This document shows, piece after piece, positions 1 through 64,000 of a stretch of 64,000 bases of DNA (positions within the stretch are counted from its first letter, which is position 1; each line of letters begins with the position of its first letter). The translations under genes were made by a program, and so were the position numbers. The notes beneath the pieces were generated by a model that saw only the letters and a list, made by a program, of their open reading frames with translations, searched no databases and was not told the origin of the DNA. This DNA is from Eutreptiella sp. 'Long Island Sound 2002' (Eukaryota; Euglenozoa; Euglenophyceae; Eutreptiales; Eutreptiaceae), in the NCBI GenBank assembly GCA_964036045.1, contig OZ038381.1, forward strand, positions 127,107,708-127,171,707, in the 5' to 3' direction.

Positions 1-1024
1 ATGCAATTGCTGGAACTTTTCAAACAATTGCCTGCCAGCCTCCTCCGCTCCTCCGTTCGAACGGCTGTGGTATGCCACCGTCTTGGCATGCCTCACGCCC
101 ATGAACTTGCACACTGTGCGAAACCATGCGCCAACGAACTGCGTACCCCTGCCGCTGCATATCACTGCTGGGACATCAAATACCGTCAACCAATGCCGAA
201 TGATTGATTGCGCCACGGTCTTGGTTTGCAGCCCGACTCCGTGCTTGTCCCTCTTGTCCTTCTTCTTGGATTGCCGGGAACCGCCACGATGTATCCGCTG
301 TCGCGATGGACTACCAACATGACACGATCAAAGACCTTGCCTTCCACGGTCACTTCCGGCATCGCAGAGACATCCATTGAAATTGACCTCATGGGACTTC
401 CCGGAATGGCTGTGTACACGTGGTTTCCAGCAGTTAACCTGTTCGGATGTTTGGTGGCCCTGCAGACCGCACACGCCTTGCAATACCGGTTCAAAACTGC
501 GTAATGACCCAGAGGGAACAAAAACCTCAACTCCGAGTCCTTCTGCAATCTATCTCGTTTCGGGTGCATCACCTGAGTGTTGTGCCTATGGTCAATCAAG
601 TCAACCACCCGGTTTTCGGGAACCAAAAGCTTGTCCTTGAGGAATAGCTTGTCACCGTCTTCCGTCATTCCCTCTAGCCAATCTTCGTAGGATGACACAC
701 TCACCGCACTCAAGTACTTGAGCCAATGGTCCGAGTTTGCATAATCATTTGACCGATCCTCCATCAATACCAATTGTACTCCTTCAATGGCTCGTACGGT
801 GTCCTCCTCCTTCATTTGCGACTTGGGCCAGCTCCGCGCGGGATCCCATCACCACAAAGCATTTTGCCTCTGCCTCCGACTCGATGATACGCTTGGCCTC
901 CGCTGTCTCCTCGGCGTCGCAATGCATGGAGATGTCCATCAAAGCTTTCGCCCGGTAGGCCCAACGACTGAGGCAATCGGCCACAGTGTCGTCCTTTCCA
1001 GACACATACACCATGCTGAAATCA
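1..1024 (-). pseudogene. Ty3-A RNase H C-terminus and integrase fragment
   Basis: Reading leftward, the fragment starts with the end of RNase H (VYVSGKDDTVADCLSRWAY, about 1,012-955). An integrase H2C2 zinc domain follows (HRHNTQVMHP, then CKACAVC near 480-460), then the catalytic core (first Asp in SMDVSAMPEV near 370). A frameshift at about 240-300 separates this from the rest of the core in another frame, where RHWLTVFDVP leads to the RGTQF motif and then SRSNGGAEEAGRQLF with the catalytic Glu. The second catalytic Asp is absent: the codon before RGTQF is GGC (Gly), where families normally have Asp. With the frameshift, this integrase is dead. The C-terminal part lies outside the window. 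Confidence 0.85.
1006..1024 (+). repeat. Target-site duplication, left copy, flanking LINE-1
   Basis: ATACACCATGCTGAAATCA matches the sequence at 9,473-9,491 at 16 of 19 positions. Both copies encode the same Ty3-A RNase H strand on the minus strand (DFS-M/V-V/L-Y), as expected for a duplicated target. Confidence 0.75.
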
Positions 1025-1345
1025 CTTTCTGAGTGTCTATTTTTTTCGATTGACCCTCAGCATTTTGTTAATGGATCCACCAGTAGTCCAGGCTATTCGG
1101 TGATTGGTGAAAATCCTGGGCTGTTCAAGTTCTGGAGCCTTTCCCGCAGTTTTCAAATCATCACCCCAATTCCTGAGTCCAAATCTACGCTCGCAACCTT
1201 TCAATTGACGCCAAGTCGCCTTTTCGTTCATCCCGAGGACACCATGAATTTCACCCTTTTTGGAAGCTCTACAGCCGCCGACGATGGCATTTCAACGCTA
1301 TTTAACTATTCCTCGTCAAACCTCCTTCAAAAACACCAAGCCTGA
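1025..1345 (+). other. LINE-1 5' leader
   Basis: This stretch lies between the left target duplication and the first open codon of the ORF1 frame after a stop near 1,344. I see no recognisable promoter motif or monomer repeat in it. Confidence 0.5.
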
Positions 1346-3955
1346 AATTCGCCGTTACAAACACGCTTTCCGTCACGCCAATTTGAAGCCGTCGAAGGCA
1401 AAATATTTGACACACGACAACGCATCTTCGTCCCCGAAGTTTACCGCCGTCTACAAGACTACTCTGAGTTCTACCTGGATGTGGAAGGCACCGATATTCA
1501 ATCCGCCTCTGTTGGGAGCAACTCCACGGAAATTCTAGACCGAGGCAGGGTCTCTTCTGTTGCGCACAATAACTACAACGAGCTTGAAAAGCTTTTGTTC
1601 AACCACAAGCGTTTCTACCTAAAGCCGTATGAGTTGGACTATTCTCAAACCGAAGCCAAGAAGTCTCCGCCTACCGCCACCCCGTGGGCTAAACAATTAA
1701 GAACCTTGCTAGACAAAGCCAAAGAAGAGAACAAAGACCTCAAAGGATGGTTCGTTATTCCGGCGTGGGACGCTCAAGTGGTTGCCGCCACCTTTCGCAT
1801 GCTAGGCTCAACTTCTGCCCTTTTTCCTCTCCTTCCTTACATTTCTAGCGTGATATGTATGCACGGAGCACAACTTGGAGACGCCTACAAGGTCAAAAAA
1901 GACAGCAAAGACTCCTACGAGTTCCGCACGAGCGGCCATCAAACGATGCCGTATGTTGCCTTACTCCTAAACACCTCTTCCTTTGACGGGTGCCGATATG
2001 AAGACATCAATTTTAAGTTTGAACCCTTCCGCTTCGCCGTCAAGCACGCCCATCCAACGGTGCGTGACCTCCCGTTGCACAAAGCGCTACGTTTTGAGGT
2101 GAGCATAGAGTTCCTTGACCACATTGAGCCTTCGCCGCCGGAGGACAGAGACAAGTCTCAACCAAAACAACGCAAAATTGGAGACGCCCGTGCATTCATG
2201 AAGTTAATGAACAAAATGTTTGTCCCCGCGCTAGCAAACGTATCGGTGAACACCAAGAATGCTTACTACCCGTTTGGCCACATAGTTCCTTCCGAGAGCC
2301 CGCATTGGGCCTACTACCGGTTTGATTGGGAACTCCCATCCCGCTTTGCCGACGTGCTCATGTTCAAAGTCCGCGAGTGCGCCCAATTCCTCACCGAGGA
2401 ACTCCTTGCAATGGACATGCACGCTTTGCCGACTACCGAAGTGTATCGAGCCGCGATCGCTAGAGACCGGAAGGAAGGAAACAAAGACCTACGAGCCCCG
2501 GAAATGCTCACCATGATGATCGCCAACCTGCCCGGAGGACGGGGCGCCTCACCGCCCTTAGGAGCGGTATTCCGGTCTAAAGACTCCTTGGTCGTGGCGA
2601 TTGACACCACACACGCGCCGTGCAACGTCATGAAAACAGGGGTCCAAACGCTAGCTATCCGCTTCTTCCACTCATGCGGCATTTTTCTCTTTCATGGCAT
2701 AGATGGACAATTGGTGCGGTTTTCGTCACGATCTGACGGCAATACGAGGTCCGCGCCTTCGGGCGCCCCCGAGCGAGCCCACGCAACGGTGGCCCCGCCC
2801 TCATACGACTCGTCTAAGGCCCCAAAGACGGCCGTTCTCCTAGTGGCCCCAAGATCGGCGCATGCTCTCGACTTGCGCGTCCAAGCAAGGTTCCTTGGCC
2901 CGTACGTGTCGTTCGAATTCACGCGACCTCCCTACGAGCACCAACAAGCCCACCTCGTGGTCTACAAAAAGGAGGAATCCGCGCTGCTAGCGCATGATTT
3001 CAAATATGGAGACGCTGCCTTTGCCCCACTACACCGCAACCTCCTCGCCCTCGAGAAGATACTCCCCGCCCAAGACCCGGATGTGGCCGAGCACAAGCAA
3101 CCCATCGTGCAACGCCTCCAAGCGGGCGCCGCCTTGGGGTCCACGGCCTTCGTGTCCCAGCTCGTCTCCGCCCTTCGTGATAGGCCCGCGACGGGGCTGA
3201 CTGAGCGCATCAGCGAGTGGAACGCGGCACCGGACGACGCCGACACCGCTACACCAACGCCAGGACCAAACCGCATCGAAGAGATGTCCGAGACCAGCGT
3301 CCCGCTGCTTGCTCCGCTGGGAGGCGAGGCGACCACCCTCCTACCCCCCGACCACGATGCCCCCACCCCCGCTTCGGAGATACAAATCGACCCCCGCCTC
3401 CCTACTGGTTTTTATTACGTCCGCGACGTATTCTCCGAGAGCCAAGAGGAAACAGTAAAAAAAGGTTCCCCACGACAACACGTGGGAGAAATACCACGGG
3501 CGCTCAGTCCAACACTTCGGCCACGCATACCTCAGCCCGAGCAAAGTCACCGCCACGTCCCACATCCCGGAAGAGTTTTCCTCTATCATCCAAACCTACA
3601 ATGCCGCGCTGGAGCGACTAGGCCTCTCGCACCCCCCCCCAACCAAATCACGGGCACAATGTATCTCCCGGGAGAGGGCATCGGCTACCACACGGAGGAC
3701 CCCTTGCTAGGCGATCCGGTGTCCATCTTTGGTTCCCAGTCGGACACCACAATGTTCTTTAAAAACCCCTCCAACGGGGACTCTTTCTGTATCCGCCTCT
3801 TTGCCCGCTCTCTCCGGGTCCTCACCAGGGCCGCACGCCAGGAGTGGCACCAAGGGATACCCAGACGGAGGGAAGACGAAGTGTTTGGGCTAACTGTCCC
3901 CCGTACCATCCCTCGGCTCGCTCTAATCCTCCGCCACATCCCACAGGCAAGCTAA
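1346..3955 (+). pseudogene. LINE-1 ORF1 with C-terminal AlkB-like domain
   Basis: The frame is open from about 1,346 and the true start is uncertain; coding-looking residues such as RIFVPEVYRRLQDYSEFYLD lie upstream of the GTG at 1,481. The first roughly 650 residues match no family I recognise: there is no zinc knuckle, RRM or esterase. The segment to about 2,700 looks globular, and that from about 2,730 to 3,360 is richer in Pro and Ala. The C-terminus from about 3,385 is AlkB-like (separate entry). Within it the frame slips at (A)7, 3,457-3,463, and returns at (C)9, 3,632-3,640. LINE ORF1 proteins usually bind RNA and act as chaperones; whether this one does is unknown. Confidence 0.75.
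3385..3955 (+). other. AlkB-like 2OG-Fe(II) dioxygenase domain in LINE-1 ORF1
   Basis: Segments in AlkB order are GFYYVRDVFSESQEE (about 3,400-3,450, ORF1 frame); then, in the +1 frame between the A-run and C-run, TWEKYHGRSVQHFGHAYL (about 3,480-3,535), IPEEFSSII and ALERLGL; then back in the ORF1 frame, YLPGEGIGYHTEDP (3,661-3,702), ARSLRVL, ARQEWHQGIPRR (to about 3,865) and PRLALILR (about 3,910-3,935). These correspond to the AlkB R-x-VQHFG strand, the YxPGxGIxxHxD iron motif, the distal iron His (codon 3,848-3,850) and the RxxxxxR 2-oxoglutarate motif. The expected Asp of HxD is Glu (HTE, 3,689-3,697). The family oxidatively removes alkyl groups from nucleic acids; its activity here is unproven. 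Confidence 0.8.
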
Positions 3956-4258
3956 CCCACGAAAGCCAGAGGGCCGGATACCCGCCTCCTGCGCTCTCCA
4001 GCCCCCTCTGCCTGAAAACACAAGGGTCAAGATTCAGTGAATCACCGGCCAAGGTCACTGCTTCCTCCGTCACCGGCAAGGGGCTAGACGAAGAGCTCGC
4101 CTCGGCCGGAATACCAGCCGACCAAATTCAACATTTCCGTTGCCTTAGCCAGCCCAGCCAGCCTGACTCCCCGGCACCCCCCCCCGCCCCCCCCTATCCC
4201 GCCTCCCCCGAAGTCCGGTACGCGCCTACAGAATAGGTACCAACGGCCTCACCGCCCC
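3956..4258 (+). other. LINE-1 ORF1-ORF2 junction, possible ORF1 C-terminal extension
   Basis: The ORF1 frame stops at 3,955. A different frame (about 3,940-4,236) stays open through a Pro/Ser-rich stretch (AGIPADQIQHF, then a PPPAPP run) and stops at 4,236. It could be the natural ORF1 end after a further frameshift, or an untranslated spacer. Confidence 0.35.
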
Positions 4259-5321
4259 CCCATACCCTCCCCCTCAGAACTGCGTTTTCTCTCCCACAAT
4301 TTGCAGAAGAAACGTATAGTGAGCAGCCAAATTCTCCGACACCTCAAGAACGACTTCGACATCCTCTTCCTCCAAGAAATCAGTCACGCCCCCATCCTTC
4401 CCCACTCATACGCCTACGGTTCGGGCACTAAAGCCACCATTGTTTCGAACATCAGCCAGGACAAACACTCCAGAGGCGAGCACGGGTCCGTTTTGGTTTG
4501 CTCCCCCCGGCTCGCCCATTTCGTTACCCCCCTCCCCCGACTCGATACGGAAGGGCTGCTGGCAGCAGCTGTTCTCACCCTCCCGGGGGCCCCGCCCACC
4601 TTGTTGGTCTCGGTATACGCCCCGAGCGCGGACGTCCACCGCTCAAAAATTGAAAACATCCTGCGGCCACTCATGCATCAGTATCCCAACCACGTCCTAG
4701 GCAGAGACACCAACTGCATAATGTGCCCTGAGCTGAACGGAGCAAACCTCCAAATGGACAACGAGTGGCCATGGCTCCGCAAGCAGGTCACGAGCGACCC
4801 GCCACGTCTCATCGATACCTTCCGGCACTTTCACCCGACCGAGCGGTCTTTCTCCCGACACCCCACCCTGTACAGGGCAGGCAGCAGCCGACTCGACCAT
4901 ATTTTGCTCTCCCCAGCGGCCTCAGAATTCTTTGCCCCCACCTCTGCGACCATCCAAACGGACGACAAAACGTCAGACCACCACCCAGTCACGTACACCT
5001 CTCAAGTCCCCCCCCACCCCTTCTCCGAAACACCGACCACTAAGAGGAACGTTTTCCGCAAGCTGACGGAGCGGGAGCGCTCCAAGCACCACAATTCCCT
5101 CGCCCCCCTGGCGCGATGGTGCGAGTCTACCCTCCTCCGCTTTGAGTCTTTATCCTCGGCAGACATAGAGCTCTTCACCGATGTGGTGCTGGAAGAAGTA
5201 GCGACCAGCTACCACAATATCACCACACCATCACACCCCATTTCCTCGGCTCTGGTTGAGAAAATGAAAGCGTCCCTGCAAACCCTGCCCCCCCCCCAAC
5301 CATCCCAACTTCCCCGCTTCC
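4259..5321 (+). pseudogene. LINE-1 ORF2: APE-type endonuclease domain
   Basis: The open frame contains the order of the exonuclease-endonuclease-phosphatase fold: LRFLSHNLQ (metal-site Asn, about 4,277-4,303), DILFLQEIS (Glu, about 4,352-4,380), SVYAPSAD (about 4,610-4,635), LGRDTNCI in place of the usual GDFN (about 4,700), SRLDHILLSP (about 4,885-4,915) and the terminal SDHHPV (about 4,973-4,990). It would nick target DNA to prime reverse transcription. The frame breaks at a C-run near 5,288-5,298, after which RT continues in another frame. GRDTN keeps the Asp and Asn but has Arg in place of the usual residue between them. The initiation codon is uncertain. Confidence 0.85.
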
Positions 5322-7430
5322 ATGGACACTCTCAACAAACTCGTCAAGGAGTGGGAAACCAAAGTGAACAAGGCCGCAACCACCAAAATCCATCGCTGCC
5401 TTGTGAGGAAAACTAAGATCAAGCGCACCATCAACGAGGCGCTCAACCCCGTGCAACGCGGTGAAATAACGCTGAAGCGCCCGGGCGCCACACAGCTCGT
5501 CTCCACCCCTAAAGAAGTGAGCTCAATTTTTTCTTCCACACTCCTCACCCTGGGGGGCAGCCTCGATTACGCACCGCCGAGCACGCTAGTGGATCGCCTG
5601 CTCACACACTCCCCGACCTGCCCCGAACCCACAAAAAATAGCCCTCTCCCTGACATTACCTGGGAATCGTTCCGCAACACGCTCAAGAGGTCAAAGCCCA
5701 ACAAGGCGGGTGGGCGGGACTTCACAAACAACTACACGTTGCACATCTCCCCCCCCCCTGTCCAACAATTCATTTGGAGGGTATGTAACCACTACCTCCA
5801 CCAGCCGTTGCCCGAGAAATGGCTCGAAGCCAACATTCTCTTGCTTTTTAAGAAAGGTGAACTGACGAACCCCGTAAATTACAGGCCTATAGCCCTGCTG
5901 AACAGCGTATACAAAATAATTGCAACACACGCCAACCGTGAGCTACTGACAGCGGCCATCGAACACTCCATCATACACCCCACCCAGTTCGGCGGACTTC
6001 CCAACCGCAGATGCCAAGACACATTTTCAACCTCTTATCCACGCTTCGGGAATCAGTCGGTAGCTACAGCCTCTACATTGATTTCAATAAGGCTTTCAAC
6101 TCCGTTCCCCACTCCACCCTCTTCACAGTGCTGTCCCACCTGAACTTTCCCACGCACCTTGTAAACCTCATTCAATCCTTGTACCGTGCCCCCCGTGACT
6201 TCCCGGTAGTGTCAGGGCACACCCAGTCCTCCCACCTGCAAACCAGAGGTGTTCGGCAGGGGTGCCCCATGTCACCCATCCTTTTCTGCCTTTACCTGAA
6301 CGTTCTCCTCTTCGCCCTGCCGTCTCACGTCACGGCACCCCCCTCCCCACACGAGTCGGGCCACGCCTTCGTTGACGACCTCCTCTATTGATCAGAGGAT
6401 GGGGACCGCATACAACAAATTTTGAATTTCTTCGACACAGTCGCCAGGGAGTGGGGCCTGGAATTAAACCTCAGCAAAACCCAAATCCATGCTATGGGAA
6501 CAGCCCCCCCCGAGAACTCTCACCTCCCCCTCGGGCACCCCCCTGTCAACAACCGACCAGAAGACGGGGCAACCACACAACTGCTACAAATACCTAGGGG
6601 TATACATCTTCACCGCCAACCACGAGGCACAAACGCTGGCATTGGCCAAGTCAGAAATACGCTTTTTTTTCACAACCCTCCAACCCCTCCGGCTCACCCT
6701 TTCGGAATACATTCTCTTAGTAAACGTCCAACTCATCCCTATTCTTTCCTACCGCCTCATGGCACACCCCCTGGCCGTGAACGAGTTGGGAGCCCTCCAG
6801 GCCATGATCTGGCAAAATATTGCACATGACCCCTCCCCGGACAAGGCCAACAGGATTTCCCGCCTCGTCTCTCCTAAGGACCGCTACAGCCCCCGCCACC
6901 AGGGAGGCTTAGGACTCCGCCACTTCACTTTTTCTATTTGCATGGCCCTGGTGAAAGCCGCAATCAGGTACCTCAACGGGGACGGCCCAGCCTCAACAGA
7001 CGAATCCTTTTCCGAAGCGATGCTCTCCACCACAGGCAACCCAATCCAAGACACCGTCATGGACGCGTGCCACACCATAGGCCTCCGATACCACAGCACC
7101 GGCCTCTGGGCCTCCTGCCCCCCCTCCCTCTTGATCCCGAAAGAGAAAGTCCAAGTCCAGTTCCTAGCCACCAAACCAGCACCACAATACAGCAAGTTCG
7201 GCAACAGGTTGAAAAGAACACCCCAAGACCTAGCGTTCCACCTAGGAACAGTCACAGGGGTGCACACAGAATCAGCCACACTCCAGTTTTCGGACGGCAC
7301 CACCCACAACATCAAAGACCCCGGTCTCCGCCGCAACGAAAAAGAATACACCTTTCAAAACCCAGCCATTTCTGTCCGCCTCACCACGAACTGCTTACCC
7401 CTCCCCTTCTCCACCCCCAGGGAATACATC
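5322..7430 (+). pseudogene. LINE-1 ORF2: reverse transcriptase domain
   Basis: Non-LTR RT blocks appear in order: KPNKAGGRDFTNNY (about 5,695), PEKWLEANILLLFKKG, NYRPIALLNSVYKI (about 5,877-5,915), the finger motif TQFGGLPNRRC (about 5,982), SLYIDFNKAFNSVPH (catalytic Asp, about 6,070-6,115), RGVRQGCPMSPILF (about 6,245), FVDDLLY (catalytic DD, about 6,368-6,388), LELNLSKTQ (about 6,459) and YKYLGVYI (about 6,590). It would copy element RNA at the nicked target. A frameshift near 6,018 separates the finger motif from the first Asp, a TGA follows FVDDLLY at 6,389-6,391, and another frameshift lies at the C-run near 6,505-6,512. The thumb and linker continue to the next C-run near 7,437. Confidence 0.9.
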
Positions 7431-7444
7431 CTCAACCCCCCCCC

Positions 7445-8517
7445 CTGGGCCACACGGCGGAGTTCTGCTCGACTCGTCGCTGCATGGCGAGCTGTACCGG
7501 CTCCCAGAACCTCACTCCCTTGACCCCGATGACCTCGAAGAATGGGGTTGTGAAGCAGCCCTTGCCCTCCTCCTCACATCGTCCCCCGGCACGACATGGG
7601 TGTACTTGGATGGCTCAGCGGGCGCCTTGGGCTACGGGTCTGCAGCCACCCTGTTTTTCCCAAATGGCTTCAGATGGGTGCTGTGCCAAACGTCCCCATA
7701 CCAGTCCTCAGAGGGATCGGAGTTCTGGGCGGCTATTATGTTCCTACGGTGGGCCCTTGCATATCACCCGCACCTCACCTTTGCCGTGCTAGGGGACAAC
7801 CTCCACGTTATCACTGTTCTCTCCCCGAGCACCTCCCCAGACCTCCCGTCACGCTTGCCAGCCGGCACGTGGGAATCCTCTCTTCAGTCGATCCAGGCCT
7901 CCCTACGCCCAGGGATGATCCAGGGTTGGGGGTGGATCAAAGGGCACGCCGGGTTTGTGGGGAATGAGATCTCGGATGCTTACTCAAAGTGGGCCGCCCA
8001 CGTGATGGTCTGGGACCCCTCCCTCCTTCCGCCCCCCGCGATAGGGTGCATATCCAGAGGCCCCCTCCCCGTCATCCACAAACTGAATACCACCTCAATC
8101 AAGCACCTCCTCCCTTGCCACAAACACGAAAACATCCACGCACCGTCCAGCTTCCATTTTTACAACCACACTTCATGGTTCCAAGGCCTCCCCTTCAAAT
8201 GGTCCTCCGGAAACTTCAACACCGCGCCTTTTGCTTTCCACGAAGACTTGCGCCCTCGCCATTGCCACGCTTGCCCCGACCCGCACCCAATGGATGTTAA
8301 CTCTTTCGTCTCACACTGCCCAACGTGCGGACACCTGGTACAAACCTACATTCAGTGCTGGCGCCTCCCCTTCACCACGGTGGTGTCCCAATGGTGGTCC
8401 GCGACCACACACGTCGGGGAGAGGCGCAATTTCCGTCCGGGGGCTTGTCCCCATGTCCCTGTACACCAAAATCACAACCCCCCTTTCCGACCGAAGAAAA
8501 CCAGCACACTGTCATGA
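7445..8517 (+). pseudogene. LINE-1 ORF2: RNase H domain and Cys/His knuckle
   Basis: After the C-run at about 7,435-7,446 the frame reads GVLLDSSLHGELYRLPEP and then type-I RNase H blocks: WVYLDGSAGALGYG (about 7,588), SEGSEFWAAI (about 7,708), AVLGDNLHV (about 7,783) and WIKGHAGFVGNEISDAYS (about 7,930). These give the D-E-D and His/Asp residues expected for the fold. A C-terminal knuckle CHAC...HPMDVNSFVSHCPTC (about 8,265-8,330) resembles the Cys-rich motif near the end of I/R1-type ORF2 proteins. RNase H would remove the RNA strand after first-strand synthesis. The frame ends at 8,517, but coding-looking sequence continues in another frame. Confidence 0.87.
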
Positions 8518-9186
8518 CTTAAAACTCGCCCTGAAGGCTCGTGTTCCCCAGCTCCTCAATGCCCTATACCGCACGCTGGAAAGGCTAAACGAAAACCCCC
8601 TTCCAGCCCCGCTCACCCCCCCCTTGGGCCCCAACTCATGGGGACGCCCCTGGTCGCCTTACAGCACGTCACACACCGCCCTACAGCGCCCCCCCCCCCC
8701 GCCTACCACCCTCCATCCCCCCTCCCGGACAAAGTGGCACACAAGCCTCCAAAGCGGCCCCGTCCCCCACCCCCTGCGGCACACGCCAAAGCTCGGAAAC
8801 ACGCCCGCCAGCCCCCGAGACCTGTCCGGCCTCTGTCGCTGAAACGCAAAACCGCAAGCAAACCTCAGCCAGAGCCCCCGCCCCCTAAACGGCCGCTCAG
8901 AATCCGGGACATGTTCAACCTCCCCCGCCCCCCTCGACCAGCACCCCCCCTCGCCGCCCCCAGCCCTGTTTCCGCACCTTCTCCCCGCATAACAAGGTAC
9001 TTCGCACCAGCCCCCCCCCCCTCCCGGGAGCACAATCTCACAATCGCCCTCATCTTCGTCCCACGTGTCATCTCTTTGAAAAAGCCACAGTTACACGTTT
9101 CTCTCACGCCAGCCCTCAACAGCCCTAACACGGCGCAACCAATCAGTACTACCACACTGGCACTCACCAGTCACTTCTGCAAATGA
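8518..9186 (+). other. LINE-1 ORF2 proline-rich tail
   Basis: Downstream of the knuckle, one frame (about 8,440-8,640) reads LKARVPQLLNALYRTLERL. A second (8,638-9,186) is very rich in Pro, Lys and Arg (KPPKRPRPPPP, KPQPEPPPPKRPL) and contains SPRITRYFAP. It is probably a disordered, basic, nucleic-acid-binding or adaptor tail reached by further frameshifts at C/G runs. Strong sense-strand C bias could also keep such a frame open by chance, so coding status is tentative. Confidence 0.45.
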
Positions 9187-9472
9187 ATCCCTCCCGCAAG
9201 CCACCCCCCGTGCTCAAGCCGTCATGCTCTAACCCCCAAACCGCAACCGTACAGCCTTCGGGAATCAGGCAGAGACCCCGGCTCTGCGTTTGTCTATAAC
9301 GGGGCTGCCAGGTCTCGTTGAGATAAGGCAGAGGAGGACAGCAGCGTACAGCGGTACTCAGCCCGCGATTAAACTTGGTTTCGGGCTCCCGCCCCTCCCT
9401 GAAAAAGCTTGGCGCGCAAGAGCCTTTCTCCCCGGCCTGGCCAGCCACAAAAGGCGCCGTTCAGTGCAAAAA
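9187..9472 (+). other. LINE-1 3' UTR and short A tail
   Basis: Non-coding sequence runs from the last stop to (A)6 at 9,468-9,473, directly before the right target duplication. Confidence 0.6.
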
Positions 9473-9491
9473 ATACAGCACGCTGAAGTCA
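9473..9491 (+). repeat. Target-site duplication, right copy, flanking LINE-1
   Basis: ATACAGCACGCTGAAGTCA matches 1,006-1,024 with three mismatches. On the minus strand it continues directly into Ty3-A RNase H (VAKFDFSV). Confidence 0.75.
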
Positions 9492-9992
9492 AATTTGGCT
9501 ACCGTATGGTGCCACCGGGCACGTCGGGCTGGCCGATCTGGGGGGGTGTCAACGTGCTCGTTGTGTCAACTCTGCAAACCTTGATGGTCGGTGCACACGA
9601 CAATGGGTTGCAAACCAATATGCCTGAACCACTTGCGCAAGGCGCAGATAATGGCATACGTCACCTTTTGCCTCGCACTCCAAGTGCAGGGTTGCCCCTC
9701 TGCCAAAACTCTACTCCAAAAGGCCACTGGGACATGGGAACCATCCCCTCAGACCTGCTCCAGGACTGCTCCCACGGCATAATCCGATGCATCGGTGCGG
9801 AGCACAAATCCTTTGTCCGGATTGATAAGGAATAATCCCAACTTTCCCAGGAGAGTTCTCTTGAGCGTTTGGAACGCTCTTTCCGCCTCCGTTGTTCAAG
9901 CCAGCTTTTTCTTGCTCCCGTTGCGCCCATCAAACGTCCCAACCTGCAGCATTTTGTGTAATGGTCCCAAGAGTTTGGCATACATTCGTACG
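9474..9992 (-). pseudogene. Ty3-A RNase H domain, N-terminal part
   Basis: The minus strand reads PLHKMLQVG, then in a shifted frame LFLINPDKGFVLRTDASDYAVGAVLEQV, a TGA, and GSHVPVAFWSRVLAEGQPCTW, KVTYAIICALRKWFRHIGLQP and VCTDHQGLQS. These are the TDAS, E/CALR and TDHQ blocks of Ty3-type RNase H. One stop lies inside the domain and another after LQS. The last strand, VAKFDFSV, runs into the LINE-1 insertion point and resumes at about 1,020. Confidence 0.85.
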
Positions 9993-11080
9993 TAACCCGA
10001 ATAATCCCATGAACGAACGCAACTCACTGATGGTGGTGGGTCGCTCCCAATCGTTCAAGGCGACCAACTTGCCCCGCATCGGCCTGCGATGCCCATGACC
10101 AACCACGTGTCCCGCAAACTCGACATCCTCCACGAATAAGGATGCCTTTGTCGGGTTGCATGCCATTTGGTGGCGATCTAGGACGTCAAGCACTCGTCTC
10201 AAGTCTTTCTCGTGGGCCTTGATCCCTTCATCCTCCGACATGTCTTCCGTGCCAGACCCAAAAAGGATGTCATCCACAAACAGGTCGGCGCTATCCTGCC
10301 GAGGTCCCCGCAGATCCTCCATCATGCGTTGGAATACCACGTTGCCATTCTTGGCTCCCATCGGCACCACTTTCCATTGCATGCAGCCGAGTGGCGTACT
10401 TGTCGCCGTACACGCCCTGGAGTTCTCATGCAGCGGCATCTGGTGATAGCCATGTTTGAGGTCTCACACCGTGAAGATGCGCTTTTGGGCCTCTTTTTGC
10501 AGGATAGTGTCGAATAAGGGAAGAGAGTACGAATTATGCTCCGTTTGCTCATACAACTCTCGATAATCAACCACTAACCGCCATTTGCCCTTCTCCTTCT
10601 TCGGCACGATAAATGCTGGGCTTGCCCACTCACTGTCAGAAGGTTCTATCCCTCCGCGCTCGATGAATTCCTTCAAAAGCCTTTTCATGGCCTCTGCCCG
10701 CTCACGTTGAAGCTGATATTCTCGATGCTGATATAATTTGGGGTTGGGCTTCAATTTAATCCGCGCCGTGCCAAACCGACCTCGATCCGGTGGATTTTGT
10801 TGGCCACACCGCTGAACAACCGTGGATAATCCCTCACCAATCTTTCCCGCAGCTCATCCACTCTTCGATTTTTCCTTGCTCCTTGGGCCGCAGCTGTCGG
10901 CACGGTCACCACTGACCGAATGGCCGCATAGCTTTCCTCCGGATCGCTCTCCGACATTTCCCCATCCATCATACCCTCTTCAACATCGTGGGTCTGCAGC
11001 CCCGGCGATAATTTTCTGAATTCTTGGAGACTGAATGGGTGGCGGGCTTCGATCCGGTACGCGAGCGTGGGAAATTCCAC
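9993..11080 (-). pseudogene. Ty3-A reverse transcriptase
   Basis: The blocks are LKPNPKLYQHREYQLQRER (about 10,754-10,700), SEWASPAFIVPKKEKGKWRL and VVDYRELYEQT (about 10,650-10,560), PLFDTILQ, a stop, then DLKHGYHQMPLHE (about 10,460-10,430), TPLGCMQWKVVPMGAKN, FQRMMEDL and the catalytic LFVDDILFGS (about 10,285-10,255). The thumb KASLFVEDVEFAGHVVG and the connection RPTTISELRSFMGLFG follow. This is the ordinary Ty3 RT layout. The stop in block B and frame changes on either side mark it as decayed. The spacer at 10,751-11,080 (RLVRDYPRLFSGV) is the usual pre-RT helix. Confidence 0.88.
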
Positions 11081-11600
11081 GTTGCTGGGTTGGAACCCAC
11101 AAGCTCATCTTGATCAGCCATGTTGTCCATTACCCTCGCCACAAACTCGTTCTTGGTGAATTTCTCCGTAATCAAATTTTGATCGTCCCACCAATGACGA
11201 GATTTGACCCGGCTTCTTGCCTGCTTGGCTGCCACACGGTCATGCATCACATCCTTCATGTAGTGGACAACACGATCAATCTCGTCAAACAACAAGGTCG
11301 TGAATCTGACTTTGGGGTCGTTGCTCTCCTTGAACATGACGTTGATGGGCACGGCTTGTATCCTCCAGATTAAGGCCTCATCGCGCGTGGGGTGGCATTG
11401 TGCACGGTCCACATAATACGCGTGTTCGACCATGCCTGTCCCGGTGACGGCTGAGAGGTTCCCGTAGCGTCCATAAATATCTCCTCATCCGGCGCGAACA
11501 CAGATTCGTTCAAGGCGAGAGAATCAATCTTGGATCTCAGAAATTCGCCACGGGCGTCCCTGAGCCGCGTCCAGTCAGCACCAAGACTCCTCTGGCTTCA
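11081..11600 (-). pseudogene. Ty3-A protease-RT spacer region
   Basis: Reading leftward from about 11,600: ADWTRLRDARGEFLRSKIDSL and FAPDEEIFMDATGT in one frame, then RIQAVPINVMFKESNDPKVRF, VAAKQARSRVKSRHWWDD and MADQDELVGSNP in another (11,433-10,969). It joins the protease ORF at one end and the RT leader at the other, with at least two frameshifts. I do not recognise a domain; long PR-RT spacers are known in some Ty3 lineages. Confidence 0.55.
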
Positions 11601-12805
11601 TCGGCGATAATTTTGTTCACGATCCGTTCGGAAAGCCGTTGGGCTCCGTGTACATACAGATGGCCCCACCTTTCTGCGCCCCAGTGTTTGTTCCAGGCCG
11701 AGTCACCCTTGAGCCAGTACGTTGCGCACTTTGGAAACTTGGGAGCCTCTTCTGATGCGAAGACATGCGTCGACGGCGTGTCCATACCGCAACCCTCCAA
11801 CATGCGACAATAAGCCCCCGTAAATAGACCATACTCCTGAAGGTGCTCTCCATCGCCACCTTTGGACTTAATTCCCGCTGCTTTCACCGCACGAACAATG
11901 TTTTCCTCCTCATCTCCGGTCCATTGGGATCCACCAGGGGCATAATGAGTCGATAGCCATGAAAGCCTCTGGTTTGCCTCACGAATGAGTGTGGCACCAT
12001 GTGGCAATCCTCCGGCTGAATTGCTGACAATGAAATCATAGCCGATTATGATATCCCAATGGAAGAGATCAGCCGCGTAGAATTTTCCATGGAGCATCGA
12101 GCGTTTTGCTTGGTCCGGTCGATCCAATCGGTCATGCTCCCAAAATTGCGGGCCAAGTTCGGCTTCACGGGCTCCTGCACCCATGATTCCGCCGTTTGCG
12201 ACTTTGAGGCGCACTGGTTGGTCACTGCTCTTCAGACATGTGTCCGGAAACAGTCCATTCCGCACCAAGCTTACCTGGGCCCCAGTATCCACCAAGACAT
12301 CTGCGATCATTTCCTTCCGTCCGCACATTACCCGCACCTTCAACTGCAATTGCCGCTCATCGCGATGTGGTGTACGGACGACTCTCACAGCATGGAAGTC
12401 TAGCACGGATGGGTGCATAAGGACTTCCAACGTGTGATTGCGTATCTCATAGATTTTGGGTTGGTCCTGCCCATCCACGGGACTCTCCGTGGTCTCTCCA
12501 ACCTTCTTGTCCCAGTTGCCAATATCCACTTGTACTTCCCTTGGTAGGGCGTCCCATGGATTAGCACTGGTTGAACTCAGTGGCTTTGGCTCCTTTGGAA
12601 CCTTCTTTGGCACCATAAATGCCTTCTTAGATTGGATTCCACTGACTTTCGGAGGAGAGTCCTCCGGTGTCCCACTCCCGTGGGGGCTTCTCCAAGGTCG
12701 ATCGACCGCAGCCCCGTCTTGCTGCGGATCTCCCGGCCATGGGGCACTTGTCTCGTTCTGCAAGGCCTTGAGCGCTTCCATGCCTCGCATTAACGAATCG
12801 GCCAC
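11537..12805 (-). pseudogene. Ty3-A aspartic protease region
   Basis: The 422-residue frame has a Pro/Ser-rich gag-pol linker and then the retropepsin signature VLVDTGAQVSLVRNGLF (about 12,275-12,225), the flap region KVANGGIMGAG and the second-strand motif WDIIIGYDFI (about 12,060). This domain would cleave the Gag-Pol polyprotein. After it the frame continues about 170 residues (KHWGAERWGHLYVHGAQRL, NKIIADEARGVLVL), a second module between protease and RT that I cannot name. The frame ends at 11,537, but matching sequence continues in another frame, so the stop reflects a frameshift near 11,590. Confidence 0.82.
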
Positions 12806-12814
12806 TACCTCAAT

Positions 12815-14128
12815 TTGTTGAATTCAGCGTTCACCTCCATGGCCCCGTCCTCCCGAGTGTCCACCAGCACTTTACCCACACTTCCAAGCCTCTATACGCT
12901 TCTCTTTGGGCACTTTCTCGGGGTGGGCTTGGAAAAAAGCCTTCTTGTGTTCCGCGTAGACCTTGCACGTCTTATGATCATGTTTGTGTGGGAGATTCTT
13001 CCCATAACAGATCCAGCATCCGTTATGTCCCCGCCTGTATTCCTTGAAGGAGAGCGGCGGATTGCAGATCCTCGGCAGCGGTTGCCCCATTCCTCCACGG
13101 GGTGGTGCTCTCATCCACCTCGACTTGTCTTGCCCATGCTCCTTCGTTTTGTGCACCACTTGGCTAGGCACCACAAACGGAAACAAATGCGCTTCCTCAT
13201 GATCCTGACGGGTCATACTCTCGCCCCCGGCATCTTCTGAACTCCCGCCGCGATCATCTTGGACCTCTCGATGATGTCGGTCTTCGCAGCGATCATGGTT
13301 CCCATGATTGTGACGATCTTTAATATGCGCTTCGTTTTTGGAGTTGCGCTTCAATTCGACGCTCACGTACTGGATGATCGAGTCCAGGCTCATTCGCGCG
13401 GGTATCATCTGCAACTTCAATTTTTCGCCGCGTCCCCATTCGACATTGTTGAGTCGAAGGAGATGCCCTCCCGCTGTCTCGCCAAACACCTCCACGTACA
13501 CGGAATTCGTCAACGAGATCATCTGCTCTGGCGCTCCGAGATTCCGTCCAAAATATTCCATAATGCCCGGTTGCTGCTCCTCTGGCGACATGATGTGCAC
13601 TGCCATACGTTTCTTGGCCTGCTTTTTCTCCTCTTCTTCCACCCGTTTCTTCCAATAGGCTGGAAGGACATCGCGCAAGAGGTGGCAAATCTCACCCGAT
13701 TCCGACCAATCCTCAACTTCCTTTAGAAGTCGGCGGTACTTTCGAAGATATCTCCTCCACCCCCCAAACCGCAGCTCCCCACATTCCAAGTTGAGAGGTA
13801 TTGCCCATAAGTCATCGAGCTTTTGGTTGGGGGTGTCCACCCTTTCTTCTTGCTCCAACCAGTCCAAACAATGCTACTCCGTACGAATGCTCTTCTCCCA
13901 AATTGCGTCACGCAACTCCGCCTTCAACTCCTCGGCCGAACCGTGTGGGAAAATCCGACATGCCCACTTGTCCCGAGCATCCGATCTGAACCGCATCTCA
14001 CCAACACCTTCCTCGGCGAAGTGTTCCCAATCTAGGATCACATTGTCCAAATTGGCGTCCTTGGTGTCGTAATGGGGTATTTTCACACCACGAAGGTCTT
14101 CGATGCGTACAGCGTCCCCAACATCCAA
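12815..14128 (-). pseudogene. Ty3-A Gag capsid and nucleocapsid part
   Basis: Two consecutive frames (14,128-13,874 and 13,867-12,872) read LRGVKIPHYDTKDANLDNVILDW, typical of the start of a Ty3 capsid, then LRKYRRLLKEVEDWSESG and AYWKKRVEEEEKKQ. Near the end is a knuckle-like CWICYGKNLPHKHDHKTC (about 12,985-12,930) preceding KVYAEHKKAF. The Cys-Cys-His-Cys residues are present but the spacing is longer than CX2CX4HX4C. Gag would form the virus-like particle and bind element RNA. A stop and frameshift at about 13,870 separate the halves. Confidence 0.75.
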
Positions 14129-15724
14129 AGCAATGACGCCCCCAAGTCGGATACTTCAACCACTCCGATTCCCCAGGGAGTGGCAGTAAACTCCTCGAAT
14201 CTCCATGTGTTCCCGCGGTCCAGATTTGGTCGATTCCATGCTCGGATCAACCATGGTCCGTTTGCCCGACCGCGGAGCTTGCACCCATGATTCCCCACTT
14301 GATCTTCCACGTATTTTTGAATCCATTTCAGCGACCCGGCGCTCGTACGCTGCACGAGCATCGAACGTCCCACCAGCTGGCGAGCTGCTCATGTCAGTCT
14401 CAACCGTCCCTTCACGGGTATCGCGCTTGGGCGTACCAGTCCCTGAGCCTTTTTCCGGCGTCTTCTCTCCCAACACGTCACTGGCCAAGAAAAGTGGGAT
14501 GTGCCTCAACAATGAGGGGTCCACAGGTGGCAGACCGTATGGCGCCGACTGCATGGGACCCTCCATGGGCGCCACTCCTTCTGTGGCTGTCCTCAATTTC
14601 GTCAGCCGCCCAACCAAAGACTCCGGGGCAAGATGCTGTGGTTGATCGGGACCTGGTGCCGGGACTCCTGCACGCCTCTCCAACTCCTTCATGCTGTCCT
14701 CGACATTCTCCAGGTACTTGATCATTTTGTCCACCATTCCTTGTTGCTGTACCAGCATGGCCTCCAGCTCGGCCTCGTAGTCCTGTTGATGTGATCGGAT
14801 ACTCTTCAGAGTGTTGTCCAAGATGGCCTGGTCCTCAAAATTTCCACCCGTGGTGTCGTCCAACTTGTCGATCCTTTTAATAATGGCATCTTCCCCCACC
14901 CGGGGGCAACTCCCGATGAGGAAGTCCACATGCCGACAATGGCAGTGATCTTCACGCGCCCCGTCCCTGCACGCCACTTCCTTGGCGTCCTCCTGTGGAT
15001 GTTGACCATCGTCTTCCCAGTCCGGGCCATCCCTCAGCGGACTTCCCGGAGCTCCCTGCTCCTCTCCTCCGCCCATCACGGTGTCGCCCGTCCCGTCACC
15101 GTCCATCCTTCCTGCCTCCGCTCCCATCATACCGAACTCCGTATGCCTTGGGACCCTCGTTGTTGCCGACCTTCGCAGCAACGCTTCCCGCTCTGCATCA
15201 TGATCAAGTTCAGGATTTCGGACGGTATGCGATCGCCCCGCCGGGACATCTGGCTCTGCGCCGGCACCATCCGAAGGGTAACAAGTATGATACCCCTCGG
15301 AGTCCGACAGAGCACTGAACATCCGGCGGACAGGGCTCGGCGTCATTTCCATTGCCGATTCCCCATCCTTCTTGGACAGGTTTAGTGAACCGTGTTTGCG
15401 GTAGCGCCGGGCACCTGAGCCACTGCTACAGGTCGTGACCTCCTCGTCTGATTCTTTCGCGGGCACTCGGAGACAACATCGTTTTTTGCATACTCCTTCA
15501 CAAAAAGAGACGATGTCCTCCATGTCGTTGATGGTACCCACTCTTCTTCCCGAATGCCTTCCTTCTTCTCGGGCTTCAACCACCGACTCCCGGATGGTGT
15601 CATTGATGGTTCTCCGGGGTCCACATGGGCAGGGATCATGAGGGCTCAAGCTCCCCGGGTGGCGGTAGGCGGCAGGTAAACCTCTGCTACCATAATGAAG
15701 GTCCGTAGGACCGGCCCCTGCCAT
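14129..15724 (-). pseudogene. Ty3-A Gag N-terminal region
   Basis: This is a 522-codon frame from an ATG at 15,724 to a stop at 14,156. Its composition is hydrophilic, with an acidic, Gly-rich middle, a coiled-coil-like stretch (EAELEAMLVQQQGMVDKMI, DSMKELERRAG near 14,790-14,690) and a Ser/Thr-rich end. The capsid continues in another frame from about 14,128. An N-terminal Gag extension over 500 residues long is large for Ty3 elements. No function can be assigned to it beyond position. Confidence 0.65.
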
Positions 15725-17039
15725 TGTGCGGCCACTACCGCCTATTCCCGATCTTTACACCTTCTTCCCCATGACACCCATTGTCCTAGATCTCACCAAT
15801 GCTTCCATGCTTACCAATCACCAAATTCCAACTGCTAAAAGTGTCCCACAAACACACCCCTTGGCAACCCTTGGCAATGGAAATCCAAATACGTAAGCCA
15901 CCAATTCAAATTGAGGGAAGTGTTGAGGACAGAGGCACTTGGGTCCATCAATACATGAAAGTCATGGAGAAGGGAACAAACAATGACAATGTCGGGCAAA
16001 GGAGTTTAGAGGTAGAAATGGAGATGAAGCCCTGGAATAAGGTATGGGATTATCGAAGACGATGATGCATCCCTACTCCAAGAATCGATTTAGAGACCAT
16101 GCACACTCAAACTATGCGTTCGGTTATGGACGTATGACGCCATGCCCACACCATCCCGATACAACGGCTTGAGAAGACTCATTGGTTCACAAATGATCGT
16201 GCATGACACAATGACATCCATACGGTCCATTAAGTGTATGGCAAAACACAAAGGAAAGCATATAAAGCACAATGGCATCATTGGATTCCTCGCAAAACTT
16301 GGGCACACATGGCCCATCCTTACCTTTGTCCACAAGACGGTAAAATGGAGTGAGACACATGAGTTCCAAACATGAGAAATGTTCTCACCGTGGATTCAGC
16401 ACTACTCAATGGCCTCCATGAACACAAAGTACGGCATGGCCCCATATATGACTTGTCCACCCCCATGAGTCACCAATGTGCACGATTGAGGAACTTGCAA
16501 TGAGGATCACTAAATATGAGTCGGGAGAGTGGCCTCACGGCAATGGCAAACACTACCTGACCTCTGGCATGTGTGACATATATATCGTCATGATGGCAAT
16601 GCCTCGGTACTTCATACCGGACGTTGTCCGCCCGTCACTCAGCAATATCATACACCATGGCCAGCAATGAATAGGCTTGGCGGGACTACATGTTGCTTGC
16701 GAAGAACACATCAAGAAGGGCCAGCCCAGCAAACCTCATATGATTAGTGTATGCTACATACCAATTGCTGGGCTCCCCACGGTTAGAGTGTTGCGAGCCA
16801 AAGACATGAGTACAAAAGCCAACACACAACATATGTCTTATGCCCTCACATCCTTGGACATGCCACTCGGTCCCATCACTTGGTGCCTAATTGCTTCGGA
16901 CCCGATGGGATAGGCAAACACAATCATCATGTGCATTATGAACCATCCATACATGAACAAGTGAAATCCATATTGCCTATTTGCATGTTCGTGTGACACC
17001 GAACCAATTCAATGCATGCTACTTGAAGAGAGATTGGGT
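15725..17039 (+). other. No gene seen; expected Ty3-A 5' leader or LTR region
   Basis: This lies just upstream (minus-strand sense) of Ty3-A gag, where a primer site and 5' LTR would be expected. I find no convincing primer-binding site and no second LTR copy in the window for comparison. Short open frames here look random. Confidence 0.4.
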
Positions 17040-18548
17040 AAGAAAATTGGATAAGCAGGTGCCCCGGGTCACATGTAGAGACCTAGACCCGGCCCGCCGA
17101 GTGAGTGCACAAAGAGAGGTATCCCGGGTCCGATGAGAGCACATCCATGTGAGATGGTCCCATCCCAAAGAGAAGTAGTCCTGCCTCGAATAGCGATTGC
17201 CCCGTCCCAATCCCCGCCCTTGAAGGTGATTCATGAATGATGGGCTGCACCATGGCTTCAGGCGAGCCCCCTAAGTGTGTCGTGACCAAGAACTCCAGCA
17301 GTCCGAGCGATTCCTCACGAGGGAGGAGTAAATCCGAGGATAGCCGCCGTCTCAGCGTGGATCCTACATGGTGTAGCAGGGGATCAGGCCCCGGGTAGGC
17401 CGTGGGAGTGGAAAACGAGGGTCCAAGAACCGGAATATCGGGCCTCGAAGGGGCCGTCGGAGAGGAACATGGGTGCCTGAGGTCGAAGCTGTTGATGGGG
17501 GCACTGTAGGGCTTTGAAGGTGCAAACGACAGACCAGGTGCCACATCTGGGAGGTACACTGACACCTGGTACCTGGAGACCGGAGGCACATGGGCATGGG
17601 GCGGTTCTCTACAGGCTCCCGGTCGTGGAACTGAAGGAGCGGGAGACGCATGGGAGGTCTGTGCTGGTGGCGGTGCGCTGGGCGGTTGTACCATTGTCTG
17701 CGGAAACCCAAGAGACACCAACTAGTGCTCGAAATCGGTGATCCTCAAGTTGAGGTGGGCGTGCACGAACTCCAGGAGCCTGTTTCTGAACAGCTCCAGC
17801 TTCCTCACTCACGCGCCGAGATCTTTGGTTTCGTCCTTGTTCCTCCCGACTTGGGGCAACGACCCCTGCACCTTGCGCTCCAGTTCGCCCACACGGGCGT
17901 TCATCATCTCCACATTGCCATCAGATTTGTCAGCAGCTCGGTCAGCTTCTCGAAGTTCTCTTGCAGCCGCTGCACCTTGGTGAGAGAAACGCCATGAGGG
18001 GCCAGGTTGGCAAGCGGATTGGGGGGCAACGGGGAGGAGAAGCCGGGCACCACCATGGGCAGCAAGCCCGGGTACTCGTCGACCCTCATCACCTCCTCAA
18101 ATTCTGGGAAGAGCCAGACATCGGCGGCCCTGTTCCCGCCACGAAGACCGGCAGGGGCGACCCCTTCTCCCATCTGGCGGTTGTCCCCATCCGCACGGAG
18201 TCTACCCCCTTCAGCTCTGCCCTTGCGGCACCGCAGGTGGCATGAGCGGTCCTGGTTGGCTTTGCAGAACCGCGCCACGTCCGGATCTTCAACATCCTGG
18301 AACGGCAGGCCTGGGAACTTGGTTGTCAGGGCGCGGAGAACGGCTTCCTTGTCTCTCAGGCTGTGTCCAGCCCGTATTGTGACCCACAATACACCAGATC
18401 TTTGTCCCTGTAGTGGGGGCCGCCTACCTGTGAGCTGCCTGACTCCATGTCGGCCATTAATACCAACACCAAACCACTTCTGAGTGATCTTCTCTCGGCC
18501 CTCAACCGGCACTCGCATGTCTAAGCGGCGAGTGCTCCAGACTGTCAC
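17040..18548 (-). pseudogene. Unrecognised minus-strand gene remnant
   Basis: Frames on the minus strand join logically: 18,548-17,904 (LRDKEAVLRALTTKFPGLPF, DPDVARFCKANQDRSCHL, VQRLQENFEKLTEL), then in a shifted frame a heptad-like NVEMMNARVGELERKVQ and LELFRNRLLEFVHAHLNLR, and then a Pro/Ser-rich frame (17,721-17,083). This suggests one coding region with a coiled-coil centre and a disordered end, broken by a frameshift near 17,935 and a stop near 17,815. I recognise no family. It may be a Gag-like ORF of another element or a host gene remnant. Confidence 0.35.
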
Positions 18549-18787
18549 GCAGCATACCTAGGTCAACACGCGGATGCTGGAGTTTAGATTCAGTCACAGA
18601 GGCCAGGCCGCTGCTACCATGAGGCTTATCTCCGGACGCTACGACCTTTTCAGCCAATCCCCGAGCCATTTGAACTCAAAAATAACCAAATTGTACCAAG
18701 CAGAGGAAACACGAAGGATATCGACAGCAAAAAAGAGTCCGGTAGAGGGCCTGAGAGTGAAATCGTGCCAAATGACCCCTAATTAAG
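18549..18787 (+). other. No gene seen
   Basis: A short spacer between the remnant above and the Ty3-C LTR. I see nothing definable in it. Confidence 0.4.
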
Positions 18788-19553
18788 AATAAGAAAAAGT
18801 GCATTCCCATGCCAAAAGGTACGCTTTAGTTGTCTTAGAGATGCCCGGAGGCATACTGCATTTTTATCTTAGTATTGCCCTAACCAAAAGGGGGTGACAA
18901 AGCATTTTGACCTATAAAATCAAGCATTGAACTTTGGATGTTGTGTGGACCCCCAACTGCTTGGACTTGGGCACCATTTCATGGACTGACTGAGGCGCTG
19001 ACACTGATCCAGAGCCTATACATTTTTCTATATTTTCTCATGAATGCTGAGCTATCCTAGTGGTCTGCACCCTAGGTGGCTGGGGCACCTCTTTTTGAGA
19101 GGTCCTGGGTTCAATTCCCAGTCAGCCTAGCTAAGTAGGAAACTCACATGTGACATGGCAGGGACCTCATCGCCACCTACCATGCCACCTCAGCACCTAT
19201 GAGACCCAAACCAAAGGGTGCACATCTCCAGATGGCACTATATGAGGAAGAGCACCCATGTGGGCAGTTTTCCCATGATTATAGGATATTTTCTAACTAT
19301 CTTTTCTTAAATCTGTAGTTATTGTGAGTTCCTTTGTTGATACACTATCTACTTTGACTGCAGCCCTTCATGTTTTGGATTTGATCCTGTATTTCCTCTT
19401 TGCACTGTGGGTACTTGGGAGTTTTGGTTAGTTTCAACAAAACATTTATGTTTGGAAAACCTGAGCTACATCAAGAAGCAGCAGGAGCAAGCAGAGGCAC
19501 AAAAAAAACAATTTCTTCAAAGCAATCAACAGTGGAAGCCTGTTTTAACTTTC
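18788..19553 (+). repeat. Ty3-C 5' LTR
   Basis: A 766-bp block homologous along its length to the minus-strand blocks at 47,910-48,680 and 25,847-27,225. It begins AATAAGAAAAAGTGC and ends ...AACTTTC, directly before a primer-site match and followed by gag, which identifies it as a 5' LTR. It lacks canonical TG...CA ends. It carries the internal tRNA-like module. Confidence 0.75.
19052..19125 (+). ncRNA. tRNA-like module inside Ty3-C LTR
   Basis: Box A-like TATCCTAGTGG (19,053-19,063) and consensus box B GGTTCAATTCC (19,108-19,118) sit about 45 nt apart. The segment folds into three short arms: CCTAG/CTAGG, ACCTC/GAGGT with a 7-nt TTTTTGA loop, and CTGGG/CCCAG with TTCAATT. The acceptor ends do not pair, so this is not an intact tRNA gene. 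It is a possible Pol III-type internal promoter or SINE-derived insert. Confidence 0.6.
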
Positions 19554-19564
19554 TGGTAGCAGAG
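19554..19564 (+). promoter_or_regulatory. Ty3-C primer-binding site
   Basis: TGGTAGCAGAG directly follows the LTR and is complementary to a tRNA 3' end CTCTGCTACCA, the form found on many non-plant initiator tRNAs. It would prime minus-strand DNA synthesis. Confidence 0.7.
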
Positions 19565-19650
19565 ATTTTCAGTCTTTGCATACCTGCCCCGTGCAGTACA
19601 ACCAGTACGTCGAGACTGACAACACCACTGAAGAGCGGAAGAAATACAAC

Positions 19651-20166
19651 ATGGACACGAAGGACACTGCCATGAAGACAGCGCCCTCTGTGGCACCAGC
19701 CAAGCCAGCGCCAGTGCCCAAACCGGCAGGTGAACCTGGACCTGAGGAGCCTGTACCTTCAGTGCCCTTAAGTGGGCGTGCGGATGATTCCCTTGATGGA
19801 CTGGGAGCTGCCTTCAGCGGTCTATCCGTCGGACCATCTGAAGGCAAAGAGAAGGAGAAGAAGAAAGAAGCAGTGGAGATGGGAGCCGAAGGGGTACACT
19901 CTGGACATGATCCAACTGACGAGGTACCCTTCGAGGACAAACCTTCGGAAAGTGCACCCAGCGGTCTGAACACCCTGCAGCACCCTCTCCAACCACACTC
20001 CCAAGCTCACATACAGCAACATCCTTTACTGGTGTGCCTTACCCCACCTATGGTGTGGACACATTCGGGGCTGCGCCACTTATGGCAACTGCAGTCAGCG
20101 AACCAGTGGCATCCAGCTCCACCTACACTGGTATCCGTGAGTCTATGCTCCATCGCTACGCTGAGG
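19651..20166 (+). pseudogene. Ty3-C Gag leader and start of second Gag frame
   Basis: ATG at 19,651 opens a Pro/Ala/Glu-rich frame (MDTKDTAMKTAP, VPSVPLSGRADDSLDGLGA) that aligns with the Ty3-B leader beginning at 47,815. From about 20,034 the homologous sequence is in the -1 frame (YGVDTFGAAPLMATAVSEPV), again matching Ty3-B (47,408 onward). The match ends at RYAE near 20,166, where the CCCTAGAT terminal sequence starts. The next Gag residues (DYHRPATG) are found inverted at about 23,450. No pol belonging to this copy was found. Confidence 0.7.
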
Positions 20167-20215
20167 CCCTAGATAGTCGTTTTAAGGTCAAAACTGTTCT
20201 ACTCAACTCAATCAA
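20167..20215 (+). repeat. Terminal-repeat-like sequence, copy 1
   Basis: CCCTAGAT followed by TTAAGGTCAAAACTGTTCT and ACTCAACTCAA starts exactly where the Ty3-C Gag match stops. The same sequence recurs at 23,453-23,501 with a few substitutions, likewise abutting Gag sequence. Relative to Gag the two copies face each other, as the ends of an inserted transposon would. Confidence 0.55.
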
Positions 20216-20527
20216 GTCTAGTCATTTGAATACCATAGATTTCAATTGAACAACTACTTTCCACCTTGTCTAATTCCCATTTAGTGGCACCTCATGTGGT
20301 TTCATATTTCCAAAACCATGACAACCTTTTCACAAAATGTATGTCAAACACCTACCATTGATTTTTAAACCCTTGCGACCCTTGCATACGCTATTTTATG
20401 CATTTTTCTCACAATTGATGGAGTTGAAAATTCCATTGAACAACAAGAGGATCAACAGGCACAATATGATGGAATGCACAGTATCATAAAAAAGTGTGAA
20501 GACCATGTATTGATGAATACACTTGTC
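20216..20527 (+). other. No gene seen; AT-rich spacer with TTCAATTGAAC motif
   Basis: Low-GC sequence with one TTCAATTGAAC (20,241-20,251) and a near match at 20,431. It may be the subterminal region of a DNA transposon. Confidence 0.4.
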
Positions 20528-23465
20528 CTACACCTTTGCATCCGCCTTGGATTGCACCCTCCGCACCTCCGCCTCCTCATATGTCTTTTCACAATCAAAT
20601 TTTTTTACCGCCACGAGGCTAATGTCATCTTCTTCCGGTAGTTGCGGCGGCATGATGAGCATTCGCCAACCGGGACGGGTGGCCTTTGTCCATTCACTCC
20701 TCGGAGCATCATCTAACTCCGAGCCACGCAAAAGCATGGCATCATACCCACAACAAACAACCCACTCCTTATCACACTCCGAATCCTTTTCCATTTCCAA
20801 TTGCATGGGAACCGGACGTTTATCTAGGTCTTTAAGACGTAGAGAGGCCCATGTTTGAGGGACCCCATCTTCCACAACCACTCTGTCTACTTCCTTGCAT
20901 TCCTCTTCCTCATGCGCATCATTGGTTGGTTCCTCTTCCTCATTCGGGTCATCCAAATCATTGGTTGGTTCCTCTTCCTCTTCCTCTCCCTTTTTTTTTG
21001 CTTCCTCCTCAACGTTGCTTGCCACGGCTCCTTTCCAACTCACTTTGAGGCTTTGGAGAGAAAAGGCCACACCAATCGACAAAAGCAAAAGAAAATATCC
21101 ATGCATGCAACACCACATGAGCAAGTGGAAGCAATGACCCACATTGTTCAAATCAACGGGAATCCAAGGCTCCGGAATTGCGCAACATCCGCTTCCCGCA
21201 TGTGTTCCGGCAATGCACGCGTGTAAAACACGAGTGCCACGCAATGCATGTGAATCAAAGACAACGCCATGTTGTTGGGCGTCGCACAAGTACCCCCCGA
21301 CGAGGGATCCATCCTCACGCGTACCCATTGTGGGGATTGCCTTTCTTTCGTGGTGGATGAACCCCCCCCTCTCCACAAAAAAAGCCCCCCCATGGCAATC
21401 CCCCTCCTCTCCCGTCAACGCGCAAACGCCCGAAACGCGGTGCTCATCATGTTCATGGCAATGCAATTGCATTGGTGAATGGCCTTAACCGTAAACCACG
21501 GCTATGGCATTCCAATGGAAGGGGTGTGCGCCGAATTCTACTTCGGCATATTGGTTCAATCGGCTCACCAAAATTGAATAATCTTCCGTGCGACCGGTGA
21601 TTTTTATGTTTTTAAATGCGGGAAATTCCACCGGTGCTCCAAAGATGGCCTTGCGGAACTCTGCACCATACCGCCTCTTGTAGGACCACTTAGTCTTCAT
21701 GATGTCTTGGAATGGCCCTTGTCGACAAGTCTCACAAAAGGAATTACAAACCTTTCGTTCCACTCTCTCCTCGCTCCTTGAGGTCCATTCGACAATCTCA
21801 CCCTTTGGTTCTACCGCGGGCTTCGGTGTTGCCTTCTTGGGAGCATCCTTCCCCTTCGGCTTCTTCAGAGCACCCATGGCTTTTTGTCTCCCTTCGTGGG
21901 TACCTCCTTGGGTTGTAAGGCGGCCAAATTCTTCAAGGCCTTCTTGCTCAAGCGCGCATATACGGGCGAACGAAGTGGATCTGCACCAAGCGGATGCTCC
22001 CTTGGTCAATTGAAGTGAATTCCATTCTACCTGTTCAATTGGCCATGTTGAAAGTCAATTGAACACACCTGGGATCTCTTGGGCGGTGTCCCGTGCATGC
22101 GTTGCCTTTTCCGATTTCTTCTGGACCACCTCATCTTCTTCATTGCGGTGACGCTTCTCACCCTTTTTGTGGGACTTGCGATTGGAGGGGTCGTTGGAGT
22201 GTGGGGCTTGGGGCATGATGGACTCCGGATCTTGGGGCTTGATAGACTCCGCATCGATGGGGAGTGGTTGGACATCACTCAAGGGCCTCAAACATCCACT
22301 CTTCGCAAGGGGTCGCTTGTTGCATCTTTCCCATTGGCTCACTCCCACTTTCCGTTCTTTGATGTGTTCCGCCAATGCTGCAAGAATGCGTAGTCCCCAA
22401 CTTGGCTTCGACAATAGTGTTGCTTCGAGATCACCAAAGTCCACGAGGGTTGCCGCTTCACGAGGGTGCTCAAGGAGGATTTGCACGCCCCGCGCCGAAA
22501 CCGCCAAATCTGACACGACCCAATGCGGGTCCGTGGCATCCCGAAGGGCGGCGGCGGTGCTCCTATATGTCTCCTGCGGGGAGGCCGCGTACGCTGCCAT
22601 TGGGCTTGGGGCTCCATGACCTCCATGACCTCCACGTGGTTTCTTCAAATGCGGGGCCAACAGAACTCCTTGGATCCGGCCTCCGTACCGGTGTGCGCAC
22701 TCTTCTTGGTACTACGTTCGCGGCGCACTCGCAAATCCGAAACTCCCAGGGCTTCGTGGCCCGTGGCTGCCTGCACGTGTGTGTTTCCGGAGGCTATAGT
22801 GGTCCCAAGCGCGATATTTGGCGCACCATACATCGACGCCTGGGTTTTTGTACCCGTTGAGTGTGGATACTTTTTTGAGGGAGGCTTCCTTCTCTTCCAG
22901 TGGGGGCCACGTTGGCCCCCACGGTCCGTAGGCGTTGACCATTTTTTGATAACATCGTTGGTAGATAAGGAGAAGCGTGAGATGCGAGCCATGTGGTACA
23001 TGGATGATTGCGGTGTTCAGATGCGGCCATTGGGCCCGTCCCATTGCACTTGTGAGTGGGAAGGCAAAAGGTGGCTCGACCAAGAAATTTGGTTGCGGCG
23101 CTGGTGGTAGTTCCTCCTCCAGACGAATGACTTGAAGACGTTGTGGTGAAGCTCCCATGGTCGTAGGTGATCCTTGGGGAGGAATCGGGGGCTCAAATTT
23201 GGCCCTAATTTCTTGAGTTAAATCACCCACTAGGTCTGCAGTGGCTCCTCGAAGAGTTTCTCGTATCTCCGACCACGTCAGGGACTTGTTTGAGGATCCT
23301 CCTGATCCCCTGCTTCTTCCCCCACATGACTCAGGGCCCCGTAGGCCACTCACAGAGGTGAAGCCAGGTGCTGGCATGGTATAGCCAGTCTCGGGCGCTG
23401 CATAGCCAGACATACCGGTCATGTCCACACCAGTAGCGGGTCTGTGATAGTCCCCTAGATTAGCA
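20528..23465 (-). pseudogene. Long minus-strand reading frame: Gag piece fused to unknown protein
   Basis: Open stretches 23,428-22,712, 22,660-22,055, 22,009-21,485 and 21,472-20,528 all lie in one frame, interrupted only by TAG (22,712-22,714), TGA (22,055-22,057) and TAA (21,485-21,487). The first roughly 110 codons are the continuation of Ty3-C Gag (GLRGPESCGGRSRGSG, SLTWSEIRETLRGATADLVGDL), aligning with Ty3-B. After about 23,130 the protein is unfamiliar: YQRCYQKMVNAYGPWGP, a stretch near 22,500 (RGVQILLEHPREAATLVDFG), a basic region, a single hydrophobic segment (HGYFLLLLSIGVAFSL, about 21,085) and a poly-Glu tract with repeated EEPTND. It is decayed, or has introns containing the stops. 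Confidence 0.5.
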
Positions 23466-23501
23466 TCTTAAGGTCAAAGCCGTTCTACTCAACTCAACCC
23501 T
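23453..23501 (+). repeat. Terminal-repeat-like sequence, copy 2
   Basis: CCCTAGAT followed by TTAAGGTCAAAGCCGTTCT and ACTCAACTCAA. It repeats copy 1 at 20,167 in direct orientation, 3,286 bp away, and lies just upstream of the transposase-like gene. On its left side Gag resumes on the minus strand. Confidence 0.55.
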
Positions 23502-23764
23502 ATTCAATCTGTCAACTGAACAGAATTGAATAAAATTGAACATTGACAAAATTGAACACAGAGCGCGCCGACATTTTGCGCTCGCGCGCGCAGTCAAGAA
23601 GACGCAAATAGACGTCATGTACAGCGACAGACGGCTTTAAAGCTCATAAAAGCTGAGGATTTCACAGTGTGTGTGTGGTGATAAAATACAATCCTGTTCA
23701 TGTAGGTTAATTGTGTGTTGCCCGAAATTGCTGTGTCCACTATTGACCGTGGTGCGCGCTACTC

Positions 23765-25675
23765 ATGTTCAATTTTTATGCGCGGATAATGGCCTCTCGC
23801 AACATCTATGACCCTCATGGACTCCATGATATCCTATTGAATGCAACACGTGCAACTTCCGGCTTTGATGATGACGTTGTTGACGTGCTCGCAAACTTTT
23901 TCATACAAAGGTATGTTTTTCATACAAAGGTGTATAATACGGCCCATGGTGGTAATATCGTTCAACGTTGTACACAAGAGGCGTTGAACGACCATGGTAC
24001 GCTTATTTGCACACCTATACGTGCGGTAGAGCTCATTGTGGATTTAAGGCTGCCACGGACGAGATATCCTATCCTACAAGAGTTCATAAGTGACTTCCGG
24101 CACAAAATTACCCAAAAGGTCCGTGTACAATGGTCTCCACGCTTACCTTTGTTGAAGTCCGTCAACGATAAGTGGAGGGAATTGTGTAGTGAAATGCGGC
24201 TAGAGCCTCCAAAACTTACTACACAAGACGAAGCTATTGGGATATCATGGAGTATCCTAGAGGTGGTCCAGTTTATACAACGACATAAGGTGTTACATAG
24301 TGCATGGGATACTTCCATACCTTTGACCCTTATTGTCCGTGGGGACGCATTCCCCGTTGCGGGCACTCAATGGTCCCAATTATGCATAACATTTGCTAAT
24401 TGGGGCCAATTGGCCCGGAACCTGTCACACCAGTTCATCATTGGTGTGGCATATTGGAATGACAAGGATGCTACAATCCTTGCCAACCTTAGGGAAACAA
24501 ATATAAAGCTATGTGTTACCATGCGTCCTTCGTGGTTATTCACATCCGATTGTTCAATTGACGAATTGAACTTTCAACTCGTTCAATTGAACATTACAAC
24601 TTACAATGCACCTTCTTCTCTTTCTAGTTGTTGCAAGCTCTCATTGACGGTTCAACACTTGAGTGGTTCGGGAAGAAGGAGCATTGCGAAGTCCGGTTCG
24701 GGGGTGACAAGCCGTGGTTGCGGCGATGGTTGGGATTATCGGAATATTGGGAGATCGCTAGTATATATGCATTTGCCATTTGGCAAAGGGCCGAACGTAA
24801 GTTCATCACCGATGCCATTTTTGCGTACCAATGCCGCGGAACCCAAAAACAGAACGGGTGGTGGTCCTTGTATGCAACGACGTGGTTGTATGAGGCCACC
24901 ACTCATTCGTTTGGACCGTTGGCAGTTTGTACAATGTATCCTCCATGGCCTCATGGCCATAGGTCGTTTGATTTGTACATATATAGAGGATTCCGTTGAG
25001 AACTATCATGATAGTAAGGGCATTGCTATCAACAAATCTTTGAAAACGTGTAGAGTACGGTGGTCCTTAGGCAAGACCCCCAAGCGAACTGGTGAGTGTA
25101 CATGGAGGCTGATGCTACATGCATGGCGTCTTATTGCACAACGGCTTGGTATAGTTGGCACTCGTGCCCACAAGAGTGTTGAGGACATGTGTTGGCTCCT
25201 ATGCCACCTATATAGCGCATGGAAAAATGATGAAGCCATTCATCATTGTCAACGTGTGGTTGCTAACTTTCGAACCCATACTGCTCCTAAACGTGCATCG
25301 CACTATTTGTACTTTTTTGAGTTTGTGTGCCCCACACTACTCCCTAAACTAGGTAAGTTTGGGCTTGCCATATTTTGTCAAGATAGCGCCGAGTCCCTTA
25401 ACCCCCTTTTGAAAAGCATTTTTCTAACCATGACTAACCGCGGAGGCTCAACGCAAGTTGATACTACAATCCCTCCTGGTGTAGCGGATCGTTTTCATAG
25501 AGAGAGTTTGGCAATGGAGCAAACTCTTCAATATATATTTCTCTATTTTTTTGTTCCAATTATTGCACGCAGCGAGACGCGGTGGGCGCAATGCACGAAC
25601 CAAAAAATTGTGGATGCTGTATATGCGTGGTTCGGTGCAGATAATAGTGAATCGGAGGATGAAGTGGAGGACTGA
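23765..25675 (+). pseudogene. Possible DDE-type DNA transposase
   Basis: A 636-codon frame starts at an ATG-like position after about 260 bp of leader containing several ATTGAAC motifs. From about 24,626 to 24,985 the better protein is in another frame (WFGKKEHCEVRFGGDKPWLRRW, SEYWEIASIYAFAIWQRAER), so two compensating frameshifts occur. Segments LIVRGDAFPVAGTQWSQL (about 24,330), IGVAYWNDKDATILANL (about 24,440) and CQDSAESLNPLLKS with TMTNRGG (about 25,378-25,445) have acidic residues spaced as in DDE-like transposase families. I cannot name the superfamily. Neighbouring terminal repeats support a transposon context. A non-transposase hypothetical protein remains possible. Confidence 0.45.
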
Positions 25676-25735
25676 GTGGGTGTAGGATATACACTTTAAG
25701 CTATTGGGTACTCTCTTCGAAGGGGCATGATGGAC

Positions 25736-25763
25736 GTGCTTGGGCAAGTGCTAGCCCAAGCAC
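25736..25763. repeat. Perfect hairpin downstream of transposase-like gene
   Basis: GTGCTTGGGC and GCCCAAGCAC form a 10-bp perfect stem around an 8-nt loop, about 60 bp past the stop at 25,675. Confidence 0.6.
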
Positions 25764-26014
25764 TATTGGGGTCCGCGGAGTCTCCACAACGACAGCAGGT
25801 GTTTGGGGATGTTTCGTGTGTGTGCGTATGGCGATGATCACTGGGAGAAGGTTTTATAGTGTTTTCAGCACTGTGTTTTTGATGTGCCTCTCCTGCTGCT
25901 TGCTGCTGGTGTAGGGTTCCTGCTGCTTGCTTTTGATGATGAAAATGTTTTATTGTTGAAATACAACCAATCCTGGATAACGCAAGCCAGAGATAAGCAA
26001 GTAGAAGATAAACA

Positions 26015-26618
26015 AGTTGCGGCGCGTGCGGTACTTGCCATGGTTGTGCTAGTTGTGTGGGGTCTGGCACGCACTCCGTTGATTTCATTTCGTCCTCTCC
26101 CTTGACTTCACCAAGGCCCGTTTCAAATGCATCCTCGAAGACGATTGCATCTTCAGGGTCGTAGGTTGCCTGCGCTCCCTCATCTTGTGGTTCCACCAAT
26201 CCTGGTTGCGAAAATTGAGGTTGCGGGAAACCTTCTTCGTGGCCCATCGGGGAAGGGTGGGACCTTTGGGAGGCTTGACTGTGGCCTGACGATTGGAGGG
26301 CGCGGATTGCTTGCGACAACTCAAAGAGGTACAACAACAAAGAGACAATGAGCAACAATGAGCAACACACAGACAAAATCCGCGACGAAAATGCAACGCA
26401 CCGGCACCGCACTGTTCAAATGACAAAATTGAAACTCGTTTGTTCAATTGAACGTTCAATTGATTATATTGAAGGTTCAATTGAACGAAGTGATAACCAG
26501 ACTGCTACACACATGCTTGCGTGCATTGCGTCATGAAATGTTGGGCCTTACACACACGCATGAAACATCGCCATACGTACGGACACGCACGAACCATTGC
26601 AATACCCACATGCATGAA
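26015..26618 (-). mobile_element. 604-bp insertion inside the Ty3-B 3' LTR
   Basis: Compared with the intact LTRs this segment is extra, and it is bounded by ATAAACA at 26,008-26,014 and 26,619-26,625 (7-bp target duplication). No terminal inverted repeats were found. Its minus strand holds paired GTTCAATTGAAC motifs (26,440-26,485) and an open frame (about 26,330-26,030) reading QRSHPSPMGHEEGFPQPQFS and EDAIVFEDAFETGLGEV. It looks like a promoter and first exon or a truncated transposon piece. Confidence 0.6.
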
Positions 26619-26877
26619 ATAAACAGGATCAAAGCATGAAGGGCTGCAGTCACAAAGAGTTAGATAAAGACAACTATCAACAATAGACCACAGCAATTTA
26701 CATTCAATGCAGCTCAGCATGAAATATTTTACATGTTTGAGAAAAACTGATTGGAAAACTGCCCCAAGGGCTCACACCCTTCCACAGTGCCATCTTGAGA
26801 TGTGCACTCCTTGTTTTTGGGTCCCATAGGTGCTGAGGTCACTGCCATGTCACATGGGACATTCCTACTTAGCTAGG

Positions 26878-26953
26878 CTGACTGGGTACTGAACCCAGGA
26901 CTTCTCAAAAAGAGGTGCCCCAGCCCCCTAGGGTGCATACCACTAGGATAGCC
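26878..26953 (-). ncRNA. tRNA-like module in Ty3-B 3' LTR
   Basis: Same module and position as at 19,052 and 48,335. In this copy box B has a substitution (GGTTCAGTACC) and one arm is mispaired, so it is decayed. Confidence 0.5.
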
Positions 26954-27225
26954 AAGAATTAATGAGGAAACATAGATGAATTCATAGGCTCTGCCTTCAG
27001 TATATCAGTGCCTCAGTCACCAAGGAAAACATGCTTTAGTGCCCATTGCTTCGGGATTGAGGGGTCCACACAACATCCTGATTTGATGTTTGGTTCTATA
27101 GGTCAAAATGTGTTATCACCCATTTTCAATACGCCAATACTAAGATAAAAATGCAAGAGTGCTTAGAGCACCTCTAATACAACTAAAGTATACCCTAAAG
27201 CATTGGAAAAGCACTTTTTCTTACT

Positions 27226-27233
27226 CCCCCTTT
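27226..27233 (-). promoter_or_regulatory. Ty3-B polypurine tract
   Basis: On the minus strand AAAGGGGG sits directly before the 3' LTR start. It would prime plus-strand DNA synthesis. Confidence 0.55.
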
Positions 27234-29491
27234 GTGCTGTGGTGGTCACCACTGTCGCATTTTCAGGAAAAACGGGTTTTTTCCCTGGCCTTTCCTTGGT
27301 TTCCACACCTACTTTAAAATACCTATAGCTTCCCTAACACTGGAAAAGAGCGCTTTACCATGGCCAGCGAGTCTTGCTGCATTATTCATGACAATTACCA
27401 ACAGGAAGCTCAGCGCTCTTGGCGCTGCGGGGGTTCCTGTGGCTTGGTGGGGTTAGAATAGTGCATGCAAATACCAGATGCATATGCATCCCTCCCTCCA
27501 AGCTGCAGCGTAACACAACCCAACGCCAGACTCTCATAGGACGCTCAATCTAAGTCTCATGGAACCCGATGGGGACACCTGTCCTGCTACTGGGGCGAGG
27601 GGTCGACTTTTAAATACGAATCGCCCCTTGGAGGGGTCTTGGTTCTGGTTCAGTCTCCTGCTGCTGCTTTCCGGCCCGAACAGCGGCCTACTCAGCGGCG
27701 CTTTGCGAGGATATCTGTACAACAGAGGAATGGAAGGATGCGGGACCAATCCACGCAAACGCGAAGCGACAGCACCTACATCCATCAAATTACGGCCTAG
27801 AATTTTTCTGAAAGCACATACCTGAGCAGAATCCAATTGTGCATCAGATGCAAACTTTTATAAAATTTGTGGTCATCTCCTGATTTTTTGAATTAGGAAA
27901 TTCCCACACATAAAAAGACGGCGCGCAGAAGCGGGTCTTAGCGAAGCGCCGGAAAACAAAGAATAAATAAGATTATAAACGTATGTTACGCATAATGACG
28001 AAAATGACGAAACACACATAAATAAATAAACATAAAGATTCCACCCACACTGACAGAAAGAATTCAAGATTTAAGAATTCTAAAATCAACAGAAGGACTT
28101 CAATGAATCAGGTATAAACCACAGGTGTGCTCGTCTCGTATGCAGCATGCACATGGCTCGTCGCGTGTCTCCGTGAACGTGCCTTTTAGCAGCGCTAACA
28201 AACGATAGAGGGATAGATTAGAAGGTTGTAGATGATTAGAGGTAGGTTCAGGGTGATTAGACATACACACATATGCATAACCGTCTTGTTTGCTTGTGTT
28301 TCGCTTTTTCCCTTTCCCTTGCTTCGCTCCCCAGCGGTGAGTAAGGTAGGTAAGCCCAGGTGGGGCCACCCCCTGGTAGAGTTCGTGATTGTGGGATTGA
28401 TTGTTAGGAAAGAGTAAGATTGAACAAGGTTGTTAGAAGACTCGTGCATGCTCGTGCATTCACACACGCATTAAAGGGTAAGCCACGTGTGGTGCCCACG
28501 GTACAACCCTTGTTTAGGTTACCCAGGGGCTCCACCCCCCGTTCTATAAGAGAACTGGTGGAGTTCCTTGAGCTTGCTTGCTTGTACTGGGGTTTGAGGA
28601 CAGTGTGTTATAGGGCTACCTGAGAAGCGTATAATACGTGTAGGTAGTCTTGGTTCCTCAGCCGCAAACCCCAGTCATCTGCCTTTGCTTTACAGGTGGG
28701 ATGGTCAGGGTGATTGGTGCAGCAGCAATCCCTTTTTTCCTGACCTGCTAAACAAGGGCGTTGATCACACAAACAAATAACTCCGCCCCTGCCTGTGGCA
28801 GAGCAGGGAGTCCGACTCCATCGACATATGCGCTGTGCACGCCAAAAGAGCACTCCTTCCCTCCAAGCCCTAGCAGGGAAACGCGTTGTCGCGTCCCTAT
28901 TAGGCCACAGATGCTTAGTAGCTCTGTGTTCGCTCGCCATTACACAGGTGAGCCATTAGGGCTCGTGACCTCGTCCTCAACAACACCCAGTAGAGCGGGA
29001 GTATAGGAGTGGTAGTCCTGAGTGGGGGCTTAAGCCAGTTGCAGAAGTGCTCACCCACCAGGATGGTGCCACTGTAGGGTGTGTAGGACCTGTACTGCGT
29101 GTGTCACTGTCCCACCCGTTTCCTGCAATATTAGCGGGGTCGGTGGGCAGTGGCAGTTGTTAGGCTAGATTTTGGCCATCGTAGGAAATAGGCGTTTTCA
29201 AGCCTTCATAGCTTTTGGCCATCCCTCGATCCCCTATTCTAGGCAGGTAGGTAGGAAAAACAATACCTGCATTAGTATGCTGGGTATTCCCCAAAGGCTT
29301 TGCGCCAGCACAGAAACTGGGCGCTTAGGGGAGAAGAGACCCGGAACGTACGCCGTCGAACCGGTAAGACATCCTCCAGGTTTAGCAAGCGTGCAGACGT
29401 GGGTATAATTGGGACACCATTTCTGCAGCTTGCTCTCAGGACCTTAAGAGTAGCACACTCACACATACGCTTAGGCAGGTAAGGGTAAGGT
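27234..29491 (-). other. Ty3-B 3' non-coding region
   Basis: About 2.2 kb between the pol stop (29,492-29,494) and the purine tract. No protein family or RNA gene is visible; short frames look random. It is unusually long for a Ty3 3' UTR, so another decayed insertion may be hidden here. Confidence 0.45.
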
Positions 29492-30507
29492 TCAGTCCCT
29501 AGCTTTAGTCTTGGAGGCAAGCGTCTCAGCGACCCTGAGCAACTCACCAAGGTTGTTCTGGGACAAGTAGTCTACCAGGGCTCCCAGGTGGCCTCTTCGA
29601 CTCCAAACCCTTCCCAGAGGGTGAGCCAGCGCCAACCCTGGCAATAGCGGTGGCCTAGGACAGACTTCACCAGGTAGAAGCCCTCCTTGGCCATCTCCTC
29701 GGCGTTCATGTCGGGGAGATCCCCTTCAACTTCCATAGGGCTTACAGTCCCCTGTAGGTCTAGGGCGGCGATTACCTCGTCGTGCAGCTCCCACTCTTCC
29801 CCACATAGGTCTTCAGGATCAGAGTAGCGCTTCAGGTGTTGAGCAGCGCACACCAGGGTCCCCCCTAGTCGGGGAGAACACCGCACTGTGATACGGTGTC
29901 CATCCACAGACAGAATCTTGTAGGGCCCGAAGTAGGGGTCATCGCTGGTAGAGCGTGGCCAGCCTGGTAGTCGGCTGTGGTGCACCAGCACCCAGTCCCC
30001 CTCTTCGTAGGTAGCAGGCACCCGGTGCTTGTTCTTCTTGTTCCACTGACGCTCCCTCGCTCTCTGGAGCATAGCCTTGGCCTTGTCCACCTTCGCTTGT
30101 TGCTCCCGGACCAATTCACCCACAGAAGAATCGGTATCCTCTGGATAGGGAGCATGTAGGTACCACGCCGGGCGCCCTAGGAATAGTTCATGGGGCGAGT
30201 AGCCAGTAGCTGAACTCTCTTGGGAGTTCATCATCAAGGATATGACGGGGAGTAGTCTCACCCAGTCTCTGGTGCGTTCAGATTTGCACCATATCCTTAC
30301 ATTCTCCTTGAGGACACGAATCTGTCGCTCAAATAGGGGGTTGCTCGTGTGAGAGTAGGGGATCCCTGTAGACACCTGGACATTGAGGGATCTCAGGACC
30401 CTCTTGTACCAGCCGGTATCTGAGCGTACTCGTACGTCCTCATCGGGACTGATCTCCTTGGGCGCCCCATAGACACAAAACCACCCCTCCAGGAGTATCT
30501 TGGTAGT
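29492..30507 (-). pseudogene. Ty3-B integrase core end, C-terminal domain and chromodomain
   Basis: After a TAG at 30,508-30,510 the frame reads APKEISPDEDVRVRSDTGWY and PYSHTSNPLFERQIRVLKEN (second Asp region and catalytic Glu), SATGYSPHELFLGRPAW, and the integrase C-terminal KKNKHRVPATYEEGDWVLV and GPYKILSVDGHRITV. It then reads EGFYLVKSVLGHRYCQGW and LTLWEGFGVEEATWEP, a chromodomain with aromatic residues in place. The frame shifts after WEP (about 29,572), and LVDYLSQNNLGELL continues to 29,492. Chromodomains direct chromovirus integration to marked chromatin. Confidence 0.88.
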
Positions 30508-30510
30508 CTC

Positions 30511-31985
30511 CTATCCGGTAATGTGCTTGGGACATGGGAACACCCTGGCAAACCTGGTCAACCCAGAGGTCACCACGAGGGCAAAGTCGTAGCCCCCAAT
30601 CTTCGGCATCTCCGTGTAGTCCACCCAGAGAACACTGTTAGCACAGTGGGGGATGGGCAGGGTCGAGTAGAGGCCTCTGTCCCTGATATCCCCAGGTTTG
30701 CAGGACCTACACGGGCACTTGTCCACGATAGGCTGGAGGGTCTTCCGCAGTAGGTCATCAGTCCACGTAGTGTGGAACCACTGCTTGAATAGCCTCAGCG
30801 TACGGTCAGCACCCACATGACCACTGGACTCATGGGTCCACTTCAGCAGCCCTGGAACTCTGTCACTGGGTACCACGATGCGGTCCTCGTGCCAGAGGTA
30901 GCTCTTCTCCCTCTTCCACTGCTCTTGGTTGACCAGGAGGGGCTCAAGGTCTTTCTCCAGGCGCTTGTAGATATCCCCAAACTCCTTCGGGTATTCCGCT
31001 TGTTGGAGTCCATCTAGGGGGCGTATCATAGTCATGTTGAGGTCCAAGTGCACGTCCATACGGCTGAACGCCTCATTAGCTAGCACTTCAGACTGGGCAC
31101 CAATCAGGGCGTCGAAGTTGTTGCGGTTGATGTAGTCTGCACACTCGTTCTTCACTCCCTGAATATGGTGTACCGTCAGCCGTAGTTGGCTGAGGTAGGT
31201 CCGCCAGCGCCGTAGCTTGGCCATCTCAGGTGGGGGACCCTTCTGGAAAGTGCGCACCGGCTCTTGGTCGCACAGCCAGAACACAGGGTTACTCTCCAAT
31301 ATTCGTGCCTGAAAGGATAGCACCAGCATACCCGCGAGCAACTCCTGCTCATAGGTGGAGTAGTTCCCCCTGGCCTGGTTCCATTTGCAGTTCCAGTGGC
31401 CCAGGGGTACTAGGACCCACTTGTCGTCAGGGTAGCTGTGCTTGAGACTTCCATCTCTGTTGAGACCTTCAGTCCCCCATTGGGAAATAGCTGAGTCCAA
31501 CTCCTCCTTCTCTAGTGCCTGCCATTGGAAGAACGTTCCACCACCGCCCACATTGCTGGCGTCGGTCACCAGGATAATCTCACCTTGTGCTTTAGGCACG
31601 CCCAAGCATTTAGCGTTGGACACCTTGTCTTTGAGCTTGTGAAACGCTTGTTGCTCTTGTAGGCCCCAGCGCCAAGTAGTACTCTTCTTGATCAAGTCCG
31701 TCAAAATGGCGCTGGTGTAGGTGAAGTTCTGGATACAGCGGCGGTAGAGGTTGCACGCCCCAATGAAACTGCGTACATCAAGGAGTCCTTTCTTGGGGTC
31801 TTCATGTCGTACCTTAGCGTCCATCAGAAGTTTGGCCTTGGAGGCCGCTGGGGTCCACCACCAATAGCCAACGTTAAACCCCAGGTACTGCATGGTCTTT
31901 TTTGAATGTTCTCAACCGCATCAACTTGTTCTGGGGCTGACGTTAGGTACTGCATGGTCTCCTGCATGAACTCACACTTCTCCAG
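30511..31985 (-). pseudogene. Ty3-B RT end, RNase H and integrase N-terminal half
   Basis: LEKCEFMQETMQYLGFNVG (about 31,985-31,870, split by a 62-bp duplication and insert) is the RT thumb start. DVRSFIGACNLYRRCIQNF is the connection. RNase H has ILVTDASNVGGGG (about 31,570), YSTYEQELLAGML (about 31,355) and FWLCDQEPV (about 31,280). Integrase has the zinc domain KWTHESSGHVG ... CPCRSC (about 30,845-30,705) and the first catalytic Asp in VLWVDYTEMPK (about 30,630). The frame is otherwise open for 460 codons, so this portion is well preserved. Everything N-terminal to KCEF is absent. Confidence 0.9.
31883..31960. repeat. 46-bp insert between 16-bp direct repeats in Ty3-B RT
   Basis: AGGTACTGCATGGTCT occurs at 31,883-31,898 and 31,945-31,960. 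Removing one copy and the 46 bp between (which carry a T5/A5 run at one end) gives the expected KCEF..YLGF continuity. This resembles a short target-primed insertion with target duplication. Confidence 0.6.
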
Positions 31986-31987
31986 CT

Positions 31988-32430
31988 AGGTGGGCTGTGG
32001 GGGGGCAGGGGTGTGTTGCCCGCGGCCACGGCTATGGTCCATGCGTGGTCCGCCGCGTCCGCCACGTAGTACCCTCCCAGTTGGTCCCGGAGGGTGTCGG
32101 TGAGGAACCCGAAGAAGCTGGGGTGGCTGGCGGGGGGGGGTGCGGCTGGGGCCGCGGGCCGTTCGAGGTGGCGGGGGTTGAGGTCCCCGCAGTGGGGGCA
32201 GTGGGTGAGGCGGTGCGCGGCTCCCAGGCAGACCCAGTCGTCTGGGTTGCAGGGCAGGGCTGTCTGTGGTAGCCGCTGGCGAACGCAGAGGGGACATGCG
32301 GTGGCTGGTGGTTGGTGGTACCTGTGGACGGACGGCGGCGTGGGGGGATGGGGGCTGGTGGCGCGCGCATGCTGGTGGGAGCGTGTGCAGGGGTTGACGT
32401 GCGGTGGCGGTCACCACCGCCATGTCGTCC
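31988..32430 (-). pseudogene. LINE-2 ORF2 C-terminus
   Basis: Beyond FADD the coding frame changes repeatedly. One frame reads PDDWVCLGAAHRLTHCPHCG (Cys/His knuckle-like, about 32,250-32,190) and SFFGFLTDTLRDQLGGYYV (about 32,120-32,060), which looks coding. It ends at the Ty3-B junction near 31,988. Confidence 0.5.
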
Positions 32431-33900
32431 GCAAACCCCAGGAGCGTGGTCTGTAGGGAATATGGTGCGACGTCCGGGTATGTGCGTCGGATGTAAAACG
32501 CCAGCGGGAGGCTGACGAGTAGGAAGAGGAATGGGCCTTCCGCACCCCCTTGCGGGACCCCACTGGCAGGGTGGACCCATGGGATTGGTGCCCACGTTGG
32601 TTTTTATGGCGTACATGCGGGTGGCGAGGTACGCTTGCAGGAAGGCCTCGGGGGGAAGTCCCATGTGCTCCCAGACCGCCCTGAGGAGGCGGTGCGGGGT
32701 GTTGGGGAAGGCCCCTTTGACATCCAGGGACGTGATGATGAGGCTGATTGGGTCCATGTCCACCACGGCGTCTTGCAAAAATATGGCCTCCAATGGCGAC
32801 ATACCCGGTATGGCCCCCCACATTGAGGGCGGTACAGCCCGGTACACCGCCGGGGCCACCCGTTTGAGGATGAGCATCCATATGAGTTTGGCTTCCGTGG
32901 TGGCGCACACAATGGGTCGTCAGTTGTCGCGGTTCGTCCAGTCGCCTTTCTTATGCAGCGGGTGTACCAGGTTTGCCCAGTCGGGTGGCACGTCCGTTTT
33001 GCCGATGGTGATATCCCACAGGCGCGCGGCCAAGTGCCTCTTCAGGTTCAGCGGGAGCCTACAGTAGAGCTCCGCCGGGAGTCCGTCCACCCCCGGGGTT
33101 TTTCCCGGTTATAGTTTGTACAACTCCTCATCAAGTTCCCGAATGGTGAGCGGGGTTCGGTGCATGTCTCGTCTCTGTGTCCGGTTGTAGAATTTCGGCA
33201 GGTGGGATATCAGTTCCTCCGTGTACGCTGACAGCTCGCCATCCTCAGTGTCGTGTTGGCGCAGGAGGCTGTTGAGGACTTCTTCCAGGACCACCTTGGG
33301 ATCGTTGGTCACTCTGCCGTCCTGTAGGCGTACCCCCTTGATGCCTCGGTGGCCCGTCTCCCTCAGGACCTTGTCCACGTGTTTCAGGGATTTGTAGGGT
33401 TGGGGGTTTTGAAAGTAGGGTTGTTGTTGTTGCGCCAGTTCCTCTGCCCGGCGGATGTGCCATTCTCTGAGTTGCCGGCGTGTGGTGTCCAGTCGTGCGG
33501 CGATTTCCTGGCCGTCATGTTGGGCTTGTAGGTCATGTGACCGCACTGGTGTGTGTAGTGCTCGCTTGTCGTGCCATATAGTTGTCACCAGGGATCGTAG
33601 GTCTTGATGCGGGGTGGTATCATCCTGTGTTCTGTGTTGTCCGTTGAGGCCGCATGCCGTGGCCGCTTGTCGCATGGCGGGGTTGAGGTCCGTCTTGTCT
33701 TGTTGGCCTAGGATGCATTGTACCGTGCGGTAGTACGCTACACATTTGTGGGTGTCGTGCTCTCCTGGCAGCTTGATGGGTGGCTGCTCCTCGTGGTCCA
33801 TGCGATCCCTGGAGGCCGGGGGTACTTGAAGTACCTTGATTTGTATCTCCAGGGGTCGATGTCCGGTGATCTTGGATGGTAGGTCGTGGTATTGCGCCCG
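32411..33900 (-). pseudogene. LINE-2 reverse transcriptase
   Basis: In sequence: REWHIRRAEELAQQQQPYF and HVDKVLRETGHRGIKGVRL (pre-RT), TIRELDEELYKL, a stop at about 33,109, PGKTPGVDGLPAELY, HPLHKKGDWTNRDN, a stop, RPIVCATTEAKLIWMLI, GMSPLEAIFLQDAV, LIITSLDVKGAFPNTPH (first Asp, about 32,735), then in another frame SGVPQGGAEGPFLFL and LLGFADDMAVV (catalytic DD, about 32,440). The blocks are non-LTR RT. VKGAF and FADD differ from LINE-1 (FNKAF, FVDD), so the two LINEs are separate families. Confidence 0.85.
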
Positions 33901-33902
33901 TG

Positions 33903-34600
33903 TCATCTCGACGTGTGCCGAGTCCCCGTAGCAGAGGTCGATGCGGGAACCTGCCGCGCAAGATTGTGGTGGTCTGTGCGAGGGCTGGCCTCGTAGAGAG
34001 GCTGTGAGGTCCTGCAGGCCCAGATGCTGCATGGCCACTTGCACCGCTGCGTCCTCGGGCGTCTATCGCCCTCCTCGGTCGTCTGCTGATGGGGCTGCAT
34101 TGAAGTCTTCTATGATGACAGTCGGCCCCATCATGGCAAGTTGTCGGTAGGCCTCCATGAGTTGTTCGAGGAATGTCACCGTGGCGTCTCCAAAGGGGAC
34201 GTGTACGATGATGACATTCAGTTGCCAATTTGGGCCTACCAGTTCGTATGCCACTAGGGGGCCTTCCACCCCCAGGGGGTGGTGGACGTGCACTTGGACT
34301 TCACCTTTGTGGGATATGGGCACTCCCTTGACCCACGTGGTGCGGTATTGGTGTTCCGTCCTGGTGAGGACGGGGGTTAGGTTGGGGCAGACTGCCTGGG
34401 TTTTGAGGGCCCGTTCCTGCCACACCATGGCATCAGGGTCGCATTTCGCCATGACACGTACGTCGAGTAGGTCCGGGGCTTTGGCCGCGTTGTACAGGGC
34501 GCCTGGTTTGTTGAGGGACATGAGAGCGACGAGCGCAGTTGTGACCTCGTGGGCGCGCGCCTTGGTGGCCCCACGGGGGGTCCCTGGCGCGGCGTGGTAG
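33903..34600 (-). pseudogene. LINE-2 APE-type endonuclease
   Basis: SLNKPGALYN (about 34,515), MVWQERALKTQ (Glu, about 34,425), VIIVHVPFGD (about 34,215), VIIEDFNAAPSADDRGGR (Asp-Asn, about 34,120-34,065), a TAG at 34,060-34,062, then SRIDLCYGD (about 33,940) and the terminal ITGHRPLEI (about 33,860). These are the ordered motifs of the LINE endonuclease. The upstream boundary with ORF1 is unclear. Confidence 0.82.
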
Positions 34601-34603
34601 TAG

Positions 34604-36745
34604 TCATTGTCCAAGGCGCAGTTTGTGGTTGATTGCTGTGGCCACCCTTTGTTCCTCCGGAATATCCGGCTCCTCGAGCCATGTCTGCGGCACGTCACCT
34701 GTCCAGATGGTGCCCGGTGGTACCTGGTTGGCGGGTGTGCGGAGCTGCACCGGGCACTCCGGGAATTGTCTGTCATCCCAGAGTTCGAGGTTTGAGGTCT
34801 CAGCTTTTTTGCCCCACTCTGGGAGTGCTTGCCACTTGATTTTCAACTGTAGGTTGCCATGTTGGCCCGGTGTGGCCAGTCTGCCCTGTATCTTGCCCCG
34901 GAACCATACAAATTGTTTCGGTTGTCCTCTAAACGTGGCTCCGTACACTCCCTGTACTTCTGCGCCGTCTGGCCATTCGGGGTGCATGGCGGCACGTTCC
35001 GCCGGCGTGAAAAACGGGCAAGCTGGGGCCTTCGGCTTTTGTTGTGTATCGGGTGGCCATCGGCTCCGGTTTGTGCCGTTTGGCCCGGCGGGCCGAGGCG
35101 TTTGCTCCCCCTGGGCGGGGCCTCGGTTTGGGCTGGGGTTGTTCTGGTGCCGGTTTGGGGGCCGGCTACCGTGCGTCGCGGCGGAATATGCTGTACGCCG
35201 GTCCCTGTCCCTCCTGTGGCCCGTGCATACCCCGAAGCTGATTTGCGTGTTCTTTTAGGCTGGCGGTGCGGAGTTTGAGAGTTTGCTCCGTGTCCGTGGG
35301 CGAGGACATGCAGCGCTGCGCCTGTGCTGTTCCGTGCTTTCACACATAGGCTGCCAGGTTGTGCGTGAGTGTAAGCCACGTCTCGGGCAGCGTGGTGTCC
35401 GTGGCTGGGGCATCGAATGTCCAGTGCATCGCCGTTTTGAGGGCCAACCAGTGCGCCCTGGGGTGGTGGATGTGGTGGGTGGAGTGGTTAAAGCGGTCCC
35501 CCAGTGCCAGTGGGGTCGCCGGTTTCGCTTTCGGTGTGCCCGTGGCGTTCCACTGTACCACCCACCATGTGTGTTGGTGGGGCGTTAGTGTCACCGTGGG
35601 GGTATCCGGGGGCCTGTCAATAAAGGCGGCCCAGTCAGTGACCTTCGGACCTGCGGCTTTCCGGTCGTGCTGCTCCGTTGGGCTGGTCAGGGTCACCAGA
35701 TGGTTCACAAGGTCCGGCGTCAGGGTGTCTTCTGTGTCCTATACTCTGTCCTTACGTGCCGTGGGGTGGCCCACGGCAACGTCCCACGCGTCCGTGGTGG
35801 CCGCCAGGGTGTTGGCCACCAGGGTGATGACATCGTCCGTCAGGCCCTCCACAATGAAGTACTTTTCCCCTGCCAGGGTGGCCGGCAGTTGGGCCGTGTG
35901 TTTCATGGTGAGGTGTAGTAGCACCCTGTCGGGGCCTGGGGCGTTTGGGTCCACGGGCCTGGGGTCGTGTGTGCCGCGTCTCGCCAACGGGTGCCGTGGT
36001 TTGTCGGTGTTGGGTAGTCGTGGCCCCAGGGCCATGTGGTGTACCTGATCGAGACGGATGGCTTGGCCCGTGGTGTCGCCCGTCGTGAGGCACACTTCTT
36101 TGGCGTCTGTTACCGTGTTTAGGTATATACCTGGGAGTGGGGCGGGTTGTGGGGGCAATGGTTGGAACAGGGCGTGTGGGCAGGGGTGGCCGCAGGGGGC
36201 GTCCCCGGGCCGCAGCCCTGGGCAGGGGCCATCCATGCCCCGGAGAACGGGATATAGTATGTAGTGCCCCGCCACCCTGCGTAATTTTTTGGGGTTTAGG
36301 GTGTTCAACCACCCCCCCCCACCCTGATGGTGACAGAGCCCTGGTCGATCCAGGTGGCTTGGTCGCGGTCAATGTCGTGGTGTAGGGCCCTCCTGATGGT
36401 GCCCCATCTTCGGCGGTGGGTGGTGTGATCTGGGGCGGGGCACCCCGTGTCTATGAGAGGCATTCTGGCGTTTGCGAGGGTGGAGTTTATGATGTTGAGG
36501 GGGGCTGGGTTGCTGTGGGTGCCGGTGGCGGTGTTCCCCGCGGGGTTGATGCTCTGGCGTGGTAGTCGCCTCCCGTGGGGGGGTTGGTGCCAGGACGGGT
36601 CCGGCAGCCGGATGGGGGCTGGTAGGTCCCCGTATCGTGCCCAGGTGTACACCGTGTATGTCGTGCCCTCGGTGTCGGCCTGCAGTCTGTACGTGGACTT
36701 CCGTGCCTCGCCGTAGGTGACGAGCGCATTTGAGGTGGGGACGGT
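34604..36745 (-). pseudogene. LINE-2 ORF1, C-terminal half
   Basis: Minus-strand frames join end to end: HYTVPTSNALVTYGEARKS and TYTVYTWARYGDLPAPI (36,745-36,325), a frameshift at a C-run near 36,312, PKKLRRVAGHYILYPVL and GEKYFIVEGLTDDVITLV (36,308-35,739), DWAAFIDRPPDTPTVTLT (35,708-35,340), and QGVYGATFRGQPKQFVWF (34,987-34,604). I recognise no domain. It continues the frame that ends at the LTR element's right edge (39,012). Confidence 0.55.
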
Positions 36746-36749
36746 GTAG
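36746..36749 (+). repeat. 4-bp target duplication, left, of the LTR element
   Basis: GTAG here and at 39,008-39,011 flank the LTR element. Deleting the element and one copy restores an uninterrupted LINE-2 ORF1 frame (HLNY joined to TVPTSN). Confidence 0.85.
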
Positions 36750-37100
36750 TGAAGCGGTAGCGGCAGGGTCTCCCGACCGCTACCCGCTGTGGCTCGCACG
36801 TGCGCTGAACAGCGCATTTTATGACGTAAAATGGGATTACGAAAGCGACAGAGCAATAGCTAGAATTGCCGATTTTTATATTAAAATAGCAGTTTTTATA
36901 ATAAATTTATGCTGTTGTGCCCCATTTTGTAAATATGCGTGAGATTTCACTGTTTTTCCGTGTTTTCACAGGCATCATGTAGATTCGAAAGGCCTGTGGC
37001 TAACGCCTTAGAACAGTTTAAGCAACTTAAACCGACTCACGAAATGTTCGATTCTTGCAGAAATTGTGGTGCTTTGCAGGAGGGTCACGAAAACGCTTCA
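36750..37100 (+). repeat. 5' LTR of the non-autonomous element
   Basis: Ends with the inverted heptamer TGAAGCG/CGCTTCA. An AT-rich stretch near 36,870-36,910 (TTTTTATATTAAAATAGC) could serve as promoter. The sequence after the LTR (AAACTGTTCTAACAACC) is not an initiator-Met primer site, so the priming tRNA is unknown. Confidence 0.9.
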
Positions 37101-37218
37101 AAACTGTTCTAACAACCCTGAACAGGGACAGCCGCAAGCCGCAGCGCATCGCAGCGCCGAGGAGCGGCGCTAACACGCGCTGGAACCAGAAGGCGCTGGG
37201 CGCAGCGCCAAGCAGCAC

Positions 37219-37338
37219 CGCAACGTGGCCGTCAGCCGCAGCACGCCGCCATAAGTGAGGCAGCAAGTGCCTCCGCAGCGCAACGTGGCCGTCAGCCGCA
37301 GCACGCCGCCAGAGGAGAGGCAGCAAGTGCCTCCGCAG
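37219..37338 (+). repeat. 60-bp tandem duplication in LTR-element interior
   Basis: Two near-identical 60-bp units, each with CAACGTGGCCGTCAGCCGCA and GGCAGCAAGTGCCTCCGCAG. Confidence 0.8.
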
Positions 37339-37491
37339 CGTCCTGGATCAGCAGCAGCGACAGCAGCGGCGTCAGGACATGGGGACCGCAAACTGGCGGC
37401 TACAACCTGGACAGCATGAGCGACGCGTCAGACTGGAGTCCCAGTCCAAGGCCAAGTTCGAGCCGCAGTCCCGCGTTCGAGCAACCGAGGT

Positions 37492-38162
37492 ATGGCCCTT
37501 GAAGCCGTCAACCGTATGGCCGTGGGAACCAGCACAGCGACAGCGTCGGCCGTCCCAAGAGCGGCAGTACCAGCCGCCATCCGGAATACCGTGACGGCCA
37601 ACCAGCCGTCGAAAGAGAGCTCTTCCGCAAGCCGGACCATCGTCAAGCAGCGTGGGATCGCCAACCAGCGTCCTGGAGAACGCCGGAGCGCCAATCAGCG
37701 CACCACCGAAGACAAGGTCCAAGCCGTGGTCACGCAGACCGTGGTCAAGCATCAAGGGAGCGCCAAACAGCGCCCCAGAGAGCGCCGGAGTACCGACCAG
37801 TACCCCAACGTGGAGGAGCGTTCGCCGGACATCCACGCAACCCCAGTCCCAGCCGGTTAAGCTCGGAGATCGCCATCCTACCAACCGAGACGGTGGAGTT
37901 GAAGGCCTGGGCCGTGGAGATGGCAGCGTGGGCGAGGAGTGCAGCAGCGGAGATCCGGACCCTGAAGTCGGAGCAGGAGAGTCTGCAAGAGCGAGTCCGT
38001 CGCCTGGAGAAGACGTCCAAGACGAAGTCCGACACGGGCGAAGCGAAGAAGAAGGTGGAAGTCGCCTTCCAGACGCCGAAAAAGACCGCCACGACCAGCG
38101 GAGCGGCCCAAGACAGTGGGACGCAGACGCCCGGCAGTGGCAGCCGTCGTTGGAGACGGTGA
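37492..38162 (+). CDS. Gag-like ORFs of the non-autonomous element
   Basis: Two overlapping frames look coding. The first (37,492-37,860) is Ser/Arg/Gln-rich with recurrent NQR.GERRS-type repeats. The second is open through to 38,162 and reads LSSEIAILPTETVELKAWAV, then a heptad-like SAAAEIRTLKSEQESLQERV and RRLEKTSKTK, ending in a Ser/Thr/Gly tail. A coiled coil followed by a basic tail would suit a particle or RNA-binding protein. Neither frame has a zinc knuckle. A third frame (37,652-38,170) is also open, so the true product is uncertain. Confidence 0.4.
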
Positions 38163-38656
38163 TAATTTAATTTTCCGTTTGTTGGAACACCTGTGGGCAA
38201 GTCCAGTCTTGTCAGACTTGCCGTGGTGAGAGCCCAGTCTTGTCAGGCTCCACCAACCAGGTATATATGTGGGTCTTAAAACCCATGTATATATGGGGCA
38301 GACCGGCCCCTGGCACACGCACCCGCACTTGTACAGTACAGTGCACGGTGCCTGGGTAAGGCACGAACTGACACAGCAACGTTGATTTGATGCTGAGTTG
38401 TGTTCTGCTGTGTGCATGCCTGTCCTGTTGTTTGGTTTTTGAAAGCATGGAGGTTTTCGGGAAACTGAAAACCTTTTCAGGTTTTCGAAACAAACAGGGC
38501 AGGCCACCCAAGGCCTTTTTCTTTTAATTTCCATTCTGGCAAAGCAGGTTTTTGCCTGAGGGTAGTATTGGTGCTCCCCACCGGACACCTAGGAAAAGGC
38601 TACTTCTGGGGTTTGTTTTTCCTCCTGGAGGATAAACAAACCTTTAAGAAGGGGGG

Positions 38657-39007
38657 TGAAGCGGTAGCGGCAGGGTCTCCCTACCGCTACCCGCTGTGGC
38701 TCGCACGTGCGCTGAACAGCGCATTTTATGACGTAAAATGGGATTACGAAAGCGACAGAGCAATAGCTAGAATTGCTGATTTTTATATTAAAATAGCGGT
38801 TTTTATAATAAATTTATGCTGTTGTGCCCCATTTTGTAAATATGCGTGAGATTTCACTGTTTTTCCGTGTTTTCACAGGCATCATGTAGATTCGAAAGGC
38901 CTGTGGCTAACGCCTTAGAACAGTTTAAGCAACTTAAACCGACTCACGAAATGTTCGACTCTTGCAGAAATTGCGGTGCTTTGCAGGAGGGTCACGAAAA
39001 CGCTTCA
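38657..39007 (+). repeat. 3' LTR of the non-autonomous element
   Basis: A 351-bp match to the 5' LTR with about five substitutions, preceded directly by a polypurine tract and followed by the GTAG duplication. Confidence 0.92.
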
Positions 39008-39011
39008 GTAG

Positions 39012-42000
39012 TTGAGGTGCGTGTGCGCCAGGGCGTGCGTGATTTGTACTTCCGTGCCCTTCCGCTTGTCTCCATGGTCTTCCAGTATGAAGTGTACCAT
39101 CCATGGGCTGCGGGGTTGGAGGTTACCGTCTTTGTCGTGCAACGGCGGGTGTATTTGGCATCCAGCCTGCTGTGCTTTGTTGGCGTTGTGGTGGGCGCGT
39201 TGCTCGACGACGACGTTCGGTGTCCAGTCCTGCGGGGCACCCTCCCTGTGCGCCATGGCTTGGGCCGCCTTGGCGAGTGCCGTGACGGTAGGGGGCAGTG
39301 GGGGTTCAGCGACCTGGGGCACCATGCCGGTGTCTGTAGGGAAGTTCCAGTATATTGTGAACGTCCCCGGCTGGTGGGCGTTGTGGGTGTCCGGGAGGGT
39401 CAGAGAGAGCGCCTCTTTGATCTTGGTTACCGCTTCTGGATGTATGGTAGTGGGGTAGTGCCAGAGGGTGTTCTTGGTGGGGTCCCGGTGTGTTCAGGCG
39501 GTACGTCCCGCGGGCTCCATTGTCTGCGGCGTGAGGGTGTCGTCGAGGGCAACCTCGTCGAGGCGGTTGGCTTCAGCGGCCCACTTTGTCTGCCATTCCG
39601 TCACTGTGGGGTCGTCCTCTGCGCAGTCTAGGGTGTAGTGGATAGCTATCCACTCCGGGTCGGGGTCGACGGTAATGTCGGTACCCATTGTCGCGTTTAT
39701 CCAGATGGCTTGTGTGGGTCTTGCCTGGGGCGTCTGGTGGTCGTCGCCCAGGGCTGCGCCTTCCATGGAGGCCGTGCCCTGGGTGGTTAGAAAGAGGTGA
39801 ATGGCCTGCGTTAGTTGTACTTGGTGTGGCGTAAGGAGGCGCATGGATACCATTGTTGCTATCCTTGGGAGGATTTTCTTCAAATTGATGGTGCCCGTCG
39901 GTAGTCGCCATGTCGTTGCCGTGCTCCTTGTGTGGTTCCTCCCTCGGGGTAGTTGGTAGTTGTCTGGGACGTGACGCAAGGTGAGAGGCTTGTCGAGTTG
40001 TTGGACAGTTGTGGTGGCGTTGGGGGGTTCGGCCCTTTTGTGGGCTGCTGGGCTGTGCCCTTGTTGGGGGGGCCCATGTTCGTGTTGCGTGGGCGTTTGG
40101 GGTTTCGTAGGACTGGGGGGTATGTGTGGCTCCGGTATCGGTTGTGGCATTGTAGGCCGAAGGCTGGTGATGTTGTGTGCTCTGGTTGCTGCATCTTCGT
40201 GCAGGTAGAAATCCAGCACTGGTGGCCCAATAGGGTGCCACTCGCGTGGGCCATCGTGCGGGGTGTGGAGGTGGATGCTTTAGTGGGTGGACCAGCTGTG
40301 GTAGGCCAGGATGGCGTTCGTGATGACGGGGTTGCTGTTGTCTCCAAACGGGTGATCGGGTCTGGAGCAGTCTTCGAACGTGGTGCGAACGGTCGTAGCC
40401 AGTGCTCTGATGTCTCCGTCCGGCACTACGTCGTCCCATGTTGTGCGGGACGTGGCACGCGGTGGGCCCGTGTGTCCCTCCAGGACCTCCGTTTCTTACT
40501 TGGTCCAGTCTTGTAGCATGCGTTCCACGTACGCAGTCTCCGTGTACCGCTGGATACTGTGCTCCGCTAGGGTGCGGGCATGGGCCAGCTGTTGGTACAG
40601 GGTCCAGTGTCCGGGGGCTGGTCTCCGTGGGGGGGTGGCGGCGGGCTCGGGCGTAGGCTCCTTCTTCTCGGTTTCCCTGTGTCCGTGCCGGGTGGCATGC
40701 ACTAGGGTGTACTCGTCATCTTCTTGCACGGGCGTCCATTCCAGGTGGGCTTCCCCCGTGGACGCAGTGGTCGGTCGGCATGTCGCGGTGCGTGCGTAGG
40801 GGGGCCCTGTTTTGTCATGCAGGACGATGGTGTGGCCTGATGTCCAACTGTGTAGGGTTAGGACGAGAGCCGCCGCTGTTTCCTCGAGGGTTGATGGCGG
40901 TGGGGTGTCGGATTCCTGGATGGAGGCCAGGGCTTCCTTCGCGCGTGGGGCTCCCGTGAGGTTCGTCCACGCTCCAGTTTTGGTCTCCCGTCCCTGCACC
41001 ACCACTCCTTCCGGTGATTGTTGCTGGGCGTTTTGCATGTCCCTTCGCAGCTCCTGGATGTACGCCCCTGGGTCTCGGTTGCTTCCTGTGTCCGTTATCC
41101 GTTGGTCCGTTTCGTTGAGTGCCCGGTATAGGCTCCATGTGGGTCGTTCGTGCGCGTCGGCCGCCACCTGCAGCACGCGCTGGATGCTGTCCTGCAGTGG
41201 GTCGTTGTTCAGGTCTATGGGGTCGTGGTTCGCGGAGACGTCGAGGCCACTGGGCAGTGACTTGTTGGGTGGGTCATGGGCCTCAGGAGGGGCGGATAGT
41301 TGGGAGTGGGTTTCCATCGCGGTGCCGGATGTGCCACTGGACACGGATAGTGGTGCTTCGTGTGCGTGGTCCTCTGGCGCGCTTGGCTGTGTTATCTTCG
41401 GGACCATTGTCTCCGTTTGTGGTTCCGGTCCCGGGGAGTTGTCCCGGTTGTCGTGGCGCGGCGCTTTGTGGTGAGGCGCGCTGCAGTGGTCTGTGTCTTG
41501 GGCGCTGTACACCGTGCGGTCGGGGCTTGGTGTACGCCTGCACGGCGTGGCGTTTGTGGTTTGGTTCATGGTTCGGTCGCTGTAGTCCGTGTGCTGTGAC
41601 GGGTTCGGGTCCTGTTCCGGGTCGTAGGTGCTGCCCCGCGTTATGTGGCTGTAGTTTGTGTTTTCGCTATACTCCGTGCGGTCCTGGCTCGGGGTACGCT
41701 GGCGTGTTACTGTACTTGCGGTTCAGCTTGTGGCGCTGTAGTCGGTACGTTGTGATGGGCTTTGGTCTGGTTCCGGTTCAAGTTGGCGTCGTGTCGCTCA
41801 CTCCCTTATCGTCTCACCCCCCAGGGGCCCGGTTCTGCCGGCAGTGCCGGGGTCATAGTTCGTGTGGTTGTGGGTCGTTGGCTCCTGGTGTTCGCTGTGT
41901 ACCGCGTGGGTGGGACGTGGGGGTGGTGTGCCTGGTGCGTGCTTCCAGCTTCCGGGGCCGCCGAGACCATCGGGGCCGGCCGGGCGTTGTGTCCCCCCTT

Positions 42001-42118
42001 GGGTTGTTGTTGACGGCGTGCTCGGCGTTGCGAGTTCCCCCCGGGCGTCGTCGTCCTGGTGCTCCTGCTCCATCGTGTCCTGTGTTTTATTGCGTGTGTG
42101 GTCTTTCTTGCGCGCCAC
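39012..42118 (-). pseudogene. LINE-2 ORF1, N-terminal half
   Basis: A plausible ATG at 42,118 (MARKKDHTRNKTQD) opens a Thr/Pro/His-rich frame. A stretch near 41,760-41,520 repeats a degenerate T-x-YS unit (TEYSENTNYS, TDYSDRT, TVYSAQ). From 41,569 to 40,496 a long frame includes SIQRVLQVAADAHERPTWSL and QQLAHARTLAEHSIQ. Then 40,219-39,494 gives DPEWIAIHYTLDCAEDDP, and 39,325-39,012 gives WMVHFILEDHGDKRKG, ending at the LTR element. Repeated frameshifts. Together with the C-terminal half, ORF1 spans over 5 kb, far longer than usual. No known domain recognised. Confidence 0.55.
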
Positions 42119-43967
42119 GTATGTGGGCGTGGAGGCACCGCCTGTACGTGCACCTCATACTATACCGCTGCGTGTTGTCACATGCGTGTGTGCACCATAC
42201 GGGATTGGTAGCTGGCATACCTCTTGCCCTTGGCGTCGGCGTCTCCTGTATTCTGTTTGCCCGCTGTAGTGCACGGCACAAATGGCGCTCTTTATTGTCG
42301 GTCAGCAGCAGCCATGTGGAGGAGCTGCGGCACATAGGGGGTAGGGTCAGGTCGTGTTGGGTTGCGGCATTTCGTTTGTGGTTTGTGGAGTGGGGTCGCG
42401 TGGTCGTGTTGTCATGTTGGATGGCGTTCGGTTATGTGGCGTCGCGTAGTTGTGGCGTTGCGTGGTGTCGCAGCGTGTGCTGTGTTGTTTCGTTGTGTGG
42501 CGCTAGGTGGTGTCTTGTGGTGCCGGGCGTTGGCTGTGCCATGCCGCGTTTTATGTTTTTTTTTGTTGTTGGTTGTGCTGTGCAGTATTGCGCTGTGTTG
42601 TGTGGTGTGGTGTAGCTGCCGTTTGGTTGTCGTGTCGCGTGTTGTGTGCCGTTGTTGGGTAACGCCGGTTTTTGTCGTGTGCCGGCTTGTGGTACGTTAC
42701 TGTGTGTTGCTGTGGTATTGCGTGGCGCGTCGCAGTGTGTTGCCCTGTGCTGGGCCATGTCGTGGTGGTGGTATATGGTTGCGTCTGGTTGTAGTTGGTG
42801 GTGGTATTCACGTTGTGTGTACTGGTGTGGGGTTGTAGTGCGTTGTGGCATGTCGTGTTTCGTGTTGGTACCTGGTGGGTTCCCCGGGTTGCGCCCATCT
42901 TTGCGTTGCTTTGTTGTGCTATGTGTTGTTGTGTGTGTGTATTGTGTTGTGTGTTTCGTGGTGTCCGCTTTTGCGTGTTGCGTCGGGATTGGTTTCGTGT
43001 TGGGTTTCGTCGTGTCGTGTTATGTGGCGTGGTGGCGCGTCTTGTGGCGTTCCGTTGTGGCCCCTTGCTTCGTGGTGTGTCCTGTTGTGTTGTTCGCGGT
43101 GTCCGGTGTTGTGTGTTGCGTTGGGGTCGGTTTGGTGTTGGGTTCCGTCGTGTTGTGTTTTGTGGCGTGGTGGCGCGTCCTGTGGTTTTCCGTTGTGTCA
43201 CGTTGCCCTGTGGTGTGTTATGTTGTGATGTTTTGTTGTTGTTTGTTCCGGTGGGGCTCGTTGGGTTGTTTTTCTGGGGCGTTGTTTTGCGGCAGTGGGT
43301 GTGGTCCCTTTCAGTGCTTTCCGTTGTTGTGTGGCTCCTTATTGACGTGCTGTGTTGGTATGTTCGTTGCGTGTCGTTGTTTCGTCCTGTGGTGTCGTGT
43401 TTCGTGTCGTTGTATTCTATCGTGTGGGCGTACGGTTCTTGTATTGTGTCGTGGCGTGTGTTGTGTTGTGGCGTGTTGTGTTGTCATGTTGTGTTTTGGT
43501 GCATTGGGTTGTACGTTGGTGTGTGGCGTCGGGCATTGTCTTACGTTGTTTTGCGTTGTTACTTGTCCGTTTGTCGCGTTGTATAGCATGTTGCGTTGCG
43601 TACCGTTGCTTAGTCGTTGGTTGTGGATTAGTTTATCTTGTTGTTGGGCTTGTTGTTGTGTGTTATGTCTCGGCGTTGCGTGGTGTTGTGTTTTTGTATT
43701 GTTGGTTGTGCCCCATTGTTGTGCCATGTAGCTCCGTTGGGTTATGTCGTGTTGTGTGGTTTGGTGTGGCTCTCCCGTGGTTTTGTGGTGGCGTGCTCGT
43801 TGCGGTGTTGTGTTGTGCCGTGTTGAGTTGTTGTGAGCGGTGTTGTGTGGTGTTGCGGTATGTGTTGTGTCTCGGTACGCGGTTTGTTTTGTTGTCGTGT
43901 GGTGTTGTACAGTTGTGTGAGTTGTTTGTGTGTGTTCGTGACATATAGCGTTATGGCATGTCTTGTT
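42119..43967 (-). other. LINE-2 A/C-rich leader (G/T-rich on plus strand)
   Basis: Nearly two kilobases in which the plus strand is almost all G, T and C, with countless GTGTTG/CGTTGTG words, and A is rare. Long plus-strand frames (for example 41,119-42,615 and 42,646-43,731) are composition artefacts. A 138-bp tandem pair lies at 42,971-43,246. It sits upstream of the ORF1 start, so a promoter or leader role is likely. Confidence 0.5.
42971..43246 (-). repeat. 138-bp tandem pair in LINE-2 leader
   Basis: The segments beginning at 42,971 (TTGCGTGTTGCGTCGGG) and 43,109 (TTGTGTGTTGCGTTGGG) stay similar for about 130 bp, including TGGCGTGGTGGCGCGTC in both. Confidence 0.7.
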
Positions 43968-44655
43968 GCCGTGTGTTGCTTAACGGCTTGTTATGCCGTT
44001 GGTTCTCCGTCATGTTCGGCGTTTGCTCCATCCCGTGGTGCCGTTCGCATCGGTTTGCTCCGCGGGGCGTGGCATACCACGTGGTAGAATAGCCATGGAC
44101 ATGGGAATGAGAGGTTGCACCGGTAGCTAACGTGTCATACTTTACACTTGGTTACTTCACTCTTTGATTTTTGGTGGCGCCCAAGAGTAAGCGCTTTTAT
44201 GTGTGGTTGTTTGGTGTTTGCATGCCATGTGCTTCCTTGCCGTTCCCGTAGCGTAGCCTTGACTTCGTCCCTTTGTCTCTTTCCGCGTTGGTCTCGTGCT
44301 TCTTTGGTGTTGCCGTGTGTTGTTTAGCGGTGTGTTGTTTCGTTGGTTCTTCGTCATGTCCGGTGTTTGCTCCGCTCCGTGGTGTTGGTCGCGTCATTTT
44401 GCTGCGTGGTCAAGGTAGGCACCATGTGGCATAAATAGACAATGGGATGAGAGGTTTCATCGGTTGTTAGTGTGCTATGCTTTATATTCGATGACTCCAC
44501 TCTTTGGTTTTGGCGGCGCCCAAGAGCAACCGCTTTTACTTGTAGTTGTTTGGCGTTTGTTTACCATGTTTATCCTTGCCGCACCCGTAGCATAGTCTTG
44601 AGTTCGTTACCTTGTCTTTGTCCACGCTGTCCTCGTGCTGCTTTGGTGTTGTGGT
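43968..44655 (-). repeat. 344-bp tandem monomers at LINE-2 5' end
   Basis: Units 43,968-44,311 and 44,312-44,655 share long matches (GCCGTGTGTTG..., ACTCCACTCTTTG, GGCGGCGCCCAAGAGCAA in unit 2 against GGTGGCGCCCAAGAGTAA in unit 1). Tandem promoter monomers at the 5' end are known for several LINE families. Confidence 0.75.
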
Positions 44656-44899
44656 TGCTTGGAGCGCGGCCTTCTCTTGGCGGCTCCATACCTCGCCGCG
44701 TCGGAACATACTTTTTTGTCTTCTTCGCCGTTGCTCTTCGTGTCCACGCTCCTTTGGACTAGTCCTACGACATGCACTTTGCTAGTTGTTTTGGGGCACG
44801 CATGGGTTGCACTGTCTTGTCTGGTTCTCCCCTCTATTCTCGTTGTGGTCTGGTTGTATGGATTTCTCTGCTGACCTCGCCAAACAGCGGCGCAAAAAT
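44656..44899 (-). other. Junction between LINE-2 leader and Ty3-B protease
   Basis: About 240 bp. The minus strand beyond the protease reads IFAPLFGEVSREIHTTR before a stop, with no RT motif. It contains the 5' junction of LINE-2 or of a deletion; I could not find a target duplication matching the other end at 31,988. Confidence 0.35.
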
Positions 44900-45325
44900 T
44901 CATGGGGGGGTTTTCAGGTCAGTAAAAACGATTTCTGGGTTTATTTTTTCTTTTGGTGCGTCTTTCTCTTCGTTCCAATTTATTCTTTCCACGTAGTCCA
45001 GCGACACGCGCGGCAACCGCATGAAGAAGTCAGTCCCCAATACAAAGTGGAAGGCCTCAGTGTCCATCGGATAGAACCGATGGGCGATGGTTCGGGAGCC
45101 CGTTGGTACCTCCACTTCGCAGTCCCCGCAGCTGTGCACCACATGTCCATCCCCCATTCCTATAGCCGCGGTGGTCATGGTGTTCTTCAGGCTCCCACAA
45201 GGTAAACTTTTCTTGGCCACTATAGATGTGGTGGCTCCAGTATCCAGTACCCCCAGGTATTCATGTCCCCCTAGTCGGATACGTACCCAGAACACCAGGT
45301 CCAGGGCCCCACCAGAGCGTCCCCG
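44900..45325 (-). pseudogene. Ty3-B aspartic protease
   Basis: The frame continues from the nucleocapsid frame across one TGA (45,326-45,328). It reads LVFWVRIRLGGHEYLGVLDT then GATTSIVAKKSL (active-site DTGA, about 45,235), a flap-like GDGHVVHSCGDCEVEV and the second-strand motif FHFVLGTDFFMRLP (about 45,050-45,010). This is a complete retropepsin domain. It runs into unrelated sequence after FTDLKTPP at about 44,900, where the rest of pol is missing. Confidence 0.85.
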
Positions 45326-47408
45326 TCAGAACTCCGCGGGACAGGTCACCTCGAACCCCTTGTTCCGCAATTTGCGGGCCATCCTCATGAAACAACTTCT
45401 CTTCTTGGCGTTGCCGTCATCACCACCTTCATGCTCACGCTTGGCCCCTTGCTCCTGCTGGGCCTGTGTCTGCGAGTGTGTGGTAGGACCAGACTGCCCT
45501 CCAGGGGGCTCGGAGTTCCCCCCTGGATTAGGGTTGGGGTTGCCTCTGTTCTTGTCCTGGTTCTTGTTGTTCTTGTTGGGCTGGCGATTAGCGCCTCCTC
45601 CTCGTCCACCTTGGCTCCTGTCTTGGCCTTTCCCACGACCTTTTGACTTGCCCTTGCCGGAGTGGTTGCCGTTGCCCTTGCCACCGCCCTTGCCAGAGCC
45701 TTTGCCAGGATCCTCGCCCTTCAGCTTCGCCGACAGGCGCTGCTTGCGGTAGCACCAATCCTCGTAGTGCTTCGTCTTCCGACAGAAGGCCCAGGTGATA
45801 GTACACCTGTAGTGATCCGGCATCTTAGGCTTGGCGCCGGTGTTGGTCTCCTGCTTCCTCCCTTGGACTACGAAGCAGTCGCGCTGCTCGCAGTCGGGGG
45901 CGTGCTGCAGGTGACCATGCTCATCTCTCGCGTCACACCAGAAGAGCTCCTTGACATTGTCCATGATACGGGCGTGCTGGGGGGTCAGTCCCCTGTCCAG
46001 GTCTGGGTCCTTGGTACCCTTTGCCATGGCTTCCAGAGCCTCCTCCTCCAGTACGGTAGGCATTCAGGTGCTGGTCGCTTTCTTTCTCCAGCGCCAGCTC
46101 CAACAGTAGCACAGACAGATCCTCGTAGTTGAGGGCTCTAGCCTTGCGCTCTGCCGTTGACCGGCACTCGTCCCACAGCTCCCAAGGGAGCTTTGCCACC
46201 AACGAGAAGAGCACATCGTCGCTGCTGTAGGAACCGGGCGTCAGTCGTCCCGCCCAGTGGTCCAGGTCAGCCAGTAGCTCGGAGACCCTGGCTGGTTTGG
46301 GTTTGTTGGGCAGCACGGCCAGGTTCTGGATCTCGGCCCTGATTGAGAGGTTGGTTTCGTAGGTAGGGTACTGCCTCTCCAAGGCAACCAGCACGTCCAC
46401 AAAGGTGGCGGACTTCGTTACGATTCGCTTGACCTGCTTCTCCAGGTACTTGGTCTTGCAGCACTGCAGGAGCAGATCACACTTGACTCGCCCACTATCA
46501 TGGGTTTGGCCGGTCATTCGGAGGAACCGGCCAAAGTTCTCAGCGAAATTGCTGAGATCCTTGCCTGTGAACTCAGGCAAGTTCACCACAATCTTGGAGG
46601 TGGCGATTGCCTTAGCCTCCTGAGACCTGCGTCACTTAGGACGCTTGGTATTCCTCTTCTTCTTCTTCTTCCGCCCATTCGGGTTCTCACGGTCCTCAGG
46701 GTCGTTGTCGTCCGAGGGCGAAGCAGAAGTCATGGACGGCGGCTCATCGTCAGAGGGGTCTCCGCCTAGGTCACTAGAGCCGTAGGGCTCCACGTCAACC
46801 ATTGCCCTCAGGGCTGTCAGCCCACGCCGGTCCAGCTCGGCTCTCGTGGAATTCTCCACGTGGCTGTAGGGAGGCTGGGCCGTTCTTGGTATGAAAGGGC
46901 CTGTCGGTATCACAGCAGGGGTCGGCATCGGTCGGCTCCTCAGGCTCCCCAGGGTGCTTGTCAACCCCGCCACCAGGTGATTGGCTTGTACTCGGTGGGG
47001 TGAAACTCCCACAATAGTAGGTGACGCTTGGGAAGGAATCAGGGGCTCCAGTTTAGCCTGAATCTCTTAAATAAGATCACCAACAAGTTCAGAGGTGGCT
47101 CCTCGGAGTGCCTCATTGATCTCCGACCGCGTCAGGGACCTGTTGGAGGATCTCCCCGATCCTCTATTCCTGCTCCCGCATGACTCAGGGCCTCTCCTCA
47201 GCCCACTCAGGGTTGCATACCCAGGAACATCCACATAGGCTCCCGTAGCGGGTAGAGGATGATGATAGTCTGCCGCATACCAGCGCGGCGCAGAACTGGG
47301 GGCCACTGGCTCACTGGCAGTAGTTGCCTCTGAAAACGCAGTGGTGGATGGGTCCACACCATAGACAGGGTAGGTAGGCATACCAGTACAGCCTGTGCTG
47401 TCAGCCAT
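45326..47408 (-). pseudogene. Ty3-B Gag: matrix/capsid and nucleocapsid
   Basis: From ATG 47,408 one frame gives PTYPVYGVDPSTTAFS, SLTRSEINEALRGATSELVG, a TAA (about 47,067), a Lys-rich tract KKKKKRNTKRPK, a stop (46,632), and the capsid MVNLPEFTGKDLSNFAENF, RVKCDLLLQCCKTKYLEKQV and SLVAKLPWELWDECRSTAER. A frameshift near 46,000-46,060 leads to ARIMDNVKELFWCDARDEHG, a knuckle TWAFCRKTKHYEDWCYRK and a Gly/Lys/Asn-rich basic tail ending FEVTCPAEF. The first knuckle Cys position holds Trp (TGG). This Gag would package element RNA; it is inactivated by the stops. Confidence 0.82.
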
Positions 47409-47419
47409 AGGCGGGGTGG

Positions 47420-47815
47420 TTATGGGTGCGGATGTTGCAGCTGCTGGGTCTGGAGTTTGGAGTGTGGTGGTTGTAGGAGAGGGTGATGCGTGGAGGCCAG
47501 AGGCGCTTGGTGCGCCCTCGAAGGTTGACTCGCTCGTCGGGTCTGCCCATGGTCCACTCCTTCGTCTGCCATGCTTTCTCCTGCATCCTTCTCTCTCTCC
47601 CTCTTTCTCTTCACAGGGTTGGTGTTCACCTCCTCGACTGAGAGGGCCCTGAAGGCCGACGGAAGTGCCTCCAGCGAGTCGTCAACCACATCCACTGGCC
47701 CATGTAAGGGCACTGAAGGTACAGCGCTAGGTCCACGTCCAGGCTCACCAGGCGCTGGCATTGCTGGTGCCTCAGGCGCCGTCGTCGCGTCGGTGACCTC
47801 CTTAATTGTGTCCAT
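47420..47815 (-). CDS. Ty3-B Gag leader ORF
   Basis: ATG at 47,815 to TAA at 47,420-47,422, 131 residues, rich in Pro, Ala and Glu (MDTIKEVTDATTAPEAPAMP, VDDSLEALPSAFRALSV, KRKREREKDAG). It aligns with the Ty3-C leader at 19,651. The next Gag ATG (47,408) lies 11 bp beyond the stop in the -1 frame, the same frame relation as in Ty3-C. It may be a separate leader protein, or be joined to Gag by frameshifting or reinitiation. Confidence 0.6.
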   Translation of the reverse strand: MDTIKEVTDATTAPEAPAMPAPGEPGRGPSAVPSVPLHGPVDVVDDSLEALPSAFRALSVEEVNTNPVKRKREREKDAGESMADEGVDHGQTRRASQPSRAHQAPLASTHHPLLQPPHSKLQTQQLQHPHP

Positions 47816-47896
47816 ATTCGCCCTTCTTGCTTAGGACAGTACTCGGCGCACTGAATGTACGGCACGGGGTTGCTGCCGGTACGCAGAGACTGTCTG

Positions 47897-47909
47897 CCTC
47901 TTGCTACCA
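47897..47909 (-). promoter_or_regulatory. Ty3-B primer-binding site
   Basis: On the minus strand TGGTAGCAAGAGG immediately follows the 5' LTR. It equals the initiator-Met complement TGGTAGCAGAGG with one extra A, and aligns with the Ty3-C site. Confidence 0.65.
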
Positions 47910-48680
47910 GAAGTTTTTATAGAGTCTTCAGCACTGTGTTTTTGATGTGCCTCTCCTGCTGCTTGCTGCTGGTGTCAGGTTCCTGCTGCTTGTTTTTGAT
48001 AATGAAAATGTTTTTTTGTTGAAATACAAACAATTCAGGATAACCCAAGCCAGAGATAAGCAAGTAGAAGATAAACAGGATCAAAGCCTGAAGGGCTGCA
48101 GTCACAAAGAGTTAGATAAAGAGAACTATCAACAATAACAAAGCAACTGAGGATGAAATATTTTACATGTTTGAGAAAAGCTGATTGAAGAACTGCCCCA
48201 AGGGCTCACACTCTTCCATAGTACCATCTTCAGTTGTGCACTCTTTGCTTTTGGGTCCCATAGGTGCTGAGGTGGCATGGCTTGTGTCGCTGAGGCCACT
48301 GCCATGTCACATGGGATATTCCTAGTTAGCTGGGCTGACTGGGAATTGAACCCAGGACCTCTCAGAAAGAGGTGCCCCAGCTCCCTAGGGTGCATACCAC
48401 TAGGATAGCTAAGAATTCATGAGAAAACATAGATGAATTCATAGGCTCTGACTCAGTATATCAGTGCCTCAGTCACTCAGGAAAAGATGCTTTGCTGCAC
48501 ATTATTTGGGGATTAAGGGGTCCACACAACATCCTGATTTAGTGTTTGGTTCTATAGGTCAAAATGTGTTATCACCCATTTTGGTTAGGCCAACACTGAG
48601 AAGAAATGCAAGAGTGCTTGGAGCACCTCTAATACAACTAGAGTATACCCTAAAGCATTGGAAAAGCACTTTTTCTTACT
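47910..48680 (-). repeat. Ty3-B 5' LTR
   Basis: 771 bp, homologous to the 3' LTR and to the Ty3-C LTR. On the minus strand it begins AGTAAGAAAAAGTGC and ends near TATAAAAACTTC. A TATAAAA lies about 5 bp before the LTR end, so its role as a TATA box is doubtful. Confidence 0.78.
48335..48410 (-). ncRNA. tRNA-like module in Ty3-B 5' LTR
   Basis: Minus strand: box A TATCCTAGTGG and box B GGTTCAATTCC are both intact, with three pairing arms (CCTAG/CTAGG, ACCTC/GAGGT with loop TTTCTGA, CTGGG/CCCAG). The position within the LTR is the same as in the other two copies. Confidence 0.6.
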
Positions 48681-49447
<767 letters not shown>

Positions 49448-49549
49448 GCAGCTGTTGTTTTGGATGTTGTTGGTGGCTTTGCTGTTGTGTGGCATACGAT
49501 TTGATTGCGTGCGCGTAACATTGTGTTTCCGGCTGCAGGCACAGGTATG

Positions 49550-49715
49550 GTTGTGGTTGTGGTTGTAGCTGGGCTTGCGTGCGGTTGTTGCTATGGCCGT
49601 TGTGGTAGCTCTCGTTGTGGCTGTGGTTATAAGAGGGGCTGTGGTTGCGGCTTTGGGTGTGGGTGTGGGTCTCGGTGTGGGTGTGGGTGTGAGTGTGGGT
49701 GTGGGTGTGTTTCTG
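49550..49715 (+). repeat. Degenerate GTGGTT/GTGGGT minisatellite
   Basis: Runs of GGTTGTGGTTGTA and GGGTGTGGGTGTGAGTG extend the low-complexity zone. Confidence 0.8.
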
Positions 49716-50175
49716 CAAACTGTGTTGTGTGTGGATTCGGTTGTGGTTTCTTGGATTTTAAGGAGTAGGTGCGTTTTTGCCTACAGGCCTTGCACCTCTT
49801 TCGAACACGTAATGCACATTGAACGAACCAGTGCACTTGGTCAGTGGACATGTGGAATTTTGTTATGCAGTCCTTGCCGCGATATGACGGGGCGGATGGG
49901 ACATCATTCTTTTGCTTTCAGACAGAAAATGTTTGTCTTTTTTGCTCGGTCTGCCATTGGAAAGGTGATCCTCCTGAATGTACTCTTCAACGTCACTAAG
50001 TTGCTGGCTACTTGGTGCTGAGCAGTCTGTTTCATTTTGGAGGATCAACCCCCGGTTACTCTTTTGGTTGTCTGGGACGTAGTACGGGTTGAGCCGGTGA
50101 ACAGAGGACTTTTCACTAAGAGGCAGAGCACCAGGCTGGAGTTCAGAGATCTGATTGTGATGGATGGTCGCATGT

Positions 50176-50565
50176 TTATGGTACATGAAGCTTCGTGTAG
50201 ACCACAGCAGCCCACTTGGTTGTCGTAAATGACACCGATGGCACAAAATTCTCGGCAGACGGACTGTAGACATTGCAGAGCTGTTGGCCGCTTCCAGTTT
50301 GCATCCTGCTTTTGCAGTGATAGTGGAACAAATAGTACTTGACAGTCATACATGATGGCTTGTCTTCATAGGGACTGCGCTGCGGGCATCTGGTGATGCA
50401 CACTGAGTACTTGACAATCATAGCACACAGCACATACTGTGAGTAATTCTGAACGTTGGAGGGTGCCTCTGCACCTAGTAATTTACCGCTGACGGAGTGC
50501 CCAGCCAGGAATGGTGCCGCGGTTAGTTTGGATTGGTCGCAGGATCTGTAACTTGTCGATTAAAT
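50176..50565 (-). CDS. Possible exon or small ORF, unrecognised
   Basis: The minus-strand frame from about 50,565 to a TAA at 50,176 reads TAAPFLAGHSVSGKLLGAEA, CMTVKYYLFHYHCKSRMQTG and ENFVPSVSFTTTKWAAVVYT. It is balanced in composition and Cys-containing, unlike random frames nearby, but no family is recognised and neighbouring frames do not join obviously. Confidence 0.25.
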
Positions 50566-51383
50566 TACACTGAATTCCACGTTTCATCACCTTTAAGAAT
50601 CCGGACTGAGTCACCTGTATAGCTACATTGATACTTAAAGTCTTTGCGTTTGCGGCAATTGGGTTTGGCGACGAGATCACTTGTCAGTGTTTTCAGGTTT
50701 CAACCTTGTGGTAGCAAACGTTGCACGGTGCATACAAGGCAGTTAAGAGTATTCGGTACGGGCATATACTGGTCCGTCAAAGGTTAACATCCGTGACATC
50801 CGGGCATTCACGGCCCTGGGCTGAAATTGCGATTGTACTTCACAGGCAAACCAAAATGAATTAACGGCATCCAAGGTGGACCAGAGCCATAAATGGAGCA
50901 ACAGGCTTCCGGCTCCGCCGAGCAGGCCCACGAGGTAGCCAAGAGGTGCAGGCCGAAATGGGGGCCATGACTCAGGTCATGTCTTGCTTGCTTGCTGATT
51001 TGCTTGTAGTTTGGAATCTGCCGCTTCCGATGCTGCATGTGTGCCGCAGGTATTTCTGCCGTCCGGTGCTGCTGTGTGGCGCTTTTATGCCGGAGGTTTG
51101 GTGGGGTTAGTTACCGTGTAGAGACGTTTTTTTGCCGGGGCTCTGCTATTTGGTGCCGGGCTTCTGCTGTTTGTTGCCAGACACCGCTGCGCTGGCGACT
51201 CTCAACAGGTGTACTTTTAACTCCCAATACAGAAGCTTGTACTCCTTATTTGTGGCCTTGCTTATTGAGGTGCGTGCCCACAACCTTCCTCCTTTGTGTA
51301 TGGTATATGCCCAGAGCTACTTTTTTGAACAATTTTTGTGGTGAAAAACAACAATGAAAGGAGAAATGATGGGCAATGTACCA

Positions 51384-51803
51384 TTAAAAGTAGAAGAAGG
51401 TTTCTTTTGGGTAAATTTTGGAGGCATTCAGATGAATGGTGTGGACTTGGGAAAACTCGGTCGTTAAATTACTAGGTGTGTCCACTAGGTGTTGAACAGA
51501 AATTGTTTGGCAGTCGTGGAGGACGGGATGAATGAGGCAGGAGAAGCAGTACAGTTCGTTGGAGAGTTTGTGGAAGTGGCCTGTGTCATTTGAGAAATAT
51601 GTTTCTGGTGTAGAGTTTGCGCTTGGTGAATTTGTTCTTCGGTATTCGGCGATGGCAAGATGGTCTGAGTCCGAGATCTGTTTGGGAGATAGATTTGCAG
51701 ACAGTGGTCGGCGGTGGAAGTCCGGCAAGGTTAGTGTTGAGGCCTTTGCTGCGGCGGAAGGTGTCCACCGGAGCTTTGACTGATTTCTTGTTGCGCTTGC
51801 CAT
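51384..51803 (-). CDS. Possible small ORF, unrecognised
   Basis: ATG at 51,803 to a stop at 51,384, 139 residues, Ser/Thr-rich (KASTLTLPDFHRRPLSANLS, PSNLTTEFSQVHTIHLNAS). No domain. An opposing plus-strand frame is also open, so coding is doubtful. Confidence 0.2.
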   Translation of the reverse strand: MASATRNQSKLRWTPSAAAKASTLTLPDFHRRPLSANLSPKQISDSDHLAIAEYRRTNSPSANSTPETYFSNDTGHFHKLSNELYCFSCLIHPVLHDCQTISVQHLVDTPSNLTTEFSQVHTIHLNASKIYPKETFFYF

Positions 51804-52160
51804 CTTGGTGATGGTGTCCCGGAATGATCACCATGCAGGTGTGTTACCCAACAGCATTTGCGCTGGAGCTCCACATATGATTTTACGATGTCGCCAGATC
51901 CCAAAATTCTGTTGCCAGACTACCGCTGAAACCGCCGCGGTCGCGATTTTCCCGCCGCCACAAGCATTTTTGGCTCATTTTGCGAGATTTGTGCCAATTC
52001 TGTGCGCAGTTAAGCAGATTTAAGAAGCGCAATCTGCCAATTGCAATCATATCCTGCTCCTGTGATCCAATGACGGTCATCCCATCAACCTTTAGGGAGA
52101 TATTTCCAAAATACCGCCTTTTGGGGCCTTTTTTGGCACTTTTTCACGAAGAAAGTGGCA

Positions 52161-52760
52161 TAAGTGGATTTCGGGGAGGTCTCATGAGATTTCAAATGGG
52201 TCAGGGTTCTCCCTAAGGTTAGTTGGGCCTTAGCAAACCACAATATTTGACCCTAAATGGTGGTGCATCAAGATAATTGAGTGGCGGGTGCAAACATTGC
52301 CCCAAAAAAAGCCATATTTGCCCTTTTTAACTTGTAAATCTCGAATAAAAAGATTTAGGGGAGGTATCATGAGATTTCAAATTGCTCACCCTTGTTGCTA
52401 AGGTTAGTTTGACCTTGGCAAAACACCATATGTGACCCTACATGCTCTTGAATCAAGATGTATCAACAGCGGGTGCCAAAATTGCCTCAAAACAGCAATA
52501 TTTGCCTTGTTTGACGTCTAATTCTAGTATAAGTAGATTTAGGGGAGGTATCATGAGATTTCAAATTGCTCCACCTTGTTCCCAAGGTTAGCTTGGCCTT
52601 GGCAAAACACCATATGTGACCCTGCATGCTCTTGCATCAAGATATATCAACGGTGGGTGCCAAAAGTGCCTCAAAACAGCCTTATTTGCCCTGTTTGACG
52701 TCTAATTCTAGTATAAGTAGATTTAGGGGAAGTGTCATGAGATTTGAAATTGCTCAACCT
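52161..52760 (+). repeat. 184-bp tandem satellite
   Basis: The landmark CATGAGATTT(C/G)AAAT recurs at 52,183, 52,368, 52,552 and 52,736 (spacings 185, 184, 184). Adjacent words such as GGTTAG(T/C)TTG, CACCATATGTGACCCT and AAATATTTGCC-like blocks repeat in register. Confidence 0.93.
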
Positions 52761-52984
52761 TGTCTCCTGCATACACACAGGTGTATTGAGCAGTTGCCCA
52801 AACTGCATTTTGCCAGCAACTTATTTTGTCTTTTCTTAACGCAACAACCCAGGTGTCCATCCCACATCTCCGTTGCCTCTGCATGGCAGTGTGGTCTGCA
52901 CAGGTCGGACCGAATGTTTCATCGAGCCCATGCCGGCGCCTACGTGCACTTTTCTCGCATCTTGCCCAACGATGAAAAAACGTC

Positions 52985-53340
52985 CAAAACATGGCCGTTT
53001 TTTGGTCAAAAGTTGAATTTTTTGGCCTCAGAGAAGCGGTTAAAGACCATTTTCCTTCCAAAATCGGCCAAAAAAGGCAGTTTTTTGGTCAAAATTGAAT
53101 TTTTTTGCCTTCAGCCAAGCAGTTGAAGACCCCCCCCCCTATTTTGAGGGTGCTGGATGCAAAAAAGCAGGTTGTAGGCACACACAGAAAATGGCCGCTT
53201 TTTGGTGAAAAATTGTGTTTTTTGGCCTCAGCCAAGCAGTTGAAAACCTCCCCACTCCTATTTTGAGGGTGCTGCATGCAAAAAAGCATGTTGTATGGGG
53301 ACACAGATCGCCCAAATACAATTTACAGCATGCTAACCAC
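52985..53340 (+). repeat. Short degenerate tandem repeats
   Basis: TTTTTTGGTCAAAA(G)TTGAAT-like words at about 52,996, 53,081 and 53,199, plus TATTTTGAGGGTGCTG(G/C)ATGCA at about 53,139 and 53,257, give units of roughly 90-118 bp. Confidence 0.75.
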
Positions 53341-56300
53341 TTGAATGGGTGTTTTTTTTTATGTTGCAGGTTTTGGGATTTTTCGACGTCGTAAAGTCCT
53401 ATGTGCTGGGCATAAGGGACCATTGCGACAGGCAGCTTTCAATTGGGCTGTTCAACGAAGTAAAAGAGGTACACCTTCCAGTCAATCATCCAATTTACAG
53501 CCTTTTTCCCCATCCATTGCTGTCATGTGGTACCTCGGCATTCACTGGTGGTATGAACCTGAAGGTTTTGGATACTACCATTGCTGGTTCTGGATACCGG
53601 AAACTCGCGAGCCGTCCCCGGAAGTCCTGTGGTACCTGGACTAAATGAACGCAGCACTCCAATGCTCCGAGCCCGCTCACAAACGGCGTTTGCCCTTACG
53701 CTGCATGCCAACAGATTGATAAAGTACCCTGAGATCCTCGTTCCCGTCCCCTTGAACCTTGTGAGTCCCTTAGCCTGTGAGGTCAATTTGAAAGCGGCAA
53801 CCGCTCAATTACTACGGTAAGGCCACCACAGGCGTCATTCCGTTCTCAGAGCTTTCCGAACTTTCCGAACTTTGGAGAAGTCAGTGGTTTCCACTTAACT
53901 GGAGGTCTTTTATGATACCCCAGATGATCTATGGCCGGGGTTCCTTGTTTGTTTCTGATTTCTATATATATATATATAAATATATATATAGTCCCTTTTA
54001 TTTTCGATACGTCTTGCGTCATAACACCAACCACAGGGCTAATGGCGAAGCCACAGCCCACAGTAACCAGGCCTTTGGTGCATTTTGGAGCAGGGTCACA
54101 CCCCCTGAGTTACTGTACATATGGCTGCTGTCCTTCGATGAACTTCGGCTCGCCATGAACGCTCACTTGCCCGTGGTTAGGCCGCTTTTGTGTTATGCTC
54201 GCCGGGGGGCAACCCCCATGCACCAAAAAAACGAAGTAAAAGAGGAATCTCAGAACTCGCATCATCTGACAATGCACGCATCGTTAAAAAGGGCGTCTAA
54301 ACTGGTATTTGCCAATGTAGCAAATGAAGTCACACTCCACAGCATAGATGGATTACGAATGTTATGGTGAACATCACTGTTGCCGATCCACAGGACGCAC
54401 GCACGCTCGGCCTCCCTAGGACTGCAACTTTCACTCTGAACATTTTCACCAATAAGAAAGAGGAAAAAAGGGAAAGGAAGGGAAGTAGCAATGTAACCAC
54501 AAAGCATCAGAAAATAAAAGTAGAGATCCAAATTCAGAATCCTTGTCGTCGAATTGGGGACTTACGGAATTGCACTATTGGAACGAAATTAGAACTCAGG
54601 ACCAGCAACAGTAAACGAAGTGCCTGAAACTCCCACATGCAACAAGGACATTAAATCCTGAATAAAGACCATGGTAATGTATAAAGCAACGATGAAAAAA
54701 ATAGTAAAGAGTCCTTCTGTAACCTGCAAACACAAACAATGGGTGCTGAGTATAGAAAACATACATAGTGGAATCTCAAACACAGTGGCCTAACTGGTCA
54801 ATTAAATCGCCCTAAGGAGGTACCAAAAAAGGAGAAGATTCCAATACCCAATCCACATGTGAATTCTACATGCCTCCACATGGCTGCATGCCATGAAGCC
54901 TTCCAGGAAGTCTCATTGGCTCACTATTATAGGCCACGACAATGCACCCATGGTACCTGACAAAGCTGCACAAAACCAACAACATTGACCATGACCACAC
55001 CATGCATGCCAGAACACCTGTAACAACTCCCGGTTGCCGTGCAGGAAACACAAAAATGAGACGCCATGGACCTCAGCTCTAGTCTTTGATGCATGTGATT
55101 GGGCGGGGGGTCTAGATCTGCAGCCTGAGGAGATATAATAATTGTTTGGTGGCCTAGTTGCGGGAAAAATCCAAAAATGGCCAGAATTGGAATCACTCCC
55201 AGTAGTATATCTCCATGAGCATGTCGAAGGGAGATGAAAAACAGGCCGGGCAATCAGCACGAGACTTGTTGCCCAATACATAGACATCCTCGCCGTTAGC
55301 TGAGGTCTTCAACCTATTTTTCTTCCTTGGCATAATAGCACGCGAAATCGCAAAAGTAAGATTGTGTCCCTCAACTTAGCTCTTCCCGAATCAGCACCCA
55401 AAGTGGAGGACCAAGGGACGCTAAGCCTATTTGATGGGCGTTCGTCAGGTCAGGAGCCGCTGCATTGCTGCCCCGGTATCCGATCCGAGGGGGGGGGCAC
55501 ACTTATGGGCTGTTTTTTGCAAACACTGCAAAAGCAACCCTAAAAGCGGTGCATGCGGGTTTCACAATTTTGAACCCCATGGGAATCCAGGCTTGGGGCG
55601 ATGCATGCTGAAGGCCCCTGTCTCAAATAAGAATGCTTTATGTACGGTTGGGTTGACTCTGAACTGTAGGCATTCTTGGCAAAAAGCGCAAGAATACCAA
55701 TATTGAGCCTTAAAGAAGATACTTCCCTTATTGACCCTTCCCCTGCGCAAATAGTGACAGCGAGCGGGGAGTAGTCCCGCTTCTGAAAACCCATTACTTT
55801 GGGTGAGGTCAATTCCTTGGCCGTTGTCCAACACAAGACCAATGCGCACACTGTGCAAAAGCGTGAAAGGCGCCCATGCGCTCATATGTCGAATGCACAA
55901 ACATTATAGCAGTTCAAGCAGAAAAAAACCTCAGGCTCAACATTGTTGCTTAAGAATCCTAGTCCTCCAAAAAAGTTGCGTTAGACCCCGATTTGAGGTC
56001 CGTTTCGACTTATGATTTGTTCCAATTCGCGGTTTGGAAAGAACAGGATGAAAATAGTCTCGGAGCCAGCGACCATATTACAGTCGAGGTTGTATAGCGT
56101 GCATGGAATGTTGAGTTGGTGCCCAAATGGAAAAATGTGTCGAGCTTCGGTATTGTGAGACGATCGCCGCGTTTTGCATGTTGACGGTCACGAGACAATA
56201 AAAGTGGCATAACTCTACGAAAAAGCTCCTGTTTCCACATGGCCATTTCTGACCAAAGGTGCCTTTTCGGCAAAAGCAGCGAAACTTATCAACTTGTCAT

Positions 56301-58600
56301 GTGGAAGACAATGAAAGCGGGCAAAGAAGAGATAGTTCAGCTCTGCTACCAACTCATGGTGCATGAGTTCTATGAGGCCCTGCGCGCGCCATCAAAGCTA
56401 CCTTACCGTTCTCTTCAAAAACGCGGCGGTGGAAACTTCTAGAAAGTTTGTAATTGAAAAATGCCAGAGATCCATGCATAAACGTCCCTTCGAACATCCC
56501 TGGTCCAAAAAAAAACTCTTGTCACAGAACTCGGACCAGAAATTGCAGAAGGTTACACGCACAGGCGGCCACAAGTAGGTATTTTTTACAAGGATAAGAA
56601 AACCGACCAAACAATCACAATTCACCCAAACTAGGTTACCAAAATACAACTATGCAAACTCGGGATAGATCAGTGGAGCGTCGGAGAAGGGCACACAACA
56701 GTCCAGCTCTTCATCAAGCAAGCGGTTCACAGCGTTACCACAAACGTTGGACCTCGAATCGTAGGGGGACATGAGATACCGACCCCTTGAAGTCAACACA
56801 ACATAGCAAAGATAAGAAAGAGATCGCGGCCAATGCGAACTTTCCGTATTTTCTCTGGCCAATACTGGCCATGGATCTGACCAAACACTAGCGCTAGTGG
56901 CCCTTGGGATGCGGAGTTCTCCGTCAAACCGCCAAAGCTCAAAAGAGGGTTTTGTATATCATCAAATCAAGCAACGTGCTACACAATATCAACCGTTTTG
57001 CGTCCATTCTACACATCGATCTGAATTTTGACTCAAGAACAAAATCATACTTGACTACACGAATGCTTTGGTGAACAAAGAATGCAGAAAATCTGAAAAC
57101 CGTTAGCATGTGTGACGTGAAAATGAAACCGTTCGGCGTAGTTTTTCAGACAACACTCTGGAGCTGCATACACTACCCTTGGTCATTCTCTTGTAAATCA
57201 CTTAAGGATCGCAATGACCTTTGTCCGAAAGCCTAACTGCAGAACACGTAGAAATGCCCCCCCAAAAAATACCCGGCCGCACAAAAACTACATATGGAAG
57301 CGCAACTGTATGGCTTAGGTTTTTTCCGGAAAACAACCACACAGCTCAATATTGTATTCGTAAAGCGCCTAACTGGGTAAAGTGCGGAGCTAAAGAAATG
57401 CAAACGTTTGCCAAACGCTCTCCGTCCAACAGGGGTATTCCGGCACCAGTAGGTCTTGGGGCACCCTGTTTTTCCACGGCTCTGCGAGCAGCCCTCCGCG
57501 AACTGTTGTATAGTTTTGGCCAAAAAAGCAACGGGCGCGCCGCAATTGATGTTTATAGATTACCCCGCCTGCGGGTTAGAGTCGCACTTAGGCGGCTCAA
57601 GTTGCATGGTATAAGACGACGGAAAGTACCAGAAGTACAGGGCCTCAAAAAGCATCCAAAAAGCCATTCTTTGGCAGGCAAAAAATCAAGCCGTTTCTGA
57701 AATACCAAAAGAAACTCTTGTGTAATGAATTTTCACCGCTGTGCGTTACAATGGCTCCAAACGATGCATTTCTGGGGGCACTGCAGTGTTCTCTGCGCGA
57801 TACCTCGCGCATAGAGCAGTCCATTGCCCCTCCAAAACCACGTAATGATGGTAGAATTTATGAATCAAGCAGGCAGCTACACTAAAGTGACATTACAGGC
57901 ATCCTGAGCTGATCACATTGTACCATATGTTTATGCGGGCGGACACTCAGCGCTGTAAACAAGCCTAGCAAATCCAATTGATTGTTTACGAAATGATTTC
58001 TAATGTTGTTGCCTTCCTAACAAAAGGAGCACATCTATTGGAATTGTTGCAGAGAGTGCATCCTACCGCATTGCTGATGATGCACACCTGGCTAAAACTA
58101 TGGGGAGTGTCAAGCAAAAACAAGAGTATCACTGGTGGCACATGAAGCACGCCCACGGGAAATGTGACGTGGAGCTGGACAAGGATCACCCTTGTAGCTT
58201 TGGCTACGGGAAAATAAATAACACCGCAATGGGCTATCAATGAAAGTAAATTGTGCAAAGAAAATACAAATTTACCCTGCATGGTACTTTTTTTGGCGTG
58301 CTTTCGGACCACAAAAACTGATTTTGTGGCAAGTAAACTGCAATGTACTGAAAACCACACCAGTAATCAAGATGATGTCGGATAATTGGAGAAGGAAGGT
58401 GCCCTGGGGCAGCAGTCTGCTTAACGCACCGCCTGACCAAGCCAAGAAGAGCCTTTGGGCTTCCGGGGTGCCTGCTTCTAGTAAATTTCAATGAATCAAT
58501 AACAATTTAGGTACTGGAAGCTTTATTGTCGTTTGTGCACGATCGCTATCAGATGAGAATATATCAGAATGGTACAAAACACATATTCTCTGGGTATTTT
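53341..58600 (+). other. No gene supported
   Basis: Moderate-GC DNA with a (TA)n run (about 53,963-53,990), a 14-bp palindrome CACTAGCGCTAGTG (56,886-56,899) and scattered short frames. The longest, 57,221-57,700 (159 residues), is basic and low in conserved features; I do not support it as a gene. Confidence 0.45.
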
Positions 58601-58911
58601 TATGCGCCAGGCCTCGCGCATGAGGACTGCAACGCAGTCCCAGAACGTGAAAGTAAGAACTTCCTAATCTTTATTTGGGCAGTGCAAATCAAAAATCAAA
58701 CCGTCAGGTGGGTGGCCAAAACCCTTGACGCTAAAGCTGTCTTCCCAAAGGAAAATGAACTGGTTGAGGTTTCTAGTTGAATAACTTATGCGCGAGGCCT
58801 CGCGCATGGGAGCCCTTGAACCACATGTTGCATATGCTTTGCACTGGTATGCAATCCTGCATGCTTCTGTTTTAATGATCTTTTGTTTTGCATGCACAAG
58901 GCCTCGCGCAT
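58601..58911 (+). repeat. Recurring 20-bp palindrome cluster
   Basis: ATGCGCGAGGCCTCGCGCAT (58,788-58,807) is a perfect palindrome. Near copies are at 58,602-58,621 (one mismatch) and 58,892-58,911 (two mismatches). A weaker copy lies near 57,794-57,812. Confidence 0.85.
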
Positions 58912-61900
58912 AGAATTCGATCAATAATGCTTTGTTCAGGTATGCAATGAACAGGAAGAACGCGAATGGATGCTGCAGTCGGTTGTTCTGCAGACCATGT
59001 TCATGCCACAAACAAGGGGAGCACAAAATGCATTTCTTGGTTAATTTCAGCTAAAAGGACTTCATTTTTCTCGGAAATGATAATTGATTTTCTGTCTTTG
59101 GTTGTTTGAAAAAAGGCACAAAATGGCACAAATGGTGAGAAAGATACTTTCTTTGGACCAATATTCTGTTTTCAAAAAGCAGAGATCGTGAAAAGTTGTT
59201 GGGTGCATTTGGTGTGATTTTGACCATGCAACTTGAGCCCTCTAAGTCGCACGTGTCATTCGCGTTTTCTGTTTCAAAATAGAAAAAGAGAGGGATATAG
59301 GGAGGAGAAGAGATTGACAGAGAGAAGCAGCTTGAAACAAAGCCACATTGTTCAACAATCTTGTTGCACAGGGCAAGGGTGGTGATCAATAAAAAGAAGT
59401 GCAGCTTTCTATAAATTTGTAACCACATTTAAAACTTTTCCATGCCTGATGCGCTTAGGACTCTACCTTACCACTGCCTTCCCAAGCACCTGCGGGAGCA
59501 GCTTGAGAGGCACGTGACCTAGGGCAGTAAGAGGGACAGGACGTCCCCTTGGTAAGACCTTCTTCCTACATTGTCAAAGGAGGCATCCCGACCTCCCGAA
59601 GATACCTACCTACCTACCTCTACCTTCCGCACTTAATCTTAATGCTCTGAAAAACAAAAATCTGAGTACCTTGTGAGCTGTTTCTTGTATTTGTGTGCAT
59701 ATAAAACTGATCCATTAATGGTAATGATCTATGAGTGCTTCTGTGATGCCTTCCAGGATGGTTTAGAGAAAAACATGTAGGCAGCACACGGATCAAGTAA
59801 TGGAGAAATATGCTAATATGCGCACGATACAAAACCACGTTGTCCTGCGTGTACTTCGTACCTTATGCCTCACTCTCCATCATAACACTACCGCAGCATC
59901 ACACCAGGTTTCGACCTTGCTCTAATCAGAATAACTGGACAACATTGGATTGAGCCTATATATAGGACCTTGGGTCCTATGCAATCCACATGATTGTTAC
60001 GAAAAAAGCATATGAGATACATTAAGCAACATTAGATGATTTTGTCATAGAAGAATTAGTACATGATATGCTATGAATCCCGTATGAGTAGACTGGTATT
60101 TCTTCAGGCTATTTCGAGCTTGTCGCGGTGAACAATAGTACCCATCTCTTTAAATTGTACTATGTCAGTTATTCCAAACCAAGCCGCTGAAATCTTTACT
60201 TCCTCCTCTGCTACTGAAGCGGTACCCAGAACCTATGGCCCATGGCCCGGAGGCCTGTGAGCCGTCACACCCGGGCGGAAGCCGTTGACACCGGCTGTCA
60301 GCAGGATATCCCTGTTCTCTAACCCGCGAAATCTGAAATCCGATTTCTAACCAATAAATCGATTTAGAATTACCATAATTTTATTGTCTTAGGCGATTTT
60401 CAGTCGGAAATCGGTGAAATACCCGATTTCTACCGCGATTTTTAATTGTCGTGAAATCGCCGCCTGATGTCGCCTGTTCGCGCGCTTTCGTCGCTTCTCC
60501 GTGGCGAGTTTTGTGAGGGATTTTTCTCGAGTACTTTTGAGGTTCTAAGAGATCTTAAGGCCTGAATCTAGAGGGTTTTTAATGTACTTTCATCTGGTGT
60601 GTTCACCAGAATTTTTCGCCGTTGCGTCTTCGAGAAAATCAGCGCGCAAGCTTTTCCGTCGATCGCTCGAACTCATGGTTCTCAAGGACCATGAGTTCGG
60701 ACAGAACCCTACATTCCCCCCCTATGCCTTTCATCCATGCCCCTTTCACGTGGGCATATCACTTTGTATAGGGAAGCGGGCAATGGCGATGTTTTAGGCA
60801 GCCTACGGGTTTCGCAAACCCAAGTCGTTTGCGTGCGCAAACGCTAACTTTGTGGCCTTGTGAGCATGAACGTTAATAACTGAACACAATGCTCACAAGA
60901 CCAAAAGCTCCAGGCTATTTTCGTTTTTCGAGCCAACTCAACGATGGCTCCACGCAATTCAATGCGTATCAAAACTCTATTTTCGAAAGAGGGCAAGTTT
61001 TGGTCGAAAATTAGGCCAAAATGGCCAAACCCCCGAGGCTCGTACTCGAAGCCTATGGGGAGTTGAGCCTCGAACCAAGGCAATATGTAGAGACCACGAA
61101 GGACATCGTGGATGGCTTGGTTGATTTTTACAACCTTGTCTTCTATTTTATACCATTTCGCCTTGTGAGCACGCGTGCCATACTGCCTCTTTGCACACGC
61201 GCTCATATGCAAGCACTAACGACACGAGTGGGCGGAGACAATCTAACCAAAGTGGGCATATTTGAGGGCACCTACTATGGGCCTACTCCAAAAGTGTTTG
61301 CTCATATTTTTGTTCCTCAATGACTCAAAGGTATGTTCATGCCAATATCGCCGATATATGCACTTTTTCCCATAAATAGTGTGCTTCAAGGGTTGAGGTG
61401 TCAGAAATGTTTCCATTATGCTTTGAACCCCAACCCTTGTTGCAAAAGGGAAGCAAAGCTTCGGTTTGCATCCATGCAAGAGCCCGAGCCTCCTTTCTCT
61501 TGTGATACGGAGATACGATTTTTGGAGGGACCACTATTGGGTGAATTTTGGCCGTTTTGCCCGGAATGGCCACAAACCCCATCTCCCCCTGATTTTGCCC
61601 CCGAGGTTGCGTGCGCCACTTGACCAAGGGTAAGGGCAATCTGGAGAGGGCACATAAACCCGCATCGAATGGGGTGTTTCCTCATGTGGCCTCTCCTCTC
61701 GAAGGGAGAGTTGTGAGTCACCCAATTTTGGGTATGTTGCCATTCTGCCCCATCTGTGTGCCACTTTCCTTTCAATGGAGAAAATAGCTAGGGGCGACCA
61801 TGAGGGTTGGCAAGTGGCATATATTGGGACCTAAGTCCCATGTGTCTTTAGCATCTTTGGTTGAAACCGATCCTCGCCGTGGCCATGGAGATATGGAATC

Positions 61901-62960
61901 ATGAGTGTGGGCCATTTTGGCCATATTTCGCTGTTTTTGCCATTGTATGCCATATTGGAATTAGCATATCTCCATGGGGCACAGAATCTAGCCATGAGAA
62001 AAGTGCGATTATCATAGCTCATGACCAAGGGTTGAACGCCATTGACTCTCGTATTTGCTCCTCCGGCTCATCCGGAATTATTCAACTTTTGGTGCGATCC
62101 ATGATTCCCCCGTTTGCACCACATGCTGCTTTGTGCCCCATCCACGTGTTCATCCCCTTGGTGAACAGTAAGCAGCCAGCGTGACGGCAAGCGATAACCC
62201 AGGGCATGGGACCAAAGGGATATCAAGGGTCGTGAATCAAGGTTTGCCGCGACAAAATCGCCAAGGTTTCCTACCCTGGACGGTCGCCCGAGATGGCCCA
62301 TTTTGCCATTTTGGCAATTATGACCCCACTTGACGAACCCGTGGTGTCCTGATGCCGGGACCTCAGAGGGAACCAGGTTGGGTGAGGGCTCCAGGGAGTT
62401 CGTAAGCGAAGGGCATAGGGTCAGTTGCCTCGTCCCTACCTCTGGCGGGTCCAGACGAGGGGTCAATTTTGGATATTTTTGAGCTAATATCAGTTTGGGC
62501 TGAAACAGCCCATTTTCAGCTACCAACTCCCAGGGGATAATGGCGGGGCCATATCTCTGGCTCAGAGAGGAGTTGAGACCCGCCGTTAAGGGAGCATAGG
62601 GAGCCACTGTCGGTTGGTCTTGGAGCACTTTGGTTCACAGGGACTAGCCTGTGGCTGGGCGGAACACCTCCCCTATCGGCAGGGTTTCAGGGTCCGGACT
62701 GAGCAGGGCATGGGTTGTGTTTGAGCCCCCGCCCCCACCAGCCACTGAGAGGGTCGGACCTCGGATTGGGATATGAATTGGGACTGAGTGTGTATTGTCC
62801 TGGAATGCCCTTACCCCAGTCGAGTCTTATCCCCATGTGTACGTATCCTGATGTGTTGCTGTACATACTTTTGTTCCCTCGTTGCAGAGTGGCAAGGATC
62901 CTGAAACGCTTTGTCACATGACACGAGCGTGATGATGCCCCTGTGAGCGCAGTGCTCTGC
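58912..62960 (+). other. No gene supported
   Basis: Contains a short CTAC(C)n run (about 59,605-59,625) and a cluster of GATTT/AAATC words (60,325-60,450). Frames up to about 190 codons occur (62,068-62,628, minus) but show no domain or coding-like composition that I trust. Confidence 0.4.
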
Positions 62961-63140
62961 CTGCCTGCTTGCTTGCGTGTGTCCACCGCAGTGTCCCGTG
63001 GCCAGGCCCCCCCACGGGAACGCGTCAAAAGCGTTTCACCGCCGCGGGGTTACCCATCCCTCGCGTGCCACTCGGAGCCACCCGAACCCCGAGCAACACG
63101 GGCTTCGCAGCGCCGCCCGGCAACAGCGCCGAGTCCGTGA

Positions 63141-64000
63141 AGGAAGTGCAGGGACCGGAACTCCGACATCAACGAGTTCCTTCGGCCGACCAGCAAGGCC
63201 GCACTCCCAGCTTCAGCAACCGCCTCAACAACCACCCCCAGGACCAGTCCATCGAGGGGAACGATGGTGAATTGGGATGAGGCGGGCAAAACGTGGCCGC
63301 AGCCCCACCCCCATGCGGCGCGCCTACTGCGTCGGTTGCTGTCGGGGCAGCACTACCGCCACAGCAATCCCCAGTGCGAAGGCGGCATGCCTGGGAGCCT
63401 CGAGCTCCGCGAGGACATGGGCGAGGACCGCCTGCGGGCACTGAAGGACTGGCTGCGGGTGGAAGGGTATGCGTACCGCTTCCGCCGCAAGCACTGGAGG
63501 GTCTGGACCCGCCCAGACAGGCCCGGCGAAGGGCTGCGCCCCGACGGGATTGAGGAGGACGAGAAGCCCAACGAGTACCCGTCGGGCGCAACGATCAATG
63601 TCTCCATGTGGGACATGATCGAGAAGGAGTTCCCGGAGCTGGGGAACGAGCGCAGGCTGCAGGGCAGCAGCAGCAGCAGCGCGTCTCCTGGGAAGGAGAA
63701 GCGTTCCGCCGGGGACAGGAAGCGGGACAGGAAGTGGCGGGAGTACCAGGAATCCCTGGCCGCCGAAGCCGCCCAAGGCGCCAGGGGCAGAACCCCAGCC
63801 CACAGCCCCCAACGCGCCGGTGGCGGTCACCACCCCGGCCACAACACCCTTGGCGACTTCCTGGAAGTCGCCAAGCAGGCCAAGACCAAGCCCCGTCCGC
63901 TGCTCCTGAGGACGTCAGGCCGCAGCAGCGACGTGGAGTCCGCCCACCGCGGGAGGATGCCGGCCGACCAGGCCAGCTCCAGCAGCAGCGTCGCTCCCAA
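63141..64000 (+). CDS. Unrecognised high-GC ORF running off the right edge
   Basis: After a stop at 63,138-63,140 the frame stays open to the window end (about 286 codons). The first ATG is at 63,264 (MVNWDEAGKTWPQPHPHAAR), but coding-looking residues (RNSDINEFLRPTSKAALPAS) precede it. A matching frame upstream (about 62,970-63,139) suggests a frameshift or splice near 63,140, and a pyrimidine tract with CAG at about 62,872-62,886 could be an acceptor. The protein has a compact Trp/Arg-rich part (RLRALKDWLRVEGYAYRFRR, about 63,420-63,490), SMWDMIEKEFPEL, a Ser tract and a long basic, Gly/Ala-rich region. It may be a Gag-like ORF or a host gene; no family recognised. Confidence 0.5.

Follow-up and report, generated by a model that had tools for sequence, protein, structure and literature searches.

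The locus analyzed here raises the question whether a LINE retrotransposon can carry an AlkB-like dioxygenase in its first open reading frame (ORF1), and what the element would gain from it. The window, i.e., the whole stretch of 64,000 nucleotides that was analyzed, comes from the forward strand of contig OZ038381.1 (positions 127,107,708 to 127,171,707) of the assembly GCA_964036045.1 of Eutreptiella sp. 'Long Island Sound 2002'. A preliminary description had placed an AlkB domain inside the ORF1 of a LINE and had named five AlkB motifs in a given order. All five were found in the same order: VQHFG at 3507-3521, (M)YLPGEGIGYH from 3659, ARSLRVL at 3803-3823, EWHQGIPRR at 3842-3868 and PRLALILR at 3911-3934. 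The frame of VQHFG differs from that of the other four motifs, and the domain is split by frame shifts near a run of A (about 3450-3458) and a run of C (about 3629-3638).

The domain (3395-3952, plus strand) forms the C-terminus of ORF1 (1244-3955, plus strand), which has 903 codons in the family, as counted in the relative P0002 from its MNFTL (903 residues). In the window copy ORF1 is interrupted by a stop codon (1343-1345) and shifted in frame twice. The read-through domain matched solved AlkB proteins, namely ALKBH8 (E 8.7e-9), Ofd2 (E 1.1e-8 and 1.7e-8) and ALKBH6 (E 2.8e-7), and the reversed domain sequence, which served as control, gave one unrelated match with an E-value of 0.27. ALKBH5 was absent from the solved-structure sequence matches at E up to 10, and also in a second search at E up to 1. 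A second copy of the domain was not found within the window.

The putative active site of the window copy is altered. At the position of the iron-binding HxD motif (3689-3697, plus strand) the window copy has H-T-E, a conservative change of Asp to Glu, and the other six aligned sequences have H-x-D. At the position of the second iron-binding His (3851-3853, plus strand) it has Gln, and all six others have His. The RxxxxxR motif (3914-3934, plus strand), which we take to bind 2-oxoglutarate, is intact. Because of the two changed iron ligands, which the preliminary description did not mention, and because of the stop and the frame shifts, the window copy is not to be taken as a working enzyme; judged from its sequence, it is a dead member of its family. 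Pfam searches with the window's own frames and with the read-through domain detected no AlkB family at E-values as high as 10, probably because of this decay, since relatives do match the AlkB family PF13532.

For the long N-terminus of ORF1 no known domain was found with Pfam, neither in the window frames nor in the relatives; a coiled coil, an RRM and a zinc knuckle were likewise not found in ORF1 by Pfam. The structure prediction for full ORF1 had a mean pLDDT of 40, and its N-terminal part (pLDDT about 30) was uninformative and too poor to exclude an RRM.

The element that contains ORF1 extends from 1025 to 9472 on the plus strand and is about 8.45 kb long. These limits were set because of imperfect target-site duplications and because a relative, P0023, has the interrupted sequence unbroken. 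The left duplication (1006-1024, unstranded) comprises 19 bases and differs at three positions from the right one (9473-9491, unstranded), which follows 5-6 consecutive A that end the LINE on its 3' side. The evidence for the duplication consists of overlapping 12- to 14-base matches at a single offset, each with at most two mismatches; an exact repeat of at least 8 bases was not found at the LINE ends, and the duplication is visible only with mismatches allowed. When the flanks were joined, an open Gypsy RNase H frame was restored on the minus strand (...AKFDFSVVYVSGKDDTVADCLSRW...). P0023 contains the corresponding Gypsy stretch without interruption: residues 1-27 of this protein align with the right flank (9553-9473) at 56% identity and residues 22-88 with the left flank (1023-841) at 61%, and the two alignments share six residues, at the duplication. 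The 5' end was also indicated independently. The upstream sequences of P0001, P0002, P0023 and P0083 differ, and all four then enter the sequence HFLSVYFF at one point (window 1023-1046). This shared entry point agrees with the 5' end of the LINE, with a doubt of about 2 bases.

The second open reading frame (ORF2) is broken across several frames in the window copy. Its endonuclease domain (4292-4981, plus strand) matched PF03372 with an E-value of 2.2e-5. The reverse transcriptase (5856-6388, plus strand) lies in two frames, which matched PF00078 with E-values of 0.034 and 1.6e-17; the latter match carries the FVDD box at 6368. One piece each exceeded the cut-off for PF03372 and PF00078. The RNase H (7594-7992, plus strand; PF00075, E 3e-5) scored 24.7 bits and thus just below the cut-off of 25.8. 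Close to the end of ORF2 a Cys/His cluster (8263-8328, plus strand) was recognized by eye; it had no family match above cut-off. In comparison with solved structures the reverse transcriptase piece matched R2 and LINE-1 ORF2p (E 4.4e-9 to 5.1e-8), and the endonuclease piece had no match at E up to 0.1. An LTR pair around the element was not found in a self-comparison of the window. The element between the duplications is a LINE: it has an ORF2 with endonuclease and reverse transcriptase, a target-site duplication of the variable-length type, an A-rich 3' end and no LTRs.

The LINE is inserted into a Gypsy-type element with LTRs, itself broken, that occupies the minus strand at 1-1024 and from 9473 to about 15754. 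Pfam recognized its reverse transcriptase (9930-10463, E 7.2e-16) and, weakly, an integrase zinc domain (186-848, E 0.008). A Ty3/Gypsy backbone was considered for the AlkB element itself and was rejected, because LINE enzymes lie between the duplications and the Gypsy parts on the opposite strand belong to the insertion site. Further repeats were seen elsewhere in the window. A second Gypsy-type element lies on the minus strand at 29572-31911 (RNase H, PF17919, E 7.3e-14 and PF17917, E 9.3e-8; weak integrase zinc domain). Other retroelement pieces follow on the minus strand at 32032-34842. A weak reverse transcriptase match among them (32032-32919, E 8.7e-5) stayed below the cut-off, and the frames next to it had no Pfam match. 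A 642-codon open frame at 23747-25675 (plus strand) resembles a hAT-type transposase by eye and had no Pfam match at E up to 0.01. A direct repeat of 352 bases with 98.6% identity (36749-37100 and 38656-39007, 1.9 kb apart) may represent the two LTRs of a short, young element. The region 42001-44000 shows an extreme strand asymmetry (AT skew -0.73, GC skew 0.37) and imperfect tandem repeats. Rfam had no match anywhere in the window.

A protein search with the read-through ORF1 as query yielded 24 relatives. The two largest clusters are represented by P0002 (984 aa, 163 member sequences, contig count given as 1) and P0003 (824 aa, 121 members), and in both the ORF1 body is continuous with the AlkB domain. 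The fusion was found in P0001-P0004, P0013 and P0016, together with a precomputed PF13532 match. The domain is thus part of ORF1 and not a separate gene, as it is continuous with ORF1 in P0002 and P0003 and lies between the duplications in the window. All six relatives tested matched PF13532 (E 2.7e-9 to 8.4e-7); the gathering score is 31.2 bits, which P0002 (31.8) and P0003 (38) exceeded and the other four narrowly missed (29.8 to 31.0). P0025 also exceeded the gathering score, and its structure was confidently predicted as an AlkB fold (double-stranded beta-helix). NCBIfam gave no match for P0025 and P0003. The profile search proposed in the preliminary description was negative for the window copy and positive for its relatives, two of six above gathering. 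Together with the matches to solved AlkBs, the duplications and the catalytic residues, these results support well that the ORF1 of this LINE encodes an AlkB domain.

A profile search with the domain retrieved 69 proteins, which by identity comprised 62 of the LINE family and seven AlkBs from elsewhere (P0079, P0082, P0086, P0088, P0091, P0092 and P0093; 28-34% identity). The family proteins are mostly 70-99% identical where aligned; judged by this identity, by their common source (ENA) and by the length of their contigs, they presumably come from one genome. For the catalytic residues, 86 family proteins were considered, 76 of which aligned to P0025 and 27 of which covered all five positions. 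All five residues are kept in 17 of these 27, including the representatives P0002 and P0003. The other ten have one change each, and the changes are spread over the five positions; such single losses are the pattern that copies would show if each had decayed on its own after descent from an intact source. When the two large clusters were compared, 15 of 196 residues differed in the domain and 33 of 628 in the remainder of ORF1 that could be aligned (Fisher p 0.22); all five catalytic residues were identical. Faster drift of the domain than of the rest of ORF1 was not detectable, though the point estimate for the domain is higher.

Two relatives extend beyond the domain. P0037 continues into the spacer between ORF1 and ORF2 (window 3284-4115). 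P0052 has, after its AlkB part, a 19-residue piece that weakly matches window 5642-5698 (58%, E 2.5e-4), a stretch inside ORF2 that crosses a stop in the window's frame. A match of P0061 at 7025-7120 was dropped as evidence for ORF2, as it proved to be AlkB-region sequence in a shifted frame, and many weak matches of P0024 outside ORF1 were dropped because they look like low complexity. A second LINE family with the fusion was not found when residues 785-984 of P0002 were compared with proteins of about 541-1722 aa; this method needs shared exact words, and its nine matches were all read as the same LINE family. A search of viral contigs with P0002 gave nine pattern matches and no confirmed relative. 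In the viral collection, a 935-codon frame (contig L005:3348-6155) has an ALKBH8-like AlkB domain in its middle.

Outside the LINE family, the nearest matches come from bacteria. One of them, P0079, shares 94% identity with a Hoeflea protein, and its relatives are mainly alphaproteobacterial. In a tree of 30 rows, with a sample that held no plant AlkB, ALKBH8 or Ofd2, the LINE domain was placed beside mammalian ALKBH6 with weak support (75/38) and a long-branch warning; its stem measured 1.66 changes per column. ALKBH8-type relatives are reported to repair DNA in vitro, mostly etheno adducts, and the animal and plant ALKBH8 to modify tRNA (PMC4051686). For Ofd2, activity on histones was reported (PMC3175000, PMC3250473), including histone H2A (PMC3250473).

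What, then, would the domain do for the element? The explanation we favor, to which we give roughly even chances, is that of a multi-copy LINE family whose ORF1 protein carries a C-terminal AlkB oxygenase that cleans the element's own RNA or cDNA and thereby raises the yield of full copies. LINE ORF1 proteins bind the RNA of their element, as has been established for L1. Reverse transcriptases are hindered by lesions on the pairing face of bases, for example m1A, m3C and etheno adducts, which AlkB enzymes can take away. By analogy with LINE ORF1 proteins generally, we infer that the ORF1 protein of working copies binds the element's own RNA; analogy has to serve here because no known N-terminal domain was found and the structural model was uninformative. 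The bound protein would deliver a working Fe(II)/2-oxoglutarate oxygenase to the template RNA and to the growing cDNA, and, being at the end of the ORF1 protein, the enzyme would sit on a template that is copied over more than 8 kb. There it may oxidatively strip base adducts (for example m1A, m3C or etheno) at which reverse transcription is halted or misled, or else methyl marks of host origin; the benefit would be a higher yield of complete 8.4-kb copies.

As the window copy is broken but related copies are intact, the enzyme would seem to serve the element itself. The preliminary description had offered protection of the element's RNA or cDNA, or stripping of host marks, and both fit the intact active site predicted for other copies. 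Counting against template cleaning are the loss of one catalytic residue in the ten relatives named above, the higher divergence estimate of the domain between the clusters, and the action of ALKBH8/Ofd2-type relatives also on tRNA or histones. The further-reaching proposal, that an AlkB fixed in a LINE ORF1 protein is a built-in template repair, acquired from another AlkB branch and in an event separate from those in orchid Gypsy elements and viruses discussed below, is tentative and somewhat doubtful as a whole.

Alternatively, the domain could erase m6A on the element's transcript, which would thus evade sequestration or decay by the host. An escape of this kind was proposed for orchid Gypsy elements (PMC9289625), and ONSEN in Arabidopsis was reported to be helped by m6A removal (PMC12786077). 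However, the nearest solved relatives by sequence are Ofd2, ALKBH8 and ALKBH6, ALKBH5 is not among the matches at E up to 10 or, in the second search, up to 1, and in human cells L1 was reported to be promoted by m6A and suppressed by ALKBH5 (PMC7873242). Because ALKBH5 is absent from the sequence matches and m6A helps human L1, adduct repair is rated above m6A erasure, which we regard as unlikely. Distinctly improbable is that the domain acts on host chromatin or tRNA, relieving silencing or favoring translation of the element, and not on the element's own nucleic acid. ORF1 proteins are generally kept close to the RNA of their element, which counts against such a host target, and neither an RRM nor another partner domain of ALKBH8 was detected in ORF1 with Pfam. 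In its favor, Ofd2, reported to act on histone H2A (PMC3250473), is among the best sequence matches, and animal and plant ALKBH8 modify tRNA (PMC4051686). Slightly less probable still is that the AlkB fold serves the ORF1 protein solely as a nucleic-acid binding module and that catalysis is irrelevant; the ten of 27 covering relatives without one catalytic residue agree with this, but their changes are single and at differing positions, and no catalytic residue has been lost in P0002 and P0003, which represent the two largest clusters. That a host AlkB gene or gene model adjoins a LINE fragment through an assembly error or a nested insertion is very improbable and already mostly refuted. Frame shifts are indeed many in the window, several of them at homopolymer runs. 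However, ORF1 and ORF2 are enclosed by one pair of duplications, relatives on many contigs show the fusion as well, P0037 reaches the ORF1-ORF2 spacer, and P0052 has its short, weak ORF2-matching piece after the AlkB part.

The element can be set against several known systems. In its general anatomy the element is like other LINEs with an APE-type endonuclease and RNase H, with which it has ORF1, ORF2, endonuclease, reverse transcriptase, RNase H and target-site duplication in common; in contrast to them, its ORF1 ends with an AlkB domain and has a long N-terminus without recognized domain. A published LINE with AlkB was not found among the matches listed in a literature text search that covered titles and the starts of abstracts, with subscription journals and Repbase outside its scope; within these limits it agrees with the preliminary description, which knew of no such named family. 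The domain shares the fold, HxD...H and RxxxxxR with ALKBH8, ALKBH6, Ofd2 and alphaproteobacterial ALKBH8-type AlkBs, at 28-34% identity. However, these are cellular enzymes outside retrotransposons, and ALKBH8 has an RRM, which was not detected in the LINE ORF1.

Plant RNA viruses likewise combine a mobile, RNA-based genome with a captured AlkB, but have it in replicase polyproteins and not in a LINE ORF1. Such polyproteins are among the BFVD fold matches, with a structural identity of 12-20% among the matches listed; the best BFVD match by E-value was a Pithovirus oxygenase (E 2.2e-16). TET/JBP proteins in fungal DNA transposons and some Helitrons are also element-borne Fe(II)/2-oxoglutarate dioxygenases of nucleic acids, but they represent another dioxygenase family in another class of transposon, and no retrotransposon with TET/JBP is noted in that paper (PMC12730594). 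The Ty3/Gypsy elements of the orchid Phalaenopsis are retrotransposons that carry their own AlkB dioxygenase, there described as an m6A demethylase; they are LTR elements with an ALKBH5-like AlkB in an additional ORF (PMC9289625), whereas the element described here is a LINE with the AlkB fused to the C-terminus of ORF1 and nearest to ALKBH6, ALKBH8 and Ofd2 by sequence.

The orchid Gypsy AlkB is the nearest precedent, followed by TET/JBP in fungal DNA transposons, and what is new here is that a LINE has captured an AlkB, which sits in ORF1 and belongs to a different AlkB branch from that of the orchid. If the proposed function is true, it becomes directly testable whether, and which, RNA base damage or modification limits retrotransposition, since the element supplies an eraser of its own. 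A dioxygenase paired in evolution with reverse transcription might, in addition, find a practical application wherever reverse transcriptases are blocked by methylated RNA. LINEs would then join RNA viruses and one lineage of LTR elements as captors of AlkB, with the domain in the protein that handles the template RNA.
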